A stretch of 64,000 bases of DNA from Arthrobacter sp. Marseille-P9274 (GTDB lineage Bacteria > Actinomycetota > Actinomycetes > Actinomycetales > Micrococcaceae). This document shows, piece by piece, positions 1 to 64,000 of the stretch. A program made the position numbers and the translations under genes. The stretch is taken from NCBI RefSeq assembly GCF_946892675.1, contig NZ_CAMPOV010000003.1, positions 310,001-374,000 on the forward strand, in the 5' to 3' direction. Below the pieces are notes generated by a model that saw only the letters and a program-made list of their open reading frames with translations, searched no databases and had not been told where the DNA came from. Within the stretch, counting starts at the first letter, position 1; every line of letters begins with the position of its first letter.

Positions 1-1
1 G

Positions 2-457
2 CGGTACGTCGGACTGCCGGCAGGACATGCCTTGGCCGGCCAGGACACGATTAAGACCTATGACCTGGTGGACGAGGCCTTTGTCGTTGCCTCCCCGATG
101 GCTCCGCCGCAATGGCGGGGCTACTGGTCCTTTGATGATCTGCGCGGCGGGCCGGGCCGCATCGCAGCATCGGTAACAAGTGTCCCGGAGAGCCTAAACG
201 CCATCGCGTACCAGGGGGCCGTCGACACATTTCCCGCCTCCGCCACACGCCTGCACCGTGCTCCCGGCATGGTCTACCGCCGGATTTCAGACGGGAGCTA
301 CTCCCCCAGCGCTTTGGCAACCCGTACAGGCGAACACCGCAAACACATACAGGCCTTCCGCAACGTTGCCCAGCAACTATCCATTACGTCTCTGAATGTC
401 GTGCCTGACGCCGTGTCCGTCGATGACGCGCCGAACGGGACACCGCGCGCAGCCTGA
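2..457 (+). CDS. LysR-family transcriptional regulator, C-terminal part (5' end outside window)
   Basis: The reading frame is open from base 2, so the gene begins upstream of the window and only about the last 151 codons are present. The text RYVGLPAGHALAGQD at the window edge, followed by a VDEAFVV segment, is typical of the effector-binding (periplasmic-binding-like) domain of LysR regulators, where this region forms part of the inducer pocket. The N-terminal helix-turn-helix cannot be seen. The tail after residue 120 is a polar extension. It converges on the aminotransferase downstream (stop codons 60 bases apart), so it is not in that operon. The LysR assignment rests on this C-terminal pattern only. 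The inducer is unknown. Confidence 0.7.
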   Translation, partial: RYVGLPAGHALAGQDTIKTYDLVDEAFVVASPMAPPQWRGYWSFDDLRGGPGRIAASVTSVPESLNAIAYQGAVDTFPASATRLHRAPGMVYRRISDGSYSPSALATRTGEHRKHIQAFRNVAQQLSITSLNVVPDAVSVDDAPNGTPRAA

Positions 458-519
458 GACCCGGCTGCCCGCGATCACTCCGATCAGCCTGCTGTGGAGT
501 CATAGTCCGGCTGACGCGG

Positions 520-1863
520 CTAGTCTTCGAGGTCCTGGACAATTTCCTGGAGCGTTCCGATGAAGGACGAGACATCGTCGTCGGTCATCGGCAATGACAA
601 CGAGAACTCGCCGCGGTGTACGGGGAAGAACCCGCGGTTCGCCAGTTCCAGTGAGCAAATCTGCGTCTTTTCGCCGTCGACGTTGCGCCAGTAGTCCCGG
701 TGGGTCCGGACTTTGAGTTCGGGAGAATTCATGTACGCGTATGCCATGTGGGAGAACCCCTTCCCGTACACCTTGAACGGGCTGTTCCGCGCCTCGCTCC
801 ATTCGTTCATCTCGGACATGATCCGCATGGACTGGGCATTAAGCTTGTCGAAAGCACCCCGGTCCATGGTCCGCATGCATGCGGCGCCCGCGATCAGGGC
901 TAGCTTGTGCCCGTGATGGGTGCCCGAGATCGTCACCTGTCCTGTCTCCAGCACGTTCATGACCTCTGCAGATCCGCCGAGGGCACCGAGGGGTAGGCCG
1001 CCGCCAATGATCTTGCCCATCACCGTGAGGTCAGGCGTTACGCCGTAGAGGCCTTGGAGTCCGTGGTAGCCCGCACGCAGAGTGATCGTCTCATCGAAAA
1101 TCAGGACGATACCAAGTTCCTTAGTGAGGGACCGTAGCTCCTCGACGAACTCCTGGTCCAGAGTGACAAGACCGCCGGCTCCGCTCTCCACTTCAAGGAT
1201 GAGACAGGCGATGGAGCCAGCGTTGGCTCGAAGAATCCGCTCACAGCCGGCCCGGTCGTTCTGGGACAGCATGACGACATTCTCCACATCATCCCTCGGG
1301 ATGCCTCCACTGTCAGCCACGGCTATCGGGTCGGCGTCCGTACCGGAGTCCCCCGGTTGAGGATGTGATGAGATGTGGAGGAGATCGCTGAAGCCGTGGT
1401 ATCCGCCTTCGAACTTCGCGATCTTCGTCTTTCCGGTGTATGCACGCGCAACCCGGATCGCGCTCATGCAGGATTCGGTGGCAGAGCAGGAAAATTGGAT
1501 CTTCTCGACGGAGGGGATGCGGTCGATGAGGATCTGCGCCAGCTCGGCTTCTGCAGTACTCGGGTTGCCGAATGAAATGCCAGAAGGGATGGCTTCCAGC
1601 AACGCTGACGTGATAGCCGGGTGGTTGTGCCCCAGGACGTTGACCGTGAAGTTGTTGTTGAGATCGAGCATCCGGTGGCCGTCGACCGTTTCAAGGTATG
1701 CGCCCTCCCCTTTATCCACGAACACGGCATGGGGCCCGAAGTTGAACGAGTTCCTGCTATATCCGCCGGGAATCAGCTCCCGGCCCTTCCGGGTCATCGC
1801 CGCGGACTGGGCGAACTTCATCGTGAACGCCTCGACGCTCTTTTGCATACTCATCTTGGCCAT
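520..1863 (-). CDS. Class III PLP-dependent aminotransferase, glutamate-1-semialdehyde aminomutase-like
   Basis: A 447-residue protein with the fold-type I class III layout: an N-terminal RKGRELIPGGYSRN segment as in the glutamate-1-semialdehyde 2,1-aminomutase (GSAM) group, the cofactor-phosphate region SATESCMSAIRVARAYT, an acidic motif LIFDETITLRAGYHG that contacts the pyridine nitrogen, and VMGKIIGGGLPLGALGG, whose Lys should form the Schiff base with PLP. The length matches the family (430-450). Where true haem-pathway enzymes have a GTLSGNP-like loop this protein reads GTHHGHKLAL, so it is more likely an aminotransferase or mutase in amino-acid catabolism than hemL. The ATG is preceded by GGAG at good spacing. 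No pathway partner is obvious. The substrate is unknown. Confidence 0.8.
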   Translation of the reverse strand: MAKMSMQKSVEAFTMKFAQSAAMTRKGRELIPGGYSRNSFNFGPHAVFVDKGEGAYLETVDGHRMLDLNNNFTVNVLGHNHPAITSALLEAIPSGISFGNPSTAEAELAQILIDRIPSVEKIQFSCSATESCMSAIRVARAYTGKTKIAKFEGGYHGFSDLLHISSHPQPGDSGTDADPIAVADSGGIPRDDVENVVMLSQNDRAGCERILRANAGSIACLILEVESGAGGLVTLDQEFVEELRSLTKELGIVLIFDETITLRAGYHGLQGLYGVTPDLTVMGKIIGGGLPLGALGGSAEVMNVLETGQVTISGTHHGHKLALIAGAACMRTMDRGAFDKLNAQSMRIMSEMNEWSEARNSPFKVYGKGFSHMAYAYMNSPELKVRTHRDYWRNVDGEKTQICSLELANRGFFPVHRGEFSLSLPMTDDDVSSFIGTLQEIVQDLED

Positions 1864-2239
1864 TGCTACTCCATTTCGTGACTGCCGACCCTTGCTGCTC
1901 CTGCAAAGCGCATCGGCGCTGATAACCCCGCTCGCTCGCTTCGGCCGGTCCTTTTATCGTCAAGCCACGCGGTGCAGCCTTCAATGGCCAAACCGCGATG
2001 ACCCGATCGTGTTCTGCGATTGGACGCATCGCGGTGTCTGCCGGGTGCCTTTGACCACGGAGTGAAGGTCAAGTACAAGAACCCAACAAGCGATAACGGC
2101 GCATATGACCGGTCTGTACCGATGGCCAAGCTCGCTGGCAGTCGACACATTTTGAACGCTGCCCATGCCTTCGGCGCCTCTCGTACTTACTGAGCAAAAC
2201 GACGCCGGATTGGGGACTCCCGCAATGAGGGCAGGGAGG
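1864..2239. other. Intergenic region holding dispersed repeat copy 1
   Basis: This is the 376-base gap between the aminotransferase start and the stop of the flavin oxidoreductase. No reading frame here looks like a gene. It must contain the aminotransferase promoter on the minus strand. The only recognisable element is the 19-bp dispersed repeat near its middle. Confidence 0.6.
2089..2107 (+). repeat. Dispersed 19-bp repeat, copy 1
   Basis: Reads AGCGATAACGGCGCATATG, two mismatches to the consensus GCCGATAACGGCGCATATG. It lies alone, 36 kb from the next copy, upstream of the aminotransferase gene, and is followed by ACCGGTCTG, a tail shared in part with copy 6. Confidence 0.7.
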
Positions 2240-3307
2240 TCAGGGGTTGGGCAGGCTGTAGTGGTCGGCGACGAGCTCGATCGTGCGTGCGTGGATGGGG
2301 CGGGAGTGCCCTCCGGTAACGAGCATTACCTCATCGACCCCGGTTTGATCGTGGAGTTCTTCAAGTCCCTCGGCCACTTCTCGGACGGTTCCGTGGAGGC
2401 TGCGGTCGGTCCATTCATCGAGGAACTGCTTCTCCGGGTACGTGGCAGGGTAGTCTTCGACGTCGTTTGGGTGGAGGATGGCGAAGCCCTGCTGCTTGAA
2501 CATGCGCATCATGCCCATTGCCGTGGTTGCTGCCTGGCGTCGTGCCTCTACCGGATCGTCATTGGCGATCGCTCCTACGCTGACCAGACTGTAGGGCTCG
2601 TTCAGGAACGTGGACGGGCGGAAGTTCTCGCGGTAGATCCGCATGGCATTCAGGACGTCGGCGCTGCCGAACTGCAATGCGAAGGCGTAGGGCCGGCCGA
2701 GCCGCGCTGCCAAATGCGCGGAGTAGATTGAGGAGCCCAGTATCCAGACATCGGGACTGGTCGCAGCCTGCAGGAGCCGGTTCTGCTCCGCCTGCCAGGG
2801 TCCCGGCACGGCGTGCACGTTCCGGTAGGGGTGGTCCTGCGGGAAGTCGTTGCCCATGAACCCGAGCAGTTCCCCGATCTGCTCGGGGAACTCGTCGTTC
2901 GCCGTGTGATGCCGGCGCAGAGCCGCCGCGGTCGCACCGTCGGTGCCGGGTGCGCGCCCCAGTCCGAGATCGATCCGCCCCGGGGCCAGCGCGTCGAGCA
3001 TGCCGAACTGTTCGGCGATCATCAGGGGCACGTGATTGGGCAGCATGATCCCGCCCGCACCGAGCCTGATGCGCTCAGTCTCGCCGATCAGCCGGGCCAC
3101 CATGAGCTGAGGTGATGATGTCGATGCACCGGGCATGGCGTGGTGCTCTGACATCCAGAAGCGGTGGAATCCCAGCCGGTCGGCCAGCTGCGCCAGCGCG
3201 ATGACGTCCTGGAATACTTCCTGGGCCGAATGGCCGACGCCGGTGATCGCGTTGTCGAGCACGGACAGGACGAACGGGGCGGTGCCTGACGGCTGGGGGC
3301 GGATCAT
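2240..3307 (-). CDS. LLM-class flavin-dependent oxidoreductase (bacterial luciferase-like monooxygenase)
   Basis: A 355-residue protein of the luciferase-like TIM-barrel superfamily, MsnO8 subgroup. It begins with PFVLSVLDNAITGVG, then RFWMSEHHAMPGASTSSPQLMVARLIGETERIRLG (the barrel strand and flavin-contact region with the paired His of SEHH), LPNHVPLMIAEQFGMLDALAPGRIDLGLGRAPGTD, and ILGSSIYSAHLAARLGRPYAFA. Such enzymes use reduced FMN from a partner reductase and O2 to oxygenate a small substrate. No flavin reductase gene is adjacent. The start has only a weak ribosome-binding site, so a slightly later start is possible. Substrate unknown. Confidence 0.85.
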   Translation of the reverse strand: MIRPQPSGTAPFVLSVLDNAITGVGHSAQEVFQDVIALAQLADRLGFHRFWMSEHHAMPGASTSSPQLMVARLIGETERIRLGAGGIMLPNHVPLMIAEQFGMLDALAPGRIDLGLGRAPGTDGATAAALRRHHTANDEFPEQIGELLGFMGNDFPQDHPYRNVHAVPGPWQAEQNRLLQAATSPDVWILGSSIYSAHLAARLGRPYAFALQFGSADVLNAMRIYRENFRPSTFLNEPYSLVSVGAIANDDPVEARRQAATTAMGMMRMFKQQGFAILHPNDVEDYPATYPEKQFLDEWTDRSLHGTVREVAEGLEELHDQTGVDEVMLVTGGHSRPIHARTIELVADHYSLPNP

Positions 3308-3551
3308 GTGCTAACTCATTTCTCACGGGGTCGCCGGCGAAGGAGGATGCGCAGTGTTGGACCCATCCTGCTCAAATGGATCACGGCCGCAATCTCCGGT
3401 TCCCTGCGGGGTCGCGTCTTGAAACAGCGACGCCCGCAGGGCAGCCAACTTCTTATTTGCCTGGTTGCCGGAAGGGATAGAAGCCCAAGAAGCCAGGACG
3501 GGAACACCACGTGCAGGTCCTGGCTCGGGTGCAGTTGGCGGGTAGTTCAGA

Positions 3552-4193
3552 TCAACGGCTGCTCAATGAGGCCGGGGCTCCGTCGGCCGCGGACTCGACC
3601 AGGTTGCTCTTGGCCAGCGGTTGGGCGGTCTCTAGGGCGCGGGCCCAGTCGCCGGTGGACGCAACGGCCGCGAAATTCGAGTTCAGCAGAGCCAGCAGGG
3701 TGGTGTGCACGGTCTTCGCGTCGACCGTGCCGGCGCTGTTGGAGATGTTGATGGCACCGGTCGCGTCCGCGAGGACCTCGGTGCTGAACGCGTGGATCTC
3801 AGCGTCGGCTGCGGAGGCGATGATGCAGTTGTTGGTCATGTATCCGACGAGCGTGATCGTGTCGATCCCGTTCTCCCGCAGCCACTCCACCAGGCCGGTG
3901 CCGGGGAAGATGGAACTGTACTGCTTGACCACTGACTTCCACGCATCCGACCTGCGCTCTTCCAGCGAGGGATGAAGCTGAAACTCGGTCATCGTCGGGT
4001 TGAACACGGGTGCGTCCTCGCCGGCCGAGTGCTGGACAATGACTACCGGAATGTTCGCCTTCTCCGCGGCATCGACTGCTGCGGCGATCCGCTGGATCGA
4101 TTCCTCCCGCGGCGGGTACTGGATGGGCAGGAGCCCGGTGAAGTATTCCTGCTGGGCATCGATAACAATCAGGGCGCGACGGGGAGCCGTCAT
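3552..4193 (-). CDS. Cysteine hydrolase of the isochorismatase superfamily
   Basis: A 213-residue alpha/beta hydrolase. RALIVIDAQQEYF near the N-terminus gives the catalytic Asp, a Lys lies in the KSVVKQYSS region, and the segment TITLVGYMTNNCIIASAADA carries the nucleophile Cys after the usual cis-peptide region (VGYMTNNC). Members hydrolyse amides such as N-carbamoylsarcosine, nicotinamide or ureidoacrylate. I start it at the ATG preceded by AGGAGGTAGAC. A longer in-frame extension to 4370 is possible but overlaps the divergent regulator. It is divergent from the GlxA-type gene, which probably controls it. The exact substrate is not predictable. Confidence 0.85.
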   Translation of the reverse strand: MTAPRRALIVIDAQQEYFTGLLPIQYPPREESIQRIAAAVDAAEKANIPVVIVQHSAGEDAPVFNPTMTEFQLHPSLEERRSDAWKSVVKQYSSIFPGTGLVEWLRENGIDTITLVGYMTNNCIIASAADAEIHAFSTEVLADATGAINISNSAGTVDAKTVHTTLLALLNSNFAAVASTGDWARALETAQPLAKSNLVESAADGAPASLSSR

Positions 4194-4325
4194 GTCTACC
4201 TCCTGGGTGGGGTTGGCGGGCGCTGTTTTCGCGCTCTTCCCCAGTCTCTTCGACTCGTATTCGTGCGACAATTGGCACAAGTGCCCATAAACGATGAAAA
4301 CAGGCCAACCGGGGAGGTGGTGCGT

Positions 4326-5282
4326 GTGCGGATCGCTGTCTACTCCTTCGAAGGGGTCACGATGTTCCACCTCGCCGTACCGCAGATGGTGTTCGGAGAG
4401 GTGACCCGCCAGGGGCTGGCCGACTGGGAAACGATCCTGTTCACCGACGGCGGGAACACCATCCGCACCGCGGAGGGGTACCAGATCGGCGGGCTGGCAG
4501 GCCTCGACGCTGCGACCGCTGCCGACGTTGTGATCGTTCCCTCATGGGACGACGACGGAAAGCACCCGTCGGCGCAGCTGGCCGGCGCGCTGCAGGCAGC
4601 GCATAAACAGGGTGCCATGGTCGTTGGGCTCTGTCTCGGGGCATTCGCCGTCGCCGACAGCGGACTGCTCGCCGCACGCCCTGCCGTCACCCATTGGCAC
4701 GCACTGGACGCGTTCGGGGAACGCCACCCCGACATCCCGGTCGACCGAACGGTCCTCTACATCGATCACGGAGACGTGCTGACCTCTGCCGGCACCGCCG
4801 CGGGGATCGACGCCTGCCTGCACATCGTCCGTTCCCGCCTCGGAGCGGAAGCGGCGAACCACGTCGCCCGCAGTCTCGTCGTCGCCCCGCACCGCAGCGG
4901 AGGACAAGCGCAGTACATTGAGCGCCCCATTCTGCAGCCGGGCGGGGCGAACCCCATCGCTGAATCGCTCGACTGGGCGATTGAGCATCTCGGCGACCAG
5001 ATTAGTGTTGACGATCTTGCAAGGGCGTCGCATATGAGCCGCCGCAGCTTCATCCGAGCCTTCCGTGCGGCAACGGGCACGACACCGGCAACCTGGCTTC
5101 GCACCCGGCGCCTGGACGAGGTTCGCAGGCTCCTGGAGGTCACCGACCTTCCGATCGATCACATCGCAGCCCAATGCGGCTTCGCGAGCCCCATCACCAT
5201 GCGGCAGAACTTCATGTCCGAGTTCGCGACGACGCCGTCGGAGTACCGGCGGCGATTCAGCGCCCGGACACCGGCAACCTAA
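4326..5282 (+). CDS. GlxA-family transcriptional regulator (DJ-1/PfpI domain plus AraC helix-turn-helix)
   Basis: A roughly 318-residue regulator. The first 190 residues are a DJ-1/PfpI (class I glutamine amidotransferase-like) sensor: RIAVYSFEGVTMFHLAVPQMVFGE, then GAMVVGLCLGAFAVADSGLL, the nucleophile-elbow Cys, and RPAVTHWHALDAF. The last 110 residues form an AraC-type double helix-turn-helix (DQISVDDLARASHMSRRSFIRAFRAATGTTPATWL, then LPIDHIAAQCGFASPITMRQNF). GTG 4326 is chosen because GGGGAGG ends 8 bases upstream. GTG 4320 is also possible. It is divergent from the cysteine hydrolase with a short shared promoter region, the arrangement expected when the regulator controls the hydrolase. 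Ligand unknown. Confidence 0.88.
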   Translation: MRIAVYSFEGVTMFHLAVPQMVFGEVTRQGLADWETILFTDGGNTIRTAEGYQIGGLAGLDAATAADVVIVPSWDDDGKHPSAQLAGALQAAHKQGAMVVGLCLGAFAVADSGLLAARPAVTHWHALDAFGERHPDIPVDRTVLYIDHGDVLTSAGTAAGIDACLHIVRSRLGAEAANHVARSLVVAPHRSGGQAQYIERPILQPGGANPIAESLDWAIEHLGDQISVDDLARASHMSRRSFIRAFRAATGTTPATWLRTRRLDEVRRLLEVTDLPIDHIAAQCGFASPITMRQNFMSEFATTPSEYRRRFSARTPAT

Positions 5283-5463
5283 CGCGAGGGAAGCCCGCCG
5301 CCCCCGGCGGGCGGGAGATACGGGCAGTAGCGGGACGCTTACGGATGCGATCTCAACCGCACAGACTGGTGCGCGCACTCTTGTTCTCGCCGCCATCCGG
5401 CGGCTCGTTGGCCGACCGTCCCGGTCCTTCTCCTTGGGCGGCTCGACCACTTGAATTTCGCCT

Positions 5464-5961
5464 TCAACCCGCGGTTGTTCGGTCCTCTGGTGCGGCTTTG
5501 GCCAGTGTCCGGAGCAGCGGTTGGACCCGGTAGGGGATGTGCTCGCTCAGTGCCAGTGATGTTTCGGTCCGGATGACACCGCGGATGCGGAGGATCTGGC
5601 GCAGCACACGGTGAAGATCATGTGTTTCGCGTGCTGCGATTCTGCACCAGACATCACCTCGGCCGGAGATTTCGTGCACTTCGAGGACCTGTTCGAGGCT
5701 GCGCAGGGCTGAGACGACAGCGTCGAGTTCCCGGTGGGAGACCTCCAGTGTGATGAATGCCAGCACGTTGAAGCCCAGGACTCCGAGATCGACGTCCCGT
5801 CCGCTGGAGCGCACTACTTCATGTCGTTCCAGCCGGCGCATACGCGAAACGACCGTATTGCGGGCTATTCCGAGGGAAGCGGCGATGTCGCCGATTTGTG
5901 CCCGGGGGTTTTCGAGCAGGTGCAGCAGAAGCGCGGCGTCGACGGCATCGAGAATGGGCAC
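5464..5961 (-). CDS. Lrp/AsnC-family transcriptional regulator
   Basis: About 165 residues. The N-terminal winged helix-turn-helix is DAALLLHLLENPRAQIGDIAASLGIARNTVVSRMRRLERHEVV. The C-terminal half is a RAM (AsnC-type) ligand and oligomerisation domain with LGFNVLAFITLEV and EISGRGDVWCRIAARETHDLHRVLRQI. I favour the GTG at 5961 because AAAGGA precedes it by 6 bases. An upstream ATG at 6012 would add 17 residues with no ribosome-binding site. It is divergent from the MFS transporter at 6127, its likely target; Lrp-like proteins commonly control an adjacent amino-acid exporter. Confidence 0.88.
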   Translation of the reverse strand: MPILDAVDAALLLHLLENPRAQIGDIAASLGIARNTVVSRMRRLERHEVVRSSGRDVDLGVLGFNVLAFITLEVSHRELDAVVSALRSLEQVLEVHEISGRGDVWCRIAARETHDLHRVLRQILRIRGVIRTETSLALSEHIPYRVQPLLRTLAKAAPEDRTTAG

Positions 5962-6126
5962 GGCAGTTCCTTTCGGGGCTTCCAGCGGGCTGATGTTGAT
6001 CATTATGCTCAATATGGGTGCTCAATGGGAATCAAGGGATTCAACTTGGAGCGACAATACACGCATGGCGTACCGGTGATCCTGGTGCGTGCGACGCCCT
6101 AAGTCGTTCCTACCGGAAGGCCTGCG

Positions 6127-7389
6127 ATGACCGTTTTGAGTGAGCTGATGATGCGTCCGGCCGACGTTCGTGCTGAGCGGGGCTGGGACGCGGGACAGCG
6201 GACCAGGCTGGCCCTGACCATTTCAACGATGGCGTTGCTGCTTGTGGGAGCGAATCTGGCCACGCCGCTGTATCCGCTGCTGCAGGAGCGTCTGACACTC
6301 GGGCCCTTCGCGGTGACCCTCACCTTCTCCTCTTACGTGCTCGCGCTGGTCGTGGGGCTGCTGCTGTACGGACACTGGTCGGACCATATCGGCCGGCGTG
6401 CGGCACTAGTGCTCTCGGTGGTCATCGGCCTGCTTGGCGGGATGGTGTTCGCCACGGCTGGTGGGCTGGGTGGCCTTGTGGCAGGCAGGATCCTGCAAGG
6501 TGCCGCAGTAGCCATGGCCACCGGCGCCACCAGCGCCGCGCTTCGGGAGCTACTGCCGAACCGGCCGGAGTGGGCCAGCCGTTTCACTCTTCTGGCTTCG
6601 ACCGGCGGGGTAGCCGCAGGTCCCGTGCTGGGCGGTCTTCTCAGTCAGCTCCCACACCCGACGTTGATGCCGTTCGTTGCACACTCAGCCTGCCTGGCGG
6701 TGGCGCTGATCCCGCTCTGGGTGCTGAGGGCCAGGCCGGCGATTGCTGCCTTGCATGGACCCGGCGCACTCGGCTCTCTGCGTCCCCGACGGCTGGTGTT
6801 GGCCTCCGGCGCCCGGACCGAGTTCCGCAACGCTGCCGCCGTCGGCTTCCTCAGTTTCGCACTCTTCGGCTTCTGCCTGTCTTTGGCCCCGCGTTACTTC
6901 GCTGAAGCAGCCGGGATCAGATCGCCGCTCTGGGCCGGCGTACTGGCCGCCCTTGTGCTGATCGCGTCGGCGGCGGTCCAACTGCTGGGGCGTCCGGATA
7001 CGAGACACCTTCCCGCGGCACTTGCGGCAATGGCGGCCGGCACGTTATTGGTCGCAGTCGCCGGTACTTTGTCGAACCTGCCCCTGTTGGGCGCGGCCAC
7101 CCTGTTCGCGGGCATGTCACAGGGCACAGCGCTCCGTGCAGCTTTCAACGCACTGTCGGTGGCTGTTCCTCCGGCGGACAATGCGCGCGTGGTCAGTGCG
7201 GTCTATGTCGTGACCTATCTGGGCAGCGCGATACCGGTTCTCGGGCTCGGAAGCCTGGCCGCAGCCATCGGCGTCCCTGCCTCCGTGATGTGGTTCTTCG
7301 CCGTGCTGGCTGCCTGCTGCCTGCTCCTGTCGGGACTGATCCGGTTGCAGCACCACCGCAACCGGCATCGCACAGCCGGGCAGGGCTGA
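6127..7389 (+). CDS. MFS transporter (12-helix exporter type)
   Basis: A 420-residue membrane protein with about 12 hydrophobic segments. The inter-helix 2-3 loop LYGHWSDHIGRRAALVLS is the MFS signature (G-x-x-x-D-x-x-G-R-R). GRILQGAAVAMATGATSAALREL in helix 4-5 resembles the drug/H+ antiporter-1 group. The ATG follows GGAAGG. It is divergent from the Lrp-type regulator and therefore probably regulated by it. Substrate unknown: amino-acid or drug efflux are the likeliest choices from context. Confidence 0.85.
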   Translation: MTVLSELMMRPADVRAERGWDAGQRTRLALTISTMALLLVGANLATPLYPLLQERLTLGPFAVTLTFSSYVLALVVGLLLYGHWSDHIGRRAALVLSVVIGLLGGMVFATAGGLGGLVAGRILQGAAVAMATGATSAALRELLPNRPEWASRFTLLASTGGVAAGPVLGGLLSQLPHPTLMPFVAHSACLAVALIPLWVLRARPAIAALHGPGALGSLRPRRLVLASGARTEFRNAAAVGFLSFALFGFCLSLAPRYFAEAAGIRSPLWAGVLAALVLIASAAVQLLGRPDTRHLPAALAAMAAGTLLVAVAGTLSNLPLLGAATLFAGMSQGTALRAAFNALSVAVPPADNARVVSAVYVVTYLGSAIPVLGLGSLAAAIGVPASVMWFFAVLAACCLLLSGLIRLQHHRNRHRTAGQG

Positions 7390-7475
7390 TCCGGCTCTCC
7401 GCTAGCGCCGTCTTCCTGCACCGTGCGCCGTGAAAACAGTCGGTTGCAACGGAGCGGGCGTTGCGCTGGCTGGAG

Positions 7476-8999
7476 CTAGGTAAGGGTCAGCAGGCGGGTC
7501 AGCCTCTGCGCTGCCTGCCGGACATCGTCGGCCAGCGCCTGCACATCGAGGTCCGGGAGACGGATACGTGCGACTGTCGCGGTAATGGAGCCGGCCACCG
7601 TGTCTGCGATGAAGTACGGGGCGCTGACGCCGTAAGCGTCGGGGATGCGCTCCCCCTCGCCGGTCGCCCATCCCCGGGCGCGGACGCCCTCGAGGTCGGC
7701 CAGGAGCGCGGCACGGTCCGTGGGGGTACGTTCGGTAAATCGGCGAAGTACGAGGTCGTTGATCCGTTCGGGCGGACAGTGGGCCAGGATCGCCTTGCCG
7801 GCCGCGCCCGCGTGGAGTGGGATCGGGACCCCAGCGGCCAGGCCGTAATGCAAAGGATTCATCCCTTGGATCACCGAGGTCATTTCCGCTTCCCGTTCAC
7901 CGGCGTGGAATTGCGTCAGCCCAATGGTCTCCCCCGTACGCTCTGCCAGGTCTTGCAGTATGCCGCGGGCAGCGGATGGAATGTCCAGGGCCGCGCCGAG
8001 GCAGGCCGCCCAGTGGAGCAGGCGCGGGCCCGGCACCAGGGTGTCCTCCTGCGCGACCGCGACTCCTGCGGTGGTGGCACTGCTGACCAGCCTGTTGGCG
8101 GTGGCAATGTTCGCTCCGATCTGACCGACCAGGGGGCGACCTGTCACGATCCCGGCGGGCTGGAAAATCAGGGCAGTGATCAGGCGGATGATCCGTTCCA
8201 GGGCCGTCGCCCCTGCCGGATACGTGATGGGATGCCCGTCTGGTGGCGCGGCCGTCTTGCCGCACACGGCCTCGATCTCCCCGGCGGCCTGGCGAGCCAT
8301 GAGACCGAAACGCGGAAGGTCTTCGTCACTGGTCAGATAGCGGGGCCGGGTGATGGAGACCGATCCGGTCAGCCCCAGGCAACGAAATGAAGCTGCGGCT
8401 CCGGCGGCCAGGGCGAACTGCTGACCGACGCTGATCGTGTAGCCGGCACTGCGGTCCTGGGCCAGGAGCTTTTCAATCTCCTGCCGGTCGGTCACGGTGT
8501 CGGGAGTCCGGGACTCCAGCGGCTCCTCTCCGAGGGCTTCCAGGCCGATCCTTCCGAGAATCGCCCGGCCGGTGGCACCGGCGTGCAGGGGAACAATGGT
8601 TCCCGGTTCGAGAAGGTACTGCACGGGCCCGGGATGGCGCCGGGAAACGAGAACGACGACCTGCGGACGCGGCGCGTCGTGCAGTGCGGCCAACGCCGTT
8701 GCGTCCGATGTTTCGGACAGCTCCCCGACGATTCTGCCTGCGGACCGGAGCAGTGGGTGCCGCTCGTGCAGAGCCGCGGCGAGAACGCGGAACCGCGGTC
8801 CGGCCTCGTAGTTCCCCTGCGGCGTGGCCGACGCGAGTCCATGCTCCATTAGGCCCAGCAGGACCCGGCTGACCGTGCTGCGGCTCGCCCCGAGCGCAGC
8901 AGCCAGTTCCCGAACGCCCGTCGGCTTCGCCGACGTCGCAAGTGCGTGCAGCACGGCCAGGATCCGGTCGTTGCCTGCTACGGCCTCGTTCACGTCCAC
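7476..8999 (-). CDS. Double-length IclR-family transcriptional regulator (two IclR modules in one chain)
   Basis: 507 residues, about twice the normal IclR length. Residues 8-60 are a winged helix-turn-helix (RILAVLHALATSAKPTGVR followed by ELAAALGASRSTVSRVLLGL). Residues 70-240 form a first effector domain (VQYLLEPGTIVPLHAGATGRAIL). A second degenerate helix-turn-helix begins near 265 (LERIIRLITALIF, then GQIGANIATANRLVSSATTAGVA), followed by a second effector domain (GMNPLHYGLAAGVPIPLHAGAAGKAIL, GWATGEGERIPDAYGVSAPYF). The frame is continuous with no stop, so this is a genuine tandem fusion or an old duplication. It is divergent from the transporter/dehydrogenase/aldolase operon, which it most likely controls. 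A covalent pseudo-dimer is inferred. Confidence 0.88.
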   Translation of the reverse strand: MDVNEAVAGNDRILAVLHALATSAKPTGVRELAAALGASRSTVSRVLLGLMEHGLASATPQGNYEAGPRFRVLAAALHERHPLLRSAGRIVGELSETSDATALAALHDAPRPQVVVLVSRRHPGPVQYLLEPGTIVPLHAGATGRAILGRIGLEALGEEPLESRTPDTVTDRQEIEKLLAQDRSAGYTISVGQQFALAAGAAASFRCLGLTGSVSITRPRYLTSDEDLPRFGLMARQAAGEIEAVCGKTAAPPDGHPITYPAGATALERIIRLITALIFQPAGIVTGRPLVGQIGANIATANRLVSSATTAGVAVAQEDTLVPGPRLLHWAACLGAALDIPSAARGILQDLAERTGETIGLTQFHAGEREAEMTSVIQGMNPLHYGLAAGVPIPLHAGAAGKAILAHCPPERINDLVLRRFTERTPTDRAALLADLEGVRARGWATGEGERIPDAYGVSAPYFIADTVAGSITATVARIRLPDLDVQALADDVRQAAQRLTRLLTLT

Positions 9000-9100
9000 C
9001 TCACGAATCGTCGGTCATTCACGGCGCCCTGAAGTCGCCGGCACCACCACGGTACCGCCTTGCCCCTGTCCCACCCGGGCCACGCTCAGCCCACGCAGTC

Positions 9101-9155
9101 TTGACAACCACTGGTGGCCGGCATCACACTGAATTCAGTCTTTAGGACAGTGTCC
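9101..9155 (+). promoter_or_regulatory. Promoter and putative IclR operator of the MHS transporter operon
   Basis: TTGACA at 9101-9106 is a perfect -35 box. The -10 is poor (CACACT at 9125-9130, 18-base spacer), as expected for an activated or tightly regulated promoter. Downstream, GGACAGTGTCC at 9145-9155 is a perfect 5-1-5 inverted repeat, just upstream of the AGGAG ribosome-binding site. Its position between promoter and gene suits a regulator site, and the divergent double IclR gene is the obvious candidate. Binding is inference. Confidence 0.45.
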
Positions 9156-9178
9156 CATTTTTTATCGCAGGAGTAAAG

Positions 9179-10501
9179 ATGTCCCACACCACTCAAACCG
9201 GGGCCGGAGTCGTGGCCGCGGAGCGTCAGCGGAAGGCGAAGAAGGCCACCGCCGTTGCCGCGTTCGGCACGTTCATCGAGTACTACGACTTCAGCGTCTT
9301 CGGCTACGTCGCCGCGACAATCGCCGTGGTGTTCTTCCCCGAAGGTGACCCGGTGGCGGGCCTGCTCAACACCTTCCTGGTGTTCGGTACCGCCTTCCTG
9401 GTCCGCCCGCTGGGCGCGATTTTCTTCGGGCGCATCGGGGACCGGTTCGGCCGGCGTGCCAGCCTGGTCGGCTCCGTGATCCTGATGAGCGCCGCGGCCG
9501 GCCTGACCGCGGTACTGCCGACCTACGCGCAGATCGGCATCTGGGCCCCGATCCTGCTGGGCCTGCTCAGGATGCTGCAGGGCCTCTCCGCCGGCGGCGA
9601 GATCGGCGGCGCCGCCACCTATATCCGCGAGTGGGCACCCGCGGAGCGCCGCAACCTCTACATCTCCTTCATCCCCAGTGTCGGCGTGCTGGGCAAGGCC
9701 GGCGCCGCGGGCCTTGCCGCCCTCGCGGCCACCCTTGTTCCCGCCGCACAGATGGAATCGTGGGGATGGCGGATCCCGTTCCTGCTCGCGATCCCGCTGG
9801 GCATCCTCTGCCTGATCATGCGGCTGAAGATCGAGGACAGCCCTGAATTCACCTCCAGTGCTAACAAGGGCGAGACAACCCGCGCCCCCATCGTGGAGCT
9901 GTTCCGCAACCACCGCTCCCGCCTCAGCAAGGTCTTCCTCATCGCACTCGTGCAGAACATCGGCACCTACATCGGCACCGTCTACGTCGCGGTCTACTTC
10001 AGCACCGTCCTGGACTTCTCCAAAGCCGAAGCCTCCACCATCGTCCTGATCGCCGTCGCCTCCGCGGCGCTGCTGATCCCCCTGGCCGGACAGCTCGGCA
10101 GCCGCATCGGCAGCAAGCGCCTGCTGACCTACTCCTACATCGCCTACATCGTGATCACGTTCCCCTCGTTCATGCTCATGAACGCCGGCTCGCTGTCGCT
10201 GGCGATCTTCGGCCTGCTGCTGGGCATGCTGCCCTACGCCCTCTGCCAGGCGGGCACCTACGCCTCGATGCCTGAATTCTTCCCCGTGGAGGTCCGCCAC
10301 TCCGGCGTCGCCTTCGGCCACAGCGTCGGAGCCGTCATCGGCGGCGCCGGAGCCCCGTACGTGGCGACCTGGCTCATCGACTCCACCGGCAACACCATGA
10401 TCCCGGCCTACATGCTCGTGATCTTCGGCCTCCTCGGGCTCGTAACCGTGCTCGGCCTGGTCCGCACCAACACCAATTCCACCTCCCACCTCTACCGCTG
10501 A
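9179..10501 (+). CDS. MHS-family (metabolite:H+ symporter) MFS transporter
   Basis: 440 residues, 12 predicted membrane spans. The N-terminus AAFGTFIEYYDFSVFGYVAA is the hallmark of the metabolite:H+ symporter group (KgtP, ProP, ShiA, CitA). FFGRIGDRFGRRASLVGSVILMSAAAG is the conserved loop 2-3, and LRMLQGLSAGGEIGGAATYIREWAP the loop after helix 4. These carriers import small carboxylates or zwitterions. The gene has a good AGGAG site and leads an operon: its stop is 8 bases before the dehydrogenase start. With a 2-hydroxyacid dehydrogenase and an RraA-like aldolase downstream, a hydroxy- or oxo-acid substrate is likely. Confidence 0.88.
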   Translation: MSHTTQTGAGVVAAERQRKAKKATAVAAFGTFIEYYDFSVFGYVAATIAVVFFPEGDPVAGLLNTFLVFGTAFLVRPLGAIFFGRIGDRFGRRASLVGSVILMSAAAGLTAVLPTYAQIGIWAPILLGLLRMLQGLSAGGEIGGAATYIREWAPAERRNLYISFIPSVGVLGKAGAAGLAALAATLVPAAQMESWGWRIPFLLAIPLGILCLIMRLKIEDSPEFTSSANKGETTRAPIVELFRNHRSRLSKVFLIALVQNIGTYIGTVYVAVYFSTVLDFSKAEASTIVLIAVASAALLIPLAGQLGSRIGSKRLLTYSYIAYIVITFPSFMLMNAGSLSLAIFGLLLGMLPYALCQAGTYASMPEFFPVEVRHSGVAFGHSVGAVIGGAGAPYVATWLIDSTGNTMIPAYMLVIFGLLGLVTVLGLVRTNTNSTSHLYR

Positions 10502-10509
10502 GGAAAAAG

Positions 10510-11496
10510 ATGCACACCTTCTACGTCTCCGATCCGATCCACCCCGACGTGCTGGATGAACTGAACACGCTTGGGCAGGTGCACCTGGGCTACGGCGAAA
10601 ACGCCGTCCCCTACGCACTCATCAGCGACCAGGTCGACGCCGTCCTGCTCCGGGCCGAACGCTTCGACCGGGAGAAAATCCAGGCCTCCCCCCGGCTGCG
10701 CATCATCGCCCGGCACGGAGTCGGGTCCGACAATGTGGACATCAGCGCCGCAACGGAGGCCGGGGTTTTTGTCACCGTCACCCCGGGCAGCAATAGCCGG
10801 GCCGTAGCAGAACATGTCTTCGCCCTCCTCCTCGCCCTGGCCCGCAAAGTCCCCTACGGGGCCTGGGAAACCGCCGCAGGCCGCTGGGATGAGGCCAAGG
10901 CAAACATGAACGGTTTCGAATTGCATGGCAAAACACTGGGCCTGCTCGGCTTCGGGAACATTGCCCGGATGGTGCTTTCCATCGCCCAGGGGTTCGGTAT
11001 GAAGGCCCTGGTCCACGACCCCTTCGTGGAGCCCTCCGTCATCGGCGCCGCAGGTGCGCTGCCCGCCAGCCGCGACGAGGTCCTCGCCGAATCCGATGTT
11101 GTGAGCCTGCACTTGCCACTCACGGAAGAGACCACGCAGCTCATCAACGCGGACACTCTCGCCGCCATGCGCCCAGGCTCCGTGCTGATCAACACCTCCC
11201 GCGGCGGTCTCATCGACGAACCCGCCCTCGTCGCCGCACTCACCGGTGGCCACTTGGCAGCAGCGGCACTTGATGTCGTGCAGGGCGAATCCGTGGACAT
11301 GAAGAACCCGCTGCCGCACTCGGGTCTGCCCATCGGCGGTTTGCCCAACCTCATCGTCACTCCGCACGTGGGCGGCCAAAGCTCCGAAGCGTTCCTCGCC
11401 GCCGGAACCGGTGCGCTGGCCGCCATCCGACAGGTGCTGGCCGGCGAACACCCGGCCCACGCGCTGAATACCGTCCCCGCACCCGCTTACAAGTAG
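10510..11496 (+). CDS. D-isomer-specific 2-hydroxyacid dehydrogenase (NAD-dependent)
   Basis: 328 residues of the formate/glycerate dehydrogenase family. The NAD-binding turn is TLGLLGFGNIARMVLSIAQGFG near residues 140-160. Catalytic elements are the Arg in LINTSRGGLIDEPALVAAL, a downstream Glu, and the His in VTPHVGGQSSEAFLAAG. A substrate-domain Gly-His motif, RHGVGSDNVDISAATE, is also present. It interconverts a 2-hydroxy acid and a 2-oxo acid in the cytoplasm. The start ATG follows GAGGAAAAAG, which overlaps the end of the transporter gene. Next downstream is an RraA-type aldolase, so the pathway probably runs hydroxy acid, oxo acid, then C-C cleavage. Confidence 0.9.
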   Translation: MHTFYVSDPIHPDVLDELNTLGQVHLGYGENAVPYALISDQVDAVLLRAERFDREKIQASPRLRIIARHGVGSDNVDISAATEAGVFVTVTPGSNSRAVAEHVFALLLALARKVPYGAWETAAGRWDEAKANMNGFELHGKTLGLLGFGNIARMVLSIAQGFGMKALVHDPFVEPSVIGAAGALPASRDEVLAESDVVSLHLPLTEETTQLINADTLAAMRPGSVLINTSRGGLIDEPALVAALTGGHLAAAALDVVQGESVDMKNPLPHSGLPIGGLPNLIVTPHVGGQSSEAFLAAGTGALAAIRQVLAGEHPAHALNTVPAPAYK

Positions 11497-11515
11497 CACC
11501 GGAAGAAACCAATCC

Positions 11516-12151
11516 ATGATTATCACCGCCTCCACCGACTCCCTCCAGCTCACCCCCGAATGGAACCGGCCCGACCCGCGCCTGATCCAGGAACTGGGTA
11601 GCTTCCCCACAGCCCTCATCGGTGATGCCCAAGCGCGTATAGGGCTTATGCACTCGGCCATTCGCTCCGTTACGCCGGGGCTGAAAATGGCCGGAACGGT
11701 TCTGCCCATCCACACGAGAGAGGGCGACAACCTTGCTATCCACCGCGCCCTTGACGACGCTCAGAGGGGAGACGTTCTGGTCATCAACGCCAACAGCGAA
11801 ACTAACCGGGCCTGTTTCGGAGGTATCCTCGGCGAGCTCTGTATCGCCCGGGGCATTGCCGGCGTCGTGATCGACGGCGCCACCCGGGACGTAGATGAAC
11901 TTCTCGCCCTCGACCTGCCCACCTTCGCCCGCGGCATCAGCCCCGCCGGCCCCTTCAAGTACGGACCCGGAGCCATCGGCACCCCCGTCGCCTGCGGCAA
12001 CGTCGTCTGCAACCCCGGTGACGCGATCATGGGCGACGGCGACGGCATCGTTGTCGTCCCGCAGCACCTGATAACCACGGCCATTGAAAACACCCGTAAG
12101 CAACAGGCCACCGAAGAAGGAATCCGCGCCCGGATCCCGGTCCTGACCTAA
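11516..12151 (+). CDS. RraA-like protein, probable 4-hydroxy-4-methyl-2-oxoglutarate/oxaloacetate aldolase
   Basis: 211 residues. LIQELGSFPTALIGDAQ near the N-terminus, then GGILGELCIARGIAGVVIDGATRDVDEL, gives the conserved G-G-x-L-G-E and the Arg-Asp pair that binds metal and the carboxylate in class II HMG aldolases. VVCNPGDAIMGDGDGIVVVP closes the domain. RraA itself (RNase E inhibitor) shares this fold, but with a hydroxyacid dehydrogenase and a metabolite symporter in the same operon an aldolase or decarboxylase role for a 4-hydroxy-2-oxo acid is far more likely. It lies 19 bases after the dehydrogenase. Confidence 0.85.
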   Translation: MIITASTDSLQLTPEWNRPDPRLIQELGSFPTALIGDAQARIGLMHSAIRSVTPGLKMAGTVLPIHTREGDNLAIHRALDDAQRGDVLVINANSETNRACFGGILGELCIARGIAGVVIDGATRDVDELLALDLPTFARGISPAGPFKYGPGAIGTPVACGNVVCNPGDAIMGDGDGIVVVPQHLITTAIENTRKQQATEEGIRARIPVLT

Positions 12152-12161
12152 CCGACACATG

Positions 12162-12205
12162 TGCCCTGCCCCCGCTGCCGCTCACCAGTTGCCCGGGGCA
12201 GGGCA
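12162..12205 (+). terminator. GC-rich stem-loop after the aldolase gene
   Basis: TGCCCTGCCCC at 12162-12172 pairs perfectly with GGGGCAGGGCA at 12195-12205 around a 22-base loop. There is no T-run, so it may act as a partial terminator or an RNA-stability element between the aldolase and the small downstream gene. Confidence 0.4.
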
Positions 12206-12235
12206 TCCCTCTCACACCGCACTGGAAACCACCTG

Positions 12236-12526
12236 ATGAACTACTTGAAATTCGATGACTGGGCCAGACTGCTCGGCGCCCACGTGGAAGCATGGCAAAA
12301 CGGCACCCTGCTGGAGACCGGCATCGTGGACAGCGTCACACCCGATGCTGCCATTGCCTGGTTAATCTCCGATCCAACCGGCGAACGGTTCCTTCTAGAG
12401 AAGGCCAACCGGGTCGAGTTGCGGATCGACAGAGACCAATTCATCCGACGGTTGGAACCAGCAAACACACCGCCAGGCGCTAGGCTGGGGCGCGTTCTCA
12501 GGCGCGTGAACAACCAACAGCCGTGA
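12236..12526 (+). CDS. Small hypothetical protein, last gene of the hydroxyacid operon
   Basis: 96 residues, acidic to basic along its length, with no membrane segment or signal peptide. It begins MNYLKFDDWARLLGAHVEAWQNG and contains a DPTGERFLLEKANRVELRID stretch, suggesting a small beta-rich fold. I do not recognise the family. It follows the aldolase by 84 bases, across a GC stem-loop, on the same strand, so co-transcription is plausible. The upstream sequence has only a weak ribosome-binding site. I consider it a real gene because its codon pattern matches its neighbours. Confidence 0.55.
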   Translation: MNYLKFDDWARLLGAHVEAWQNGTLLETGIVDSVTPDAAIAWLISDPTGERFLLEKANRVELRIDRDQFIRRLEPANTPPGARLGRVLRRVNNQQP

Positions 12527-12631
12527 TCAAGTCCGAGATTTCAATTGTCAGGTTGCGGCACGCTCGGACCTGAACGCCGATTGGACCGTCGCTTAAGCCG
12601 GTCCCTCACCCCGACATGGATGAGCGAGAGC

Positions 12632-13200
12632 TTATGCAAGGAAGTAGGCGGACAGCTTCACCGGCTCCCAGCGCTCCGGATCCATCCTGCTTCGGTCGCT
12701 GTCTTCAGGGGTCAGGCTCAGCGTGAGGAAGTATTCCTCGTCGACCTGCTCGACCCGCGGGAAGATCACGTTGCCCTGCGTCCACCATGTCGGTGTGCAG
12801 GATGCGGGGAGACCCGGGGTAGTGGTTGCCGGCCAGCGTCAGCCCGTCGAACTCCTTCGCGATCTCCTTGCCCTCCGGGGTGCGCTTGGCCGGAACAGCA
12901 CGATTGTTTGATCCGTCGCGACGCCACCCGGCCGGCAGTTCCTCATGGCGTGAGTCCATGGTGAACCCGAGGACAGTGAAGCCGCCGTAATGGTCTGGCA
13001 GAACGCCCAGCGGCCCGCGGTTGCCGCCGAGGGGTAGGCGTGATGGAACTGCACACCGAACTTGAAGCCCACATCGACCGGTGGCGGCTGTGCGGATACT
13101 TGGACAGTTCTTCCCGGTGCAGCTTCCCGGTCAGCAAGCCCACGGCGACATCGCTGGCGGTGGTGGCGGCCAGGAGGTGGTTGGCGGCCGCCGAGCCTGA
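12632..13200 (-). pseudogene. Decayed gene of unknown family (several frameshifts)
   Basis: On the minus strand four consecutive reading-frame pieces make continuous protein-like text but lie in different frames: one with HLLAATTASDVAVGLLTGKL and HREELSKYPHS, one with PPVDVGFKFGVQFHHAYPSA, one with LGVLPDHYGGFTVLGFTMDS, ELPAGWRRDGSNN and TLAGNHYPGSPRILHTDMVD, and a last one with GNVIFPRVEQVDEEYFLTLS ending in VKLSAYFLA and a stop at 12632-12634. At least three frameshifts are needed to join them. I do not recognise the family. It lies just downstream of the amino-acid permease and was probably once its operon partner. Confidence 0.6.
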
Positions 13201-13225
13201 TCAGGGCCGGCGGCCGCCGGCCCGC

Positions 13226-14662
13226 TCAGGCACCGTGGCCATGGGCTTCGGCTTCTTCCTCCAGGGCCTCCGCAAGGTCTTCGGCCTCGGTATGCTCGTG
13301 CGGACCGACCGGGCTGAGCTGGCGACGGTAGCGGATCAGGCCAATCGCCACGACCATGACAGCGAGCCCGATGGAGAGGAGCAGCGACTCGCGCGTGCTG
13401 TCGAGGAAGAGCATTCCCACGATCATGGCCGTGATGACGATGATCGAGATCCAAGTCAGATACGGAAACAGCCACATCCGGAGCGTGAGCTTGGTGCCGG
13501 CGGCGTCGGCGTGGCGGCGCAGAATGAGCTGCGAGCAGGCGATGACGAGCCACACGAACAGGGCGATCGCACCCGAAGTGTTCACCAGGAACAGGAAGAC
13601 GGTGTCCGGCCAGAGATAGTTCAACCCGACTGTAATAAAGCCCACGACCGTCGACGCGAGGACTGCACTGACCGGCACGCCGCGCCTTGAGACATGGCTC
13701 CAGGAGCCCGGAGCGTCGCCCCGGGTCGAAAGGGAGAAGATCATGCGGCTCGCAGTGTAGAGGCCCGAGTTCAGGCAGGACAGTACCGAAGTAAGCACCA
13801 CGACATCCATGATCGTCCCGGCGGCGGGGATGCCGAAGCTCTCGATCACCGCGACGTAGGGACTCTTGGCCACAGACGCGTCGTCCCACGGCAGCAGGGT
13901 CACTACGACCGCGATGGAGCCGATATAGAAGATCAGGATCCGCCACACCGTGGAATTAACGGCCTTGCGGACGGCGGTGACAGGGTCGGAGGACTCGCCG
14001 GCGGCGATGGTGGCGATCTCCGCACCGAAGAAGGAGAACACAACGACGAGGATGCCGGCCAGGACAGCGCTGGCGCCGTTGGGCATGAATCCGCCGTGGC
14101 CCACGAGATTCGTCAGGCCCGGGGCCGGGACGCCCGGCATGAGGCCCAGGATCGCGATGACCCCGGCAATGAGGAAGAGGACAATGGCAGTGACCTTGAT
14201 GGAGGCAAACCAGAACTCGAACTCGCCGTAGGACTTCACGCTCCACACGTTCGTGAGGGTGAGCAGGACCATCAGTACCAGGGCCCAGATCCACTGGTCG
14301 ACGCCCGGGACCCAGCGGTGCATGATCGCCGCACCGGCGGTGGCCTCGATGCCCAGCACAATGATCCAGAACCAGGCGTAGAGCCAGCCGATGCTGAAGC
14401 CGGCCCAGCGGCCAAGGGCCTTGTCCGCATAGGCGGAGAACGAACCTGTCTCCGGGTTGGCAGTGGCCATCTCGCCTAGCATGCGCATGACGAGGACGAC
14501 GACGATGCCCGCGGCTATGTAGGCGAGCAGGATGCCGGGGCCGGCCTGCTGGATCGCCGCGCCGGAGCCAACGAACAGACCCGCCCCGATGACGCCGGCG
14601 ATGGCGATCATCGATAGATGCCGGGGCTTGAGGGTCTTCTTGAGTTCGCGGTGGGAAGCCAT
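13226..14662 (-). CDS. Amino-acid permease of the APC superfamily (AAT/GABA permease type)
   Basis: 478 residues with 12 predicted spans. The N-terminus HLSMIAIAGVIGAGLFVGSGAAIQQAGPG is the AAT-family helix 1 with the unwound GxGLF-type substrate motif, followed by MRMLGEMATANPETGSFSAYA. Helix 6 (FSFFGAEIATIAAGES) is also typical of AnsP, GabP and ProY relatives. A His/Glu-rich C-terminal tail ends the protein. The ATG at 14662 is preceded by GGAAG. An upstream extension lacks family similarity. It probably imports an amino acid or gamma-aminobutyrate by proton symport. The gene downstream on the same strand is decayed. Confidence 0.88.
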   Translation of the reverse strand: MASHRELKKTLKPRHLSMIAIAGVIGAGLFVGSGAAIQQAGPGILLAYIAAGIVVVLVMRMLGEMATANPETGSFSAYADKALGRWAGFSIGWLYAWFWIIVLGIEATAGAAIMHRWVPGVDQWIWALVLMVLLTLTNVWSVKSYGEFEFWFASIKVTAIVLFLIAGVIAILGLMPGVPAPGLTNLVGHGGFMPNGASAVLAGILVVVFSFFGAEIATIAAGESSDPVTAVRKAVNSTVWRILIFYIGSIAVVVTLLPWDDASVAKSPYVAVIESFGIPAAGTIMDVVVLTSVLSCLNSGLYTASRMIFSLSTRGDAPGSWSHVSRRGVPVSAVLASTVVGFITVGLNYLWPDTVFLFLVNTSGAIALFVWLVIACSQLILRRHADAAGTKLTLRMWLFPYLTWISIIVITAMIVGMLFLDSTRESLLLSIGLAVMVVAIGLIRYRRQLSPVGPHEHTEAEDLAEALEEEAEAHGHGA

Positions 14663-15193
14663 GAGGCTCACTTCCTTGGATGAACAAAGTCGGATCCGAT
14701 AGTGAGTGCACTGGCCTCTGCGAAATCGGCATTCGCCTCGGAGACCCTGCAAAGGATGGGCTAACTACTGGCCATCGGGCACGGCACCGCCCATTTATAG
14801 GCTCAACATTGAGCGGAGAACGGCATGGAGTCAAGCAATTTTGAGTCCGCGCCGGCATCTTGGATTCCGTTCCCACGGAGCCTGGATGCCGGCGTCGTTT
14901 TCTCCCTGCCGCGTTGCACAACGCGTCCGCGGCCCGTGTGGCATAAGGTACTGATGGACCGGACTGCGCAGCCCCGGGACGCCAACGCGAAGGGGTAGGT
15001 GCGGTAGCCGCAGAGCTCCGGGGCCGCCGATCTTCTCGCGGAACGCGGCGGCGGCGATCCGATAGGCATCCTCCCTAGACTTGCGTTTCGCCAGGTGCGC
15101 GGCGATGGTCTCCGGCTGGCGGGACTTGAAACAGCAGCTGGTGCGGTCCGTGACCGTGAGGCCGGCGAGCGGGAACTCGCGGCGCGCAACGGT
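14663..15193. other. Intergenic region with a possible short remnant
   Basis: No convincing complete gene. On the minus strand about 15190-14985 reads as plausible protein text (FPLAGLTVTDRTSCCFKSRQ, then ETIAAHLAKRKSREDAYRIA) but has no recognised family, no clear start and an early end, so it may be a gene remnant. The permease promoter should lie near 14670-14760. Confidence 0.35.
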
Positions 15194-15934
15194 TCAGCAG
15201 GGCAGGCTCGCGGGCAGCTGCATGGTGGTGGGGATGATCGGGCCCTTGTTGTCGGCGCCCCGGTAGGCCCGGCATAGTAGGCCGCGGCCGGCGAGCCGGG
15301 CTTTGATCTGCCCGATCGCGGTCGGGATGAAACCGTTCCAGGCCATGTGCATGAGGACGGTGTCTCCGGCCCCGGCGGCCGATGCCGCCGCTACCACCTG
15401 CGCTCGGGTCTTGCCGGTCCAGTCCATGGTGTCCGTGCCCCAGAGCCAGATCTTCATCCCCGCGCGGGCGTAGCCGCAGCGGACGTTGGCGTTCACCGCA
15501 CCGTAGGGCGGGCGTCCGTAGTTGCTGCCCGCCCCCGGGGCCCGGGAGATTTCGCGGGCGACGGCGGCGCACTTGAGCTTGCGCAGGTCCGGGTGGGTGA
15601 TGCTGTGGTTGATCACGTACTGTCCGCGGTCGCGGGCGTACTGGGCGATGTTGATGCCGGCGCCGTCCAGGTACCCGCGGATGCAGTTGCCGGTCGGGGC
15701 GATGACCAGGCCGATGTTCTTCTTTTTCGCGTAGTTGACCACGCTCGTGAAGGCACCCAGGGTGAGTGGGCAGTCGTCGTAGGTGAGTATGACGCGTTTG
15801 CTGTAGTTCGGGCCACGGTAGACGTTGTAGGCCACGGCTGCCGCGGCCGGCGCGGCAGGGACCAGCAGGCCCAGGACCAGGGCGGCCGCGGACAGAATGG
15901 ACAGGATAAACCGGATCGTGGTGCGAGTGCGCAT
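15194..15934 (-). CDS. Secreted polysaccharide deacetylase (NodB/CE4 fold)
   Basis: 246 residues beginning with a signal peptide (basic MRTRTTIRF, then a hydrophobic core and an Ala-rich cleavage region near residue 32). CE4 motifs occur in order: TYDDCP (motif 1; the usual TFDDGP with both metal/catalytic Asp kept but Gly changed to Cys), NHSITHPDL (motif 2, metal-binding His pair), GRPPYGAVN (motif 3), WGTDTMDW (motif 4) and VLMHMAW (motif 5). The protein would act outside the cell on chitin oligomers or peptidoglycan. It stands alone. The substrate cannot be decided from sequence. Confidence 0.82.
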   Translation of the reverse strand: MRTRTTIRFILSILSAAALVLGLLVPAAPAAAAVAYNVYRGPNYSKRVILTYDDCPLTLGAFTSVVNYAKKKNIGLVIAPTGNCIRGYLDGAGINIAQYARDRGQYVINHSITHPDLRKLKCAAVAREISRAPGAGSNYGRPPYGAVNANVRCGYARAGMKIWLWGTDTMDWTGKTRAQVVAAASAAGAGDTVLMHMAWNGFIPTAIGQIKARLAGRGLLCRAYRGADNKGPIIPTTMQLPASLPC

Positions 15935-16668
15935 GATGTCCCCTGTTTCCCCAGCCTGCGTCCCCGGGGCGCAGGCTCCTCACAGGGTACGTCCGGGCCC
16001 GGCCTGACCCGTGGCAGCTCCGCGGCGTGTCCCGACACGTCCACCGGACGCTGGCAGGCCTGCACAATCCTCAGATGTCAGATCCAGATGTTGTCGCATA
16101 AGCCGGTCCTTCACCGTGACGCTAGAACTTGAGAATTTATGCATTGGCCTGAATGGTGAGCGGGCGGCTTTGCGCCAGCGCTGCTGGCCTTCGAACCGTT
16201 CCCACGGGTATGGTGCAGCGGGACGCTCGCCCTGAACATAGTCACGGTTATCGGCGAAGTGAAGACGGCCAGTTCTCACAATGCTTTCCCCGCGTTTCGA
16301 CAAACTGCTCGGCGGCCATGGCGTCTTCTTCGGCTCGGTAGTAAAAACTGGGTCATCTTCCGTATCGAGGGGCCACCGAGCCGGCAATAAATCCTTGGCC
16401 GAACTTCGGTTACTGGCTGTCCAATCGAGTTCGCTCGAGACGCCATTGACTTACGAGGCAGGACTGGACTTACTATCGGGTCCTGCCTCGAGGTTTTATC
16501 AGCTCCAAGGCAGTTGGTTCTTGCCCAGACCATCCATGCATCTCGATCGGTTGTCTGCTCGCTGGCAAGTTGGCGGACGAACGACGACGGCGATATTCGG
16601 TCCTGCTGTTGGTGGAGGCTCAAGCGGCAACGCCTGTAGCGCTACTAACGGGTCGTTACTAGCGCTAC
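15935..16668. other. Long intergenic region with an orphan terminator
   Basis: This 734-base stretch has several short overlapping frames but none with family-like sequence or a ribosome-binding site. The minus-strand frame around 16387-16150 reads fairly protein-like but is unrecognised. The clearest element is the rho-independent terminator at 16454-16497, which implies that a transcript ends here even though no gene leads into it. Confidence 0.45.
16454..16497 (+). terminator. Rho-independent terminator with no assigned gene
   Basis: CGAGGCAGGAC (16454-16464) pairs perfectly with GTCCTGCCTCG (16480-16490) over a 15-base loop and is followed by AGGTTTTA. This is the best classic terminator in the window on the plus strand. 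Nothing upstream on that strand looks like a gene. Confidence 0.6.
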
Positions 16669-17828
16669 TTAGCCGATGAAGATTTGCATGAGGTCCTCGC
16701 CGACGATCAGTTGACCGGAGTATCCTTTCCGGGCCGTTTTTTTCCATTTCGCTTTGGGCCAGGTTTGCGGCACGAAATGGTTGAGTACGAGTGTTTTGGC
16801 GCCTGCTCGTTCGGCTATCGATCCGACGATCCCGGCTTCTGTGTGGGCTTTTAGCAGGTGTTGGACGAGTGCTTCCTGGGCGGGGGTGCGGGGATGGGGG
16901 TAGTATTCGTCCACCCATTCGCCAGAGATCACCTCATGTACCAAGACATCGGTGTCTTGGGCGAGCGTCACCAGATTTTCGCATGGTCCTGTGTCTCCGG
17001 AGAACACGATGGAGCCGTCGTCCGTTTCGAATCTGTAGGAGAGGGCGGGGAATACGGGGGCGTGCTGGACCAAGGTTGTGGTCACTTTCACGCGGTCATC
17101 TTCGTAGACATCTACAGGGTCCATGTCCGGGGACGGGTTGTTGTTCGGGTCAGCTGTAGCCCAGGCTGGAAGTTCGACGTCCCTGGCTTCCACTACCTGT
17201 GCCGGTATCAGGAAGCGGTTATCGCGGGCACGGTCATTGAAGTCAGTCGCCATGGCCTGAACGAGGAGGTTCCACATCTCCCGCGTGCCGGGTGTGGGAT
17301 TTTGGGGGGGGCGACAACGGGAGGCGCAGCACCTTCGCCGAAGAGTGGCGGGAGTACGCCGCGGTTACCGGGTCCGATGAGTTTGACCGGTAGGTCGGCT
17401 TTTTGTAGTCCGTTGAAGAGGCCTGCGTTAAGCAAGGCAGACAGGTCGGTGATGTGATCGGAATGCAGGTGGGTCAGGAAGACTGCTCTCAGCTGGTCCA
17501 AGGGCCCGTTCAAGGGGTGTTGCCATGTTCCCAGACGTGCATTCCGAGCCTGTCGAAGGACTCCGTCCCCTGCGTCGATTATGTAGTAGCGGTCCCCGAC
17601 TACAACGGCCGAAGATATTCCTTCGCTCTTGGCGCCTGGCATGTAGGTGGGGCCACCAGCCGTTCCCAGCAACACGACGCGGGTACGGCTGGTCGTATTT
17701 CCGTGTTGAACCGGTTTCCGATCGGAGGCCGCCGCCGGTCGCGTAGATGCCAACAGGCCTGCTGTTGCCAGGCCGCCGCCGATGATGCTTCGTCGGGTGA
17801 GGCCATTGCTCGTGGGGTTCAAGTTCAT
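16669..17828 (-). pseudogene. Tat-exported metallo-beta-lactamase-fold hydrolase, broken by a frameshift in a G8 run
   Basis: The N-terminal part begins with a twin-arginine signal (LTRRSIIGGGLATAGLLAS) and has RVVLLGTAGGPTYMPG, IIDAGDGVLRQ and the metal motif FLTHLHSDHITDL. The C-terminal part continues in another frame with LVQHAPVFPALSYRFETDDG, IVFSGDTGPCENLV (third metal-ligand motif), HEVISGEW and VLNHFVP. The shift falls in eight consecutive G at 17304-17311; a ninth G, or six, would restore a roughly 385-residue RNase Z/arylsulfatase-like MBL hydrolase. Whether this is a real mutation, slippage-based switching or a sequencing error cannot be told. It is downstream of the NTF2-like gene on the same strand. 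Confidence 0.8.
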
Positions 17829-17980
17829 CCTTTCAATGCATGCGAGGGACTATGGCCCGATCAAGACAGCGGAGTGAGCTGCTGCGGAGCTGAAACGTGA
17901 GTGCCACAAGGGTCGGTTACTGCTGGTTTCAGTTCTTCGGATACGCCATGGCGGCATAGTGTGTAGGGCCCCCTTTGGTA

Positions 17981-18406
17981 TCAGAGGCCGAGTTGAGCGG
18001 CTGCGCCGGCCAGGTCCCAGTAGCGGTGCGTTTCCGTGATCCTGTTGCTCCGGATTGTATGGATGTCGCAGAAGGCCAGAGACGTGGACCGAAAGGTCGG
18101 CGCAATCTTCCCCTCGGGCGTGATCAGAGGCCCCTCGTGGACTCCGACGCCGTTGAACTCCGCGACCATGACGTCGTTTCCGCCACGGATGCTCAGTTCC
18201 TGGCAGACACCCTGAGGGAAGGGGATGCTCCAAGCCTCGTAGTTGGCGCGTTGACCTGGAAGTCCTTTATGTGTTTCGCCGGTGGGGACGTTGTACCAAT
18301 ATGCGTCCTCGGCGAAGTGTGAGAGCCATCCGTCGAGATCCTTTGCGTTGTAGGACTGGTAGAGGCTGTTGATAAGTTCGACGTTAGAATCACTGACGAC
18401 CTTCAT
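17981..18406 (-). CDS. SnoaL/NTF2-like fold protein
   Basis: 141 residues with the cone-shaped alpha+beta NTF2 pattern: ELINSLYQSYNAKDLDGWLSHFAEDAYWYNVPTGETHKG, then a curved beta sheet (DVMVAEFNGVGVHEGPLITPEGKIAPTFRSTSLAFCDIH), and a terminal RITETHRYWDLAGAAAQLG. Such proteins are polyketide-type cyclases, isomerases or hydratases of small molecules, or simply binding proteins. ATG 18406 is chosen because AAAGG lies 7 bases upstream. A TTG two codons earlier is the alternative. It sits between the MFS gene and the MBL hydrolase on the same strand and probably belongs to that operon. Function uncertain. Confidence 0.8.
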   Translation of the reverse strand: MKVVSDSNVELINSLYQSYNAKDLDGWLSHFAEDAYWYNVPTGETHKGLPGQRANYEAWSIPFPQGVCQELSIRGGNDVMVAEFNGVGVHEGPLITPEGKIAPTFRSTSLAFCDIHTIRSNRITETHRYWDLAGAAAQLGL

Positions 18407-18749
18407 GGTCAACCTTTCATTGAACGGTGGATGCGGGCAGCTGAATTGGACTGCAACGCGGGCTTATTCAGAAAACTGCGGGCTTCGTCACACTTGGGAA
18501 GTTTTTGGGTCCGCCCAGTCAGTGGGCGTCTCTACAGTTGCGTGCAGGTTATGAGTCCTTCGCGCTACACATGAGGCAGGCGGTGATCAGCCAGCTGCCG
18601 TAGCAAGGACGGCCAGAAGGGTATTTCCTTGGCTTAGATCGTGTCTGCGCTTCCTCTTGGACGCGAGCTCCGCCCCTCTAGCCCCGCGATCTGGCACCAC
18701 CCCGGGCCTGCGGGCTAGATGCCGACTACGTGTCCGTGAGGGTTTTGTC
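18407..18749. other. Intergenic region between the MFS and NTF2-like genes
   Basis: 343 bases with no gene. I see no strong terminator or promoter, so readthrough from the MFS gene into the NTF2-like gene is possible. Confidence 0.4.
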
Positions 18750-19964
18750 CTAAGCCCCGGCCTTCACTGGTTCTGCCGGGATCGGGGTGTCCGCAAGCCT
18801 CTTGGAGGGTTGTGCGAAAAGGATGAGTACAAGGGAGGCTAGGAGCGCGAGGACGCTCATCAGCGTCAGCGCAGTGTAGCCTCCGGTGCCCTCGACCAGG
18901 CGACCGGCGATGAAGGGGCCGATGGCGAACCCGCCGCCGATGAACAGATTGGAAAGATTGCTCGCTCTGCCGACGCGGTCCAAGTCCGCGAGGGTCGACA
19001 ACAGGAATGGCAGCGTCCATGGCCAGGCGAACTTGAAGATGATGGCTGCCGTAGCGAGTTGCAGTGCGGAGGGAAAGCCGAATAGAAGTGCAACGGCAAG
19101 GAGCATCCCCGCATGCCCGCCCACCAGCAGAATTCTGCGGTTCACTTTTCCGCCAATCAGCGTTGCAGCGACTGAGCCTACAACTCCGACCATTGTGGCG
19201 ACGGAAAGGATAATTCCTAAAGTCTGGGGATCAATTTTAGCGCTTCCTGCGATGCCGCCCAGGAACGTCCAGATCGAGCTGAGGCCGATGGAGAACACGA
19301 GACAGGCGATCAGACCCAGGACTGTTTTGCGCAGATTGGGCTTGATGGTTCCGCCATGGATTGCCTTCGCCGGCGGCATGGAATGCGAAGGGAGGAACCG
19401 CAGTAAGGGAAGCACCAGGATCATGAGAACAGCCAGTGTCCAATAGACAACCGAGATTCCGAAGCCATCGAAGAACCGAGGGAATATTGCCAAGCCGATG
19501 GCGCCGAAAGCGATCTGGCCAGCCGTCCAGAGACCGTAAACCCGCTCTCGGTTGGCGGTGCGTGCAGCCAGAGACATGGCCAGCACCATGAGGGAACCGC
19601 CGGCCAGAGAAGTCGCTCCGCGCACCGTCACCAGGAGTTCGTAGGTGTTCGCGTAGCTGGAAACGATGTTTCCTGTGACGAATATCAGCGCGAAAACCAG
19701 GGACGCCATCCGCAGGTTAAGCCTTTTGATCCAGAACAGGGCGGGTAGTGAAGCTATGCTCATAGCTCCCAGTTCGACGGCGAAGAGGTCGCCGGTTTGT
19801 GTGGGGCTCAGTCCCATCTGTGCCTGCAACTGTCCCGCTACCGCGGGAGCCATGAGCAATAGGGTCGAGACCACCGAGGAGAACAAAACGATGAAAGCGA
19901 TTCGGCCTCTTGAATCCGGGTTATCGCTTGTCGACTGAGACGTAGACAGATCGGTTTTGGGCAT
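18750..19964 (-). CDS. MFS transporter, member of the TetR-controlled regulon
   Basis: 404 residues, 12 predicted spans. Family features are the helix 4 region VTVRGATSLAGGSLMVLAMSLAARTANRERVYGLW and the paired Gly-rich helices of the C-terminal half (ATMVGVVGSVAATLIGGKVNRRILLVGG). The loop 2-3 signature is weak (WIKRLNLRMASL), so it is a divergent member. AAGGA precedes the ATG. The promoter 260 bases upstream carries the regulon palindrome (20225-20242), which ties this carrier to the amine-catabolic genes. Import of the pathway substrate or export of an intermediate are both possible. Confidence 0.82.
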   Translation of the reverse strand: MPKTDLSTSQSTSDNPDSRGRIAFIVLFSSVVSTLLLMAPAVAGQLQAQMGLSPTQTGDLFAVELGAMSIASLPALFWIKRLNLRMASLVFALIFVTGNIVSSYANTYELLVTVRGATSLAGGSLMVLAMSLAARTANRERVYGLWTAGQIAFGAIGLAIFPRFFDGFGISVVYWTLAVLMILVLPLLRFLPSHSMPPAKAIHGGTIKPNLRKTVLGLIACLVFSIGLSSIWTFLGGIAGSAKIDPQTLGIILSVATMVGVVGSVAATLIGGKVNRRILLVGGHAGMLLAVALLFGFPSALQLATAAIIFKFAWPWTLPFLLSTLADLDRVGRASNLSNLFIGGGFAIGPFIAGRLVEGTGGYTALTLMSVLALLASLVLILFAQPSKRLADTPIPAEPVKAGA

Positions 19965-20939
19965 GGAAATTCCTTCTTTCGAGGTCGCGCCTCGCGGGTG
20001 CTAACAGACGAAATTGACTATGGGCTGCACCTGCTGCCCTGGGGAACGCAATGTTGCCGCCCCCTGTGGAGAGTGTGTTTGACCGTTATCGCCCGGCCGG
20101 AGCCTAGGGTACTTAGCTGCCCGCCCTACATCGACTGTCGGCATTGGCAGTGAGACCGGACGGAATGTCCCCACACCCCTGGCTCCTTGCAGAATCCTGA
20201 ACGGTGATCCGGGCCACAACCAAGACTATACATTTGTTTAGTTTGGGGTGTCAACGGTTTTCTTGGCCCATCGCTGAGGCTCTTGCATGCGGCCTACAGC
20301 AGCGTTTGCAGGCTGTTTAGAGGTTCGCCCCAATCATCACGAGGGCAGCTGTTCCGGTGGTCGTTACCGCGATCGCCGGCATCGGCGACGGTTTCGAAGA
20401 GGTGCGGCGTCGCAGAACAATATCTGGATGGCCGGGGAAGGTTCGCCCTGACGTTCAATCAAAACGAACCACCTATTTTTGCCCCTCGTGGACGTACACC
20501 GCCGGCCGCAGTTCGTGAACGGCCGCGCCTGCCTATCGACCAAACTCATCTCAAAGGCAGCCAAAGCTGCGTCGGCAAGGTCCAAATTTCGTTGCTGCAG
20601 AAGCTGGCAGCTATCACCCCGCCTACGACAGCCACCCCCAAACGAACGCCGCTGCGATATGCATTTACACCGCGACTATTGACGGGACAGAGGCGAATCC
20701 CGCTGAACAACGTACGGTGCGTTAGGAGTTCCGCGGTAACTTCAGATCGATTGCCTGGCCGTTCCGGGCTCCAGGCGCCGGACGGGTTTTTTTGCTTCCC
20801 GGCAGCGCCGACAGAGGCCGCGCCCCGATTGCAGGAACACTACGCTCTCGGTCGAGCAGCCGGGGCTATCGAGGCTTGCGGCCCTGCCGCACTCTCACAT
20901 CGCTCATCTGGTGCAAGGAGGACAAATGTCGATCTTCTT
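19965..20939. other. Long leader and intergenic region with one promoter; no gene seen
   Basis: Apart from the minus-strand promoter and palindrome at 20225-20254, and the roughly 255-base 5' leader it would give the MFS gene, this 975-base region shows only short overlapping frames in both directions. Antisense frames over 20283-21185 lack any family signature. It could contain remnants of an insertion. Confidence 0.5.
20225..20254 (-). promoter_or_regulatory. Promoter plus TetR-type operator, copy 1 (drives the MFS gene)
   Basis: Read on the minus strand: TTGACA (20254-20249), an 18-base spacer, then TATAGT (20230-20225). The palindrome ACTATACATTTGTTTAGT (20225-20242; arms ACTATAC/GTTTAGT with one mismatch) covers the -10 box and most of the spacer, so a bound repressor would block polymerase. 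Identical in its 18-base core to the copy at 30241. Confidence 0.75.
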
Positions 20940-21545
20940 TCACCCGGTTCTTGGCACGGAAGAGACTTCTCGAAATTCAAGATCAGCGGCAGAAGCCACC
21001 AACTTTCCCACCCGCACGACTGCAGCCCTGATGCGCGCAGGATCGCCGATGGTAAGGAATTGGAGCATGAGTCCGTCGAGAGCAGCAAAGACTGCGTTAC
21101 ACAGGTCATCGTCCGCCGCCACGCCTCGGCGGCGAAGCCCGTCGTGGACCGACGCGACATAGTTTTCGTAAAGCCGGCGCGATGATTCGCGCAGCTCGGG
21201 ATGACGTCGAGCCTCCAAGAGCATTTCAAACTGGAACAAGTGCACTTCAGGTTCTGCGGAGACCGAGGCAATCAAGGCATCGGCGTAACGCTCGTCAAGG
21301 TCGGCAAACAGCACAAGCTCGGTGTTTGCAATGGCCCGTTCGACGGCCAGTTCCATCGTGGCATTCAGCAGCGATTCCATCGAACCGAAGTGGTGCGAGA
21401 TCAGATTGTGGTTGACACCAGCCTCTCGTGCAACCGCTCGATAAGTCACCCCCCGCAGGCCCTTAGCGGCCACAATCTGCATCACTGCGGACATCAGCGC
21501 CTCACGTCCCTCTCCATAGGACGGGCGCTGGACTTCATTGCTCAT
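20940..21545 (-). CDS. TetR/AcrR-family repressor 1
   Basis: 201 residues. The N-terminal helix-turn-helix is LRGVTYRAVAREAGVNHNLISHHFGSMESLL; the rest is a helical ligand-binding and dimer domain (FQFEMLLEARRHPELRESSRRLYENYVASVHDGL). The recognition helix NHNLISHHFGS is nearly the same as in the two other TetR genes of this window, which argues that all three read the same operator. It is divergent from the moaF/aldehyde dehydrogenase operon, with the palindrome at 21619-21636 between them. The start codon directly follows a -10 box (TAAACT, 6 bases), so the mRNA is probably leaderless. Inducer unknown. Confidence 0.9.
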   Translation of the reverse strand: MSNEVQRPSYGEGREALMSAVMQIVAAKGLRGVTYRAVAREAGVNHNLISHHFGSMESLLNATMELAVERAIANTELVLFADLDERYADALIASVSAEPEVHLFQFEMLLEARRHPELRESSRRLYENYVASVHDGLRRRGVAADDDLCNAVFAALDGLMLQFLTIGDPARIRAAVVRVGKLVASAADLEFREVSSVPRTG

Positions 21546-21551
21546 ATCAAG

Positions 21552-21557
21552 AGTTTA
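21552..21557 (-). promoter_or_regulatory. -10 box of a probable leaderless TetR-1 transcript
   Basis: TAAACT on the minus strand, then six bases (CTTGAT), then the ATG. The same -10/N6/start spacing recurs at the two other TetR genes and at the Gfo/Idh/MocA gene. No ribosome-binding site is present. Confidence 0.55.
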
Positions 21558-21607
21558 CGGGTCATCCGCGCCCACCATCCGACGCCAAAAAACGTGATCG
21601 CCATGAC

Positions 21608-21636
21608 TTGACGAAGAAACTAGACAAGCGTACAGT
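21608..21636 (+). promoter_or_regulatory. Promoter plus TetR-type operator, copy 4 (drives the moaF operon)
   Basis: TTGACG (21608-21613), 17-base spacer, TACAGT (21631-21636). The palindrome ACTAGACAAGCGTACAGT (21619-21636) is the most diverged of the four, but keeps ACTA-N-AC/GT-N-CAGT and the same position over the -10. It lies 63 bases from the divergent TetR-1 start. Confidence 0.65.
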
Positions 21637-21756
21637 TTTGGAGTGATCCACCGCACAGTCGGGCATCTGCTGGAGGTTCGTTCGTGCGTAGATCGCTGGC
21701 GTGCCAGCCAGGGCGGCATAGCGGCCCGACTTCCCACCAACGACAACAACGAACGG

Positions 21757-22584
21757 ATGAACACCATGTCGAGCAGCACCAGCGCGACCGCAAGCACCGA
21801 AGCTCAGGGCTATGTTCCCCAGGACGAGTGGCCTGCGGTCACGGCCATGCTTGAAGGCTTCGGCGACCCGGCCCTTCCCGCGAGCGATAAGTTGGAGGGG
21901 ACTTCACTCGAGATCGCCTTCGACAACGGGTGGACGATCAACCATTCCTTTGACGGCGGCCAGGTGACCTGGAGCATCACCGCAGGCGCGGACACGGGCG
22001 CCACCGGCACGCACCCGTACCGGGCCGTGGAAGTACGCGACGAGATTTTCTACGTCGACTTCCTCAAGGGTGAAGGCACCAATACCCGCGACGTCACCAT
22101 GATCATCAACCGTGCCGACGGACGCGTCACGGTCGCGGATTCATCCTTTGTAAACCGCAACGGCAACGTCCGCATGCACACGGATTTCCTCTCCGGCCGG
22201 GTCGTTGGCACAGGTGAAATCGAGCCCCGCTCTGAAAGCAGCGAGCTCGTGGGCAAACGCATCTTCTACCGCTACAGCCCCACCGAACGCTACGAGCACA
22301 TCTACCTCAACTCCGGCACCTTTGTCTGGCACTGCATCCAAGGCGCGGAACAGGGCCTCGGCGACGTCGACCCCATCCGGGTCTTCGAACTCGCAGACGG
22401 CGTCGTCCTCCTGTACTGGAGCGAAACCGTCATGCCGGTCGAATCATTCGTGGTCATCGACCTGACAAATGAGCGGTCCATCGGGCGCATGTTCTGCTGG
22501 GACGGACCCACCCTGGCCCCGATGCATCTGCCCTTCGACAGCAAGTTCACGGTCCTGAACGAAACGCACTACCCCGCCGAATAA
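21757..22584 (+). CDS. MoaF-family protein of the amine catabolic regulon
   Basis: 275 residues with the two-domain lipocalin-like MoaF layout: an N-terminal half with LEIAFDNGWTINHSFDGGQVTW and YRAVEVRDEIFYVDFLKG, and a C-terminal half with GKRIFYRYSPTERYEHIYLN, FELADGVVLLYWSETVMPVE and RSIGRMFCWDGPTL. MoaF was named in Klebsiella, where it belongs to a monoamine-regulated operon; despite the name a molybdenum cofactor role is not established. It is first in an operon with an aldehyde dehydrogenase and two SDR enzymes, under the regulon palindrome. ATG 21757 (or 21766) is the likely start; the ribosome-binding site is weak. Confidence 0.85.
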   Translation: MNTMSSSTSATASTEAQGYVPQDEWPAVTAMLEGFGDPALPASDKLEGTSLEIAFDNGWTINHSFDGGQVTWSITAGADTGATGTHPYRAVEVRDEIFYVDFLKGEGTNTRDVTMIINRADGRVTVADSSFVNRNGNVRMHTDFLSGRVVGTGEIEPRSESSELVGKRIFYRYSPTERYEHIYLNSGTFVWHCIQGAEQGLGDVDPIRVFELADGVVLLYWSETVMPVESFVVIDLTNERSIGRMFCWDGPTLAPMHLPFDSKFTVLNETHYPAE

Positions 22585-22683
22585 CCGTCCCGGCCGGCCA
22601 TGGCGCTGGGCCAGCCTGTTTGCACCCCCCACACCCGATCGCCCGGCAGCTTGAGCTGCGGGTTACTCCACCGAGGAGATGAC

Positions 22684-24114
22684 ATGACCACTGAATCTGA
22701 CACTCAACCCATCACCTACGAGGAACTGCTCGCGGCGGTCCAGCCCTCGGCCGGCGGCCGGGAGATTCTGGATCCGGCGACCGGGGAGCTGGTTGGGCGG
22801 GCCCCGCAGCACATCCTTGAGGACCTCGAGTCGACGGTTGCCGCGGCCCGCGCGGCGCAGCCGGGATGGGCCGCCCTCGGACATGAGCAGCGCAGTGCTT
22901 ACATGAATCGTGCCGCGGACGCCTTCGAGGCGAACGCCGAGGCATTGGCCGTATTGCTCTCCCGCGAGCAGGGCAAGCCGCTGAACGGACCCAATGCCCG
23001 TTTCGAGGTCAGTGCCTGCGCAGCCTGGCTGCGCGCCACCGCCGGGTTCGAGCTCGAGCCCGAGGTACTGGTGGATGACGAAGGCGGCCGTGCCGAACTC
23101 CACTACCGCCCCCTGGGTGTGGTCGGTGCAATCGGGCCGTGGAACTGGCCCATGATGATCGGCGTCTGGCAGCTCGCCCCGGCGCTGCGCATGGGCAACA
23201 CCGTGGTCATGAAGCCCTCCAGCTCCACCCCGCTGTCGGTCCTTGCACTGGTTCACGTGCTCAACACCGCGCTGCCCGAAGGCGTACTGCACGCCGTCTC
23301 GGGCGACCGCACCGTGGGCAACCGGCTGGTCGAACACCCCGACGTCGCCAAGATCATGTTCACCGGGTCCACCGATGCCGGCAAGGCCATCATCCGCAAC
23401 TCCGCGGACACCGTGAAGCGCCTGACCATGGAACTCGGCGGCAACGACGCCGGCATCGTACTCCCGGACGCCGACCCGCAAGCGATCGCCCAGGACCTGT
23501 TCTGGGGTGCCTTCATCAACACCGGCCAGACCTGCGCCGCGCTCAAGCGCCTCTACGTGCACGAGGACATCTACGAAGACGTCGTCACCGCCCTGACCGA
23601 AACCGCGAAGGCCATGCCCATGGGTATCGGCCTGGACGAGAACAACGTCCTCGGCCCGCTGCAGAACAAGGCACAGTACGACGTCGTTGCGAACCTGGTC
23701 CAGGCGGCCAAAGACTCCGGCGCCCGCATCGTCCTCGGCGGCAACCCCGAGCAGGACCAGCCCGGCTACTTCTACCCGACCACCCTCGTCGCCGACATCG
23801 ACAACAACAACCCGCTGGTCGCCGAGGAGCAGTTCGGTCCCGCCCTGCCCATCGTCAGGTACTCCAGTGTGGACGAAGCCATCGGAATGGCCAACGGGCT
23901 CGAGGTCGGCCTCGGCGCCTCCGTCTGGTCCTCAGACAAGGACAAAGCCCGCGAAGTAGCCGCCCGCATCGTCGCCGGCACCGTGTGGATCAACAAGCAC
24001 GGCGCTGTGGACCCGCGCGTACCGTTCGGCGGCGCCAAGCAGTCCGGCTACGGCCTCGAGTTCGGCGTCGAAGGCCTCAAACACCTCGGACAACCCCAGG
24101 TGATCACCTACTGA
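22684..24114 (+). CDS. NAD(P)-dependent aldehyde dehydrogenase
   Basis: 476 residues, full length for the family. Motifs: GVVGAIGPWNWPMMIGVWQLAPALRMGNTVVMKPS (cofactor binding), IMFTGSTDAGKAI, ELGGNDAGIVLPDAD (general-base Glu) and INTGQTCAALKRLYV, whose Cys is the nucleophile. It oxidises an aldehyde, presumably the amine-oxidase product, to a carboxylic acid in the cytoplasm. GAGGAG precedes the ATG. It follows moaF by 99 bases. A truncated copy of its 5' end is found at 30911-31216 and a closely related gene at 51932. The closest named relatives are the phenylacetaldehyde and succinic semialdehyde dehydrogenase groups; the substrate is inferred from context. Confidence 0.9.
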   Translation: MTTESDTQPITYEELLAAVQPSAGGREILDPATGELVGRAPQHILEDLESTVAAARAAQPGWAALGHEQRSAYMNRAADAFEANAEALAVLLSREQGKPLNGPNARFEVSACAAWLRATAGFELEPEVLVDDEGGRAELHYRPLGVVGAIGPWNWPMMIGVWQLAPALRMGNTVVMKPSSSTPLSVLALVHVLNTALPEGVLHAVSGDRTVGNRLVEHPDVAKIMFTGSTDAGKAIIRNSADTVKRLTMELGGNDAGIVLPDADPQAIAQDLFWGAFINTGQTCAALKRLYVHEDIYEDVVTALTETAKAMPMGIGLDENNVLGPLQNKAQYDVVANLVQAAKDSGARIVLGGNPEQDQPGYFYPTTLVADIDNNNPLVAEEQFGPALPIVRYSSVDEAIGMANGLEVGLGASVWSSDKDKAREVAARIVAGTVWINKHGAVDPRVPFGGAKQSGYGLEFGVEGLKHLGQPQVITY

Positions 24115-24158
24115 CCAGGCAGCGGGCTCGGCCCGGGGGCCGCCCGCATCTCGAATGC

Positions 24159-24193
24159 CGGGTGGATGTCCGACGAACCCGGACATCCACCCG
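24159..24193 (+). terminator. Perfect 14-bp stem-loop between aldehyde dehydrogenase and SDR genes
   Basis: CGGGTGGATGTCCG (24159-24172) pairs with CGGACATCCACCCG (24180-24193) around a 7-base loop. There is no U-tract, and the next gene starts 25 bases later, so it may be an attenuating or mRNA-processing element within the operon rather than a full stop. Confidence 0.5.
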
Positions 24194-24217
24194 CCGCTGC
24201 GGTAAATGGAGAGACCG

Positions 24218-24982
24218 ATGGATATGCAATTGCGTGACCGCGTCGTCCTGGTGACAGGGGGCGCGTCCGGCATTGGCCGTGGCTGTGTCGAAGTTCTGGC
24301 CGAAGAAGGTGCCAGCATCCTGATCGTTGATCGGAACCCCGAAGGCGGAGCCCTGGCAAGACAGCTCCGGGGAGCAGGCCATCGGGTCGTATTTGTGCGG
24401 GCCGACCTCTCGGATGAACTCGAGGTGCAGTCGGCCGTCCAAACCGCGGATGACCAGTTTGGCCGGCTGGATTCGGTCATCGCGTGTGCCGGAATTTCCG
24501 GACCGGTAGGACGGGCCGCGGCAGAGGTTTCAGTGGCCGATTGGGACCGTGTGATGGCAGTGAACGTGCGGGGCAACTTTCTGGTTGCCAAACACAGCGT
24601 AGCCCTCCTGAGCAAAAGCAAGACGTCATCGGTGGTCTTTCTGGGATCGGATTCGGCGCTGGTCGCGTTCGAGGGAATGAGCCCGTACTGCACCTCGAAG
24701 GGCGCGGTTCTTATGCTCACCAAATCACTGACCGTCGACTACCCGCAGGTCCGCTTCAACTGCCTGTGCCCGGGCATTGTGGACACTCCAATGTCCAGGG
24801 CAGATCTAGGCCGGGACGAAGGTTTTGCCGGGGCCGGCCTTCCCGTGATGGAACCGCGCCAGGTTGCACGCCATGCCGTGTTTCTTGCCTCTCCGATCAG
24901 TGCCCCCATCAACGGGACCGCACTCGTTGCGGATTTCGGCTTCATGGCCCGTTCCGCGCTCCCGGCACTGAACTTCAGCTGA
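24218..24982 (+). CDS. Short-chain dehydrogenase/reductase (SDR) 1
   Basis: 254 residues. Classical SDR elements: VVLVTGGASGIGRGCVEVLAEEG (cofactor), ILIVDRNPEG with Asp at the end of strand 2 (predicts NAD preference), CAGIS in the NNAG position, a catalytic Ser in FLGSDSA, and SPYCTSKGAVLMLTKSL with catalytic Tyr and Lys. CPGIVDTPMS is the usual post-active-site motif. ATG 24218 is chosen because GGAGAG lies 4-9 bases upstream. It belongs to the moaF operon and is followed by a second SDR gene, so an alcohol, ketone or diol intermediate is likely in the pathway. Confidence 0.88.
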   Translation: MDMQLRDRVVLVTGGASGIGRGCVEVLAEEGASILIVDRNPEGGALARQLRGAGHRVVFVRADLSDELEVQSAVQTADDQFGRLDSVIACAGISGPVGRAAAEVSVADWDRVMAVNVRGNFLVAKHSVALLSKSKTSSVVFLGSDSALVAFEGMSPYCTSKGAVLMLTKSLTVDYPQVRFNCLCPGIVDTPMSRADLGRDEGFAGAGLPVMEPRQVARHAVFLASPISAPINGTALVADFGFMARSALPALNFS

Positions 24983-25039
24983 CAACACTCCCCTACCGCT
25001 GGCCGCATCGCAGATCCGCCCGCACCTCAAGGAGGCAGA

Positions 25040-25876
25040 ATGACCAAGAACCCCGTAGCCATCGTTACCGGTGGAGGAACAGGTATCGGCGCCGCGACGG
25101 CCGCCGTCCTCCGGGCGCAGGAATGGGAAGTAGTTGTTTGTGGACGGCGGCCGGAAACCCTTGAACACGTTGCCCGCACCACCGGCGCTACCCCCTTGGT
25201 CGTTGACGCGGCCTCCGAGAAAGACGTGGACCGGTTGGTCGAAACGACTATGGCGGGCTTCGGATCAATTAACGGCCTGGTGCTGAACGCGGGCATTGTC
25301 AGGCCCGGAACAGTTTCCGAACTGGCTACCGACGACTGGAACGCCATGGTCAGCACCAACCTGACCGGCCCCTTCCTCCTGGCCAAGGCAGCCCTGCCGA
25401 ACCTGATAAGTGCTGGCGGATCGATTGTAGGTGTCGCTTCAGCCGCCGCGCTCAGAGCCAGCGCCGGCATCCCCGGATACAACGCGACCAAGGCCGGGCT
25501 CACGATGCTGATGCAGTCGATTGCCGTGGACTACGGACACCGCGGAATCCGTGCCAACGCCGTCTGCCCGGGATGGACCCGGACCGAAATGGCCGACATG
25601 GAGATGGATGAATACGGTGAAGAGCTGGGGCTGGAGCGGGAGGAGGCCTACTCAGTGGCCACCTCGTTCGTGCCAAGCCGACGGCCGGCAAAAGCGTCGG
25701 AAGTCGGCAGCCTCATTGCATGGCTGCTCTCGGGGCAGGCCTCGTATGTCAATGGGGCCGTCATCCCGGTCGATGGCGGGATGACGGCCGTCGATCCCGG
25801 TTCGCTCGCGTTGGATCCCCGGGTCACGATTTCCGGCTCCCGGCCTGCCCCTGTTCCCGTCAATCAGAGCCCGTGA
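25040..25876 (+). CDS. Short-chain dehydrogenase/reductase (SDR) 2
   Basis: 278 residues. VAIVTGGGTGIGAATAAVLRAQ (cofactor), VVCGRRPETL (basic residues after strand 2, suggesting NADP), LNAGIV, Ser in VGVASAAALRASAG, and Tyr/Lys in GYNATKAGLTMLMQSIAVDYG. CPGWTRTEMADMEMDEYGEE and VNGAVIPVDGGMTAVDP complete the fold, with a roughly 25-residue extra tail. CAAGGAGG precedes the ATG. It is clearly paralogous to the SDR at 29242 (same YNATK/YAASK region, same long MEMDEYGEE or ALMTVADRD insert, same GGxxAVD end), consistent with duplication of a gene module. Confidence 0.88.
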   Translation: MTKNPVAIVTGGGTGIGAATAAVLRAQEWEVVVCGRRPETLEHVARTTGATPLVVDAASEKDVDRLVETTMAGFGSINGLVLNAGIVRPGTVSELATDDWNAMVSTNLTGPFLLAKAALPNLISAGGSIVGVASAAALRASAGIPGYNATKAGLTMLMQSIAVDYGHRGIRANAVCPGWTRTEMADMEMDEYGEELGLEREEAYSVATSFVPSRRPAKASEVGSLIAWLLSGQASYVNGAVIPVDGGMTAVDPGSLALDPRVTISGSRPAPVPVNQSP

Positions 25877-26003
25877 ACAGGGGCTAACCATTAGCCTTCC
25901 CTGTCTCTCCAGGGCCTGACGCATAGTCCCTACTCGCGGGGTCCGTTCCCGCACAGCGTACCTGCTGACACATACACAAACCTTTTTGTTGAAAGGGCCT
26001 CTC

Positions 26004-27464
26004 ATGGCTGGTTCCATCGATCACGCGGACGCCGCTCCCGCTTTGCATCGCACGCTGCGTTGGCAGGATGCCTTTGCTCTCGCCATGGCCGTCTCGGGCG
26101 GTCTTTTCGTTTCCTTCGGTCCGACGATGGCCGCGATCGGCGCCCTGTCGGCCATGTTCGTCTGGGCGCTGGCAGCGGCCATCGGCTGGGCGCAGAACCA
26201 CCTGTTCGCGGAGATGGCCTCGATGTTCCCCGATAAGCCGGGAGGGGTTCCGGTCTACGCGCACGAGGCGTGGAAGGGTCGGTTCGCGCCGGCCGGCGCC
26301 CTGGCCACGTTCGGTTACTGGTTCGGCTGGTCCGCGGTCATCTCGATCGTCAGCCTTACCGCCGGGGCGATCATCCAGGCACGCTGGCTTCCCGAGGCGA
26401 CGTGGGCGCTGGATCTGGGCTTTTTGCAGGTGGGCGTGGCGCAGCTGATCGGCATCGGGTTCATCCTCGCCCTCATGGTGCCGAATCTGTTTGGTGCGCA
26501 GCCTGCGGCCTGGGTCAACAAGATCTTCGGGGCCCTGCTGCTGATCCCGCTGCTGACCTTCGTGGTGGCCCCGCTGGTCAGCGGGCAGTGGGAGGCATCC
26601 AACCTCACCTGGGGCCTCGGGCAGCCGGGCGCCGATCACTGGGGCGGCTGGCAGGACGCCGCCGTCTGGCTCTACCTCGTCGGCTGGACCGCCTACGGCA
26701 CCGAAATGTGTGCCGCGTTCACCCCCGAGTACCGCAGCAACAAGGACGCCCGCCGGGCCCTGTCCACCTCCGGTGGCTACACCTTCATGATGTTCGCCCT
26801 CGTCCCGATCGGCATCGGCGGGCTCATCTCCCAGGCCGACGCCGCCGCCGACCCGACCGCCGTCTTCGTCAACGGCTTCGCCTCGGTGCTGCCGGCGGGC
26901 TTCGCCGGAGACGCCGCGCTCGTCATCACCATCGGCGCGCTGCTGATGGGCGTCAACGCCAGCATGGCCGACGGCTCCCGCGCCCTTTACGGCGCCGCCA
27001 TTGACGGCCTGGTCCCGCGCCAGCTGGAAACCCTCAACCGCCACCAGGTTCCGGCCCGGGCGATCATCGCCGCCGTGATCATGAACATCCTTCTCGTGCT
27101 CTTCGTCTCCAACCCGATCGGCATCCTCGTCGCGGCCAATATCGGCTATCTCCTCGCCATCCTGCTCGCCGTCTCCGGCTTCCTGCTCCTGCGCAGAGAC
27201 CGGCCGAACGCGCCGCGTACGTTCAAGCTCGGTGCCTGGGCCGTCCCCCTCGCCGTGGTGCTCACCGTCTACGGAGCCGCCGTCCTCGTCGTCGGCGCCT
27301 TCTCCTCCGAACTCTCCGGCTACGGCGGCCCGGTCGAACTGGGAATCGGCGTCGGCATCCTCCTGCTCTCCCTGATCCTCTTCGTCATTCGCCGTAGATT
27401 CCAGGACCGCCTGCCCCTACTCCGCGAACCCTGGACTCCGGCACCCTCTGCCGACGAAACGTAG
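26004..27464 (+). CDS. APC-superfamily amine/amino-acid permease, copy A
   Basis: 486 residues with about 12 spans: LRWQDAFALAMAVSGGLFVSFGPTMAAIG (helix 1), WAQNHLFAEMASMFPDKPGGVPVYAHEAWK (intracellular loop 1, APC-type), and a C-terminal membrane half ending in FVIRRRFQDRLPLLREP. It fits the ethanolamine/amine branch of APC better than classical amino-acid permeases. GAAAGGG precedes the ATG. It closes the moaF operon. Residues 12-476 are encoded by DNA that is repeated, as far as I can see without change, in inverted orientation at 33053-34448; only the first dozen and last ten residues differ. Predicted role: uptake of the amine substrate. Confidence 0.9.
   Translation: MAGSIDHADAAPALHRTLRWQDAFALAMAVSGGLFVSFGPTMAAIGALSAMFVWALAAAIGWAQNHLFAEMASMFPDKPGGVPVYAHEAWKGRFAPAGALATFGYWFGWSAVISIVSLTAGAIIQARWLPEATWALDLGFLQVGVAQLIGIGFILALMVPNLFGAQPAAWVNKIFGALLLIPLLTFVVAPLVSGQWEASNLTWGLGQPGADHWGGWQDAAVWLYLVGWTAYGTEMCAAFTPEYRSNKDARRALSTSGGYTFMMFALVPIGIGGLISQADAAADPTAVFVNGFASVLPAGFAGDAALVITIGALLMGVNASMADGSRALYGAAIDGLVPRQLETLNRHQVPARAIIAAVIMNILLVLFVSNPIGILVAANIGYLLAILLAVSGFLLLRRDRPNAPRTFKLGAWAVPLAVVLTVYGAAVLVVGAFSSELSGYGGPVELGIGVGILLLSLILFVIRRRFQDRLPLLREPWTPAPSADET
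26036..27431 (+). repeat. 1396-bp inverted repeat, left arm (inside permease A)
   Basis: Starts at TCCCGCTTTGCATCG and ends at CGCGAACCC. The right arm is 33053-34448 on the opposite strand. Every translation I compared in several frames, including non-coding frames, agrees exactly, so the DNA is identical or nearly so. The spacing between arms is 5.6 kb. Confidence 0.9.
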
Positions 27465-27507
27465 GACGAAGGGACCGACCCCGGCATTTCACCCCGGGAA
27501 CTTCCCC

Positions 27508-27538
27508 GGAGGGGGCCGCATCGAAAGCGGTCCCCTCC
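27508..27538. terminator. Bidirectional terminator between permease A and the amidohydrolase
   Basis: GGAGGGGGCCGC (27508-27519) pairs with GCGGTCCCCTCC (27527-27538) with one G-T wobble and a 7-base loop. It lies between two convergent genes, where a shared terminator is expected. There is no long T-run on either side. Confidence 0.55.
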
Positions 27539-27612
27539 CTTCAGCTTGTCGCACCCCTTCCCCTGGTCTGACCAGCATCGTCGCAGGCATCGGCTGAGTG
27601 GGGGCGTGAGGC

Positions 27613-29178
27613 TCAGTTCGGCTGGTACACCGTCCGTCCCTCAAAGACGGTACGGAGGACCTCGGTGCCCCCGATCTCCTGAACGGGGACCTCGAAGAGG
27701 TTGCGGTCGAGGACGATGAAGTCGGCTGTCTTCCCCGCCTCAAGACTGCCCTGGTGTCCGGCCCGGTTGACGGCCTTGGCCCCGGCCAGCGTGACTGCAT
27801 GGATGGCGCGCGGGAGGTCGATGGACTCAACGCCGTGCTCCAGCATGCCCTGCAGCCCGGGAAAAAGGTTGGGGTTTTCAGTGATGATCCAGTCCGACCC
27901 GACCGTCATCGTGGCACCGTGTCTTAAGACGGAGTTGAACTTGAAGCCGGATTGCAGACCGTATTCGGGGATATGCCATAGCGCGGGAGACATCTCGGCC
28001 GTCACGTTCAGCTCGGGCAGCCGGTCATAGTCCTGATCGCTGATGAATCCGGCGTGCGCCACTTCGTGCGCTGGACCGTCCGACCCGTTCCGGCTGCGCA
28101 CTTCGGCAATCGCATCGAGGGCGGTGCGCACTGCCCCCTCACCCGCGCAGTGAATCTTGACCGTGAGACCCTGAGCATCGAAGTCGGTCACAGCACGAAC
28201 AAGCTCGTCGCGCGGCACCAGAATCTTCGACGCGTCCACGGTGTTCTGTTCGGTGAGATTTGCCTGCGTCATGTGGGGAGGCAGCGGGGCTCCGTCGAGC
28301 CAGATCTTGATAAATCCGGGATCGACATGGGGAGTGCGCCACACGTCCCGGTCCTCGATGAGCCGGTCGAGTTGTTCGCGGCTGGCGCCGCCGAAGCCCT
28401 CTTCCCGCCAAACGAGGTGTGCCGCCACGCGAAGCGCCATGGAGCCGTCCTCGTCCAACGTCCGCAGTGCCCTGAGTGTCTGAGGGTTCGCCGATGCTTC
28501 CTGGACGGAAGTGATCCCGTATTTGTGGCACATGGAGACAGCCCATGCCACGGCGTCTACGGCGCTTCGTTCAGGGTAGTCCGGAATTGCGCGCAGGACG
28601 GGCCAGCGGCCCTGCTCGACCATTTCGCCTGTGAGGCGTCCCGTGGCATCACGGACGAGCCGGCCGCCCGCCGAGTCTTCGATCGACTCGTCGACGCCCG
28701 CCAACTGCAGTGCGCGGGAGTTGGCCAGGCCGTGGTGAATTGAGTAGTCGTACAGGAAAACAGGCTGGTCGGGGAACGCCTCATCGAGGAAGTCCCTGCT
28801 GGGAGGTTCCTTGCCGAATGAGTCCGGAAAATATTCACCACCGATGAGCCACTCGTTACCCTCACTGTCGATGGGGCCCTGGCAGTGGCAGGACCGGAGC
28901 TCCTCGATAATCCGATGGGCGTCGGCAGCGGAGGTGAGGCGGGCCTCGAACTTAAATTTGAGCCCGCTGAAGAGCAGGTGCAGGTGGGCGTCATGGATCC
29001 CCGGCATGGCCATTCGCCCTTCCAGGTCCACAAATTCGGTGTCCCGGGGGGCGATTGAGCGCACCTCGTCCTCGCTGCCGACGGCCCTGATCCGTCCCTC
29101 CTCCACCAGCAGGGCCTCGGCCCACGGCTGGTCAGGGTTGACGGTGTAGAACTTTCCATTGATGAACGCTGTTGTCAC
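27613..29178 (-). CDS. Amidohydrolase-superfamily enzyme (YtcJ-like exo-amidase)
   Basis: About 521 residues. The family signature is an N-terminal beta-sandwich piece (FINGKFYTVNPDQPWAEALLVEEGRIRAVG), the metal motif MPGIHDAHLHLLFSG (HxH), VKIHCAGEGAVR with a metal-site His, VAHAGFISD, and the late Asp in MTVGSDWIITENPN. The C-terminal part returns to the sandwich (GSLEAGKTADFIVLDRNLFEVP). These enzymes hydrolyse N-acyl or cyclic amides in a metal-dependent way. GTG 29178 follows GGAAGGA by 6 bases; ATG 29193 is the alternative. It lies downstream of the SDR at 29242 in the palindrome-controlled operon, so it may release an amine or acid from an amide. Confidence 0.88.
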   Translation of the reverse strand: MTTAFINGKFYTVNPDQPWAEALLVEEGRIRAVGSEDEVRSIAPRDTEFVDLEGRMAMPGIHDAHLHLLFSGLKFKFEARLTSAADAHRIIEELRSCHCQGPIDSEGNEWLIGGEYFPDSFGKEPPSRDFLDEAFPDQPVFLYDYSIHHGLANSRALQLAGVDESIEDSAGGRLVRDATGRLTGEMVEQGRWPVLRAIPDYPERSAVDAVAWAVSMCHKYGITSVQEASANPQTLRALRTLDEDGSMALRVAAHLVWREEGFGGASREQLDRLIEDRDVWRTPHVDPGFIKIWLDGAPLPPHMTQANLTEQNTVDASKILVPRDELVRAVTDFDAQGLTVKIHCAGEGAVRTALDAIAEVRSRNGSDGPAHEVAHAGFISDQDYDRLPELNVTAEMSPALWHIPEYGLQSGFKFNSVLRHGATMTVGSDWIITENPNLFPGLQGMLEHGVESIDLPRAIHAVTLAGAKAVNRAGHQGSLEAGKTADFIVLDRNLFEVPVQEIGGTEVLRTVFEGRTVYQPN

Positions 29179-29241
29179 CGATGTTCCTTCCATATCAGTC
29201 GCTGCGGCCGGGACGTGGTTCGACCGCAACGGGCTGCATTG

Positions 29242-30042
29242 CTAGTTGTCCTCATAGACCAGAGCCGCCACGTCGACCGCGGAAGCCCCACCGTCAATAG
29301 GAATGATGGCCCCCGTGAGATACGACGCTCCCTCGGAGAGGAGGAAGGCGATTACGGAAGCGATCTCGGCGGCGGCGCCCGCTCGCCGCAAAGGGACATG
29401 CCGAGTGGCGAGGTCGTACGCGGCCTCAAGTGGGACATCGTCCCGGTCTGCCACAGTCATCAGAGCAGAGGCGGACATCTCAGTCTTGACCAGCCCGGGG
29501 CAGACGAGGTTCGCGCGGACGCCTACCTTGCCGTACTCCACCGCGACGGACTGCAACATCAGGCCCAGCCCTGCCTTCGACGCGGCGTAGCCGCTCAAGA
29601 ACGAACTGGCCCTCAGTGCGGCCAGCGACGCCACGCCGACGATGGAACCCCCGCCGTCCGGGAAGTGCGGGATGACTGTCCGGGCCAGCCGTGCCGCCGC
29701 GACGAGGTTCGTCTCCAGCATGTCCCGCCACAGCGCGTCAGTGGTATCGGAGAAGCGCCGGGCATGCGCAATCGCAGCGTTAAGCACAACGCCATCGATC
29801 CGGCCGAACCGCTCGAGGACAGCGCCGACGACCTCATCAGCACTTGATTCCCTGCTCATATCAACCGCAATCGGATGCGCTCCGATGTCCGCGGCAACCC
29901 TTTCCAAGACCGACGCCCGGCGGCCGCAGATAGCCACCTCCCATCCGCTGTCGGACAAGAGGCCGGCGGTCGCCGCGCCGATGCCCGTGCCGCCACCGGT
30001 CACAATCGCAACCGGCCAGCCGCTGTTTTCCTCATTGCTCAC
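29242..30042 (-). CDS. Short-chain dehydrogenase/reductase (SDR) 3, paralogue of SDR 2
   Basis: 266 residues. VAIVTGGGTGIGAATAGLLSDSG, AICGRRASVL, LNAAIA, VGVASLAALRASSFLSGYAASKAGLGLMLQSVAVEYG and CPGLVKTEMSASALMTVADRD give the complete classical SDR set with Ser, Tyr and Lys in place. It shares order and local wording with the SDR at 25040. GTG 30042 is preferred because GGAAGG lies 8 bases upstream; a longer frame to 30087 has no such site. It is the first gene of the minus-strand operon led by the palindrome at 30241, divergent from TetR-2. Confidence 0.87.
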   Translation of the reverse strand: MSNEENSGWPVAIVTGGGTGIGAATAGLLSDSGWEVAICGRRASVLERVAADIGAHPIAVDMSRESSADEVVGAVLERFGRIDGVVLNAAIAHARRFSDTTDALWRDMLETNLVAAARLARTVIPHFPDGGGSIVGVASLAALRASSFLSGYAASKAGLGLMLQSVAVEYGKVGVRANLVCPGLVKTEMSASALMTVADRDDVPLEAAYDLATRHVPLRRAGAAAEIASVIAFLLSEGASYLTGAIIPIDGGASAVDVAALVYEDN

Positions 30043-30240
30043 GTTTTCGACCTTCCGATGCTGCTGGGGCGCAGCGCGCCGCAGCATGAATGTGTGAGAG
30101 GTGTAGTCCCGAAGCGCGGATCCAGATCTCCCTCAACCTGGACGTACCCGGTAGGTGAGGTGGGCTGACGATGCGCGCGTGGCAACACAGTGCGGGTCCG
30201 GAACTGGCAGCGAAACTTTGTGGGCTCCGCCACACCCGTG

Positions 30241-30270
30241 ACTATACATTTGTTTAGTTTGGCGTGTCAA
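30241..30270 (-). promoter_or_regulatory. Promoter plus TetR-type operator, copy 2 (drives SDR 3 and amidohydrolase)
   Basis: On the minus strand: TTGACA (30270-30265), 18-base spacer, TATAGT (30246-30241). The palindrome ACTATACATTTGTTTAGT occupies 30241-30258, identical to copy 1 including flanking GTTTGG and GTGTCAACGG. It lies between divergent SDR 3 and TetR-2. Confidence 0.78.
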
Positions 30271-30310
30271 CGGCGTTTCTGTCCTTGGTAGAGCCGGTTA
30301 TGCTCGGACC

Positions 30311-30910
30311 ATGAGCCACCCCGGGACCCAAGCCAGCAAGCCCTCGAGCCCCGCACACGGGGAGGGACGCGCAGCTCTTCTCGCGGCCGTTGTTTCGGTC
30401 GTGGCACGAAAGGGGATGAGGGGATTCACATTCCGTGCGGTAGCCGCGGAAGCCGGGGTAAATCACACGCTCATCAACCACCACTTCGGGTCAATGCAGG
30501 CATTGCTTGTGGCCACGACGGAATGGGTCGTGGAGCGGTCCATTGAGGAAACGGGGCTCGCCTTGTTCGCAGACTCGAGTGAGGAGTTCGCCGAAACTCT
30601 TATCTCGTCCGCCGCCAGGAACCCGGAACTTCAGATGTTCCAACTTGAAATCATTATCGAATCCCGGCGGCAGCCCGAACTGCGGGTAGCCGTCAGCCGG
30701 CTCTATCAGGCATACGTAGATTCGGTTCGCGACGCCTTGCAGAGGAGGGGTTTGTCCGGCGATATGGAGGAGGCGAGGGTTATATTCGCGGCCCTGAACG
30801 GGCTGGTGCTACAGCTCCTCACCGTCGTGGATCCCGAAACCATCCGCTCTGCACTCGTGCACGTCGGAAGCATTCTCGGCACGACCGATGCCGTTCAGGA
30901 CGGAACCTAA
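30311..30910 (+). CDS. TetR/AcrR-family repressor 2
   Basis: 199 residues. Helix-turn-helix MRGFTFRAVAAEAGVNHTLINHHFGSMQALL, then a helical regulatory domain (FQLEIIIESRRQPELRVAVSRLYQAYVDSVRDAL) alignable over its whole length with TetR-1 and TetR-3. It is divergent from SDR 3 with the palindrome between. The ATG follows a -10-like TATGCT (30299-30304) by six bases and lacks a ribosome-binding site, so the transcript is probably leaderless. Immediately after its stop codon the sequence turns into the antisense of a truncated aldehyde dehydrogenase, so this is a rearrangement junction and the extreme C-terminus may be new. Confidence 0.9.
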   Translation: MSHPGTQASKPSSPAHGEGRAALLAAVVSVVARKGMRGFTFRAVAAEAGVNHTLINHHFGSMQALLVATTEWVVERSIEETGLALFADSSEEFAETLISSAARNPELQMFQLEIIIESRRQPELRVAVSRLYQAYVDSVRDALQRRGLSGDMEEARVIFAALNGLVLQLLTVVDPETIRSALVHVGSILGTTDAVQDGT

Positions 30911-31216
30911 GCGGCTTGCCCTGCTCGCGGGAGAGCAACACTGCCAATGCCTCGGCGTTCGCCTCGACCGCGTCCGCGGCACGATACATGTAAGCGCTGC
31001 ACTACTCATGTCCGAGGGCGGCCCATCCCGGCTGGGCCACCCTCGGGCCGCGGTTACGGCAGATTCGAGATCCGCTACCGTGTATTCGGGTGCGCGGCCC
31101 ACGAGTTCACCCGTGGCCGGGTCCAGGATGTCGCGGCCGCCGTCGACCGGCTGGATCGCGGCAAGCAGGTCAGCCGCGGTGGCGTGGCCAGTTTCTAATG
31201 TGGTTTCGGTGCTCAT
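30911..31216 (-). pseudogene. Truncated aldehyde dehydrogenase (5' end only)
   Basis: The first 60 codons (AADLLAAIQPVDGGRDILDP, then TGELVGRAPEYTVADLESAV) match the start of the aldehyde dehydrogenase at 22684. A frameshift near 31035 follows; the rest is readable in other frames as PGWAALGHE, a stop, then SAYMYRAADAVEANAEALAV and LLSREQGKPL, ending abruptly at the TetR-2 stop codon. So only about 105 codons survive of 476. It is the last element of the cupin/amine oxidase operon, which therefore once carried its own aldehyde dehydrogenase. Confidence 0.88.
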
Positions 31217-31241
31217 GTTCTTCTCTTATGTTCTTGGCGTT

Positions 31242-32582
31242 TTATGCGGTGGGTGCCGGAACGGTTTGGGGCGCGCTGGTCACCGCGACGGAGTGGGCGA
31301 GCTGGTCTCCGACGGCCCGTGCGGCGTCGAGTCCGCTTTCGATGGCTCCGTCGATGAAGCCGCCCCAGCCGTTGGCAAAGTCTGATCCGGCGAGATGGAT
31401 GCGACCTTCGGGGCGTTGGAGCTCGGCCAGGGAGTGGGTGAGGTAGCCGGTGTAGTGCATGGGCCAGGTAGAGAGCGAGTATTCGTCGTCCACCCAGTTG
31501 TGGCCTGCGACCTCGAGGACTTCCAGGCCGGGCACGAGTGTGTCAAGGATTGCCTGGGCGGCTTCGGGGTCGTCGACGTCGATGGCGGAGGCGTCGGGGC
31601 CGAAGCAAACGAGTGTGGTGGCGTCCTCGTCGATGTATTCGGCCTGCACGAAGTTCAGCGGGGCGTTCTCGGGTCCGAGGGCCACGAACCGTTCCTGCCG
31701 TCCCTTGACCTTGATCCACAGTTTCGCGCCGCGCCCGGCCTGCCCCCTGGCTGCCGCCTCACGCTTGGCGGGCGAGAGTGCCGGCTGGATGTCGATGTCG
31801 TTAAGCACGCTCAGCGGCAGGGCGAGGATCAGTTCCCGGGCGGCATACTGCTCGCCGGAGGAAGTCAGCACGGTGACGCCGGCGTCGTCCTGGCTGATGG
31901 AGACGACGGTCTGGTTCAGCCGCACGTCGGCGGTGGAATCGGCAAGGATGGCTTCGGCGAGGCGGCGGGTGCCGCCGTCGATTTTGAAGCTGGCGCAGGC
32001 CTCGAACATGGTTTGCCATGACCCGGTGGCGACGGCGCACCAGCGCAGGGCCTGGGTGTAGGCAGCCTGGTCCAGCTTGCCGTTGAAATTGAGCGTCCAG
32101 AAGGAGCGCAGGAGCTGGCGCTGGTCTTCGGGCAGGTCCAGCCGGTCGATGGCGTTGGAGAGGGTGATGCCGTCGATCTTCGCGACCTCGGGGTTTGCCA
32201 GCGGAGACCACGGCAGCGGGAAGTACCGGCGCGCGTCGGCCAGCAGGGCCTGGTTGGGGGCGTCCAGCAGTTCCAGCAGCGTGTCGGCGTGGCCTTCGTG
32301 CCGTTGGCCGTCCGCGACCCAGTAGGCCTTGGTGAACTCGGGGCCGGGGACGGGGTCGATGGCGTAGCGTCCCATTTCTGCCCACACGTAGGGCTGTGTC
32401 CAGTGCACCCATGTGCCGCCAAGCTCGAGGTTACGGCCCATTCGCTCGTCGAGGTGCGTGCGGCCGGCGATCCGGTCCCTTGCCTCGAGGAGGGTGGTTT
32501 TGTGGCCGCGGCGGGAAAGCTCGCGGGCAGCGGTCAGGCCGGCGAAGCCTGCGCCGACGATGATGACGTGAGTATTTTTCAT
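31242..32582 (-). CDS. Flavin-dependent monoamine oxidase
   Basis: 446 residues. VIIVGAGFAGLTAARELSRRGHKTTLLEARDRIAGRTH is the FAD dinucleotide-binding motif of the amine oxidase family (the usual GGR reads AGR). LELGGTWVHWTQPYVWAEM is the region near the active site, and the C-terminal GRIHLAGSDFANGWGGFIDGAIESGLDAA is the second FAD-contact motif. Relatives include putrescine and tyramine oxidases of actinobacteria. It would oxidise a primary or secondary amine to an imine/aldehyde plus H2O2. It follows the cupin gene by 14 bases; a truncated aldehyde dehydrogenase follows it. Confidence 0.9.
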   Translation of the reverse strand: MKNTHVIIVGAGFAGLTAARELSRRGHKTTLLEARDRIAGRTHLDERMGRNLELGGTWVHWTQPYVWAEMGRYAIDPVPGPEFTKAYWVADGQRHEGHADTLLELLDAPNQALLADARRYFPLPWSPLANPEVAKIDGITLSNAIDRLDLPEDQRQLLRSFWTLNFNGKLDQAAYTQALRWCAVATGSWQTMFEACASFKIDGGTRRLAEAILADSTADVRLNQTVVSISQDDAGVTVLTSSGEQYAARELILALPLSVLNDIDIQPALSPAKREAAARGQAGRGAKLWIKVKGRQERFVALGPENAPLNFVQAEYIDEDATTLVCFGPDASAIDVDDPEAAQAILDTLVPGLEVLEVAGHNWVDDEYSLSTWPMHYTGYLTHSLAELQRPEGRIHLAGSDFANGWGGFIDGAIESGLDAARAVGDQLAHSVAVTSAPQTVPAPTA

Positions 32583-32596
32583 AGTGTTGGTCCCGG

Positions 32597-32929
32597 TTAG
32601 CTGTAGACGAAGAATTCGATGGTGGGTTCGACGACGGTCCACCGGGTCATGGCGCCCGCAGAGAAGGAGGCCATGGAGCCGGCGGTCAGGTCGAAGGCGT
32701 CGCCGTCCTTGACCTCGATGCGCAGATGCCCGGAGACGATGTAGATGGTCTCGTCTTCGTCGATGGGCAGGTCGAAGGGTTCCGGGGCCTCCTCGGGGGT
32801 CACTTTCCAGATGCCGGAGGACAGTTTTTCGTTGCCGTTGTCGCCGGGGCGGCGCAGCCACTGCACGGTGCCGAGCTCGAACGGTTCAAAGGCGGTGTCG
32901 TCGTGCCGGGCATGGAAGACCTGGGACAT
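32597..32929 (-). CDS. Cupin-domain protein (DUF861-like small cupin)
   Basis: 110 residues forming one RmlC-type beta barrel: SGIWKVTPEEAPEPFDLPIDEDETIYIVSGHLRIEVKDGDAFDLTAGSMASFSAGAMTRWTVVEPTIEFFVYS. The motif-1 His positions are replaced by Asp/Glu (PIDEDETIYIVSG), so a metal site of the classical kind is doubtful. These small cupins often accompany aldehyde- and amine-metabolising enzymes. It sits between permease B and the monoamine oxidase on the same strand with short gaps, so it is co-transcribed with them from the promoter at 34567. Its role is unknown. Confidence 0.82.
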   Translation of the reverse strand: MSQVFHARHDDTAFEPFELGTVQWLRRPGDNGNEKLSSGIWKVTPEEAPEPFDLPIDEDETIYIVSGHLRIEVKDGDAFDLTAGSMASFSAGAMTRWTVVEPTIEFFVYS

Positions 32930-32998
32930 GGTGTTGCTCCTTGGGTTAAGTGTCGTGGGCAGGTTCTTGAACAGGTGGGTGCAGAAGGTGCGGTGGAA

Positions 32999-34480
32999 CT
33001 AGGCGGGTCCGGCAGTCGAGGGCCCCGCCGTCGAGTCCGCCTCCGGAGTGCGGGGTTCGCGGAGTAGGGGCAGGCGGTCCTGGAATCTACGGCGAATGAC
33101 GAAGAGGATCAGGGAGAGCAGGAGGATGCCGACGCCGATTCCCAGTTCGACCGGGCCGCCGTAGCCGGAGAGTTCGGAGGAGAAGGCGCCGACGACGAGG
33201 ACGGCGGCTCCGTAGACGGTGAGCACCACGGCGAGGGGGACGGCCCAGGCACCGAGCTTGAACGTACGCGGCGCGTTCGGCCGGTCTCTGCGCAGGAGCA
33301 GGAAGCCGGAGACGGCGAGCAGGATGGCGAGGAGATAGCCGATATTGGCCGCGACGAGGATGCCGATCGGGTTGGAGACGAAGAGCACGAGAAGGATGTT
33401 CATGATCACGGCGGCGATGATCGCCCGGGCCGGAACCTGGTGGCGGTTGAGGGTTTCCAGCTGGCGCGGGACCAGGCCGTCAATGGCGGCGCCGTAAAGG
33501 GCGCGGGAGCCGTCGGCCATGCTGGCGTTGACGCCCATCAGCAGCGCGCCGATGGTGATGACGAGCGCGGCGTCTCCGGCGAAGCCCGCCGGCAGCACCG
33601 AGGCGAAGCCGTTGACGAAGACGGCGGTCGGGTCGGCGGCGGCGTCGGCCTGGGAGATGAGCCCGCCGATGCCGATCGGGACGAGGGCGAACATCATGAA
33701 GGTGTAGCCACCGGAGGTGGACAGGGCCCGGCGGGCGTCCTTGTTGCTGCGGTACTCGGGGGTGAACGCGGCACACATTTCGGTGCCGTAGGCGGTCCAG
33801 CCGACGAGGTAGAGCCAGACGGCGGCGTCCTGCCAGCCGCCCCAGTGATCGGCGCCCGGCTGCCCGAGGCCCCAGGTGAGGTTGGATGCCTCCCACTGCC
33901 CGCTGACCAGCGGGGCCACCACGAAGGTCAGCAGCGGGATCAGCAGCAGGGCCCCGAAGATCTTGTTGACCCAGGCCGCAGGCTGCGCACCAAACAGATT
34001 CGGCACCATGAGGGCGAGGATGAACCCGATGCCGATCAGCTGCGCCACGCCCACCTGCAAAAAGCCCAGATCCAGCGCCCACGTCGCCTCGGGAAGCCAG
34101 CGTGCCTGGATGATCGCCCCGGCGGTAAGGCTGACGATCGAGATGACCGCGGACCAGCCGAACCAGTAACCGAACGTGGCCAGGGCGCCGGCCGGCGCGA
34201 ACCGACCCTTCCACGCCTCGTGCGCGTAGACCGGAACCCCTCCCGGCTTATCGGGGAACATCGAGGCCATCTCCGCGAACAGGTGGTTCTGCGCCCAGCC
34301 GATGGCCGCTGCCAGCGCCCAGACGAACATGGCCGACAGGGCGCCGATCGCGGCCATCGTCGGACCGAAGGAAACGAAAAGACCGCCCGAGACGGCCATG
34401 GCGAGAGCAAAGGCATCCTGCCAACGCAGCGTGCGATGCAAAGCGGGAACGGTGTCTGTGTGCTCGAGTGAACCAGCCAT
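32999..34480 (-). CDS. APC-superfamily amine/amino-acid permease, copy B
   Basis: 493 residues, identical to permease A from about residue 12 to 476. The N-terminus (MAGSLEHTDTVPAL) and the C-terminal tail (RTPEADSTAGPSTAGPA) are its own. AAAGG lies 7 bases before ATG 34480; a second ATG is directly upstream. It leads the operon permease B, cupin, monoamine oxidase, truncated aldehyde dehydrogenase, under the palindrome promoter at 34567 and divergent from TetR-3. Exact identity with copy A over 1396 bp while both flanks differ indicates recent gene conversion or duplication. Confidence 0.9.
   Translation of the reverse strand: MAGSLEHTDTVPALHRTLRWQDAFALAMAVSGGLFVSFGPTMAAIGALSAMFVWALAAAIGWAQNHLFAEMASMFPDKPGGVPVYAHEAWKGRFAPAGALATFGYWFGWSAVISIVSLTAGAIIQARWLPEATWALDLGFLQVGVAQLIGIGFILALMVPNLFGAQPAAWVNKIFGALLLIPLLTFVVAPLVSGQWEASNLTWGLGQPGADHWGGWQDAAVWLYLVGWTAYGTEMCAAFTPEYRSNKDARRALSTSGGYTFMMFALVPIGIGGLISQADAAADPTAVFVNGFASVLPAGFAGDAALVITIGALLMGVNASMADGSRALYGAAIDGLVPRQLETLNRHQVPARAIIAAVIMNILLVLFVSNPIGILVAANIGYLLAILLAVSGFLLLRRDRPNAPRTFKLGAWAVPLAVVLTVYGAAVLVVGAFSSELSGYGGPVELGIGVGILLLSLILFVIRRRFQDRLPLLREPRTPEADSTAGPSTAGPA
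33053..34448 (-). repeat. 1396-bp inverted repeat, right arm (inside permease B)
   Basis: Inverted partner of 26036-27431. The 5.6 kb between the arms holds the amidohydrolase, SDR 3, TetR-2, aldehyde dehydrogenase remnant, monoamine oxidase and cupin. Recombination between the arms would invert this segment without destroying either permease frame. Confidence 0.9.
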
Positions 34481-34566
34481 CATGCGGCCTTTCAGCAGGA
34501 TTGGGACTAAGCGGGGGTGAATGGAGCCCCACAACGGGAGCGACGTGCGCCGCGTCACAAACAACA

Positions 34567-34595
34567 ACTATGCATTTGCTTAGTTTTACTGTCAA
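34567..34595 (-). promoter_or_regulatory. Promoter plus TetR-type operator, copy 3 (drives permease B operon)
   Basis: On the minus strand: TTGACA (34595-34590), 17-base spacer, CATAGT (34572-34567). Palindrome ACTATGCATTTGCTTAGT at 34567-34584: both arms changed together (AC to GC, GT to GC), so symmetry is preserved, which supports a protein-binding site. It lies between divergent permease B and TetR-3. Confidence 0.75.
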
Positions 34596-34624
34596 GGGGC
34601 GTTTTTCCGGTCTAGACTCGGGTT

Positions 34625-35203
34625 GTGGCATCTCTGCGGAATAACAAGTACGGCGAGGGGCGGGAGGCCCTGCTTGCAGCCACCGTGGCCGTGGTGGCCG
34701 AACGTGGGCTGCACGGGCTGACCCTGCGCGCCGTCGCCGAGGTTGCCGGAGTGAATAACACCCTGATCAGCCATCACTTCGGCAGCAAGGACGCACTGCT
34801 GCACGAGGCCGTTGCCTGGGCGACCGCGCGCGCCATCCGGTTGAGCGACCTGTCAGCCACCGAGCTCATCGACGGAGGTTTCGCGCGCGCTCTGGTGGAG
34901 TTGGTGGCCAACGAACCCCAGCTGCAGGCATTCCAGTACGAATTCGTCCTGGAAGCCCGTCGACGCCCTGATCTGCATAACGAAGCGGTGGCCCTCTACG
35001 AGGGATACATTGGAGCACTCGAGCTGGCCCTGGTCCGCCAAGGCTACGTAAACACCAAGCCGCTGGCCCGTGCCGTCTTCGCCGCGTTGGACGGGCTGGT
35101 CCTCCAGCAGCTCACTGTGGCCGACGCGGATGTCGTACGTGAAGCCATCGAATGCGTTGGCCGCCTTCTCGAGACCCACCTGATGGCGAGTCAGCCGGCA
35201 TAA
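34625..35203 (+). CDS. TetR/AcrR-family repressor 3
   Basis: 192 residues starting at GTG 34625. Helix-turn-helix LHGLTLRAVAEVAGVNNTLISHHFGSKDALLHE; helical ligand domain with FQYEFVLEARRRPDLHNEAVALYEGYIGALELAL, collinear with TetR-1 and TetR-2. TAGACT (34613-34618) lies six bases before the start codon and there is no ribosome-binding site, so a leaderless transcript is likely. It is divergent from permease B, with operator copy 3 between. Near-identical recognition helices in the three paralogues suggest overlapping control of the same four promoters. Inducer unknown; an amine or its aldehyde is a reasonable guess. Confidence 0.9.
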   Translation: MASLRNNKYGEGREALLAATVAVVAERGLHGLTLRAVAEVAGVNNTLISHHFGSKDALLHEAVAWATARAIRLSDLSATELIDGGFARALVELVANEPQLQAFQYEFVLEARRRPDLHNEAVALYEGYIGALELALVRQGYVNTKPLARAVFAALDGLVLQQLTVADADVVREAIECVGRLLETHLMASQPA

Positions 35204-35732
35204 AGGCATTTTCAGCTCTCTGGTTCTGCGGGCCAGATGCTACTTCGGAAGTCGGGACCCATTTCGGAGTAGAGGAACGTATTCCCGAGGTTCCGCTCTA
35301 CGTGGGGAAGTCCGAAGACGACCTCGTACGGCGGGATCTGAAGACCCACTTCGCCATTGAACGAGGAGACCGATCCACGACCGGTTCATTAACGCTACGC
35401 CGATCTTTTGCAGCCGGATTCCTCCGCGCGACGCCTCCTTGTCCCGTCAAAGGCACAAGCCTCTATTGATGGGAATGAGAGGGGTGAGATGCATTGTTGA
35501 GACAGTGCAGCCCAAATTAGCCGGCAGTGTGTGGCACTGCCGGTGTGCCATTCACGCAGTCCTAATAATCGGTCGTTAGATGCGACGGAGTTCTGCAGCA
35601 AAACCGATATTGCTCAGCTGGACCAGAACGGGTCTCATCGTCGGTTGCCTGTGAGGGTTGCCATTACCGCCCGCGCCGCCCCAAGAGGAAGAATGACCGC
35701 GTGGCCTGACGGAGGCGGTCACGCCGCCCCAA
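35204..35732. other. Intergenic region, boundary of the amine regulon
   Basis: 529 bases with no convincing gene. An imperfect inverted repeat (GTAGAGGAAC and its partner GTTCCGCTCTAC, about 35271-35302) is visible. Otherwise I see only short frames. The region separates the TetR regulon from the nuclease gene set. Confidence 0.4.
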
Positions 35733-36787
35733 TCAAACGGGCAAGACTTTATCGGATTTGGCGCGGTTGCACTTCCAGCACAGTGTCTGCAGGTTCTCGG
35801 GCGTCGATAGTCCGCCCTTTGAGACCGGCATGATGTGATCCACTTCCAGAAGAAGATGCGGTTCGGCAGCAATCGATATCGCACAGTAGCGGCAGGTGTG
35901 GTTGTCACGCTCCTTGATGAGCTGACGGAGCTTAGCTGTCATCAGGGCACGCTGGCCTGCAACGCTCTTGCTAAAGCGGATCTTCTCCGAAAGCGTCTCA
36001 ACGAGTGCGTCGATCGTCTTGGTGTTCAACTTGATGGTTGTCCGCTGCGAGCTGTTCCCACCAGCACTGACGTACTCGAAGGCATAGACAGGGTACGCAC
36101 GCGGATCGGGGAGAGTTCGACTCCGACATGCTCCATGAACTCATTCTTGTAGTGCTGCAGGATGAACGCGGGGGGCTCGATTGAAGTCGTGATGCTCGCC
36201 TCGCGTTGCCGGAGGTTGTCGATCGCATTCTCGAGTCGAGCAATGTCCTCGCCAAGGCCTTCTACTTCGGTGAGGTGTGTTTCGTCGGCCTTGATGTTGA
36301 AGTACTTCATTAGGTACTTGAGGGGATCGGCTTTGGCGCTGCGGACGACCTGCAGAGAGCAATTATGTACGTTTGAGGCCTTGTAGTCCGCTTCGTGGCG
36401 GTCGCGCCGATAGTTGTGGTGGCTCGTGTTCTCGAACTTCGCCAGGTGCGAGTGGGCACCGGTCGATGAGACGCCGAGCTGGAAGGATCCTTGATTACGA
36501 ATCTCGGAGGTGTACTCGGCGATCGCATTGTGTTCGGCCACGAACGAAGCGATCTCGGCTTTCTTGCGTTGGAATTCTTCGCTGGCGAAGTATCGCTCCT
36601 TGCGGATATGCCGGATCACACCAGGCAGTATCAGGCACACAGCAAGAAGCAACGCAATTGGCAGAACGACGTACCAGTACTCCACCATGAGCGACAGCAG
36701 GACGGCAACAACCCCGAGTGCGATGAGGTACGGCAATGATTTCTCCTTATTCAGCGGGGTTCGATTTGAAGATAGATGCCCGGACAT
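35733..36787 (-). pseudogene. Membrane-anchored HNH endonuclease-like protein, split by one frameshift
   Basis: The N-terminal frame (36787 to about 36095) starts with two close hydrophobic segments (YLIALGVVAVLLSLMVEYWYVVLPIALLLAVCLILPG), then a long helical region (EEFQRKKAEIASFVAEHNAIAEY, GLGEDIARLENAIDNLRQRE). The frame then shifts near 36095, and the text continues as YPVYAFEYVSAGGNSSQRTT, IKLNTKTIDALVETLSEKIR and an HNH domain (CRYCAISI, LEVDHIMPVSKGG, ENLQTLCWKCNRAKSDK) to the end. Joined, it is about 350 residues: membrane anchor, coiled region, HNH. One added or lost base is enough, so mutation, error or recoding are all possible. It lies 35 bases after the DUF1524-like gene. Confidence 0.78.
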
Positions 36788-36822
36788 CGATGGTCTTCGA
36801 CGCGAGATAAAGGCTCAGGCTG

Positions 36823-37665
36823 TCAGCCGGCGGGCATCCCTTGGGTGGGGCACTGCGTGGCGACGACTCGTTCGATGGAGTCGTGCTCCGCCTGGCTCAT
36901 CCAGAGCCCGTACTTCGCCTTGACCGCGATTTGCCGGGCGACATAGTCGCAGCGGAAGGACAGATTGGGCGGGAGCCACGTCGCCGCGTCACCATCGCCC
37001 TTGGACACGTTGGTCGGCCCGTCGACCGCGAGCAGGTTCAACGGGTCGTTGGCGAACTCCACGCGTTCATCGGCGCCCATTAGTTGGGCGCCCTTCTGCC
37101 ACGCGTCGGAGAGAGCCACGACGTGGTCGATCTGCACCTTGGTGCTGGTCTCCTGCCCGCGGACGAAGTTGATCGTCGTCCCGGTAAAGGGGTCCTCTAA
37201 GACGCCCGAGAGAATGACGCAGCTCTGGGTTCCCGGCTTGGCCGTGGTGGCGGTTAGGTCGCGGGCGAGGATGTCGTTGCGGGCATCGCACCCGTTACGA
37301 TCAGGATCTTTCCACCCGCTGCCGAACAGGTCCCGGTCATAACCCGTCTTCGGGGCCCGTCCCTTGATGGGGATCGTGGCGATCTGTGCCAGCACCGTCC
37401 CGGACCCGACCCGCCGCCCCTCCGATTCAGGGGTGGCCACGGGAGACGTGATCCGTTCGATCCCCGCGCTCCCGCGGGGGCTGGGTTCCTTTGTTGGGGC
37501 CTCAGACCAGATGATGATCGGTGGGGCGATAGGTGCTTCGGACCCGATAGTGATCGGATCGGCCGGCGGGGCTGCGACGCTTGGGGCGCCGCAGCCCGTC
37601 ACCGATAGCATCAGGACGGCGCCGAGAACTCCATGCCCCCGGCGCCGAAGGCTGCGGTTGGTCAT
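36823..37665 (-). CDS. Lipoprotein with HNH/DUF1524-type (GmrSD C-terminal-like) nuclease domain
   Basis: 280 residues. The N-terminus is a lipoprotein signal (basic [19 protein letters not shown], with lipobox VTGC), so the mature protein is tethered outside the membrane. After a Pro-rich linker, residues 100-270 form the nuclease fold: [25 protein letters not shown], then [17 protein letters not shown] with the catalytic His, [20 protein letters not shown], and [27 protein letters not shown]. This is the DUF1524 HNH pattern common in secreted actinobacterial nucleases. It overlaps the end of the excalibur gene by 4 bases (ATGA-type coupling) and precedes the membrane HNH gene. Nutritional, competence or defence use are all possible. 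Confidence 0.85.
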
Positions 37666-37970
37666 TCGCAGGCGACGCCGTCCCCGTCGCGATCCAGCTT
37701 CCTGCTGTATCCGGGGTCTCCCGCATAGATCGGAGCCGCGCCAGCGGCCCGGACGGCGGTGCAGTTGGCGTAGAACGTCGACGACGCTCCGGGGTTCGGG
37801 ACATTCGCCTTTTCCTGCGCGGCGAGCCGTTCTGCCTCGGCCGCAGCGGCCTTCCGCTCTGCCTCCGCCTCCGCCTTGGCCGCGGCTTGCTGTGCGGCCT
37901 TTTCCTCGGCGGCCTTCTTCGCTGCTGCTTCCTTCTTCGCCTTTTCCTCGGCCGCCTTCTTCGCCGCATC
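37662..37970 (-). pseudogene. Excalibur calcium-binding protein, 5'-truncated
   Basis: The C-terminal 37 residues ([37 protein letters not shown]) are an excalibur domain with its DxDxDGxxCE calcium loop. Before it runs an Ala/Lys/Glu-rich helical linker ([18 protein letters not shown] and similar). Upstream of about 37970 the sequence becomes the antisense of an arsC-like fragment, so the expected signal peptide is missing. The frame stays open to 38255, but that part is antisense text and not a credible N-terminus. Its stop overlaps the start of the DUF1524-like gene, so the two were translationally coupled. Confidence 0.75.
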
Positions 37971-37972
37971 AC

Positions 37973-38201
37973 CGGCGAACACCCCAAACCCGTCACTGAC
38001 GAGGTCCTTGACACGGTCGACGCGATCATCGTCCTGGGCACCGAAGCCAGGCTCGAACCCCGTCAAGGAATCCGCTTCGAGGTCTGGGAAACCGATGAAC
38101 CCTCCGAACGCGGCATCGAAGGCATGGAACGCATGCGCCTCGTCCGGGACGACATCAAGGCCCGCGTCCAGCGGCTTTACGCGGAGCTCACCGGGAACTA
38201 G
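37973..38201 (+). pseudogene. 3' fragment of a low-molecular-weight phosphatase/arsenate reductase (ArsC-like) gene
   Basis: The frame reads [20 protein letters not shown], then [54 protein letters not shown] and stop. This is the C-terminal half of the LMW protein tyrosine phosphatase fold in its actinobacterial ArsC branch (TDEVL, W-x-x-x-x-P, the RDDI-x-x-RV helix). The N-terminal P-loop with the catalytic Cys is missing. It abuts the truncated excalibur gene head-on near 37970, marking a recombination junction. Confidence 0.7.
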
Positions 38202-38610
38202 GAATCCCGGCCCCGGCACGCCCACGTACCCCCGCGGGGGCCTCACCGCGCACATGCAGGGAAACTGCGCGGCATCCTCACCCCCTATATCGAGGTCGCG
38301 AGGAAATCGAAGAATCCCGGCCCTAAACTAGGAGGCTCTAAACGCAAGTCAGGCCGACAGGATTTTTCAGACGTTCGCAGGCGGGCGAAGGAACGGCGCC
38401 TTATGCGAAGCGGCACTGGCCCGATCCCCCGCACCATTAAGGAGCAGTACATCGCTGCCCATACCAAACTCCCCCTCTAAGTTGCCACTCCCTGCGGCCG
38501 GAGCTGCCGGTTCGCCTCGGCGCCATCCGTCCTGGCACTTGCTCCCTATCCTTCGCCTAAATGCGATTGCGCCCTCGCGGAGCGACGTCCTCCGTACTCG
38601 CATCCTAAGA

Positions 38611-38629
38611 ACCGATAACGGCGCTTAGG
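38611..38629 (+). repeat. Dispersed repeat, copy 2
   Basis: ACCGATAACGGCGCTTAGG: the left palindrome is kept apart from its first base, while the CATATG half is degenerate. Same orientation as all other copies. Confidence 0.65.
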
Positions 38630-38916
38630 TCAGGTCAACCAATAGAAGGTAGTGGACCGCGCCAAAGCCTAGTGGGTGCATAAGGAAACCCCAAAGTAGG
38701 GGATTGACTTTTCCCCGAACTGGGGGACTGACATTTTCACAAGATTGATCGGCCATCCTCTTGGTGTGGTCGAAGGTGGTTGCTGGCACTCCAAAATGGA
38801 TGCATGGCCACGCGCTGGGCCCGGTTTCGTCTTCCGCCCCCGCTGGCGATACCGGGTCCAGTTATCCTGCTGCACCACATTCCTGTTCAAGTACCCAGCG
38901 GTACGGGCATCACGTT

Positions 38917-38935
38917 GCCGATAACGGCGCTTTTA
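38917..38935 (+). repeat. Dispersed repeat, copy 3
   Basis: GCCGATAACGGCGCTTTTA: the first 14 bases match the consensus exactly, the last five are diverged. It lies 306 bases after copy 2. Confidence 0.65.
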
Positions 38936-39046
38936 TCTTCCTGGCAGCCATAAACGCCGGGAGTACACTCGCCCCGGCTACGATGGCACCGTAACGGAAT
39001 CCGGCCCGCAACTGCGCTCAAAGCTACCGTGGCTCCAGGAGGAATC

Positions 39047-39232
39047 ATGCCGATACAAGAACCAGTTATCGAACCCGGGTCCGAGGCAGACCTCGCTATC
39101 AAGCGGGCGTTAGAAGCGGCGAACCTGCGAGCAGAAGATCGTCAAAGCACCTCTACCAACCCTGTCGTGCAGGATTGGCAGCCTTCCGCCGCTGAAGCGG
39201 GCGATTTAGCGGGAGCAGACGACGGCGACTAG
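39047..39232 (+). CDS. Small hypothetical acidic protein
   Basis: 61 residues beginning MPIQEPVIEPGSEADLAIKR and ending in an acidic GDLAGADDGD tail. It has an excellent ribosome-binding site (AGGAGG, 6 bases before the ATG), which is the main reason to believe it. There is no membrane span and no recognised domain. It lies alone between repeat copies 3 and 4, and so may be a small mobile gene. Confidence 0.5.
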   Translation: MPIQEPVIEPGSEADLAIKRALEAANLRAEDRQSTSTNPVVQDWQPSAAEAGDLAGADDGD

Positions 39233-39304
39233 CAACACAAGTCGCAGGGCAAGAACCAATTCCGCTCCTGGGCCTTCGAGAGAGATAGCACGACCGCGCA
39301 GATC

Positions 39305-39323
39305 GCCGATAACGGCGCACATG
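39305..39323 (+). repeat. Dispersed repeat, copy 4
   Basis: GCCGATAACGGCGCACATG, one mismatch to the consensus. It lies 72 bases after the stop of the small acidic gene. Confidence 0.7.
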
Positions 39324-39391
39324 TTGCTCTGTGCAAGTGGGGTACGTGGCTCGGTTCGTGGGGCCGATAGGGCGGCCGGTAGGATGGGAAT

Positions 39392-39571
39392 GTGCCCGAA
39401 CATGCCGAGTCGATCCGCTTCTCGCGGGCACGCCTGTCTTCTGTGGTGACGTTCCCTAATTCCCGGCTGATCACCAAGCGTGCCAGCGGGACGAACGGGT
39501 GGATGAGTTCCTGGGGGACGAACGCCCACGGTGAGATTGCCGGCTGCCCGCCGCCACGGCCGCGGCGCTAA
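39392..39571 (+). CDS. Possible small hypothetical protein
   Basis: 59 codons from GTG 39392, beginning MPEHAESIRFSRARLSSVVT and containing FPNSRLITKRASGTNGWMSS. The ribosome-binding region (GGATGGGAAT) is weak. I do not recognise it. Sequence composition and the uninterrupted frame make it only a candidate. Confidence 0.3.
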   Translation: MPEHAESIRFSRARLSSVVTFPNSRLITKRASGTNGWMSSWGTNAHGEIAGCPPPRPRR

Positions 39572-39729
39572 CCTTCCCTTGCTCCGGGCGAGCCTCCACG
39601 ATTACGCCTGCGGCATCTGCCGTTCCCCTTGATGCGTACCCGTCCGGATGCCTGCAGGGAAGGTTCCCGTTTATAGCCGTTTCCGGCTTCTGTCATTCCC
39701 TTTCCCTGTACTGATTGCTGAGGATCATG

Positions 39730-41076
39730 ATGAGCGGATCATCCCCTTCTCCTTCCCCCAAACCCACGTTTCCGGCGCGCCGGAGCTATCCCGAGGTGCT
39801 GCGCATCGGGGAGCTGCTGCGCAAGGAAACCGTCGGCGGCATCCTCCTCGTGACGGCCGCCGCCATCGCCCTAATCTGGGCGAACTCCCCCGCCGCGGCC
39901 GGCTACTTCGCGCTGCGGGACTTCACCATCGGCTACGAGCCCTGGCACCTGAACCTCAGCCTGGGGGCCTGGGCAGCGGACGGACTGCTCGCCGTCTTCT
40001 TCTTCCTGGTCGGACTCGAGCTGAAAAAGGAGTTCGTCGCAGGTGACCTGCGTAAGTTCGACCGCGCGGTGGTGCCCGTGGCGGCCGCGGTCGGCGGCGT
40101 CGCGGTCCCTGCCCTGATCTACGCCGCGGTCAACCTTGCCAGCCCCGAGACGCTGCGCGGCTGGGCCATTCCCACGGCGACCGATATCGCGTTCGCAGTC
40201 GCGGTCCTGGCCATCGTCGGCTCGCACCTGCCCGCCGCGCTGCGCCTGTTCCTGCTCACCCTGGCCGTGGTCGATGACCTGATCGCCATCACCATCATCG
40301 CCCTGTTCTACTCCGAGGACATCCACTTCACACCGCTGCTGCTGGCCCTCATCCCGCTGGCACTGTACACGCTCCTGGCGCAGAAATTCCCCCGCTTCTT
40401 CGGCCTGAATCCGTCCGCGGCCTGGTTCATCCTGCTGCCCCTGGGCGCCGTCGTCTGGGCACTGTTCCACGCCTCGGGCATCCACGCCACCGTGGCCGGT
40501 GTCCTGCTCGGCTTCGCGATACCGGTCATCCGCAGCCGGGCCAGCGGCGGCCCCGATGCCGGGCCCGGCCTCTCGGAAGTCTTCGAACACCGCTTCCGCC
40601 CGCTTTCGGCCGGCATCGCCGTTCCCGTGTTCGCCTTCTTTTCCGCCGGCGTCGCGGTAGGCGGCCGGGACGGCCTGGTCTCCGCCCTGACCGATACGGT
40701 CACCCTTGGCATCGTGCTCGGCCTGGTCGCCGGCAAACCCCTGGGCATCGTCGGCACCACCTGGCTGCTGACCAAGACCACCAGGGTCCGCCTCGACCCA
40801 ACACTGCGGTGGATCGATATCACCGGCATCTCGCTGCTGGCCGGCATCGGCTTCACCGTCTCCCTACTCGTGGCCGAACTGAGCTTCGGCGCCGGCAGCG
40901 CCGCGAACGACCACGCCAAGGTCGCGATCCTCACCGCTTCCCTACTCGCCGCCCTGCTCTCGGCGGTGATCCTACTGGCCCGCAACCGGCAATACCGCCG
41001 GATCGAAGAAACCGAGAAGGCCGACGCCAACCGGGACGGCATCCCCGACGTCTACCAGGAACCCGAGCCCAACTAG
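39730..41076 (+). CDS. nhaA: Na+/H+ antiporter NhaA
   Basis: 448 residues from ATG 39730 (39727 is an in-frame alternative) after GAGG. NhaA features in order: [73 protein letters not shown] (helix IV unwound region), [21 protein letters not shown] with the two adjacent Asp that bind the ion, a C-terminal [13 protein letters not shown], and [15 protein letters not shown]. It exchanges Na+ or Li+ for protons at the inner membrane, giving alkaline and salt tolerance. The C-terminal polar tail ([18 protein letters not shown]) is longer than in E. coli. A broken glpX follows 53 bases later. Confidence 0.92.
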
Positions 41077-41129
41077 CCGCCCAACCCCGCCCCCGCGCTC
41101 CCCTGGACCGAGAATGAGGACAAGAAATC

Positions 41130-41849
41130 ATGAGCTTTGACCAGCAGACCGGCGGATACGCCCGGCTCTCCCCACCCGGCCGTAGCCGACCATGAACCGG
41201 ACCGGAACCTGGCCCTGGAACTGGTCCGGTCACCAGGCGCCGCCATCGCCGGCGGCAGCTGGGCCGGCTTCGGCGACAAGAACCGGCCGACGGCGCCGCC
41301 GTCGACGCGATGCGCAAGGTGCTCTCCACCGTGCGCTTCAACGGTGTCGTCGTCATCGGCGAAGGAGAAAAAGACGAAGCCCCAATGCTCTACAACGGCG
41401 AGCAGGTAGGAGACGGCACCGGACCGGCATGCGACGTCGCGGTCGACCCGATCGACGGGACCCGGCTGACCGCGGGCGGCTACGACAACGCCCTGGCCGT
41501 CCTCGCCGTCGCCGAACGCGGCAGCATGTTCGATGCCTCCAGCGTGTTCTACATGGAAAAACTCGTCACCGGCCCCGAAGCCGCCGACCTCGTCGACCTG
41601 CGCCTGCCGGTAAAAGAGAACCTGCACCTGATCGCCAAGGCCAAGGGCCTGAAAGTGCACCAGCTCAGCATCAGTGTTCTCGACCGGGAACGCCACCACC
41701 GGCTGGTCGAAGAGATCCGCGAGGCCGGCGCCCGTACCCGCTTCATCATGGACGGAGACGTCGCCAGCTCAATCGCCGCCGTGCGTGAGGGAACCGGCAC
41801 CGACGCGGTCATGGCAGCCTGCTCGCTGCCTCTAGCAAACCGCCGATAA
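41130..41849 (+). pseudogene. Class II fructose-1,6-bisphosphatase remnant (glpX-like), frameshifted and 3'-truncated
   Basis: From ATG 41130 the text YARLSP is followed, after a frameshift near 41172, by DHEPDRNLALELVRSPGAAI and WAGFGDKN, and after a second near 41290 by VDAMRKVLSTVRFNGVVVIGEGEKDEAPMLYNG, DPIDGTRLTAGGYDNALAVLA (metal and phosphate site) and FIMDGDVASSIAAVREGTG. Family similarity stops near 41818, about 25 bases before repeat copy 5, so roughly the last third (the GGTPEG region onward) is gone. It is an extra, dead copy of a housekeeping gene. Confidence 0.88.
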
Positions 41850-41860
41850 CGGCGCCTATG
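41842..41860 (+). repeat. Dispersed repeat, copy 5
   Basis: GCCGATAACGGCGCCTATG, one mismatch. It lies exactly where the glpX remnant ends, and supplies its apparent stop codon (the TAA in GATAACGG). Confidence 0.72.
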
Positions 41861-42031
41861 TCTTAGCGGGAGTACTGCCTTTCCGCTGTTACCGGGAATT
41901 CGGCTGAATTTCACTCGAGGTCGATGAACACTCCAGTTGACCCTCTGCGGCGCCGGCATGGACCGGATGGGGCTTTAGGCCTACTGGGGCCGGTCGGTGG
42001 ACGTACCGCCCTAGACGTTGGGAGAACGGGT

Positions 42032-43336
42032 TCAGATGGCGGTGCGGGGCGCTTCCCCTGTGCTTCCGGTGCGCCGGATGGCTTTGCGTTTGCGGGCCTG
42101 GTCCAGCGCGTTCATCACCGGGCCGGCGGTAATCCCGTGGACGAGGATCGAGGCGACGATCACCACGCCCACGATGCGCCACAGGGCGGGGGCGTCCTGC
42201 ATGAACCGGTCTTCGGACAGGGCGTAGGACAGATAGTAGAGCGATCCGATGCCGCGCACCCCGAAGAAGGAAATGACGATGCGTTCCCAGGGTCCGGTGC
42301 CGCCCCGGGCGAGGGAAACCCAGGCAGACAGCGGGCGGACGAGCATCACGAAGGCCAGTGCCACCGCCACTTCCGTCCAGGTGGTCCCGGCCAGCAGTCC
42401 GCGGGCGACGGCACCGCCAAGCAGGACGAGCAGGACCACGGTCAGCAGCCGTTCGAGCTGCTCGATGTAGCTGTGCAGGATCCGGTGGTAACCGTGCGTG
42501 TGCTCATGGGCGCGGATCGTGACCGCACAGACGAACACGGCGATGAACCCGTACCCTTCGACCGCCTCGGCGGCACCGTACGCCAGGAAGGTCGCCGCCA
42601 GGGCCACGAATCCCTCGGAATGTTCGGCCAGCCGGATGCTTTTCCGGGGGGCGCGGAAGAACGCGGCACCGAGCAGCCGGCCGACCCCGTACCCGATCAG
42701 GCAGCCCGCGGTGAGCCGCCAGAGCAGGTCCACTCCCAAAAACTGCGGCAGCCAGGCCGCCGGCGCGGTGCCCGCAACGCTCAGCGCGATCGCCAGATAC
42801 ACGAAGGGAAAGGCCAGTCCGTCATTGAGCCCGGCCTCCGAGGTCAACGCGAACCGGACCTCGTCCTCCCCTTCCAGTTCGTCCTCCGCTTCGGCCGGCT
42901 CACCGACCTGGACCTCGGAGGCCAGCACGGGGTCCGTGGGCGCCAGGGCCGCGGCCACCAGGACCGCCGCGGCAGCGCCCAGGCCCAGCGCCCACCAGCC
43001 CAGCACGGCCAGCCCCGCCACGCACAAGGGCATGGCCACCGCCAGCAGCCGCCAGGTTGTAGCCCAGGAGCGCAGACCAAACGCCCGGTCCAACGACAGC
43101 CCAGCGCCCATCAGCGAAACAATCACACACACTTCGCTCAGACGCAGAGCGACGTCCGGATGCGCCAGCGGATCCGGATCAGGCAGCTCGCCCAGCACCG
43201 CGAAAGCAAAAACACCCGCACCGAGAAACACCATCGGCATCGACACCGGGGCCCGCATCAGCACCCGGGGAAGCAGGGCCGCTGCGAACACCGCCAGACC
43301 CGCGGCCGCGTAAACCAGACTCGGAACCTCAAACAT
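42032..43336 (-). CDS. CPA1-type cation:proton antiporter (NhaP family)
   Basis: 434 residues, about 12-13 spans. Conserved CPA1 elements: AAALAPTDPVLASEVQVG (unwound helix 4, Thr-Asp) and FALTSEAGLNDGLAFPFVYLAIAL, whose Asn-Asp is the ion-binding pair, then ISFFGVRGIGSLYYLSYAL (Arg/Gly motif of helix 10-11). An acidic loop EAEDELEGEDEV sits between helices 4 and 5. It would exchange Na+ or K+ for protons. It lies back to back with the desaturase, across a long gap, and near nhaA, suggesting a local interest in ion/pH homeostasis. Confidence 0.88.
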   Translation of the reverse strand: MFEVPSLVYAAAGLAVFAAALLPRVLMRAPVSMPMVFLGAGVFAFAVLGELPDPDPLAHPDVALRLSEVCVIVSLMGAGLSLDRAFGLRSWATTWRLLAVAMPLCVAGLAVLGWWALGLGAAAAVLVAAALAPTDPVLASEVQVGEPAEAEDELEGEDEVRFALTSEAGLNDGLAFPFVYLAIALSVAGTAPAAWLPQFLGVDLLWRLTAGCLIGYGVGRLLGAAFFRAPRKSIRLAEHSEGFVALAATFLAYGAAEAVEGYGFIAVFVCAVTIRAHEHTHGYHRILHSYIEQLERLLTVVLLVLLGGAVARGLLAGTTWTEVAVALAFVMLVRPLSAWVSLARGGTGPWERIVISFFGVRGIGSLYYLSYALSEDRFMQDAPALWRIVGVVIVASILVHGITAGPVMNALDQARKRKAIRRTGSTGEAPRTAI

Positions 43337-44225
43337 TTCTGCCTTCCCTCCCTACCCCCGTCCCGCTGCAGCTCCGTCGCCTTGCAAGACGACGGAACTT
43401 CTCTTGCCCTAAGACAGCAGCCCCTGTGTAGGCCACGCCGGTTCCGGCGCATATGCAGCTCTGTTGAGCTCATTTGTACAGGTCGGAGGGTCAGGTTTGA
43501 AGGTATGGCAAGTACCCGGGCATGGTACTGACAGTGTCACAAGGCCGAGCCGGGTGAAAACACCAGCACGATACCGGCACGCCCCCTGATCGAGGACCCC
43601 TCGTCCGGCTCCTGATACCAGCCCCGGCGAGCCCCGGGGGTGCCGTTATCGGGCCTTTGATTGCGTCAATCGCCAACCATCAGGGGCGAGGAATATATAC
43701 GGCTCCGAATGACGGACTGCGCCAAGCGCGAGACCCGAATTGGACCCCGCAACTGTTCAGGCTCCTGGGCGACAGGCACGGGAGCAGAAACTTTCACAAG
43801 ACCACTGCCGACGGTGACGCGCTGTCGTTGCCCTTCACGGTGTCGAGCCCCGGACACTTTTTGAAAAGGAGCCCGGTTGCCGTACGCGCCCTTCTCGCTG
43901 AATCCCACAGACGTAGCCCGGCAGAACCTGGCATCCACGTGGTTCCGGCGCTGAGCACCTCCTGAGTGCGCGCACCCGGATTGCCATCCTGGACGAGGCA
44001 CTCGAGGTCGCGGACCAGCGCACCGTAAGTTAGCCGGCCGTCCGGCTGTATCCTGCACGCCGGGACGATTCGAACGCCCCCCGTCAGCCAGGTGCAGTCT
44101 TGCAGTGCGCCCCCAAACGTGGGGTAATTGCTGGTCTTCGCCCGGGACATCCCCGTACCCTTAAGGCAGGTTCCGGGGTTCAAGCAATGGACCCCTCCCG
44201 GGCCCCTCGTAGTACTGAGGTGACC
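43337..44225. other. Long intergenic region, with a cobalamin-riboswitch-like stretch
   Basis: 889 bases without a convincing gene. Frames on the minus strand (43794-44240) read partly protein-like but have no family. The notable piece is the B12-element-like core near 43720-43775. A partial, inverted 13-base similarity to the dispersed repeat lies near 43640. Confidence 0.4.
43700..43775 (+). promoter_or_regulatory. Possible degenerate cobalamin riboswitch core
   Basis: The stretch GCGAGACCCGAATTGG directly followed by ACCCCGCAACTGT reproduces the order and much of the wording of the B12 element core, in which a GGTGCGAAxCCGG-like strand precedes CCCGCxACTGT. The expected downstream AGxCAGGAxACCTGCC box is not visible, so it may be a decayed or partial element. 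No B12-related gene follows; the next gene is a desaturase 450 bases away. Confidence 0.25.
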
Positions 44226-45335
44226 ATGGACGCTCACCATACCGCGCCCCGTCCGGCGGCCCGCGCCGCCCCGCCTGTCCGAGCTTCAAAAGAGCCCAAC
44301 GGCATAGCCACCGGATACCTTGCGTTGGCTGCCCAGGTCCGCGAAGCGGGTCTGCTGCGCCGCCGGCGCGGCTACTACATCACGCTGTTCACCCTGCTCA
44401 TGCTTGCCCTGGCCGGAGCCTGGACCGGCTTCGCGCTGCTGGGCGCCAGCTGGTTCCAGCTTCTTATCGCGGCGGTGCTGGGCATCCTGTTCACCCAGTT
44501 CAGTTTCCTGGCCCATGAAGCAGCCCACCGGCAGGTCTTCGCCTCCAAACGCGTCAACGAGTGGGCGGCCCGGCTGATCGGCACCGGCCTGGTCGGCATC
44601 AGCTACGCGATGTGGGTGCGCAAGCACACCCGCCACCACGGCTTCCCCAACCAGGTGGACAAGGACCCCGACATCCACACCGGCGCCGTCGCCTTCCATC
44701 CCGACGCCGCCGCCGCCAGGCGCGGCCTCATGATGCCCGTGACCCGGTGCCAGGGCTGGCTGCTCTTCCCGCTGCTGCTGTTCCTCGGATTCAGCCTGCA
44801 TGTCGACTCGGTCAAATACCTGCTCCGGCCTGCCGCAGTCGACCACCGGTGGTTCGAGATCCCGCTCCTGGCCGCCCGCTTCGCCCTGCTGGTAGGCGTC
44901 GTCTTCTTCTTCCTGCCCGCCGGTATGGCCCTCGCCTTCATCGGTGTCCAGGTCGCAGTGTTCGGGTTTTACATGGGGGCCTCGTTCTCCCCGAATCACA
45001 AGGGCATGCCCATCTACCCCAAGTCCGCCCGGCCGGACTTCGTCACCCGCCAGGTCACCGCGTCCCGCAACATCCGCGGCGGCATCATCATGGACCTGCT
45101 CATGGGCGGGCTGAACCGCCAGACCGAACATCACCTCTTCCCCGACATGCCCCGGCCCAGCCTGCGCAAAGCCGCTTCGATGGTCCGCCGGTACTGCCAG
45201 GCACACGACATCCCCTACACCGAAACAGGGCTGATCTCCTCCTACGCCCTCATCGTGCGCTACCTCAACGGCGTGGGCATCGCCGCCACCGACCCCTTCC
45301 ACTGCCCCGTCGCCGACATCTACCGCCCCGACTAG
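44226..45335 (+). CDS. Membrane fatty-acid desaturase (three His boxes)
   Basis: 369 residues. The three di-iron histidine boxes are complete: HEAAHRQ (HxxxH), HTRHHGFPNQ (HxxHH) and QTEHHLFPDMP (HxxHH). Four hydrophobic spans surround them (ITLFTLLMLALAGAWTGFALLG, FQLLIAAVLGILFTQFSFLA and two around residues 190-250). This is the acyl-lipid (DesA3/front-end-like) group that acts on membrane fatty acids using O2 and a reductase. GAGGTGA precedes the ATG. No ferredoxin partner is adjacent. Cold or membrane adaptation is likely. Confidence 0.9.
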   Translation: MDAHHTAPRPAARAAPPVRASKEPNGIATGYLALAAQVREAGLLRRRRGYYITLFTLLMLALAGAWTGFALLGASWFQLLIAAVLGILFTQFSFLAHEAAHRQVFASKRVNEWAARLIGTGLVGISYAMWVRKHTRHHGFPNQVDKDPDIHTGAVAFHPDAAAARRGLMMPVTRCQGWLLFPLLLFLGFSLHVDSVKYLLRPAAVDHRWFEIPLLAARFALLVGVVFFFLPAGMALAFIGVQVAVFGFYMGASFSPNHKGMPIYPKSARPDFVTRQVTASRNIRGGIIMDLLMGGLNRQTEHHLFPDMPRPSLRKAASMVRRYCQAHDIPYTETGLISSYALIVRYLNGVGIAATDPFHCPVADIYRPD

Positions 45336-45384
45336 CCCGGGGCCGCCCATCGCACGGCTTCCAACTCCGCACGGATACACAAGC

Positions 45385-45403
45385 ACCGATAACGGCGCAT
45401 ACG
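45385..45403 (+). repeat. Dispersed repeat, copy 6
   Basis: ACCGATAACGGCGCATACG, two mismatches. It lies 50 bases after the desaturase stop, followed by CCGGTCTG, which resembles the right flank of copy 1. Confidence 0.68.
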
Positions 45404-45470
45404 CCGGTCTGCTTAGGAAATGTGGGGCTAAGGCAAGTCATAGGAGGTTCCCTCGGGGACGTCGAGCTTT

Positions 45471-45668
45471 CTACTCGGTCATGAATATCGGGATGGCATA
45501 GAAAAGGACGCACGCTCCTCCAATTATGGAGAGAGCAAGGTAAAGCTTCCGCTCCGATGAAAAAGCCTCGTCCTTGGCCCTTGGATGCCGGACCGCATAC
45601 GTGGCCGAAACCGTGATAAGCACCAGTCCGAGAAGCATGACGAGGAACATGCCGTCATGGTAAGCCAA
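45471..45668 (-). CDS. Small two-span membrane protein
   Basis: 65 residues with two hydrophobic segments, MFLVMLLGLVLITVSATYAV and LYLALSIIGGACVLFYAIPIF, joined by a charged loop (RHPRAKDEAFSSERK). The start is uncertain: TTG 45668 or ATG 45650. No family recognised. The clean two-helix pattern is the argument that it is real. Confidence 0.5.
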   Translation of the reverse strand: MAYHDGMFLVMLLGLVLITVSATYAVRHPRAKDEAFSSERKLYLALSIIGGACVLFYAIPIFMTE

Positions 45669-46199
45669 AGCCAGGGACCATCGGAGTCCGGTCTTCAGTG
45701 GCGAGCACCTGGGACCGGCACCGTCCCGATGATCCCGATAGCGGAAGCAGTTCTAACCGGGCCCCGTGAAGTAGGCATCCTCGGATAGAGACAGAGCATG
45801 GCGGCAATCTGCTGGAGGCCATGCAGTCAGGGCTGCTGGAAGGATATTTCGTGTCGCCGCCGAATTCGCTGACTTGGTGCAGGCTACGGTTTCGCTTCAA
45901 AGATTGCCGCTGCACTCAGCGCGAAGTAGTTTCAAGGAGGTGCATACGCCTGTTATGGGCTGCAGCTCCTGTCAACGGGCATCCACGTCAGCCCGAGGGC
46001 CCCGAAACGCCTGTAACGGCGCATATGACAGTCGAGGCTCGAGCGCTGCAATTTAGCAAGTGCTCTGGGGGTTCAGGAACAGTCCTTTAGCTCGATTCTG
46101 GGCCGGGTTCGTAAAGGGCAAGCTGGCCGAACGACCCGCCGAATCAGCAGGTGATCATCTAGTCGCGTGACACGCCGATCCACAGGTCTTGACTCTTTG
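45669..46199. other. Intergenic region with repeat copy 7
   Basis: 531 bases. No gene-like frame. It contains one copy of the dispersed repeat and presumably the terminator of the MFS gene, though no clear hairpin is visible. Confidence 0.45.
46009..46027 (+). repeat. Dispersed repeat, copy 7
   Basis: GCCTGTAACGGCGCATATG, two adjacent mismatches in the left palindrome. It lies 173 bases beyond the stop of the MFS gene. Confidence 0.62.
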
Positions 46200-47540
46200 C
46201 TATTCCTCTCGCGGGTCTTGGCGCTGCGGGTTGTTCTGCCGGGTATCAGGAGTGGGAAGTGATGCTCCCGGAGCCTCGAGCGTTGTCGACGTCGTCTCCA
46301 GCCCCAGCCCGGTGTCTGTGCGCGTGTCCCGGTCCTTGAAGAGCAGCAGGAAGGCCAGCAGGACAACGGCTGCGATAACGGCGGGGACGAGCCAGATTTG
46401 GCGCCACTGGTGGTTGTCTGGGATGGCGAAGTTGTCAACGATGGGTCCAGCCAGCAGTGAGCCGATGAGAATGCCGATGCCGTAGGTGGCAAGGGTGATG
46501 AGGCCTTGGGCGGAGCTGCGGAAGCGGTCGCCGGCGAACTTGTTCGTGTAGATCTGACCCGCGACGAAGAAGAAGTCGTAGCAGACTCCGTGCAGGAGGA
46601 TGCCCAGCAGGAGCATCCAGTACAGGCTGCCGGTGTCGCCGAAGGCGAAGAAGACGTAGCGCAGCGCCCACGCCGCCATCCCGATGGCGAGGGTCCATTT
46701 CACGCCCAGGCGCTTGAGCAGGAACGGCAGCAGTAGCAGGAACACCACTTCGGAGGCTTGGCCCAGGGACTGGACGGCGGCCGCAGCATCCACGCCGGCC
46801 TCGTTGAGGAAAAGGTTGGTGAAGTTGTAGTAGAAGGCCAGCGGGATGCAGATGGCGATCGATGAGACGAAGAAGGTCAGGTAGGAGCGGGATTTGAGCA
46901 GGCCGAGAGCTTCGAGCCCGAGCATCTCGCCAATGCTCGACTTTCCGCCCTTTCGGGACGGCGGGGTCGCGGGAAGGGTAAAGCTGAACAGTCCGAGAAC
47001 CAGCGACGCGACGGCTGCCATTTTGAAGGTCAGCGACAGTTGACCACCCTGTTCCCAGCCGAGCCACCCGATGATGACGCCGGCCACGATCCAGCCGATG
47101 GTGCCCAGCACGCGCACCGCGGGGAACTGCTTATCCGGATCCTGCATCTGTCGGAACGAAACCGAGTTAACCAGTGCAAGGGTCGGCATGTACAGGATCA
47201 TGTAGACTAGGATGACCGGGAAGAACGCGCCGAAGTCAGCCATCGTCGAGGCGAACCACAATAAGGCGGCTCCAGCGATGTGCAGAACCCCCAGGATCTT
47301 CTGCGCCGCAAAGAACTGGTCGGCGATGAGCCCGATGATGAGCGGCGCCGCAATGGCTCCCAGTGACTGGGTCAAGTAGGCCAAGCTGATCTGACTGCCG
47401 GAGGCAGCAAGGCCCTGCCCCAGGAATGTCCCCATGGTGACGAACCAGGCACCCCAGATGAAGAACTGCAGGAACATCATCAGGGAGAGCCGCAGCCGGA
47501 TCCCGCCGGCCAAGCTGGTGCTGCGTTGGTCTTGTGTCAT
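46200..47540 (-). CDS. MFS transporter of the nucleoside:H+ symporter (NupG/XapB-like) type
   Basis: 446 residues, 12 spans. The N-terminus RLRLSLMMFLQFFIWGAWFVTMGTFL and the segment PTLALVNSVSFRQMQDPDKQFPAVRVLGTIGWIVAGVIIGWLG (conserved F-P-x-x-R-x-x-G-T-I-G-W) are the signature of the nucleoside:H+ symporter and related sugar carriers. It is the last gene of a minus-strand operon Gfo/Idh/MocA, TIM-barrel isomerase, MFS, so it probably imports a sugar, polyol or nucleoside used by those enzymes. Its start lies 9 bases from the isomerase stop. Confidence 0.87.
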   Translation of the reverse strand: MTQDQRSTSLAGGIRLRLSLMMFLQFFIWGAWFVTMGTFLGQGLAASGSQISLAYLTQSLGAIAAPLIIGLIADQFFAAQKILGVLHIAGAALLWFASTMADFGAFFPVILVYMILYMPTLALVNSVSFRQMQDPDKQFPAVRVLGTIGWIVAGVIIGWLGWEQGGQLSLTFKMAAVASLVLGLFSFTLPATPPSRKGGKSSIGEMLGLEALGLLKSRSYLTFFVSSIAICIPLAFYYNFTNLFLNEAGVDAAAAVQSLGQASEVVFLLLLPFLLKRLGVKWTLAIGMAAWALRYVFFAFGDTGSLYWMLLLGILLHGVCYDFFFVAGQIYTNKFAGDRFRSSAQGLITLATYGIGILIGSLLAGPIVDNFAIPDNHQWRQIWLVPAVIAAVVLLAFLLLFKDRDTRTDTGLGLETTSTTLEAPGASLPTPDTRQNNPQRQDPREE

Positions 47541-47549
47541 GACATCTCC

Positions 47550-48466
47550 TCAGCAAACGATGAGCGGGCGCAGGGTTCGGTGGGCGACGCGCAGACCTGC
47601 CTCGATCCGGTCCTCGGTGCCACCCCAGAGCGGGTCTTCTTGTCCGACGGACACGAATTCGAACCCTCCCTCGTAGAGGGCGTCGATAACCCGGGTCCAA
47701 TGACCTGGCCCAGTCCGGGGAGGCGGTACCGCCACCAGCCCACGTCCCACGGGTCGGGCCGCTTGACGGAGATGCCGGGCCGGCCATAGCGGTTGCGCTT
47801 GTCCGGGAGCAGCTCGATGTCCTTGGCCTGGGCGTGGGCGACTCTATCGACGTATGGTCGGAGGGCGGCGACCGGATCGATGCCCATCCACATCAGGTGC
47901 GACGGGTCGTAGTTCAGGTAAAGGCCGAGGGAGAACATCCACTCCCACAGCTCCGGCGAGTAGGCTAGGTTGCCGGGGTAGCCGTCGGGGTACCACCCCT
48001 CCATCACGCAGTTCTCGATAACGATCTTGACGTCCCGTTCGCCGGCACGTTCTACCAACGGGGAAAAAATCTGCGCCGCCCCGGTGAGGTCGTCCGCGAC
48101 CGGCTTCGACGGATCCCGGCCGATAAAGGTGCCAACCGTGGGACAGCCCAGCAACGCTGCCGCCTCGATGCACTTCTCCACATGCTCGTTGATTTGCGCC
48201 CGCTGCTCCGGGTCCGGATGCAGGTTGTTGTCGTAGAACGATAGCGACGACAACGTCAGGCCGCGCCGATCGAAGACCTCCAGAACCTGATCTGCCTTGC
48301 CCTGGTCAAAGTCGCTGACGTCGATGTGGCTCGCGGTGAACGGTCGGTTTCCCAACACCGGCCAAGCAGCCACTTCCAACGCCTCGTAGCCATTCTCACC
48401 GGCCCAGGCTGAGATCTGCGCGAGACTCCGTTGCGTCAGGCATGCCGTCAGGAAGCCGAGTTTCAT
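47550..48466 (-). pseudogene. Sugar phosphate isomerase/epimerase (TIM barrel) with a one-base frameshift near the 3' end
   Basis: The frame from ATG 48466 (GGAGGTGG upstream) carries the AP-endonuclease-2-like TIM barrel: LGFLTACLTQRSLAQISAWAGENGYEALEVAAW, SSLSFYDNNL, VGTFIGRD, IVIENCVMEGWYPDGYPGNLAYSPELWEWMF (metal Glu) and LNYDPSHLMWMGIDPVAALR. Near 47698 the frame is lost. The correct ending (WTRVIDALYEGGFEFVSVGQ, EDPLWGGTEDRIEAGLRVAH) is one base out of phase and stops at 47550; GTCATTGG would need to be GTCGATTGG. All catalytic parts up to there are intact. An error in the sequence is as likely as a true mutation. It overlaps the upstream gene by 4 bases. Confidence 0.82.
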
Positions 48467-49608
48467 ACCGCCACCTCCACCCATGCCCGCTGGCGTGCGG
48501 AATCGACGACGGCTTGACTCAGGACGGCGGCACGCAACCCGTCGGCGAAGCCGGGCAAACCATCCGGGGGGCGTCCGGCGATCGCCGCGAACGTGTCAGC
48601 TACAAACGCGTTGAACGAGTCCTGGTAGCCCTGGGGATGTCCGGCCGGCAGCTGCGCGTACCGAGCCCCGGCCGCCGAGAGAGTGTCCGGCCCGCGCGCA
48701 ATAATGCGGCTCTCGGTCTGCCCGCCGACCCACAGCGAGTCCGGGGACTCCTGGTCGAACACGTAGGACGCGCGTGAACCATCGAAAGAGAACCACAGCC
48801 GGTTCTTCCGCCCCGGCGATACCTGGCTGACCACCAGCGAGCCCCGCGCTCCGAGGTCAGTGGTAAAAAGCACCGCCGCGCCGTCTTCAGTGCCGACCGT
48901 GTCCGGACTGCCGTCATCGCCGCGACGTTCAGAAAACGCCTGACCTGTCACCGCGGTCAGCGAGACGATGCGGTGGCCGGTGACGAACTCCATCAGGTCG
49001 CACCAGTGGACTCCGATGTCTGCAAAAGCCCGCGAAATCCCACCTAGGGCCGGGTCCATCCGCCAGTTGGTGGCGTCGCTGGCCGCCAGCCAGTCCTGCA
49101 GGTACGACCCGTGCAGGAGCCAGAGGCTGCCCGCCTCCTCGGCAGCGATTCTGGCCCGCACTTCACGCACCGTGGCGTAGAACCGATACACGAATGGCAC
49201 CGTGGCCACGACGCCTGCCTCGTCCGCAGCCGCCACCAACCTCCGTGCCTCATCAACGGTCGTAGCCAGTGGCTTCTCACAGATCACCGGCTTACCAGCC
49301 CGCAACGCCAGGTCCGCAAGCGCCGCGTGCGCGTGGTTCGGGGTGCAGATGTGCACAACGTCGACTTCGTGCGACTCCACCAGCGCCTCTGCCGACGGGG
49401 CGCCCCATGCCGCGCCGAACCGTTCCGCTGCAGCGGCGGCGCGCTCCGGCGATGAGCCGGCGACGGCGGCCACCACGCCCCCCGCCGCCCGGACCGCGCG
49501 AGCGTGTACCTCACCGATGAACCCGGGCCCAATGATTCCCGACCGCAGGCCATCCACGCCGGCCGTCCTGACCGGTTGGGCCGATGGGGACGCTGCCCGA
49601 GCATCCAT
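48463..49608 (-). CDS. Gfo/Idh/MocA-family NAD(P)-dependent oxidoreductase
   Basis: 381 residues. Rossmann motif SGIIGPGFIGEVHARAV near residue 25, CTPNHAHAALADLALRAGKPVICEKPLATTVDEARRL with the family EKP Lys, and a C-terminal alpha/beta domain with DIGVHWCDLMEFVTGH (catalytic Asp/His pair). Acts on sugars, inositols or related polyols. It leads an operon with the isomerase and the MFS carrier, a common set for inositol or sugar breakdown. The promoter (49615-49643) places the -10 six bases before the ATG, so the operon mRNA is probably leaderless. Confidence 0.9.
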   Translation of the reverse strand: MDARAASPSAQPVRTAGVDGLRSGIIGPGFIGEVHARAVRAAGGVVAAVAGSSPERAAAAAERFGAAWGAPSAEALVESHEVDVVHICTPNHAHAALADLALRAGKPVICEKPLATTVDEARRLVAAADEAGVVATVPFVYRFYATVREVRARIAAEEAGSLWLLHGSYLQDWLAASDATNWRMDPALGGISRAFADIGVHWCDLMEFVTGHRIVSLTAVTGQAFSERRGDDGSPDTVGTEDGAAVLFTTDLGARGSLVVSQVSPGRKNRLWFSFDGSRASYVFDQESPDSLWVGGQTESRIIARGPDTLSAAGARYAQLPAGHPQGYQDSFNAFVADTFAAIAGRPPDGLPGFADGLRAAVLSQAVVDSARQRAWVEVAV

Positions 49609-49614
49609 GAAGGC

Positions 49615-49643
49615 AACTTATGTATGACGCCAGTCAATGTCAA
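49615..49643 (-). promoter_or_regulatory. Sigma-70-type promoter of the Gfo/Idh/MocA operon, leaderless
   Basis: On the minus strand: TTGACA (49643-49638), 17-base spacer, TAAGTT (49620-49615), then GCCTTC and the ATG. The spacer contains a second TTGACT. Strong -35, ideal spacing, and no room for a ribosome-binding site. Confidence 0.65.
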
Positions 49644-49775
49644 CGGTTTCTCAGGGTCATCCTCCTGACGCGAAGAGGCTGGCGGTCAAACATGGCAGGG
49701 CATCCAGTTCCGGACGGTTCGACGCCGTAGATATTGCTCAGCCCAAGGCAGCAGCAATCATCAGGCGAGAAAGCG

Positions 49776-49794
49776 GCCGATAACGGCGCATACG
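49776..49794 (+). repeat. Dispersed repeat, copy 8
   Basis: GCCGATAACGGCGCATACG, one mismatch. It lies between the Gfo operon promoter and the end of the APC permease gene. Confidence 0.7.
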
Positions 49795-49902
49795 TCAGGG
49801 GGGTGTGTCGGTGATGGGGAAGGGTAGGGAACCGGTGCGAGGGCCGCAGGAGAGGCCTGTCTGGGTTAGCGGTCCAGCGACGCTAACCCCTTCGGATGGC
49901 AT

Positions 49903-51420
49903 TTACGTCAATTCGTCGCGTATAAATTCCTCGTTCTCCCGTCCGGCAACCCGCGAGAACAGGTAGCCGGCCAGCAGCACGGTGAACGGCAGCGCGATCA
50001 GGACCCAGCCCAGCGGGCTCAGTCCCCAAGGCGTCACCGAGGGGTCCACGCCTTCGGCAGTTGTCCCGGCCAACAGGCCGAAGCGCGACATTAGGAGATA
50101 TTCGCCTATCAAGAGACCGATGAATGCCGCTACCGGCGCAATGACGGTCGTGAAGACGCCCTCCTCGCCTTTGTTCTTGCGGAAGTAGGCGATGACGGCG
50201 ACGCAGACCAGCGCCTCGATCAGCACAATGGCCACCACTGCCAAGCCGCTGAACCAGTAGAACATGTTCAAGATGGGCTCCAGCTGGAAAAGCGTGAAGA
50301 GCAGGATCACTACAACAGTGATGGCGGACGTCGTCAGTGAAGCGTTTTGGGGGGCACCTTTGGCGTTGACCCTGCCTAACCGGCCGGGCAGCACGCCGCC
50401 GCGCCCTAAGGCAAAGACATAGCGGCCGGCTGCGTTCTGGAATGCCAGGATTCCGGCGAACAGGCTCGAGAGCACCAGAATGCTCATGGCCGTGGCCATC
50501 CATCCGCCAACGTATTCGGTGGCTAGGGTGAAAAGGACGGCGGCCGGATCGGCAAGCGGAACTCCGTCTACGGATGAGTACTCCGCCGTGGTCTCTATGG
50601 CCTGGGAAGCTCCCATACCGGTTACCAGCGCGAATGCGGTTATAGCGAACAGAGCCGTAATCAATGCAACGGCCAGGTAAGTGGCCTGCGGAACGATTCG
50701 CTTCGGGTTTTTGGATTCCTCGCCATAGATGGCCGTAGCTTCAAACCCGATAAAGGAGGCAAACGCGAAGGCAAAGGCGATACCGGCCGAACCGGCCAGA
50801 CCGCCGACCATGATGGCCTGTGGCGAGAAGGAAGCGGCGAAGTCATAGCCCTCGGGGCCACCGTCAATGAGGATTGCAACAGCGGTGATCATCAGGGAGA
50901 GCACTTCGAGCAGCATCAGTGCCCCGAGTACTTTCGCTCCGACGTCCACGCTGGCCAGTGACAGGACGGTGACGACTGCCCAGGCAATCAGCGCCCACAG
51001 CCACCAGGGCAGCTCAAGGCCAAGAGCGCCTATTTGTCCGGCCATCAGTCCGCCGAAAAAGCCGAAAATAGCCAGCTGGATGGCCACGTAGGCGATCAGC
51101 GACACGAAGGCGGAGCCGAGGCCGAGGTGTTTGCCCAAGCCCCGGCCGATATAGGCGAAGAAGGCGCCGGCGTTGGTGACGCGCTGGCTCATCGCGGCGT
51201 AGCCGACGCTGAACAGCAGCAGTGTCAGGCCGACGACAAAGTAGGCTCCGGGCGCGGCCGCGCCGTTTCCCAGCACGATGGCGACCGGCACGGCGCCGGT
51301 CATGCCGACCAGCGGCGCCGCGGCGGCGACGACGAAAAATACAACGCCGATGACGCCGAGTCTGCCCCCGCGCAGCGTGGTCCGTGATCCACCTGAGGAG
51401 ACCGTATCGGTACTGTCCAT
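49903..51420 (-). CDS. APC-family amino-acid/amine permease
   Basis: 505 residues with 12 spans. LGVIGVVFFVVAAAAPLVGMTGAVPVAIVLGNGAAAPGAYFVVG (helices 1-2), YAAMSQRVTNAGAFFAYIGRGLGKHLGLGSAFVSL, and the substrate-site helix 6 region FAFAFASFIGFEATAIYGEESKNPKRIVPQATY are typical of the actinobacterial APC branch next to amine oxidases. GGGAGG precedes the ATG. It is divergent from the aldehyde dehydrogenase at 51932, with the copper amine oxidase beyond it, so uptake of an aryl-alkylamine is the likely job. Confidence 0.88.
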   Translation of the reverse strand: MDSTDTVSSGGSRTTLRGGRLGVIGVVFFVVAAAAPLVGMTGAVPVAIVLGNGAAAPGAYFVVGLTLLLFSVGYAAMSQRVTNAGAFFAYIGRGLGKHLGLGSAFVSLIAYVAIQLAIFGFFGGLMAGQIGALGLELPWWLWALIAWAVVTVLSLASVDVGAKVLGALMLLEVLSLMITAVAILIDGGPEGYDFAASFSPQAIMVGGLAGSAGIAFAFAFASFIGFEATAIYGEESKNPKRIVPQATYLAVALITALFAITAFALVTGMGASQAIETTAEYSSVDGVPLADPAAVLFTLATEYVGGWMATAMSILVLSSLFAGILAFQNAAGRYVFALGRGGVLPGRLGRVNAKGAPQNASLTTSAITVVVILLFTLFQLEPILNMFYWFSGLAVVAIVLIEALVCVAVIAYFRKNKGEEGVFTTVIAPVAAFIGLLIGEYLLMSRFGLLAGTTAEGVDPSVTPWGLSPLGWVLIALPFTVLLAGYLFSRVAGRENEEFIRDELT

Positions 51421-51931
51421 GGTATTCCTCCCTCATGGAGCTGTTCCGCCCAAGGACGGACATTTCCTGCTTGTTGAACAGCACCAACGCCCCGGTGCCC
51501 TTCCTTGACTCTAAACCTGTAATCTGCGCCACATGTATTTTCTACAACTGAGGAATCTAGGCGCGTGCGACTGGCCTGGCAAGAGAGATTCCCTCCTCGT
51601 TGTTGCCGTCCTGTCGCTGCATGACTGCTGCCGTATACAAGGGAGGCCGTCGGCACAGGAAGAAACGGCGAGGCGGTTTGGCTGCGGCGCTGCACCTACC
51701 GGCGCACATCAGGTGTTTGTCCGCCTTGTTTGCCCGGACGGATGGACCATGCCCAGGCCCGCACGTGTCCAGGTACCGCCTGGCGCGGGGCGGCAGCTAT
51801 TCGCGTTCAGACAATTTTCCCGCTTCGACAGGCAAAAACCGTGCGATATCTCCTGCGAAGGTTGAGGATGAAGATATCAGTCATACTGCCGAATTGATCC
51901 GCGTGTCTTATTTACTCGAAGGGCAGCACCG
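51421..51931. other. Divergent promoter region between permease and aldehyde dehydrogenase
   Basis: 511 bases with no convincing gene. It must hold the two divergent promoters. None of the TetR-type palindromes of the 16-35 kb regulon is present here, so this second amine locus is probably controlled differently. Confidence 0.45.
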
Positions 51932-53272
51932 ATGGCAACTGAATCTCTTCATGGCCCGAACAACCCGGAGTCCGGCAGGACCCGGACCATCTTTGACCCG
52001 GCCACAGGCGAGGCGGTGGGGGAGGCCCCGGTCCACGGAGTCGAGGACCTGGACCGTGCGGTTGAGGCGGCCGCAGCCGCACAGCCGGGGTGGGCCGCAC
52101 TTGGCCATGATGCCCGCAGCGCTGCCCTGGCACAGGCTGCCGATGCCGTCGACCGCTCCGCCGAGGAGCTGTCCCGGCTGCTTTCCCGTGAGCAGGGCAA
52201 GCCGCTCAACGGCCTCAACGCCCGTTTCGAAGTCGGCGCCTGCTCGGCTTGGCTGCTCCACTACCGCCCGATTGGCGTCGTCGGCGCGATAGGCCCGTGG
52301 AACTGGCCAATGATGATCGCTGTCTGGCAGATCGCCCCCTCCCTGCGCATGGGCAACGCCGTAGTCGTGAAGCCCTCCGAGTACACTCCGCTCAGCGTCA
52401 TTGCCCTGGTCGACGTGCTGAACCAGGAACTCCCCGAAGGCGTCCTCACCGCAGTCTCCGGCGGCCCCGAAGTCGGGGCCCGAATGGCCGAGCATCCGGC
52501 CATCGGCAAAATCATGTTCACCGGCTCCACTGCCACGGGCAAGGCGATCATTAAATCTTCTGCCGGCACCGTCAAGCGGCTCACCCTCGAGCTCGGGGGC
52601 AACGACGCCGGCATCGTCCTCCCGGACGCGGACCCCAAGGCAATCGCAGAAGACCTCTTTTGGGGCGCCTTCATTAACAGCGGGCAGACCTGCGCCGCCC
52701 TCAAACGGCTCTACGTGCACGATGACATCTACGAGGACCTCTGTGAGGCCCTTACATCCGTCGCCGCCGCCGCACGGATGGGAGTGGGGCTCGACGAGGA
52801 AAGCGTCCTCGGACCGCTGCAGAACAAGCAGCAGTTCGACATCGTCTCCCGCCTGGTAGAGGCTGCCAGGGACGCCGGCGCCCGCGTCCTCCTGGGCGGG
52901 AACCCGGACCCGGACCAGCCGGGCTACTTCTACCCGACCACGCTCGTGGCGGATATCGACAACGACAACCCGCTCGTCGCGGAGGAGCAGTTCGGTCCTG
53001 TCCTGCCCATCATCCGTTACCGCACCGTCGAGGAAGCCGTGAAGATGGCCAACGCCCTCGAGGTCGGCCTCGGCGCATCAGTCTGGTCAGCCAACCCCGA
53101 ACAAGCCCGCAAAGTCGCAGCAAATATTCAGGCCGGGACAGTCTGGATCAACTCACACGGCGCGGTCCATCCCATGGTCCCCTTCGGCGGAATGAAGCAG
53201 TCCGGCTACGGACTGGAGTTCGGCGTCGAAGGCCTCAAGGCTCTGGGAGTGCCACAAGTCATCAACGGCTGA
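51932..53272 (+). CDS. Aldehyde dehydrogenase lacking an internal segment
   Basis: 446 residues, closely similar throughout to the 476-residue enzyme at 22684: GVVGAIGPWNWPMMIAVWQIAPSLRMGNAVVVKPS, IMFTGSTATGKAI, ELGGNDAGIVLPDAD (Glu) and NSGQTCAALKRLYV (nucleophile Cys). Between AWL (residue 109) and LHYRPIGVVG it lacks about 22 residues that the other gene has (starting RATAGFELEPEV). The deletion is in frame, so the gene stays open, but this region helps form the N-terminal cofactor domain and oligomer contacts. It lies convergent with the copper amine oxidase and presumably oxidised its aldehyde product. Activity is doubtful. Confidence 0.85.
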   Translation: MATESLHGPNNPESGRTRTIFDPATGEAVGEAPVHGVEDLDRAVEAAAAAQPGWAALGHDARSAALAQAADAVDRSAEELSRLLSREQGKPLNGLNARFEVGACSAWLLHYRPIGVVGAIGPWNWPMMIAVWQIAPSLRMGNAVVVKPSEYTPLSVIALVDVLNQELPEGVLTAVSGGPEVGARMAEHPAIGKIMFTGSTATGKAIIKSSAGTVKRLTLELGGNDAGIVLPDADPKAIAEDLFWGAFINSGQTCAALKRLYVHDDIYEDLCEALTSVAAAARMGVGLDEESVLGPLQNKQQFDIVSRLVEAARDAGARVLLGGNPDPDQPGYFYPTTLVADIDNDNPLVAEEQFGPVLPIIRYRTVEEAVKMANALEVGLGASVWSANPEQARKVAANIQAGTVWINSHGAVHPMVPFGGMKQSGYGLEFGVEGLKALGVPQVING

Positions 53273-53559
53273 TGAGGGCTGCATAGGGGACGAGGTCTAT
53301 GGAGGCACTCCCCTATGCGAACGCGCTTGCCCTCACCTGACGCCGCCACGGAACGATCGTGTGGGTCACAACCATGATGAGCCCGGCGAACACTACGATT
53401 CCGGCAGCATCTGCCCGCCGCGACCGGAAAGCACATGGAAGGAAAACATCAGCAGTTGCCGGCATAAGCACCGTGCCACCAGTTGCCGTGGTGGGTTCAG
53501 GCTATCCACAGGAACCGTGCATTTGAAGGAAGACATCAGGGAGAAGTTCGCGGCAGGCC

Positions 53560-55497
53560 CTAACTGTGGCAGTGCCCTCCTTCTTCGCTGGACCGGTCCG
53601 CCGGCACGTCGAGAACGGGGCTGCGGTCGAAGAAGCCATCCGGACGAAGCTTGAATCCCACGGTGTCCACCGGCATGATCGGCCAGTCCTCCGGGCGCGG
53701 GTAATGGGTCAGGCCGAAGGAGTGCCAGAGGACGATGTCCTCGCCGTCCAGCCCGCGGTCCTGGGCCACATAGGCCGGCAGTCCGGCGCCGCCGGCATGC
53801 TGGTTGACGAAGTCGCCGGTCGGGTAGCGCTCCTCCTCGGCGTAGCGGGTCACCCACAGGTCCTTAGTGGTGAACGCGGCCCTGCGGGCAATGGAGGAAT
53901 CGGGATCAGCAAGCAGCAACGGCTGCCCTTCGGGGTGGAGCTTATACGCGACCGGTTCCCCCAGCCGGTTTTTCGAATTGGGGTTCGAGACCACCCACGT
54001 GCGCCCCTTGGAGTTGTCGGCTTCCCGCACGGCCTCCGACTCGGCCTTCAGCACCGTGCGCCTGCGGGTGAAGGCATTGCCGCGCTCATTGCCCTCGCCC
54101 ATCGGGACGCGGACCGTATCCTCCTCCTCGACCCGGTTGGTGAAGCCGTCCAGGGCCATGTCCAGACGGGCACCAAAGAGGTGCTGGTGGTAGGGGGCGC
54201 CCAGGCCGGGGGCCAATTCGGAGGCGTACGGGTACCCCTTGCCCGGGTAGGCGCTGGTGAACACGACGCCGGTGGCCTTGGCTTCGAACTCGATGGTGCC
54301 GTCCAGGTAGAGGTACCAGTAGAAGCCGTAGTCGTAGTTGCCGATGGTGGTGAAGAAGGAGACGACCATCCGGCGGTTGCGTCGGGTGTAGTTGATGCCG
54401 GTCCACAGGTCCGAGTGCTTGGCCAGGATGGAACAGTCTTCTTCATGCATGCAGACGCCGTTGCGGATCTCGCGCGGGTTGCCGAAGCCGTCGGCGATGA
54501 CCGGGGACAGGTAGGTGATCTCACCCAGGCAGTCGCAGCCCAGTTCGAGTGAGTTGGCATACTGGCCCACCAGGTACTCGCCGGTGTCGAAGTAGTTCTG
54601 CCAGGATCGCACCGGGTTCGGGTCCCCGTAGGGGACCACCATTTCGGCGATTGAGGCCCGCTTGATGATTGAGCGCTTCCGGTCCCCGTCCTGGAACGCG
54701 ATGTTGTGCAGCACCACGCCCTCCCGCACGTCGAAGCCGACGTCAAAGCTCCACTTCTCCCACTCAACATGGTTGCCGCCGCTGACGCCGAAGCTCGGGC
54801 CCTCGGGCTGCGTGATGCTGATCGGCTTCTGGGTTTCGCGCAGCGGGCCGGTCAGCTCCGGATCGGTGTAGTTGCCGTGCTCGGCCGGCACAGGGACGGC
54901 ACCGAAATCCAGGACGTGGTCGACGGTCTTGTTCACGACGTCGACGTAGGCCACCAAGCCGTCGATGGGATGGGCCCAGGCACTGTCCTCGGGGAAGTCC
55001 TGGTAGAAGGCCAGACCACGCAGGATGCGCCGGCCCTTCTCCTCCGGGTACTCGAACGCACCGGCCGAAAGGGGTGCCACCCTGACCTTGTTGAGGTCGA
55101 GGTTTCGGTCGCGCAGCGCTTCGCGCCACCGTTCATCGGTAGCGAGAATCTGTTCGACTACCTCAAACTCTTCCTCGAGCACCGGAAGTTCGCCTGTCGC
55201 GGAGGTATCGAGATCAACGGCGGAAACGACGCATCCGTTGGTCACCGACACCGTTACATCCTTTGGTGCGGCACCGGAGACGTCGTGCAGGAACACCCGG
55301 AAGCGTCGGTCCGCCTTGTTTTCTTCCCTGCCTCTCGGCGGATCCAGCAAACCGAGGTAGGCAAAGCGTGTTTCCTCGCTTAACAATCCCTCGGCATCAA
55401 GGATCTGACGGACGGCCGTCACCTCCTCAGCAGAGGTGAGTGCATAGGCTGAAGCAGCAGCCGATGACGCATGATTCATGTGGTTGGCCTTTCCCAT
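53560..55497 (-). CDS. Copper/topaquinone primary-amine oxidase (phenylethylamine oxidase type)
   Basis: 645 residues from ATG 55497 (GGAGA upstream; a later ATG is 6 codons on). I recognise close similarity along its length to the Arthrobacter globiformis phenylethylamine oxidase. The topaquinone site is [11 protein letters not shown]: the first Tyr of NYDY (about residue 388) is the one self-processed to TPQ. The catalytic base is the Asp of [11 protein letters not shown] (about 304). Copper ligands are the two His of [13 protein letters not shown] (about 437 and 439) and the His of [14 protein letters not shown] (about 598). It turns primary amines plus O2 into aldehyde, NH3 and H2O2. No signal peptide. 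Neighbours: the defective aldehyde dehydrogenase and an APC permease. Confidence 0.93.
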
Positions 55498-55599
55498 CTG
55501 GCTCTCCGGTATCGGCACCAAGGGGTGCAATTTTTTCTATGTCTGTACAGGCATAGCGCTCAGTAAGAGGCCCCACAAGAGGGCAGCTAAAGTTTCCGA

Positions 55600-56150
55600 A
55601 AGGCCGTTCACGCCGCAAATCACCCACCTGCGGCAACATCGTCTACGACCCCTGCGACGCCGTCAGCGCAGACAGCGATGACAGCGGAGAAAGGCCTCCC
55701 ATGACCGCCCCCTCCACCGGCTTCTGGCTCACCGATTCGACTTCGTCGTCCTCGGCGTCGAGCACGGCATGTTCGACCTCTCCATCCTCAAACGCTCCCC
55801 GTCATCAAGGGCATGGACCTGGACGTCTATGCCAAAGTCCTTCGGGCCCGCACGCGAACCGATCCAGCAGACCCGCGACTTCGACTGCGACGGCGTGATC
55901 ATCCCCAAATCGAGGATGCAGCCCACGCCGCGATCGTCACCGTTCGCCGAACAGGACGCACGACCCACTGCTTCCCGCTCATCGAGAAAGGCACCGCCGT
56001 CGACGAGATCGAACAGAGCTGCCCTGCCTACGTCATGCTCGCGCCCTCATTCAGGCCTAGGAAAGCTTCGACGTCCTCGAACTCCAACAGCGGCAGACAA
56101 CCCAGACCTAGCCCAGCGACTCCGGACGCCGGAACGCGGGCAGAACCCCA
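55600..56150 (+). pseudogene. Decayed RraA-like 3' end and HpcH/HpaI aldolase
   Basis: At about 55615-55690 the plus strand reads CGNIVYDPCDAVSADSDDS, the end of an RraA-type aldolase (compare CGNVVCNPGDAIMGDGDG in the intact gene at 11516). From about 55700 frames shift repeatedly but spell an HpcH/HpaI-type class II aldolase: FDFVVLGVEHGMFDLSILKR, IKGMDLDVYAKVL, REPIQQ and DFDCDGVIIP, IEDAAHAAIVTV, then FPLIEKGTAVDEIEQ. Neither gene can work. The two are natural partners in hydroxy-oxo-acid degradation. Repeat copy 9 follows closely. Confidence 0.75.
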
Positions 56151-56175
56151 GTCTGGTGGATCCGGCAGCCACCGC

Positions 56176-56194
56176 GCCGATAACGGCGCATATG
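56176..56194 (+). repeat. Dispersed repeat, copy 9
   Basis: GCCGATAACGGCGCATATG, exact consensus. It lies at the end of the HpcH/HpaI remnant, 110 bases beyond the stop of the glucosidase gene. Confidence 0.75.
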
Positions 56195-56304
56195 CCAACG
56201 AGTAGGTGCCAGCGGTGGATGAACGTCTACCGCTGACCCCCTCGGTCCGTCTACCTGTTCAAATGCGGTCCTTCGGCGTGGTCGCCAGGACGCAGCGGGC
56301 CCAT

Positions 56305-58461
56305 CTAAGTCTTTCGACGCAATTTGGCCTGCGCGACCAGGTCAGTTGCCCATGGGCGGGTCCCGAGTCGGAATTCCATGCCTTCGGGCAGCCCTTGGAC
56401 GGTTGCGGCCGAGCCGGAAATATCAATGGTGATCCGGCCGCCTGCCATGGGGGCATTGGTGATGTGCAGGTCGCCGTAGGACTTGGGCAGCACGGGGTCC
56501 ATCCAAAGACCGCCGAGGGCAACGTCCGGATAATAACCCATTAGGCTTTTCACCAGTAGGATCGGGGTGGTCGCAGCCCACGCTTGAGGCGAGCACGCCG
56601 TCGGGTAGGGCACGGGTTCGTCGAAGTGCTCACGGCTGAACCCGCAAAACAGTTCGGGTAGCCGCCCCTCGGTGTACTCGGCGGCCTCCAGCAGGGCGGT
56701 GGAGATCCGCTGCGCCTGCTCCACGAAACCGTAACGCAGCAGGCCCGCCGCAATGATGGCGTTGTCGTGCGGCCAGACCGACCCGTTGTGGTAGCTGGCC
56801 GGGTTGTAGGCGCCCATGTCGCTGGCCAAGGTCCGCACACCCCATCCGCTGAACATTTCTGGAGACATTAGCCGTTCGGCCACCTGCGGGGCCTTTTCCT
56901 CATCGATGAGGCCGAACAACAGGCATTGGCCCATATTGGAAGCGCACGCGTCCACCGGCTGCTTCCTGCCGTCGAGGGCGACCGCGTAATAACCGCGGTC
57001 GGGCAGCCAGAACTCTTCGTTAAACCGCTGCTTCAGCCGCGCCGCGCGGTCCCGGCACTCTGCAGCCAATGCCACATCGCCGGCGTCATAGGCCATCCAG
57101 GAACGGGCCATGTACGCGCTGAACACGTACGCCTGCACCTCGCACAGGGCGATCGGCGGTTTGGCCAGGGTGCCGTCGGCGAAGTTGATGCCGTCCCAGG
57201 AGTCCTTCCAGCCCTGGTTGATGAGCCCCCGGTCGTTCAGGCGCTGATACTCGACGAAACCGTCACCGTCGCGGTCTCCGTAGTCGCGAATCCAGTCCAG
57301 GGCGCGGTCAGCATGGGGCAGCAGTGCGGCCATGGTGTCGGGGGCGAAGCCCCAGCGGCTGACCTCTCCGAGTAGCGCGACGAACAGCGGTGTGGCGTCG
57401 ACGCTGCCGTAGTAGGCGGACTTTCCGCCCAGGGCGAGCCCACTGGAGACACCGAGCCTGACCTCGTGCAGGATCTTGCCCGGCTCCTCCTCGCTCATCG
57501 GGTCCACTACTGCGCCCTGGCGGTCGGCAAGGGTCTGTATTGTGCCCAGAGCCAGGGAGGGGTCCACCGGCAGTGCCATCAGGGACGCCCACAGCGAGTC
57601 TCGGCCGAACAGTGTCATGAACCATGGTGCGCCGGCAGCCACCATTACCCGGTCCTGGTGGGCCGGGTCCTCGATCCGGAGGGCACCCAAATCGTCGTAG
57701 CTGCGGCGCAGGGTCTGTTCGATGGAGCGATTGCCCATTTGCAGCACCGGAATTTTGGCAACCCATTCCTGCCGGCGCCGGTCGCGCGGGGACAGTTCAT
57801 CCTCGTGCGGATGAACAAACGGCGTGGCGGGGCCGGTGCTGTTTACGGTGGGCAGCACGCTCAGGACGGTGTTCCATTGTCCGTGCGGCGGGACAACGAC
57901 ACGATATGTCGGGCCCTCATGCGCCACGTCGGCGCCGCCGGCGCTAACGACGACGCCCTTCCGGATGTCCTGCCAGCTGGCCCGGATGCTCAGCGAATCA
58001 CCGTCCAGCTGGCGGGTTTCGTCCCACCTCCGCTGGGCCCGGGCTTCCTTCACCTCGAAGAGGTCCGCGAAATCCGATTCAACCCTGAGGGCAATCAGGC
58101 ATTCGGCAGCAGACGGTGAATAGTTCCAGACAGTGATCTGCTCAAGGATTCCGGTTCCCACTTCGCGCAGCCGCTCCACGATCAGCGGGCTGTCGGCATA
58201 CCCGCCCGGGCGGGGTACGCGGCCGACGAACAGCGCCCGGTACGGTTCCTTGGTCTTCGCCGCCAACGGCTCCAGCGGCTGGCCGTTGACGGTGAGGTTC
58301 CAACGGGACAGGATGCGGGTGTCCTCGTGGAAAACCCCGTGCGGATATTCAGGGAAGATATCCCCGTTCGCGGAGGAAATACAAAAAGAGGACCCCTCTA
58401 CCAGGGTGATGGTCCCGGCACCCAGCGGTCCGGCAGCTGTGTCCGCATTCCATCCAGCCAT
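56305..58461 (-). CDS. Amylo-alpha-1,6-glucosidase (glycogen-debranching-type, GH family with (alpha/alpha)6 barrel)
   Basis: 718 residues. The N-terminal third is the debranching N-domain (LVEGSSFCISSANGDIFPEYPHGVFHEDTRILSRW, ILEQITVWNYSPSAAECLIALRVESDFADLFEVK). The C-terminal (alpha/alpha)6 catalytic domain contains APWFMTLFGRDSLWASLMAL, INQGWKDSWDGINFADG (acidic catalytic region) and YHNGSVWPHDNAIIAAGLLRYG. Such proteins hydrolyse alpha-1,6 or related glucosidic links of glycogen or oligosaccharides, and commonly help in trehalose or glucosylglycerate metabolism. ATG 58461 follows GGAGG; a GTG five codons upstream overlaps that site. It stands alone. Confidence 0.88.
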   Translation of the reverse strand: MAGWNADTAAGPLGAGTITLVEGSSFCISSANGDIFPEYPHGVFHEDTRILSRWNLTVNGQPLEPLAAKTKEPYRALFVGRVPRPGGYADSPLIVERLREVGTGILEQITVWNYSPSAAECLIALRVESDFADLFEVKEARAQRRWDETRQLDGDSLSIRASWQDIRKGVVVSAGGADVAHEGPTYRVVVPPHGQWNTVLSVLPTVNSTGPATPFVHPHEDELSPRDRRRQEWVAKIPVLQMGNRSIEQTLRRSYDDLGALRIEDPAHQDRVMVAAGAPWFMTLFGRDSLWASLMALPVDPSLALGTIQTLADRQGAVVDPMSEEEPGKILHEVRLGVSSGLALGGKSAYYGSVDATPLFVALLGEVSRWGFAPDTMAALLPHADRALDWIRDYGDRDGDGFVEYQRLNDRGLINQGWKDSWDGINFADGTLAKPPIALCEVQAYVFSAYMARSWMAYDAGDVALAAECRDRAARLKQRFNEEFWLPDRGYYAVALDGRKQPVDACASNMGQCLLFGLIDEEKAPQVAERLMSPEMFSGWGVRTLASDMGAYNPASYHNGSVWPHDNAIIAAGLLRYGFVEQAQRISTALLEAAEYTEGRLPELFCGFSREHFDEPVPYPTACSPQAWAATTPILLVKSLMGYYPDVALGGLWMDPVLPKSYGDLHITNAPMAGGRITIDISGSAATVQGLPEGMEFRLGTRPWATDLVAQAKLRRKT

Positions 58462-58830
58462 CCCCGGCTCCTCCACCGATCGGCATCGGCGAGGCGACGC
58501 GCGGATCCGCCGGTCCGGCTGCCTGTCGCCGCCTTCCTCGATGGTATCGACGCTACGCTTGTCTCTTCACTGGCGCCAAGGCCCCACTGCCTCATTGCAG
58601 CGTCCCCCAGGGCGCGGCCCACGCTGTACTAGCGATCAGGGCGCTGCCCGACAAACCGGGCGCGCTATGCCTTGTGCCCGTACTCTCCCCGGGTCCTTAC
58701 TAGTGACAGGAGCCGCAACCGCCAGGCTCGCCGGGCGACATACTTGCCCAGTGAAGAGTGAGGTCCAGCGCCACGAGCGGGCAGGTGGTTCGTGATCTCC
58801 ACGCACACGAACCATTCCAAAGGAGGAGCG
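58462..58830. other. Promoter region between glucosidase and ABM-like gene
   Basis: 369 bases, no gene-like frame. It holds the divergent promoters; no clear operator seen. Confidence 0.45.
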
Positions 58831-59115
58831 ATGTTTGCTCGGGTCAGCACGTACAGAACCAGCGCCGACGCGACGGGTGAGCCCACCGAGGAAACCGTGA
58901 GGCGGGTGCTTGAATTGCCCGGCTGTCTGGGTCTCTATTACCTCAAGGGGAGGGACAACAAGTCCCTGTCTATATCGCTGTGGGATACAGAGGAAGATCT
59001 TGGCGCAAGCCAGCAGCCGGCGGACAAGATCCGTTCCGAGACCAGTAAGGAACAACACATGGAGATCCTTGACGTGGAGGAATTCGAAGTGCTGACCAGC
59101 CGGCTCAAAGACTAG
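58831..59115 (+). CDS. Small ABM-like (dimeric alpha-beta barrel) protein
   Basis: 94 residues: FARVSTYRTSADATGEPTEETVRRVLELPGCLGLYYLKGRDNKSLSISLWDTEEDLGAS. The strand-helix-strand-strand-helix pattern with P-G-C-L-G-x-x-Y and an S-L-W-D-T-E-E-D turn matches antibiotic-biosynthesis-monooxygenase/EthD-like proteins. A strong AAAGGAGG site precedes the ATG. These are usually small oxygenases or stress proteins. It is not in an operon. Confidence 0.75.
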   Translation: MFARVSTYRTSADATGEPTEETVRRVLELPGCLGLYYLKGRDNKSLSISLWDTEEDLGASQQPADKIRSETSKEQHMEILDVEEFEVLTSRLKD

Positions 59116-59189
59116 GTGGTTCATGCCGTTTCCCGGTCACTCGGACCCGGGTTTACAGCTCGGTGGCGGTCCCATACAGCTCCCGGTTT

Positions 59190-59410
59190 CATCAGCCTGT
59201 GAATTCCAGTCCCGCGACCAGCTCAGGAAGGTAAGGATCAGCACGCTCACGGCCAGCACCGCGACGCTTTCCCAGAGTCGGGCTGACCGCCACGGTGCAA
59301 ATGATGTCGGCCGCCACCGGCAGTTCCAGCCCCAATGGTCCAGGCGGCGTTGAGGTCCAGGCGCAGCGGCAGGTTCGGGAATTCCTCGCGGAGGGCCTTC
59401 CACTGTCCCG
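59190..59410 (-). pseudogene. Possible enolase-superfamily (glucarate dehydratase-like) remnant
   Basis: On the minus strand from 59410 the text QWKALREEFPNLPLRLDLNAAW resembles the glucarate dehydratase segment that precedes the first metal ligand. After W the similarity dissolves through frame changes. It is too short for certainty. Confidence 0.3.
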
Positions 59411-59464
59411 CGGCGGGTTAGTCAAGGGTTGACCAAGGCTGTTGCAGGGGCGGAAGGTGTGATG

Positions 59465-59860
59465 ATGGAACCATCAAGGCTGGCCCGTGCGCACGGGGCG
59501 TTCAATGTGGTTTTCGGTCTCTGGCCGTTGCTTCATTACCGCAGCTTCGAAGCGGTTTCGGGCCCGAAGATCGACCACTGGCTTGTGAAAACAGTGGGAG
59601 GGTTGATGACCGCTGCCGGTTACGCCCAGTTCCGGGCCCCCGCTTCCCCAGACGGGCGTGCGATGGCCCGCCGTATCGGCCTGGGCACCGCCGTCACCTT
59701 CATGATCGTCGACCTGCGCTACGTTTCACGCGGGCGCATCAGCCGCATTTACCTGCTCGATGCGGTCTTGGAAATGTACTGGCTGATCGCCTGGGCCGCA
59801 GACCTGGCCATGGCGCGGAAGCTCTGCAGTGCCAAATCCGTTGACAGCCCAAAGCCCTGA
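59465..59860 (+). CDS. Small multi-span membrane protein of unknown function
   Basis: 131 residues, about four hydrophobic segments (AFNVVFGLWPLLHY, VGGLMTAAGYAQF, GTAVTFMIVDLRYV, AVLEMYWLIAWAADLAM). GGAAGG lies 7 bases before ATG 59465. The internal EMYWLIAWAADL and DLRYVSRGRISRIYLLDA pattern recurs in uncharacterised actinobacterial membrane proteins. Function unknown. Confidence 0.7.
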   Translation: MEPSRLARAHGAFNVVFGLWPLLHYRSFEAVSGPKIDHWLVKTVGGLMTAAGYAQFRAPASPDGRAMARRIGLGTAVTFMIVDLRYVSRGRISRIYLLDAVLEMYWLIAWAADLAMARKLCSAKSVDSPKP

Positions 59861-59967
59861 CCATCGCAACGGCACGGGAAGCAGCCTAACTACCCCATGG
59901 CCACAGGTCGAACACACCCTGCACGCGGAAGACGAAGGTCAGCGGTTTCGCCCACGCCCGGATTGAA

Positions 59968-59986
59968 GCCGATAACGGCGCATATG
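59968..59986 (+). repeat. Dispersed repeat, copy 10
   Basis: GCCGATAACGGCGCATATG, exact consensus. It lies 51 bases before the multicopper oxidase start; the oxidase reading frame runs back through it without a stop (as ADNGAY). Confidence 0.75.
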
Positions 59987-60036
59987 TCTCACACCCGCAC
60001 ATCATTCATCTGCGGGGGGCCGGTATCCCGCCGCTC

Positions 60037-62553
60037 GTGAACGGGCTGTGGAACGGGGCATGCCAAGGGTTTCCCAAGTTCTGGATGACGTACTGGGATG
60101 GTCTCTCGCCGGCTCCGGCCGCGAACGTACATGCATGGAAGGGCTTAGTGATGGGGAACAGAGCCTCCGATTTCGCCGGCCTGCACCAGGGCGCAGCAAC
60201 GCTAACAAATCCGCGCACTGGCGTGACCGGTTCCGCGGGCGTGCTGGACCTGTACATCAACGAGGGCTTCGTGCCGATGGTGGACGGAGCGCTCGTCTAC
60301 CACAGGGGTTTCGGAGACCGCCCGAGCGGGCTCAGTGATCCGAAGCCTAGTCTGCGGATTTCGCCGCACATCTTCACGCAATCAGGTGAAGTCATCGCCA
60401 GCCGAACCTACCCCCTCGGCCAGCCGGCGCCGCACGCGGGGCGGCCCCTGCCGGAAGGCCCCGACCCGGAGGAAAGGCTCTACTACCTGCCCCGGCGGCA
60501 GCACTGGGCCAGCTACTTTCCGGACCGGACCATCATCGCGGAAACGGGCAGCACCATCAGGCTGCGGATCCACAACCGGCTGGCCCAGACCCATGAACTG
60601 GCGATCCACGGCGCCGGCCCCAACCGGGGCGACGTCACCACCGGCGCCATCGCACCCGGCACTACCGCCACGCTGGTTCTGGCCGCGCCGGCTCCAGGCA
60701 CCTACCTCTATTCCGATCCGACCAACGCTCCGGTAGAGCGCACGCTCGGACTTTTCGGCGGGTTGGCGGTGATCGATCCGGACCGGGCGTGGCATCTGGG
60801 CCCGAACGGGCCGGAGTTCGAGCGCCAATGGCTCTGGATCTGTCATGACGTGGTGCCGGAGTGGGCGAAGGCGGCGTCCCAGGGCGGCACGGTCAACGGC
60901 ACATCGACGGACATTGCGCCGCGCTATTTCACACTGAACGATAAGGCAGGTTTCCAGTCCCTGGCCGTATCCGACGACGAGGAACTGAACGAGCGGAGGG
61001 AGGAAGACACCCTGCCCTCCGGTTTTCCGCGCCGGACCGACGTGCGGAACTTCAGCCGGTCGACGGAGCCCGGCACCGTCCTGACCGGCCAGCTGATCCG
61101 GATGATGAATGCCGGCATTGTGGGACACCAGCTGCACTTCCACGGCAACCACGTCTGGACGGTGCGTGCCAACGGCCGGGATCTTCCCCGCGAAAACGGC
61201 TCGATCATGGCCGACGGGCACGTCGCGCTGCAGCAGTGGGAGGACACTGTCTCGCTGATGCCATTGGAGCGCAAGGAAGCGATTCTGCCGATGTTCCGGC
61301 CACCGGACGTCGTCGATGCCGTGTGGGAGGCGCGCCGGGAAGACTGGACCTACCCGATGCATTGCCACGCTGAACCGTCACAGACCGCTGCGGGCGGGCT
61401 GTACCCCGGAGGCCTGGTCGCAGACTGGGTTTTGGCGGCCAACGAGGAACGCGACCAGCACCACCTCTTTGAGAGCCAGGTGGACTTTGCCTCCGACCAG
61501 CCGCACGAAGGCAGCCCCGAGACGCTGTTCCGCCAGCGTCCGAACGTCTCGATGGTGCTGGACTTCTTCAGCCGGGAGCTCGACTTCCCCGACAAATCTG
61601 AGCACGAGGTCTGGAGCTTCGAGAACGAAACCTCCGACGAGGGGCTGCCGGGACCGTTGGTGCGCGTCAGGGAGGGACAGCTGTTCCACGGAACCATCAA
61701 GCCGAGCAAACGCGTGCACACCATCCACTGGCACGGCCTCGAACCGGATCCCCGGAACGACGGCGTGGGACACACGTCCTTCGAGGTCACCGGCCACTAC
61801 ACCTACCAATGGAGGCCGGATCCAGGCGAAGCGGGCAATCCCAACCGCGGCGGAGCCGGTACGTACTTCTACCACTGCCATGTCAACACTCCGCTGCACG
61901 TCCAGATGGGCATGTTCGGCCCGATCATCATCGACCCCGCGATTGACGCTGTCGACCCGCCGATGCCGGGCACGCGGCGTGCCTTCGTCGACGGGCCGGA
62001 GTACGACATTGCCACCGAAACCTTCGTGGGACCGTACTCGCTGGACCCCCGCTGGCACGAGCTGAACCATGCAGCCGGACTCTCCGGAGAGGACGCCGGC
62101 CTGAACCGGTTCCGGGCGAGGCACTTCTATCTCCTCGGCGGCAACGTTCCCACCAGGCCCCGCGGCCGCCGGGTGTGGTCCGTCTCGAGCATGAAAGCCA
62201 ACACCCCGCAGAGCGGCCGGGCACCGACGTTGGTGCGGATGGTCAACGTGGACTACTTCCCAACCCTGACGGAGTTCACGGACATGCAGGGCAGGCCCGT
62301 GCCGTTGGCGGACGTCATTTCCCATGATGGCCGGCCATTCCGGGAAACTCCTGATCCGAACGGGGAGGCGCCGCCCGTCTGGTCAAGCGGCTCACCGCTC
62401 AGGACCAGCCGCATCGCCTCGGGAGCAGCGGAAAAGTACGACTTCCTGCTGCGGCCGCCCGGCCCGGGCCAGTACCGGATGACGGTCAAGTTCCTCTCCT
62501 GGGTACCGGGCGAGGTGCGCGCCACCAGGACCATCACGATCACCGCAGCCTGA
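60037..62553 (+). CDS. Large multicopper oxidase, probably 5'-truncated
   Basis: 838 residues from GTG 60037. Four HxH motifs that can build the trinuclear copper centre: HQLHFHGNHVW (about residue 364), YPMHCHAEPSQ (about 440), HTIHWHGLEP (about 563) and FYHCHVNTPLHVQMGMFG (about 613). The last also supplies the type-1 copper Cys, His and Met. The second HCH lacks the His and Met spacing, so one cupredoxin domain has probably lost its type-1 site. Cupredoxin domains lie at roughly 160-250, 330-450, 520-640 and 720-838. No signal peptide and no ribosome-binding site are visible. The open frame continues upstream through repeat copy 10 to 59890 without a start codon, suggesting loss of the original 5' end. 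Related proteins act on metals or phenols. Confidence 0.85.
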   Translation: MNGLWNGACQGFPKFWMTYWDGLSPAPAANVHAWKGLVMGNRASDFAGLHQGAATLTNPRTGVTGSAGVLDLYINEGFVPMVDGALVYHRGFGDRPSGLSDPKPSLRISPHIFTQSGEVIASRTYPLGQPAPHAGRPLPEGPDPEERLYYLPRRQHWASYFPDRTIIAETGSTIRLRIHNRLAQTHELAIHGAGPNRGDVTTGAIAPGTTATLVLAAPAPGTYLYSDPTNAPVERTLGLFGGLAVIDPDRAWHLGPNGPEFERQWLWICHDVVPEWAKAASQGGTVNGTSTDIAPRYFTLNDKAGFQSLAVSDDEELNERREEDTLPSGFPRRTDVRNFSRSTEPGTVLTGQLIRMMNAGIVGHQLHFHGNHVWTVRANGRDLPRENGSIMADGHVALQQWEDTVSLMPLERKEAILPMFRPPDVVDAVWEARREDWTYPMHCHAEPSQTAAGGLYPGGLVADWVLAANEERDQHHLFESQVDFASDQPHEGSPETLFRQRPNVSMVLDFFSRELDFPDKSEHEVWSFENETSDEGLPGPLVRVREGQLFHGTIKPSKRVHTIHWHGLEPDPRNDGVGHTSFEVTGHYTYQWRPDPGEAGNPNRGGAGTYFYHCHVNTPLHVQMGMFGPIIIDPAIDAVDPPMPGTRRAFVDGPEYDIATETFVGPYSLDPRWHELNHAAGLSGEDAGLNRFRARHFYLLGGNVPTRPRGRRVWSVSSMKANTPQSGRAPTLVRMVNVDYFPTLTEFTDMQGRPVPLADVISHDGRPFRETPDPNGEAPPVWSSGSPLRTSRIASGAAEKYDFLLRPPGPGQYRMTVKFLSWVPGEVRATRTITITAA

Positions 62554-63041
62554 AGCAACCACGGCGGACGCGGCACAACAATTTCCCATAGAAGCACAAG
62601 CATCTGGGCGTAGTCCGGGTGCGGTTCGGGACCGCCACTTGGCCCGGTTTCTTCCGGGCAGGCTCGGCCCTGTCAGGGAAGTGGATCCGGTCGGCCCAAG
62701 GACGCCCAGGCAAGGGCAATGACAGCGGTACAGGAACAGCGGGCGGCGCGGACGCTGAACGATCCGCTGGAAGTCCGCTTCACTCCGCAGGAGCTGCCCG
62801 CTGGCGGTGCAGTGGGACGATGGCCGTGGCCCGCGGTTACCGGCCGCTGCATTGGACCAGCGGTCGGATCCGGCAGAAAAGCCCCAGCGGAAGGGGGCTC
62901 CGGCACGGGAGCGTGGTCGAAATCGAGTCCTGGCGTCTCTAGTTGCAGGCGGCTTCCACGTCTCCCCTGCGCACCCTGGACGCAGTCCGCAGTGATCCAG
63001 CTCAAGGCAAGCCCCCGGCTTCGTCTTGGATCGCCTGCCGT
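62554..63041. other. Intergenic region after the multicopper oxidase
   Basis: 488 bases between convergent genes. A plus-strand frame from 62719 is open but has no family signature or ribosome-binding site. I see nothing firm. Confidence 0.4.
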
Positions 63042-63779
63042 TCAGGCCCGTTCCAGGACCGTCCTGAGCCGGGGGACCCGCAGGACCGAAGGCTCCTGCT
63101 GCAGCGGGTCGGTGTATTCGACTGAGAACGCCGCTGCTCCGGCCGGCGCCAGATAGCTGATCCAGAATTTTTCCGACGTCCGTGCGGCGACGGTATCCGG
63201 CCGCCGGCCCGAGCCCTGCATGGTGATGGTGGTCCCGCTGGTCTGATCCTTCAGCCGCAGCTGCCCCGGCGAGAACAGTCTCGGCTGGTCGGACGTGTTG
63301 CTGACTTCCACATCCAGCAGGACTACATCCCCCCAAGTCAGGTTCAACGGCATCGGCCACTCGCTGCCCGGCAGGAAACCTCCCGAGTGGCCGTGGCCGT
63401 CAACGGCCGAGGCCAGCTGGATGCCGTCCCGCGGGGCTGGCGCAGCCGCCAGCGTCTTTCCCGTACCCTCGAGCCTGCCCGGCGCCAACTTGCCCACGAG
63501 AGGTGAAGGCCGGCCATCGGCCGACAGCCGGCCCAGTCTCGCCGCGCGCAGCAAACGCACGGAGCCGAAGGATACTGCAGCGGTGGTCCTTGACCGTTCC
63601 GCCGACTTGGCAACGACACCGAAACTCGCGCCGCCGATAATGACGGCCACGCCGCCGCCGAACAACAGGCCCAGCTGTCGTCGGCTCAGGACGGCACCTC
63701 CCCAGGTTGCGGCAGCCGCAGAGTCGTCCTGCGGCTCCGTCAAGATATGGTCTTCCTGGTCTCCAAGGACTCGTGTCAT
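63042..63779 (-). CDS. Membrane-anchored extracytoplasmic protein of unknown function
   Basis: 245 residues. After a polar N-terminus comes a single hydrophobic segment (RRQLGLLFGGGVAVIIGGASFGVVA, about residues 34-58) preceded by paired Arg, which would anchor the protein with the rest outside. The outer part has a beta-rich DUF4352-like wording (WPMPLNLTWGDVVLLDVEVSNTSDQPRLFSPGQLRLKDQTSGTTITM). It is convergent with the multicopper oxidase, so it may be unrelated or serve a neighbouring copper/redox function. ATG 63779 is used; an upstream GTG start would add 45 residues of poor quality. Confidence 0.6.
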   Translation of the reverse strand: MTRVLGDQEDHILTEPQDDSAAAATWGGAVLSRRQLGLLFGGGVAVIIGGASFGVVAKSAERSRTTAAVSFGSVRLLRAARLGRLSADGRPSPLVGKLAPGRLEGTGKTLAAAPAPRDGIQLASAVDGHGHSGGFLPGSEWPMPLNLTWGDVVLLDVEVSNTSDQPRLFSPGQLRLKDQTSGTTITMQGSGRRPDTVAARTSEKFWISYLAPAGAAAFSVEYTDPLQQEPSVLRVPRLRTVLERA

Positions 63780-64000
63780 CGCCGGGACCGCCTTTCCCCC
63801 GATCGGCTGTGTCCCCCGATGCTCCCCGCTACATCTTGAAAAAGCCTTGTTCACCGGCTCTTCACACTGGCCTGCTGGCAATTGAGGGCCCGAAAGCACG
63901 ACGAGGAAACGCACGGCTAAGAGCTAAATCAGTAAGGAGGGGGAATCGCCAGTCGTAGCCGACCGTTTTGGCCATCTGCCACTTCCTTGAAGCCCTTCGC

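Follow-up and report, generated by a model that had tools for sequence, protein, structure and literature searches.

The locus examined here raises the question of whether one repressor specificity, or more than one, controls four promoters that share the same DNA element. The promoters lie in a window of 64,000 nucleotides of the soil bacterium Arthrobacter sp. Marseille-P9274, each has an 18-bp box sitting on its -10 region, and the genes of three TetR-family paralogues are located among them (sites 1 to 4 and TetR1 to TetR3, Table 1). The original prediction for this DNA was of one regulon whose three repressors cross-bind. Our analyses indicated that it is probably a gene cluster for amine breakdown under three related TetR repressors. 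We also consider it likely, judging from the sequence comparisons described below, that this local amine-catabolism regulon has split repressors, with TetR1 and TetR2 reading sites 1 to 3, which have A:T at the base pair formed by positions 6 and 13, and TetR3 reading site 4, which has G:C there.

The four 18-bp sites were found exactly where they had been placed, at 20225, 21619, 30241 and 34567, and the common arrangement described for them was confirmed: the -35 lies 5 or 6 nt before the operator, the spacer is 17 or 18 nt, and the -10 hexamer of all four sigma-70-like promoters is formed by the final six bases of the operator. Their description as palindromes held in that a dyad is present, but the dyad is imperfect, with sites 1 to 4 pairing at 7, 5, 7 and 7 of 9 positions, respectively. 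Sites 1 and 3 are identical (ACTATACATTTGTTTAGT), site 2 is ACTAGACAAGCGTACAGT, and site 4 (ACTATGCATTTGCTTAGT) matches sites 1 and 3 everywhere except positions 6 and 13, a pair that is four bases from the dyad. Site 1 is without a neighbouring TetR gene; its sequence repeats the site 3 region over 45 bp at 91% identity, and a search beside it for a TetR remnant found none.

A consensus promoter scan of both strands of the region from 18500 to 36000 (17.5 kb) identified four promoter-like sites, which were exactly the operator sites; with 2.6 expected in shuffles the count of four was unremarkable, but its coincidence with the operators was not. The degenerate pattern ACTNNRCANNYGYNNAGT, which admits just A or G at position 6, gave 7 strand-matches (the 4 sites) in the window versus 0.02 expected. 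When the motif was scanned for in this form through the 4,783,143-base genome, the exact matches were the same 4 sites and none elsewhere (0 for the reversed-pattern control), but at one mismatch the pattern (19+21) was no more frequent than its control (19+22). An exact match was also present in 230 of 395 genomes of the family, with similar control counts in many of them, and the pattern alone is therefore not diagnostic outside its setting.

Table 1. Predicted operators, repressor genes and putative target genes of the cluster, with positions in the window.
Feature	Position	Strand	Remarks
Operator site 1, A:T class	20225..20242	-	Covers -10 of MFS-directed promoter; -35 TTGACA 20249-20254
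Operator site 2, A:T class	21619..21636	+	Covers -10 of moaF operon promoter; -35 TTGACG 21608-21613
Operator site 3, A:T class	30241..30258	-	Covers -10 of SDR-amidohydrolase promoter; -35 TTGACA 30265-30270
Operator site 4, G:C class	34567..34584	-	Covers -10 of permease-cupin-amine oxidase promoter; -35 TTGACA 34590-34595
TetR1	20940..21545	-	Helix VNHNLISHHF (Asn45-His46); TetR_N + TetR_C_31
TetR2	30311..30910	+	Helix VNHTLINHHF (Asn-His); TetR_N + TetR_C_31
TetR3	34625..35203	+	Helix VNNTLISHHF (Asn-Asn); TetR_N + TetR_C_31
Small protein after MFS	17981..18412	-	Homologue adjoins amidohydrolase in locus L169
MFS transporter	18750..19964	-	First gene after site 1
MoaF	21757..22584	+	MoaF + MoaF_C (PF10703, PF17409); start codon picked by eye
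Aldehyde dehydrogenase (ALDH)	22684..24114	+	
Short-chain dehydrogenase (SDR) a	24206..24982	+	33% identical to SDR b
SDR b	25040..25876	+	
Permease, moaF-operon copy	25986..27464	+	97.7% protein identity to copy at 32999
Amidohydrolase, Amidohydro_3	27613..29229	-	
SDR c	29242..30087	-	First gene after site 3
Flavin amine oxidase	31242..32582	-	
Putative small cupin	32597..32929	-	Name from the original prediction
Permease, AA_permease_2	32999..34483	-	First gene after site 4

As predicted, the three TetR genes are divergent from three of the four promoters (TetR1 from that of site 2, TetR2 from site 3 and TetR3 from site 4), and their recognition helices are nearly the same. Searching the genome with TetR1 identified three TetRs of the subfamily, with TetR2 and TetR3 being 51% and 44% identical to TetR1, and the next best protein 27% identical (E 1.5e-6). 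The TetR_N helix-turn-helix domain was found above gathering score in all three (E 1.8e-10, 6.4e-11 and 8.2e-14). The BetI model TIGR03384 gave 45.6, 37.9 and 49.1 bits, below its cut-off of 201.3 bits, and none of the NCBIfam equivalogs listed for the TetRs reached its cut-off. The structure model of TetR1 (mean pLDDT 83.5) has an all-helical, two-domain TetR fold that Foldseek matched to TetR chains with E values down to 1.5e-6, the closest solved structures being EbrR (3hta) and two Rhodococcus proteins (2np5 and 2g3b). The paralogues resemble these TetR family members in their Pfam domains and the fold of the TetR1 model, and resemble the family in having a divergent gene with a palindromic predicted operator on the target promoter. 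EbrR, however, is titled a multidrug-binding protein, whereas the TetRs of the window adjoin amine oxidase, MoaF and permease genes. Helix 3 of the TetR1 model comprises residues 47-53, so that residues 45-46 just precede it.

Relatives of the repressors were identified in 33 of 395 genomes of the family (profile of the three TetRs, E 1e-30), in 9 of 396 of the order (TetR2 as query, E 1e-25) and in 12 of 394 of the class (three-TetR profile); each of these samples contains the window's own genome, and some other genomes overlap too. The DNA upstream of the relatives, read in fetched stretches, yielded 64 TetR rows, which at residues 45-46 comprised 13 Asn-His, 36 x-Asn and 15 Thr-His or Ser-His rows, the last being the outgroup. 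The window's three TetRs are counted among the 49 Asn-His or x-Asn rows. Three loci (L026, L029 and L030) were read as copies of genomes G486, G454 and G750 and left out of the counts; just L026 and L028-L032 from one set of 80 loci, and one of four plasmid records, were used in any step.

For 47 of the 49 TetR genes with Asn-His or x-Asn, the operator (at most one mismatch) was located no more than 200 bp upstream, as compared to 0 of 49 for each of 40 random half-site permutations (repeats among them). In 39 of 48 cases TTGAC flanked the operator at a distance of 4-7 nt, on the flank opposite the TetR gene; at random places within the fetched loci, unmatched for composition, the same offset held TTGAC in 31 of 11,100. 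Together, these data indicated that an operator on the divergent promoter is a conserved trait of the subfamily, and they support the proposal of an operator shared on the -10 region and of a local TetR regulon.

The base pair at positions 6/13 followed the repressor class. In the window, TetR1 and TetR2 are Asn-His proteins and sites 1-3 have A:T at pair 6/13, while TetR3 is Asn-Asn and site 4 has G:C. When the search pattern was left free at position 6, A:T was found in 13 of 13 Asn-His rows and, with no more than one mismatch allowed, G:C in 34 of 34 x-Asn rows; taking the best site of every x-Asn row gave G:C in 36 of 36, the two added sites having 2 and 3 mismatches, respectively. Collapsing the 49 rows at 70% identity left 17 clusters with no exceptions. 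The outgroup had sites of the form CTAnCCAnnTGGnTAG, with C:G at 6/13, in 9 of 15 loci (at most one mismatch). This pattern was picked after viewing the data, and substituting each of the other letters (A, G and T) at the pair gave sites at none of the 15; the operator was not found at the remaining 6 of the 15 loci. Across residues 8-199, just 33, 40 and 46 split the Asn-His from the x-Asn rows without overlap, and residue 46 is the sole one of these beside the recognition helix. Two Asp-Asn rows and one Thr-Asn row keep G:C, which indicated that residue 45 is not decisive when residue 46 is Asn. Gly at residue 47 was common to the 15 outgroup rows and exclusive to them. Based on these classes, residues 45-46 (perhaps with 47) may constitute a three-state natural code, with Asn-His specifying A:T, x-Asn G:C and Thr-His C:G, in which paralogues of one amine pathway would be separated by a single substitution in the protein, accompanied by a symmetric change of two bases in the operator; we see the chances for and against such a code as evenly balanced.

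A permease, a cupin and an amine oxidase occurred together in 10 of 41 fetched stretches (L168-L175, L181 and L206), each with a G:C operator, and moaF accompanied the A:T operator in each of the 10 fetched stretches that have one, and was present in others with G:C. Amine oxidase and cupin genes were also found behind A:T operators in L178, L179, L184 and L185, indicating that the base goes with the repressor and not with the target gene.

Trees were used to ask how often residue and base had changed. On a tree of the sensor domain, without the DNA-binding domain, two changes suffice for residue 46 and likewise for base 6, whereas residues 45-46 taken together require six. A single group contains the Asn-His rows on this tree (support 94/86) and on the whole-protein tree (99/98). 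All 10 rows grouping with TetR3 on the sensor-domain tree, the window's included, have the G:C form, which bears out the suggestion that the symmetric change at 34567 is under selection. Independent pairs numbered 1 on well-supported branches and 2 on all branches, where a sign test requires at least six; with two changes and one independent pair, the correlation carries almost no formal weight beyond shared ancestry. Ten genomes of the family sample have two or more such repressors, with both classes present in 6, the window's genome among them, and two x-Asn repressors, both with G:C operators, in 4. The latter four genomes share the genus code g11. Genomes G932 and G947, from the class sample, have two Thr-His repressors apiece. 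Since same-class pairs exist, separation at pair 6/13 is common but not universal.

A structural precedent was available for the residue in question. In our own alignment of the HHF/WHF helix ends, residue 46 would correspond to R44 of MtrR, with the MtrR letters partly placed from the residue names given in PMC8053128. According to that report (PMC8053128), T43, R44 and G45 of MtrR touch bases directly in solved operator complexes; R44 recognises a guanine within a YpG step, which is position 13 of the 18-bp consensus and four bases from the dyad. MtrR is alike in being a TetR-family repressor whose position 13 guanine is the place that varies in the operators studied here, and unlike in having Arg where these proteins have His or Asn, a different half-site sequence and efflux genes as targets. 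Because of the MtrR precedent, a contact between residue 46 and the base is well supported as a prediction, while being weak as statistics.

These data bear on three other explanations of the locus. The three repressors might bind the four sites alike, as originally predicted, with the G:C of site 4 neutral and its symmetry kept by the dimer. The near identity of the recognition helices, the restriction of the differences between sites 3 and 4 to positions 6 and 13, and the four genomes holding two repressors of the same G:C class are all consistent with such an arrangement. However, operator form tracks repressor class in 49 of 49 rows (including two with 2 or 3 mismatches), and the variable residue aligns with the MtrR residue that reads this very base; we regard binding of all four sites by all three proteins as unlikely. 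The part of the proposal that remains plausible is cross-binding between TetR1 and TetR2, because the two have the same residues 45-46 and the same base pair; the part that is not supported is that TetR3 would join them.

A somewhat less doubtful alternative, though still an improbable one in our view, is that operator class was inherited by clade and set by residues 33, 40 or 45-47 together, or by DNA shape, with residue 46 a marker. Residues 33 and 40 split the classes as well, Gly at residue 47 is confined to the 15 outgroup rows, and the tree contains two changes only. Against this, residue 46 alone of the three is beside the recognition helix and aligned with the base reader of MtrR, and G:C is retained in the Asp-Asn and Thr-Asn rows, so that residue 45 does not decide the pair where residue 46 is Asn. 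It is also conceivable that the TetRs are activators or act elsewhere and that the shared box is merely a promoter motif, since the box overlaps the -10 and some of its conservation could be that of promoter sequence. The conservation is dyad-symmetric and runs through the spacer, though, exact sites are absent from the rest of the genome, and a box over the -10 is the place for a repressor, all of which make this explanation highly improbable.

We therefore favour divided specificity: as the symmetric change goes with residue 46 across relatives, TetR3 is predicted on site 4 and TetR1 and TetR2 on sites 1-3. The binding, repression, operon structure, inducer and degree of insulation that follow are those we infer. 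The predicted operator extends over the -10 and the greater part of the spacer, and a bound repressor dimer would keep RNA polymerase out until an amine or amine breakdown product released the repressor. TetR1 and TetR2 (Asn45-His46) would act on sites 1-3, before the MFS gene, the moaF-ALDH-SDR-SDR-permease genes and the SDR-amidohydrolase genes, and TetR3 (Asn45-Asn46) on site 4, before permease-cupin-amine oxidase.

Helbl and Hillen (1998, as cited in PMC1797012) selected TetR variants for the tet operators 4C and 6C; going by that citation, these are similar in recognising an operator altered at one position but differ in being laboratory-selected, whereas the proteins described here are natural paralogues. 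The changes in the selected variants reportedly lie within the recognition helix. Prediction of protein-DNA contacts from correlated residues and bases is described in papers on MerR (PMC5045206) and IclR (PMC8222616), the former mentioning an earlier energy-based study on LacI and TetR; these took the same approach in other families. Divergence of repressor and operator after duplication without loss of control has been simulated (Poelwijk 2006, PMC1464816); in the present case both classes exist side by side in extant genomes. Literature searches, which covered few subscription journals, identified no study of this subfamily, judging by title and the opening of the abstract, among the papers listed on TetR specificity and paralogue/operator co-variation, and MoaF was absent from the papers listed on this kind of amine regulon. 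The repressor subfamily (33 of 395 family genomes) marks an amine-type catabolic regulon for which the search found no description. The locus probably holds an unusually clean natural specificity switch within a known kind of TetR catabolic regulon. Two operators of one cluster differ at no pair other than the predicted symmetric one, which makes the step open to testing by single exchanges; if true, it would supply TetR/operator pairs predicted to be orthogonal.

The genes behind the sites are consistent with a small amine as the likely substrate and inducer. The nearest group to the amine oxidase was that of bacterial amine oxidases including (S)-6-hydroxynicotine oxidase (E 1.6e-70), and the MoaF protein had both of the domains looked for as a sign of a MoaF/monoamine operon. 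Operons of that type are induced by monoamines. The MFS gene is the least sure target, based on the 260 nt between site 1 and its start and on the scarcity of its relatives (matches in 5 of 14 relatives searched, 40-43% identical). The small protein encoded after it, which we take by eye to be SnoaL-like, has a homologue adjoining the amidohydrolase in L169, tying the site 1 and site 3 units; the amidohydrolase itself was matched in 1 of 14 genomes at E 1e-100. Ephedrine degradation by Arthrobacter was considered and set aside: among the PDB matches listed at E 1e-30 for SDR b (14) and SDR c (2), no protein was so named, and among the papers listed none was seen to tie ephedrine degradation to a TetR regulon. 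In several relatives, inspection by eye showed an APC-type permease gene between the operator and moaF.

The permease DNA was found in two inverted copies with 98.97% identity across 1455 bp. These copies sit in operons belonging to different repressor classes (TetR1 and TetR2 versus TetR3), and their near-identity is indicative of either recent copying or gene conversion.

Coordinates of the features discussed (window positions unless a plasmid is named)
Feature	Positions
Permease DNA, inverted copies	25987-27441; 33043-34497
Aldehyde dehydrogenase gene remnant (5' part)	30910-31171
Promoter-operator before MFS gene	20213-20257
Its counterpart	30229-30273
TetR1-type gene, permease and MoaF, plasmid of Arthrobacter sp. 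YC-RL1 (L222, NZ_CP013298.1)	9511-12588
Overlapping frames (within 16669-17828)	16669-17277; 17208-17828
Additional aldehyde dehydrogenase	51929-53266

The aldehyde dehydrogenase remnant terminates at the final base of the gene for the repressor TetR2. This remnant, and the presence of an aldehyde dehydrogenase beyond the amine oxidase in three relatives (L168, L170 and L172), point to a possible insertion of the TetR2-SDR-amidohydrolase module at the remnant's place. The 45 bp promoter-operator is a 91% copy of its counterpart, and the MFS gene possibly captured its promoter in this way.

On the YC-RL1 plasmid, the TetR1-type gene (73% identity), permease and MoaF are flanked by two recombinase genes, and this segment is a possible mobile unit.

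Judged by eye, the two overlapping frames look like a single putative metallo-beta-lactamase-fold protein split by a frameshift. The additional aldehyde dehydrogenase, outside the cluster, has 70% identity to that at 22684.
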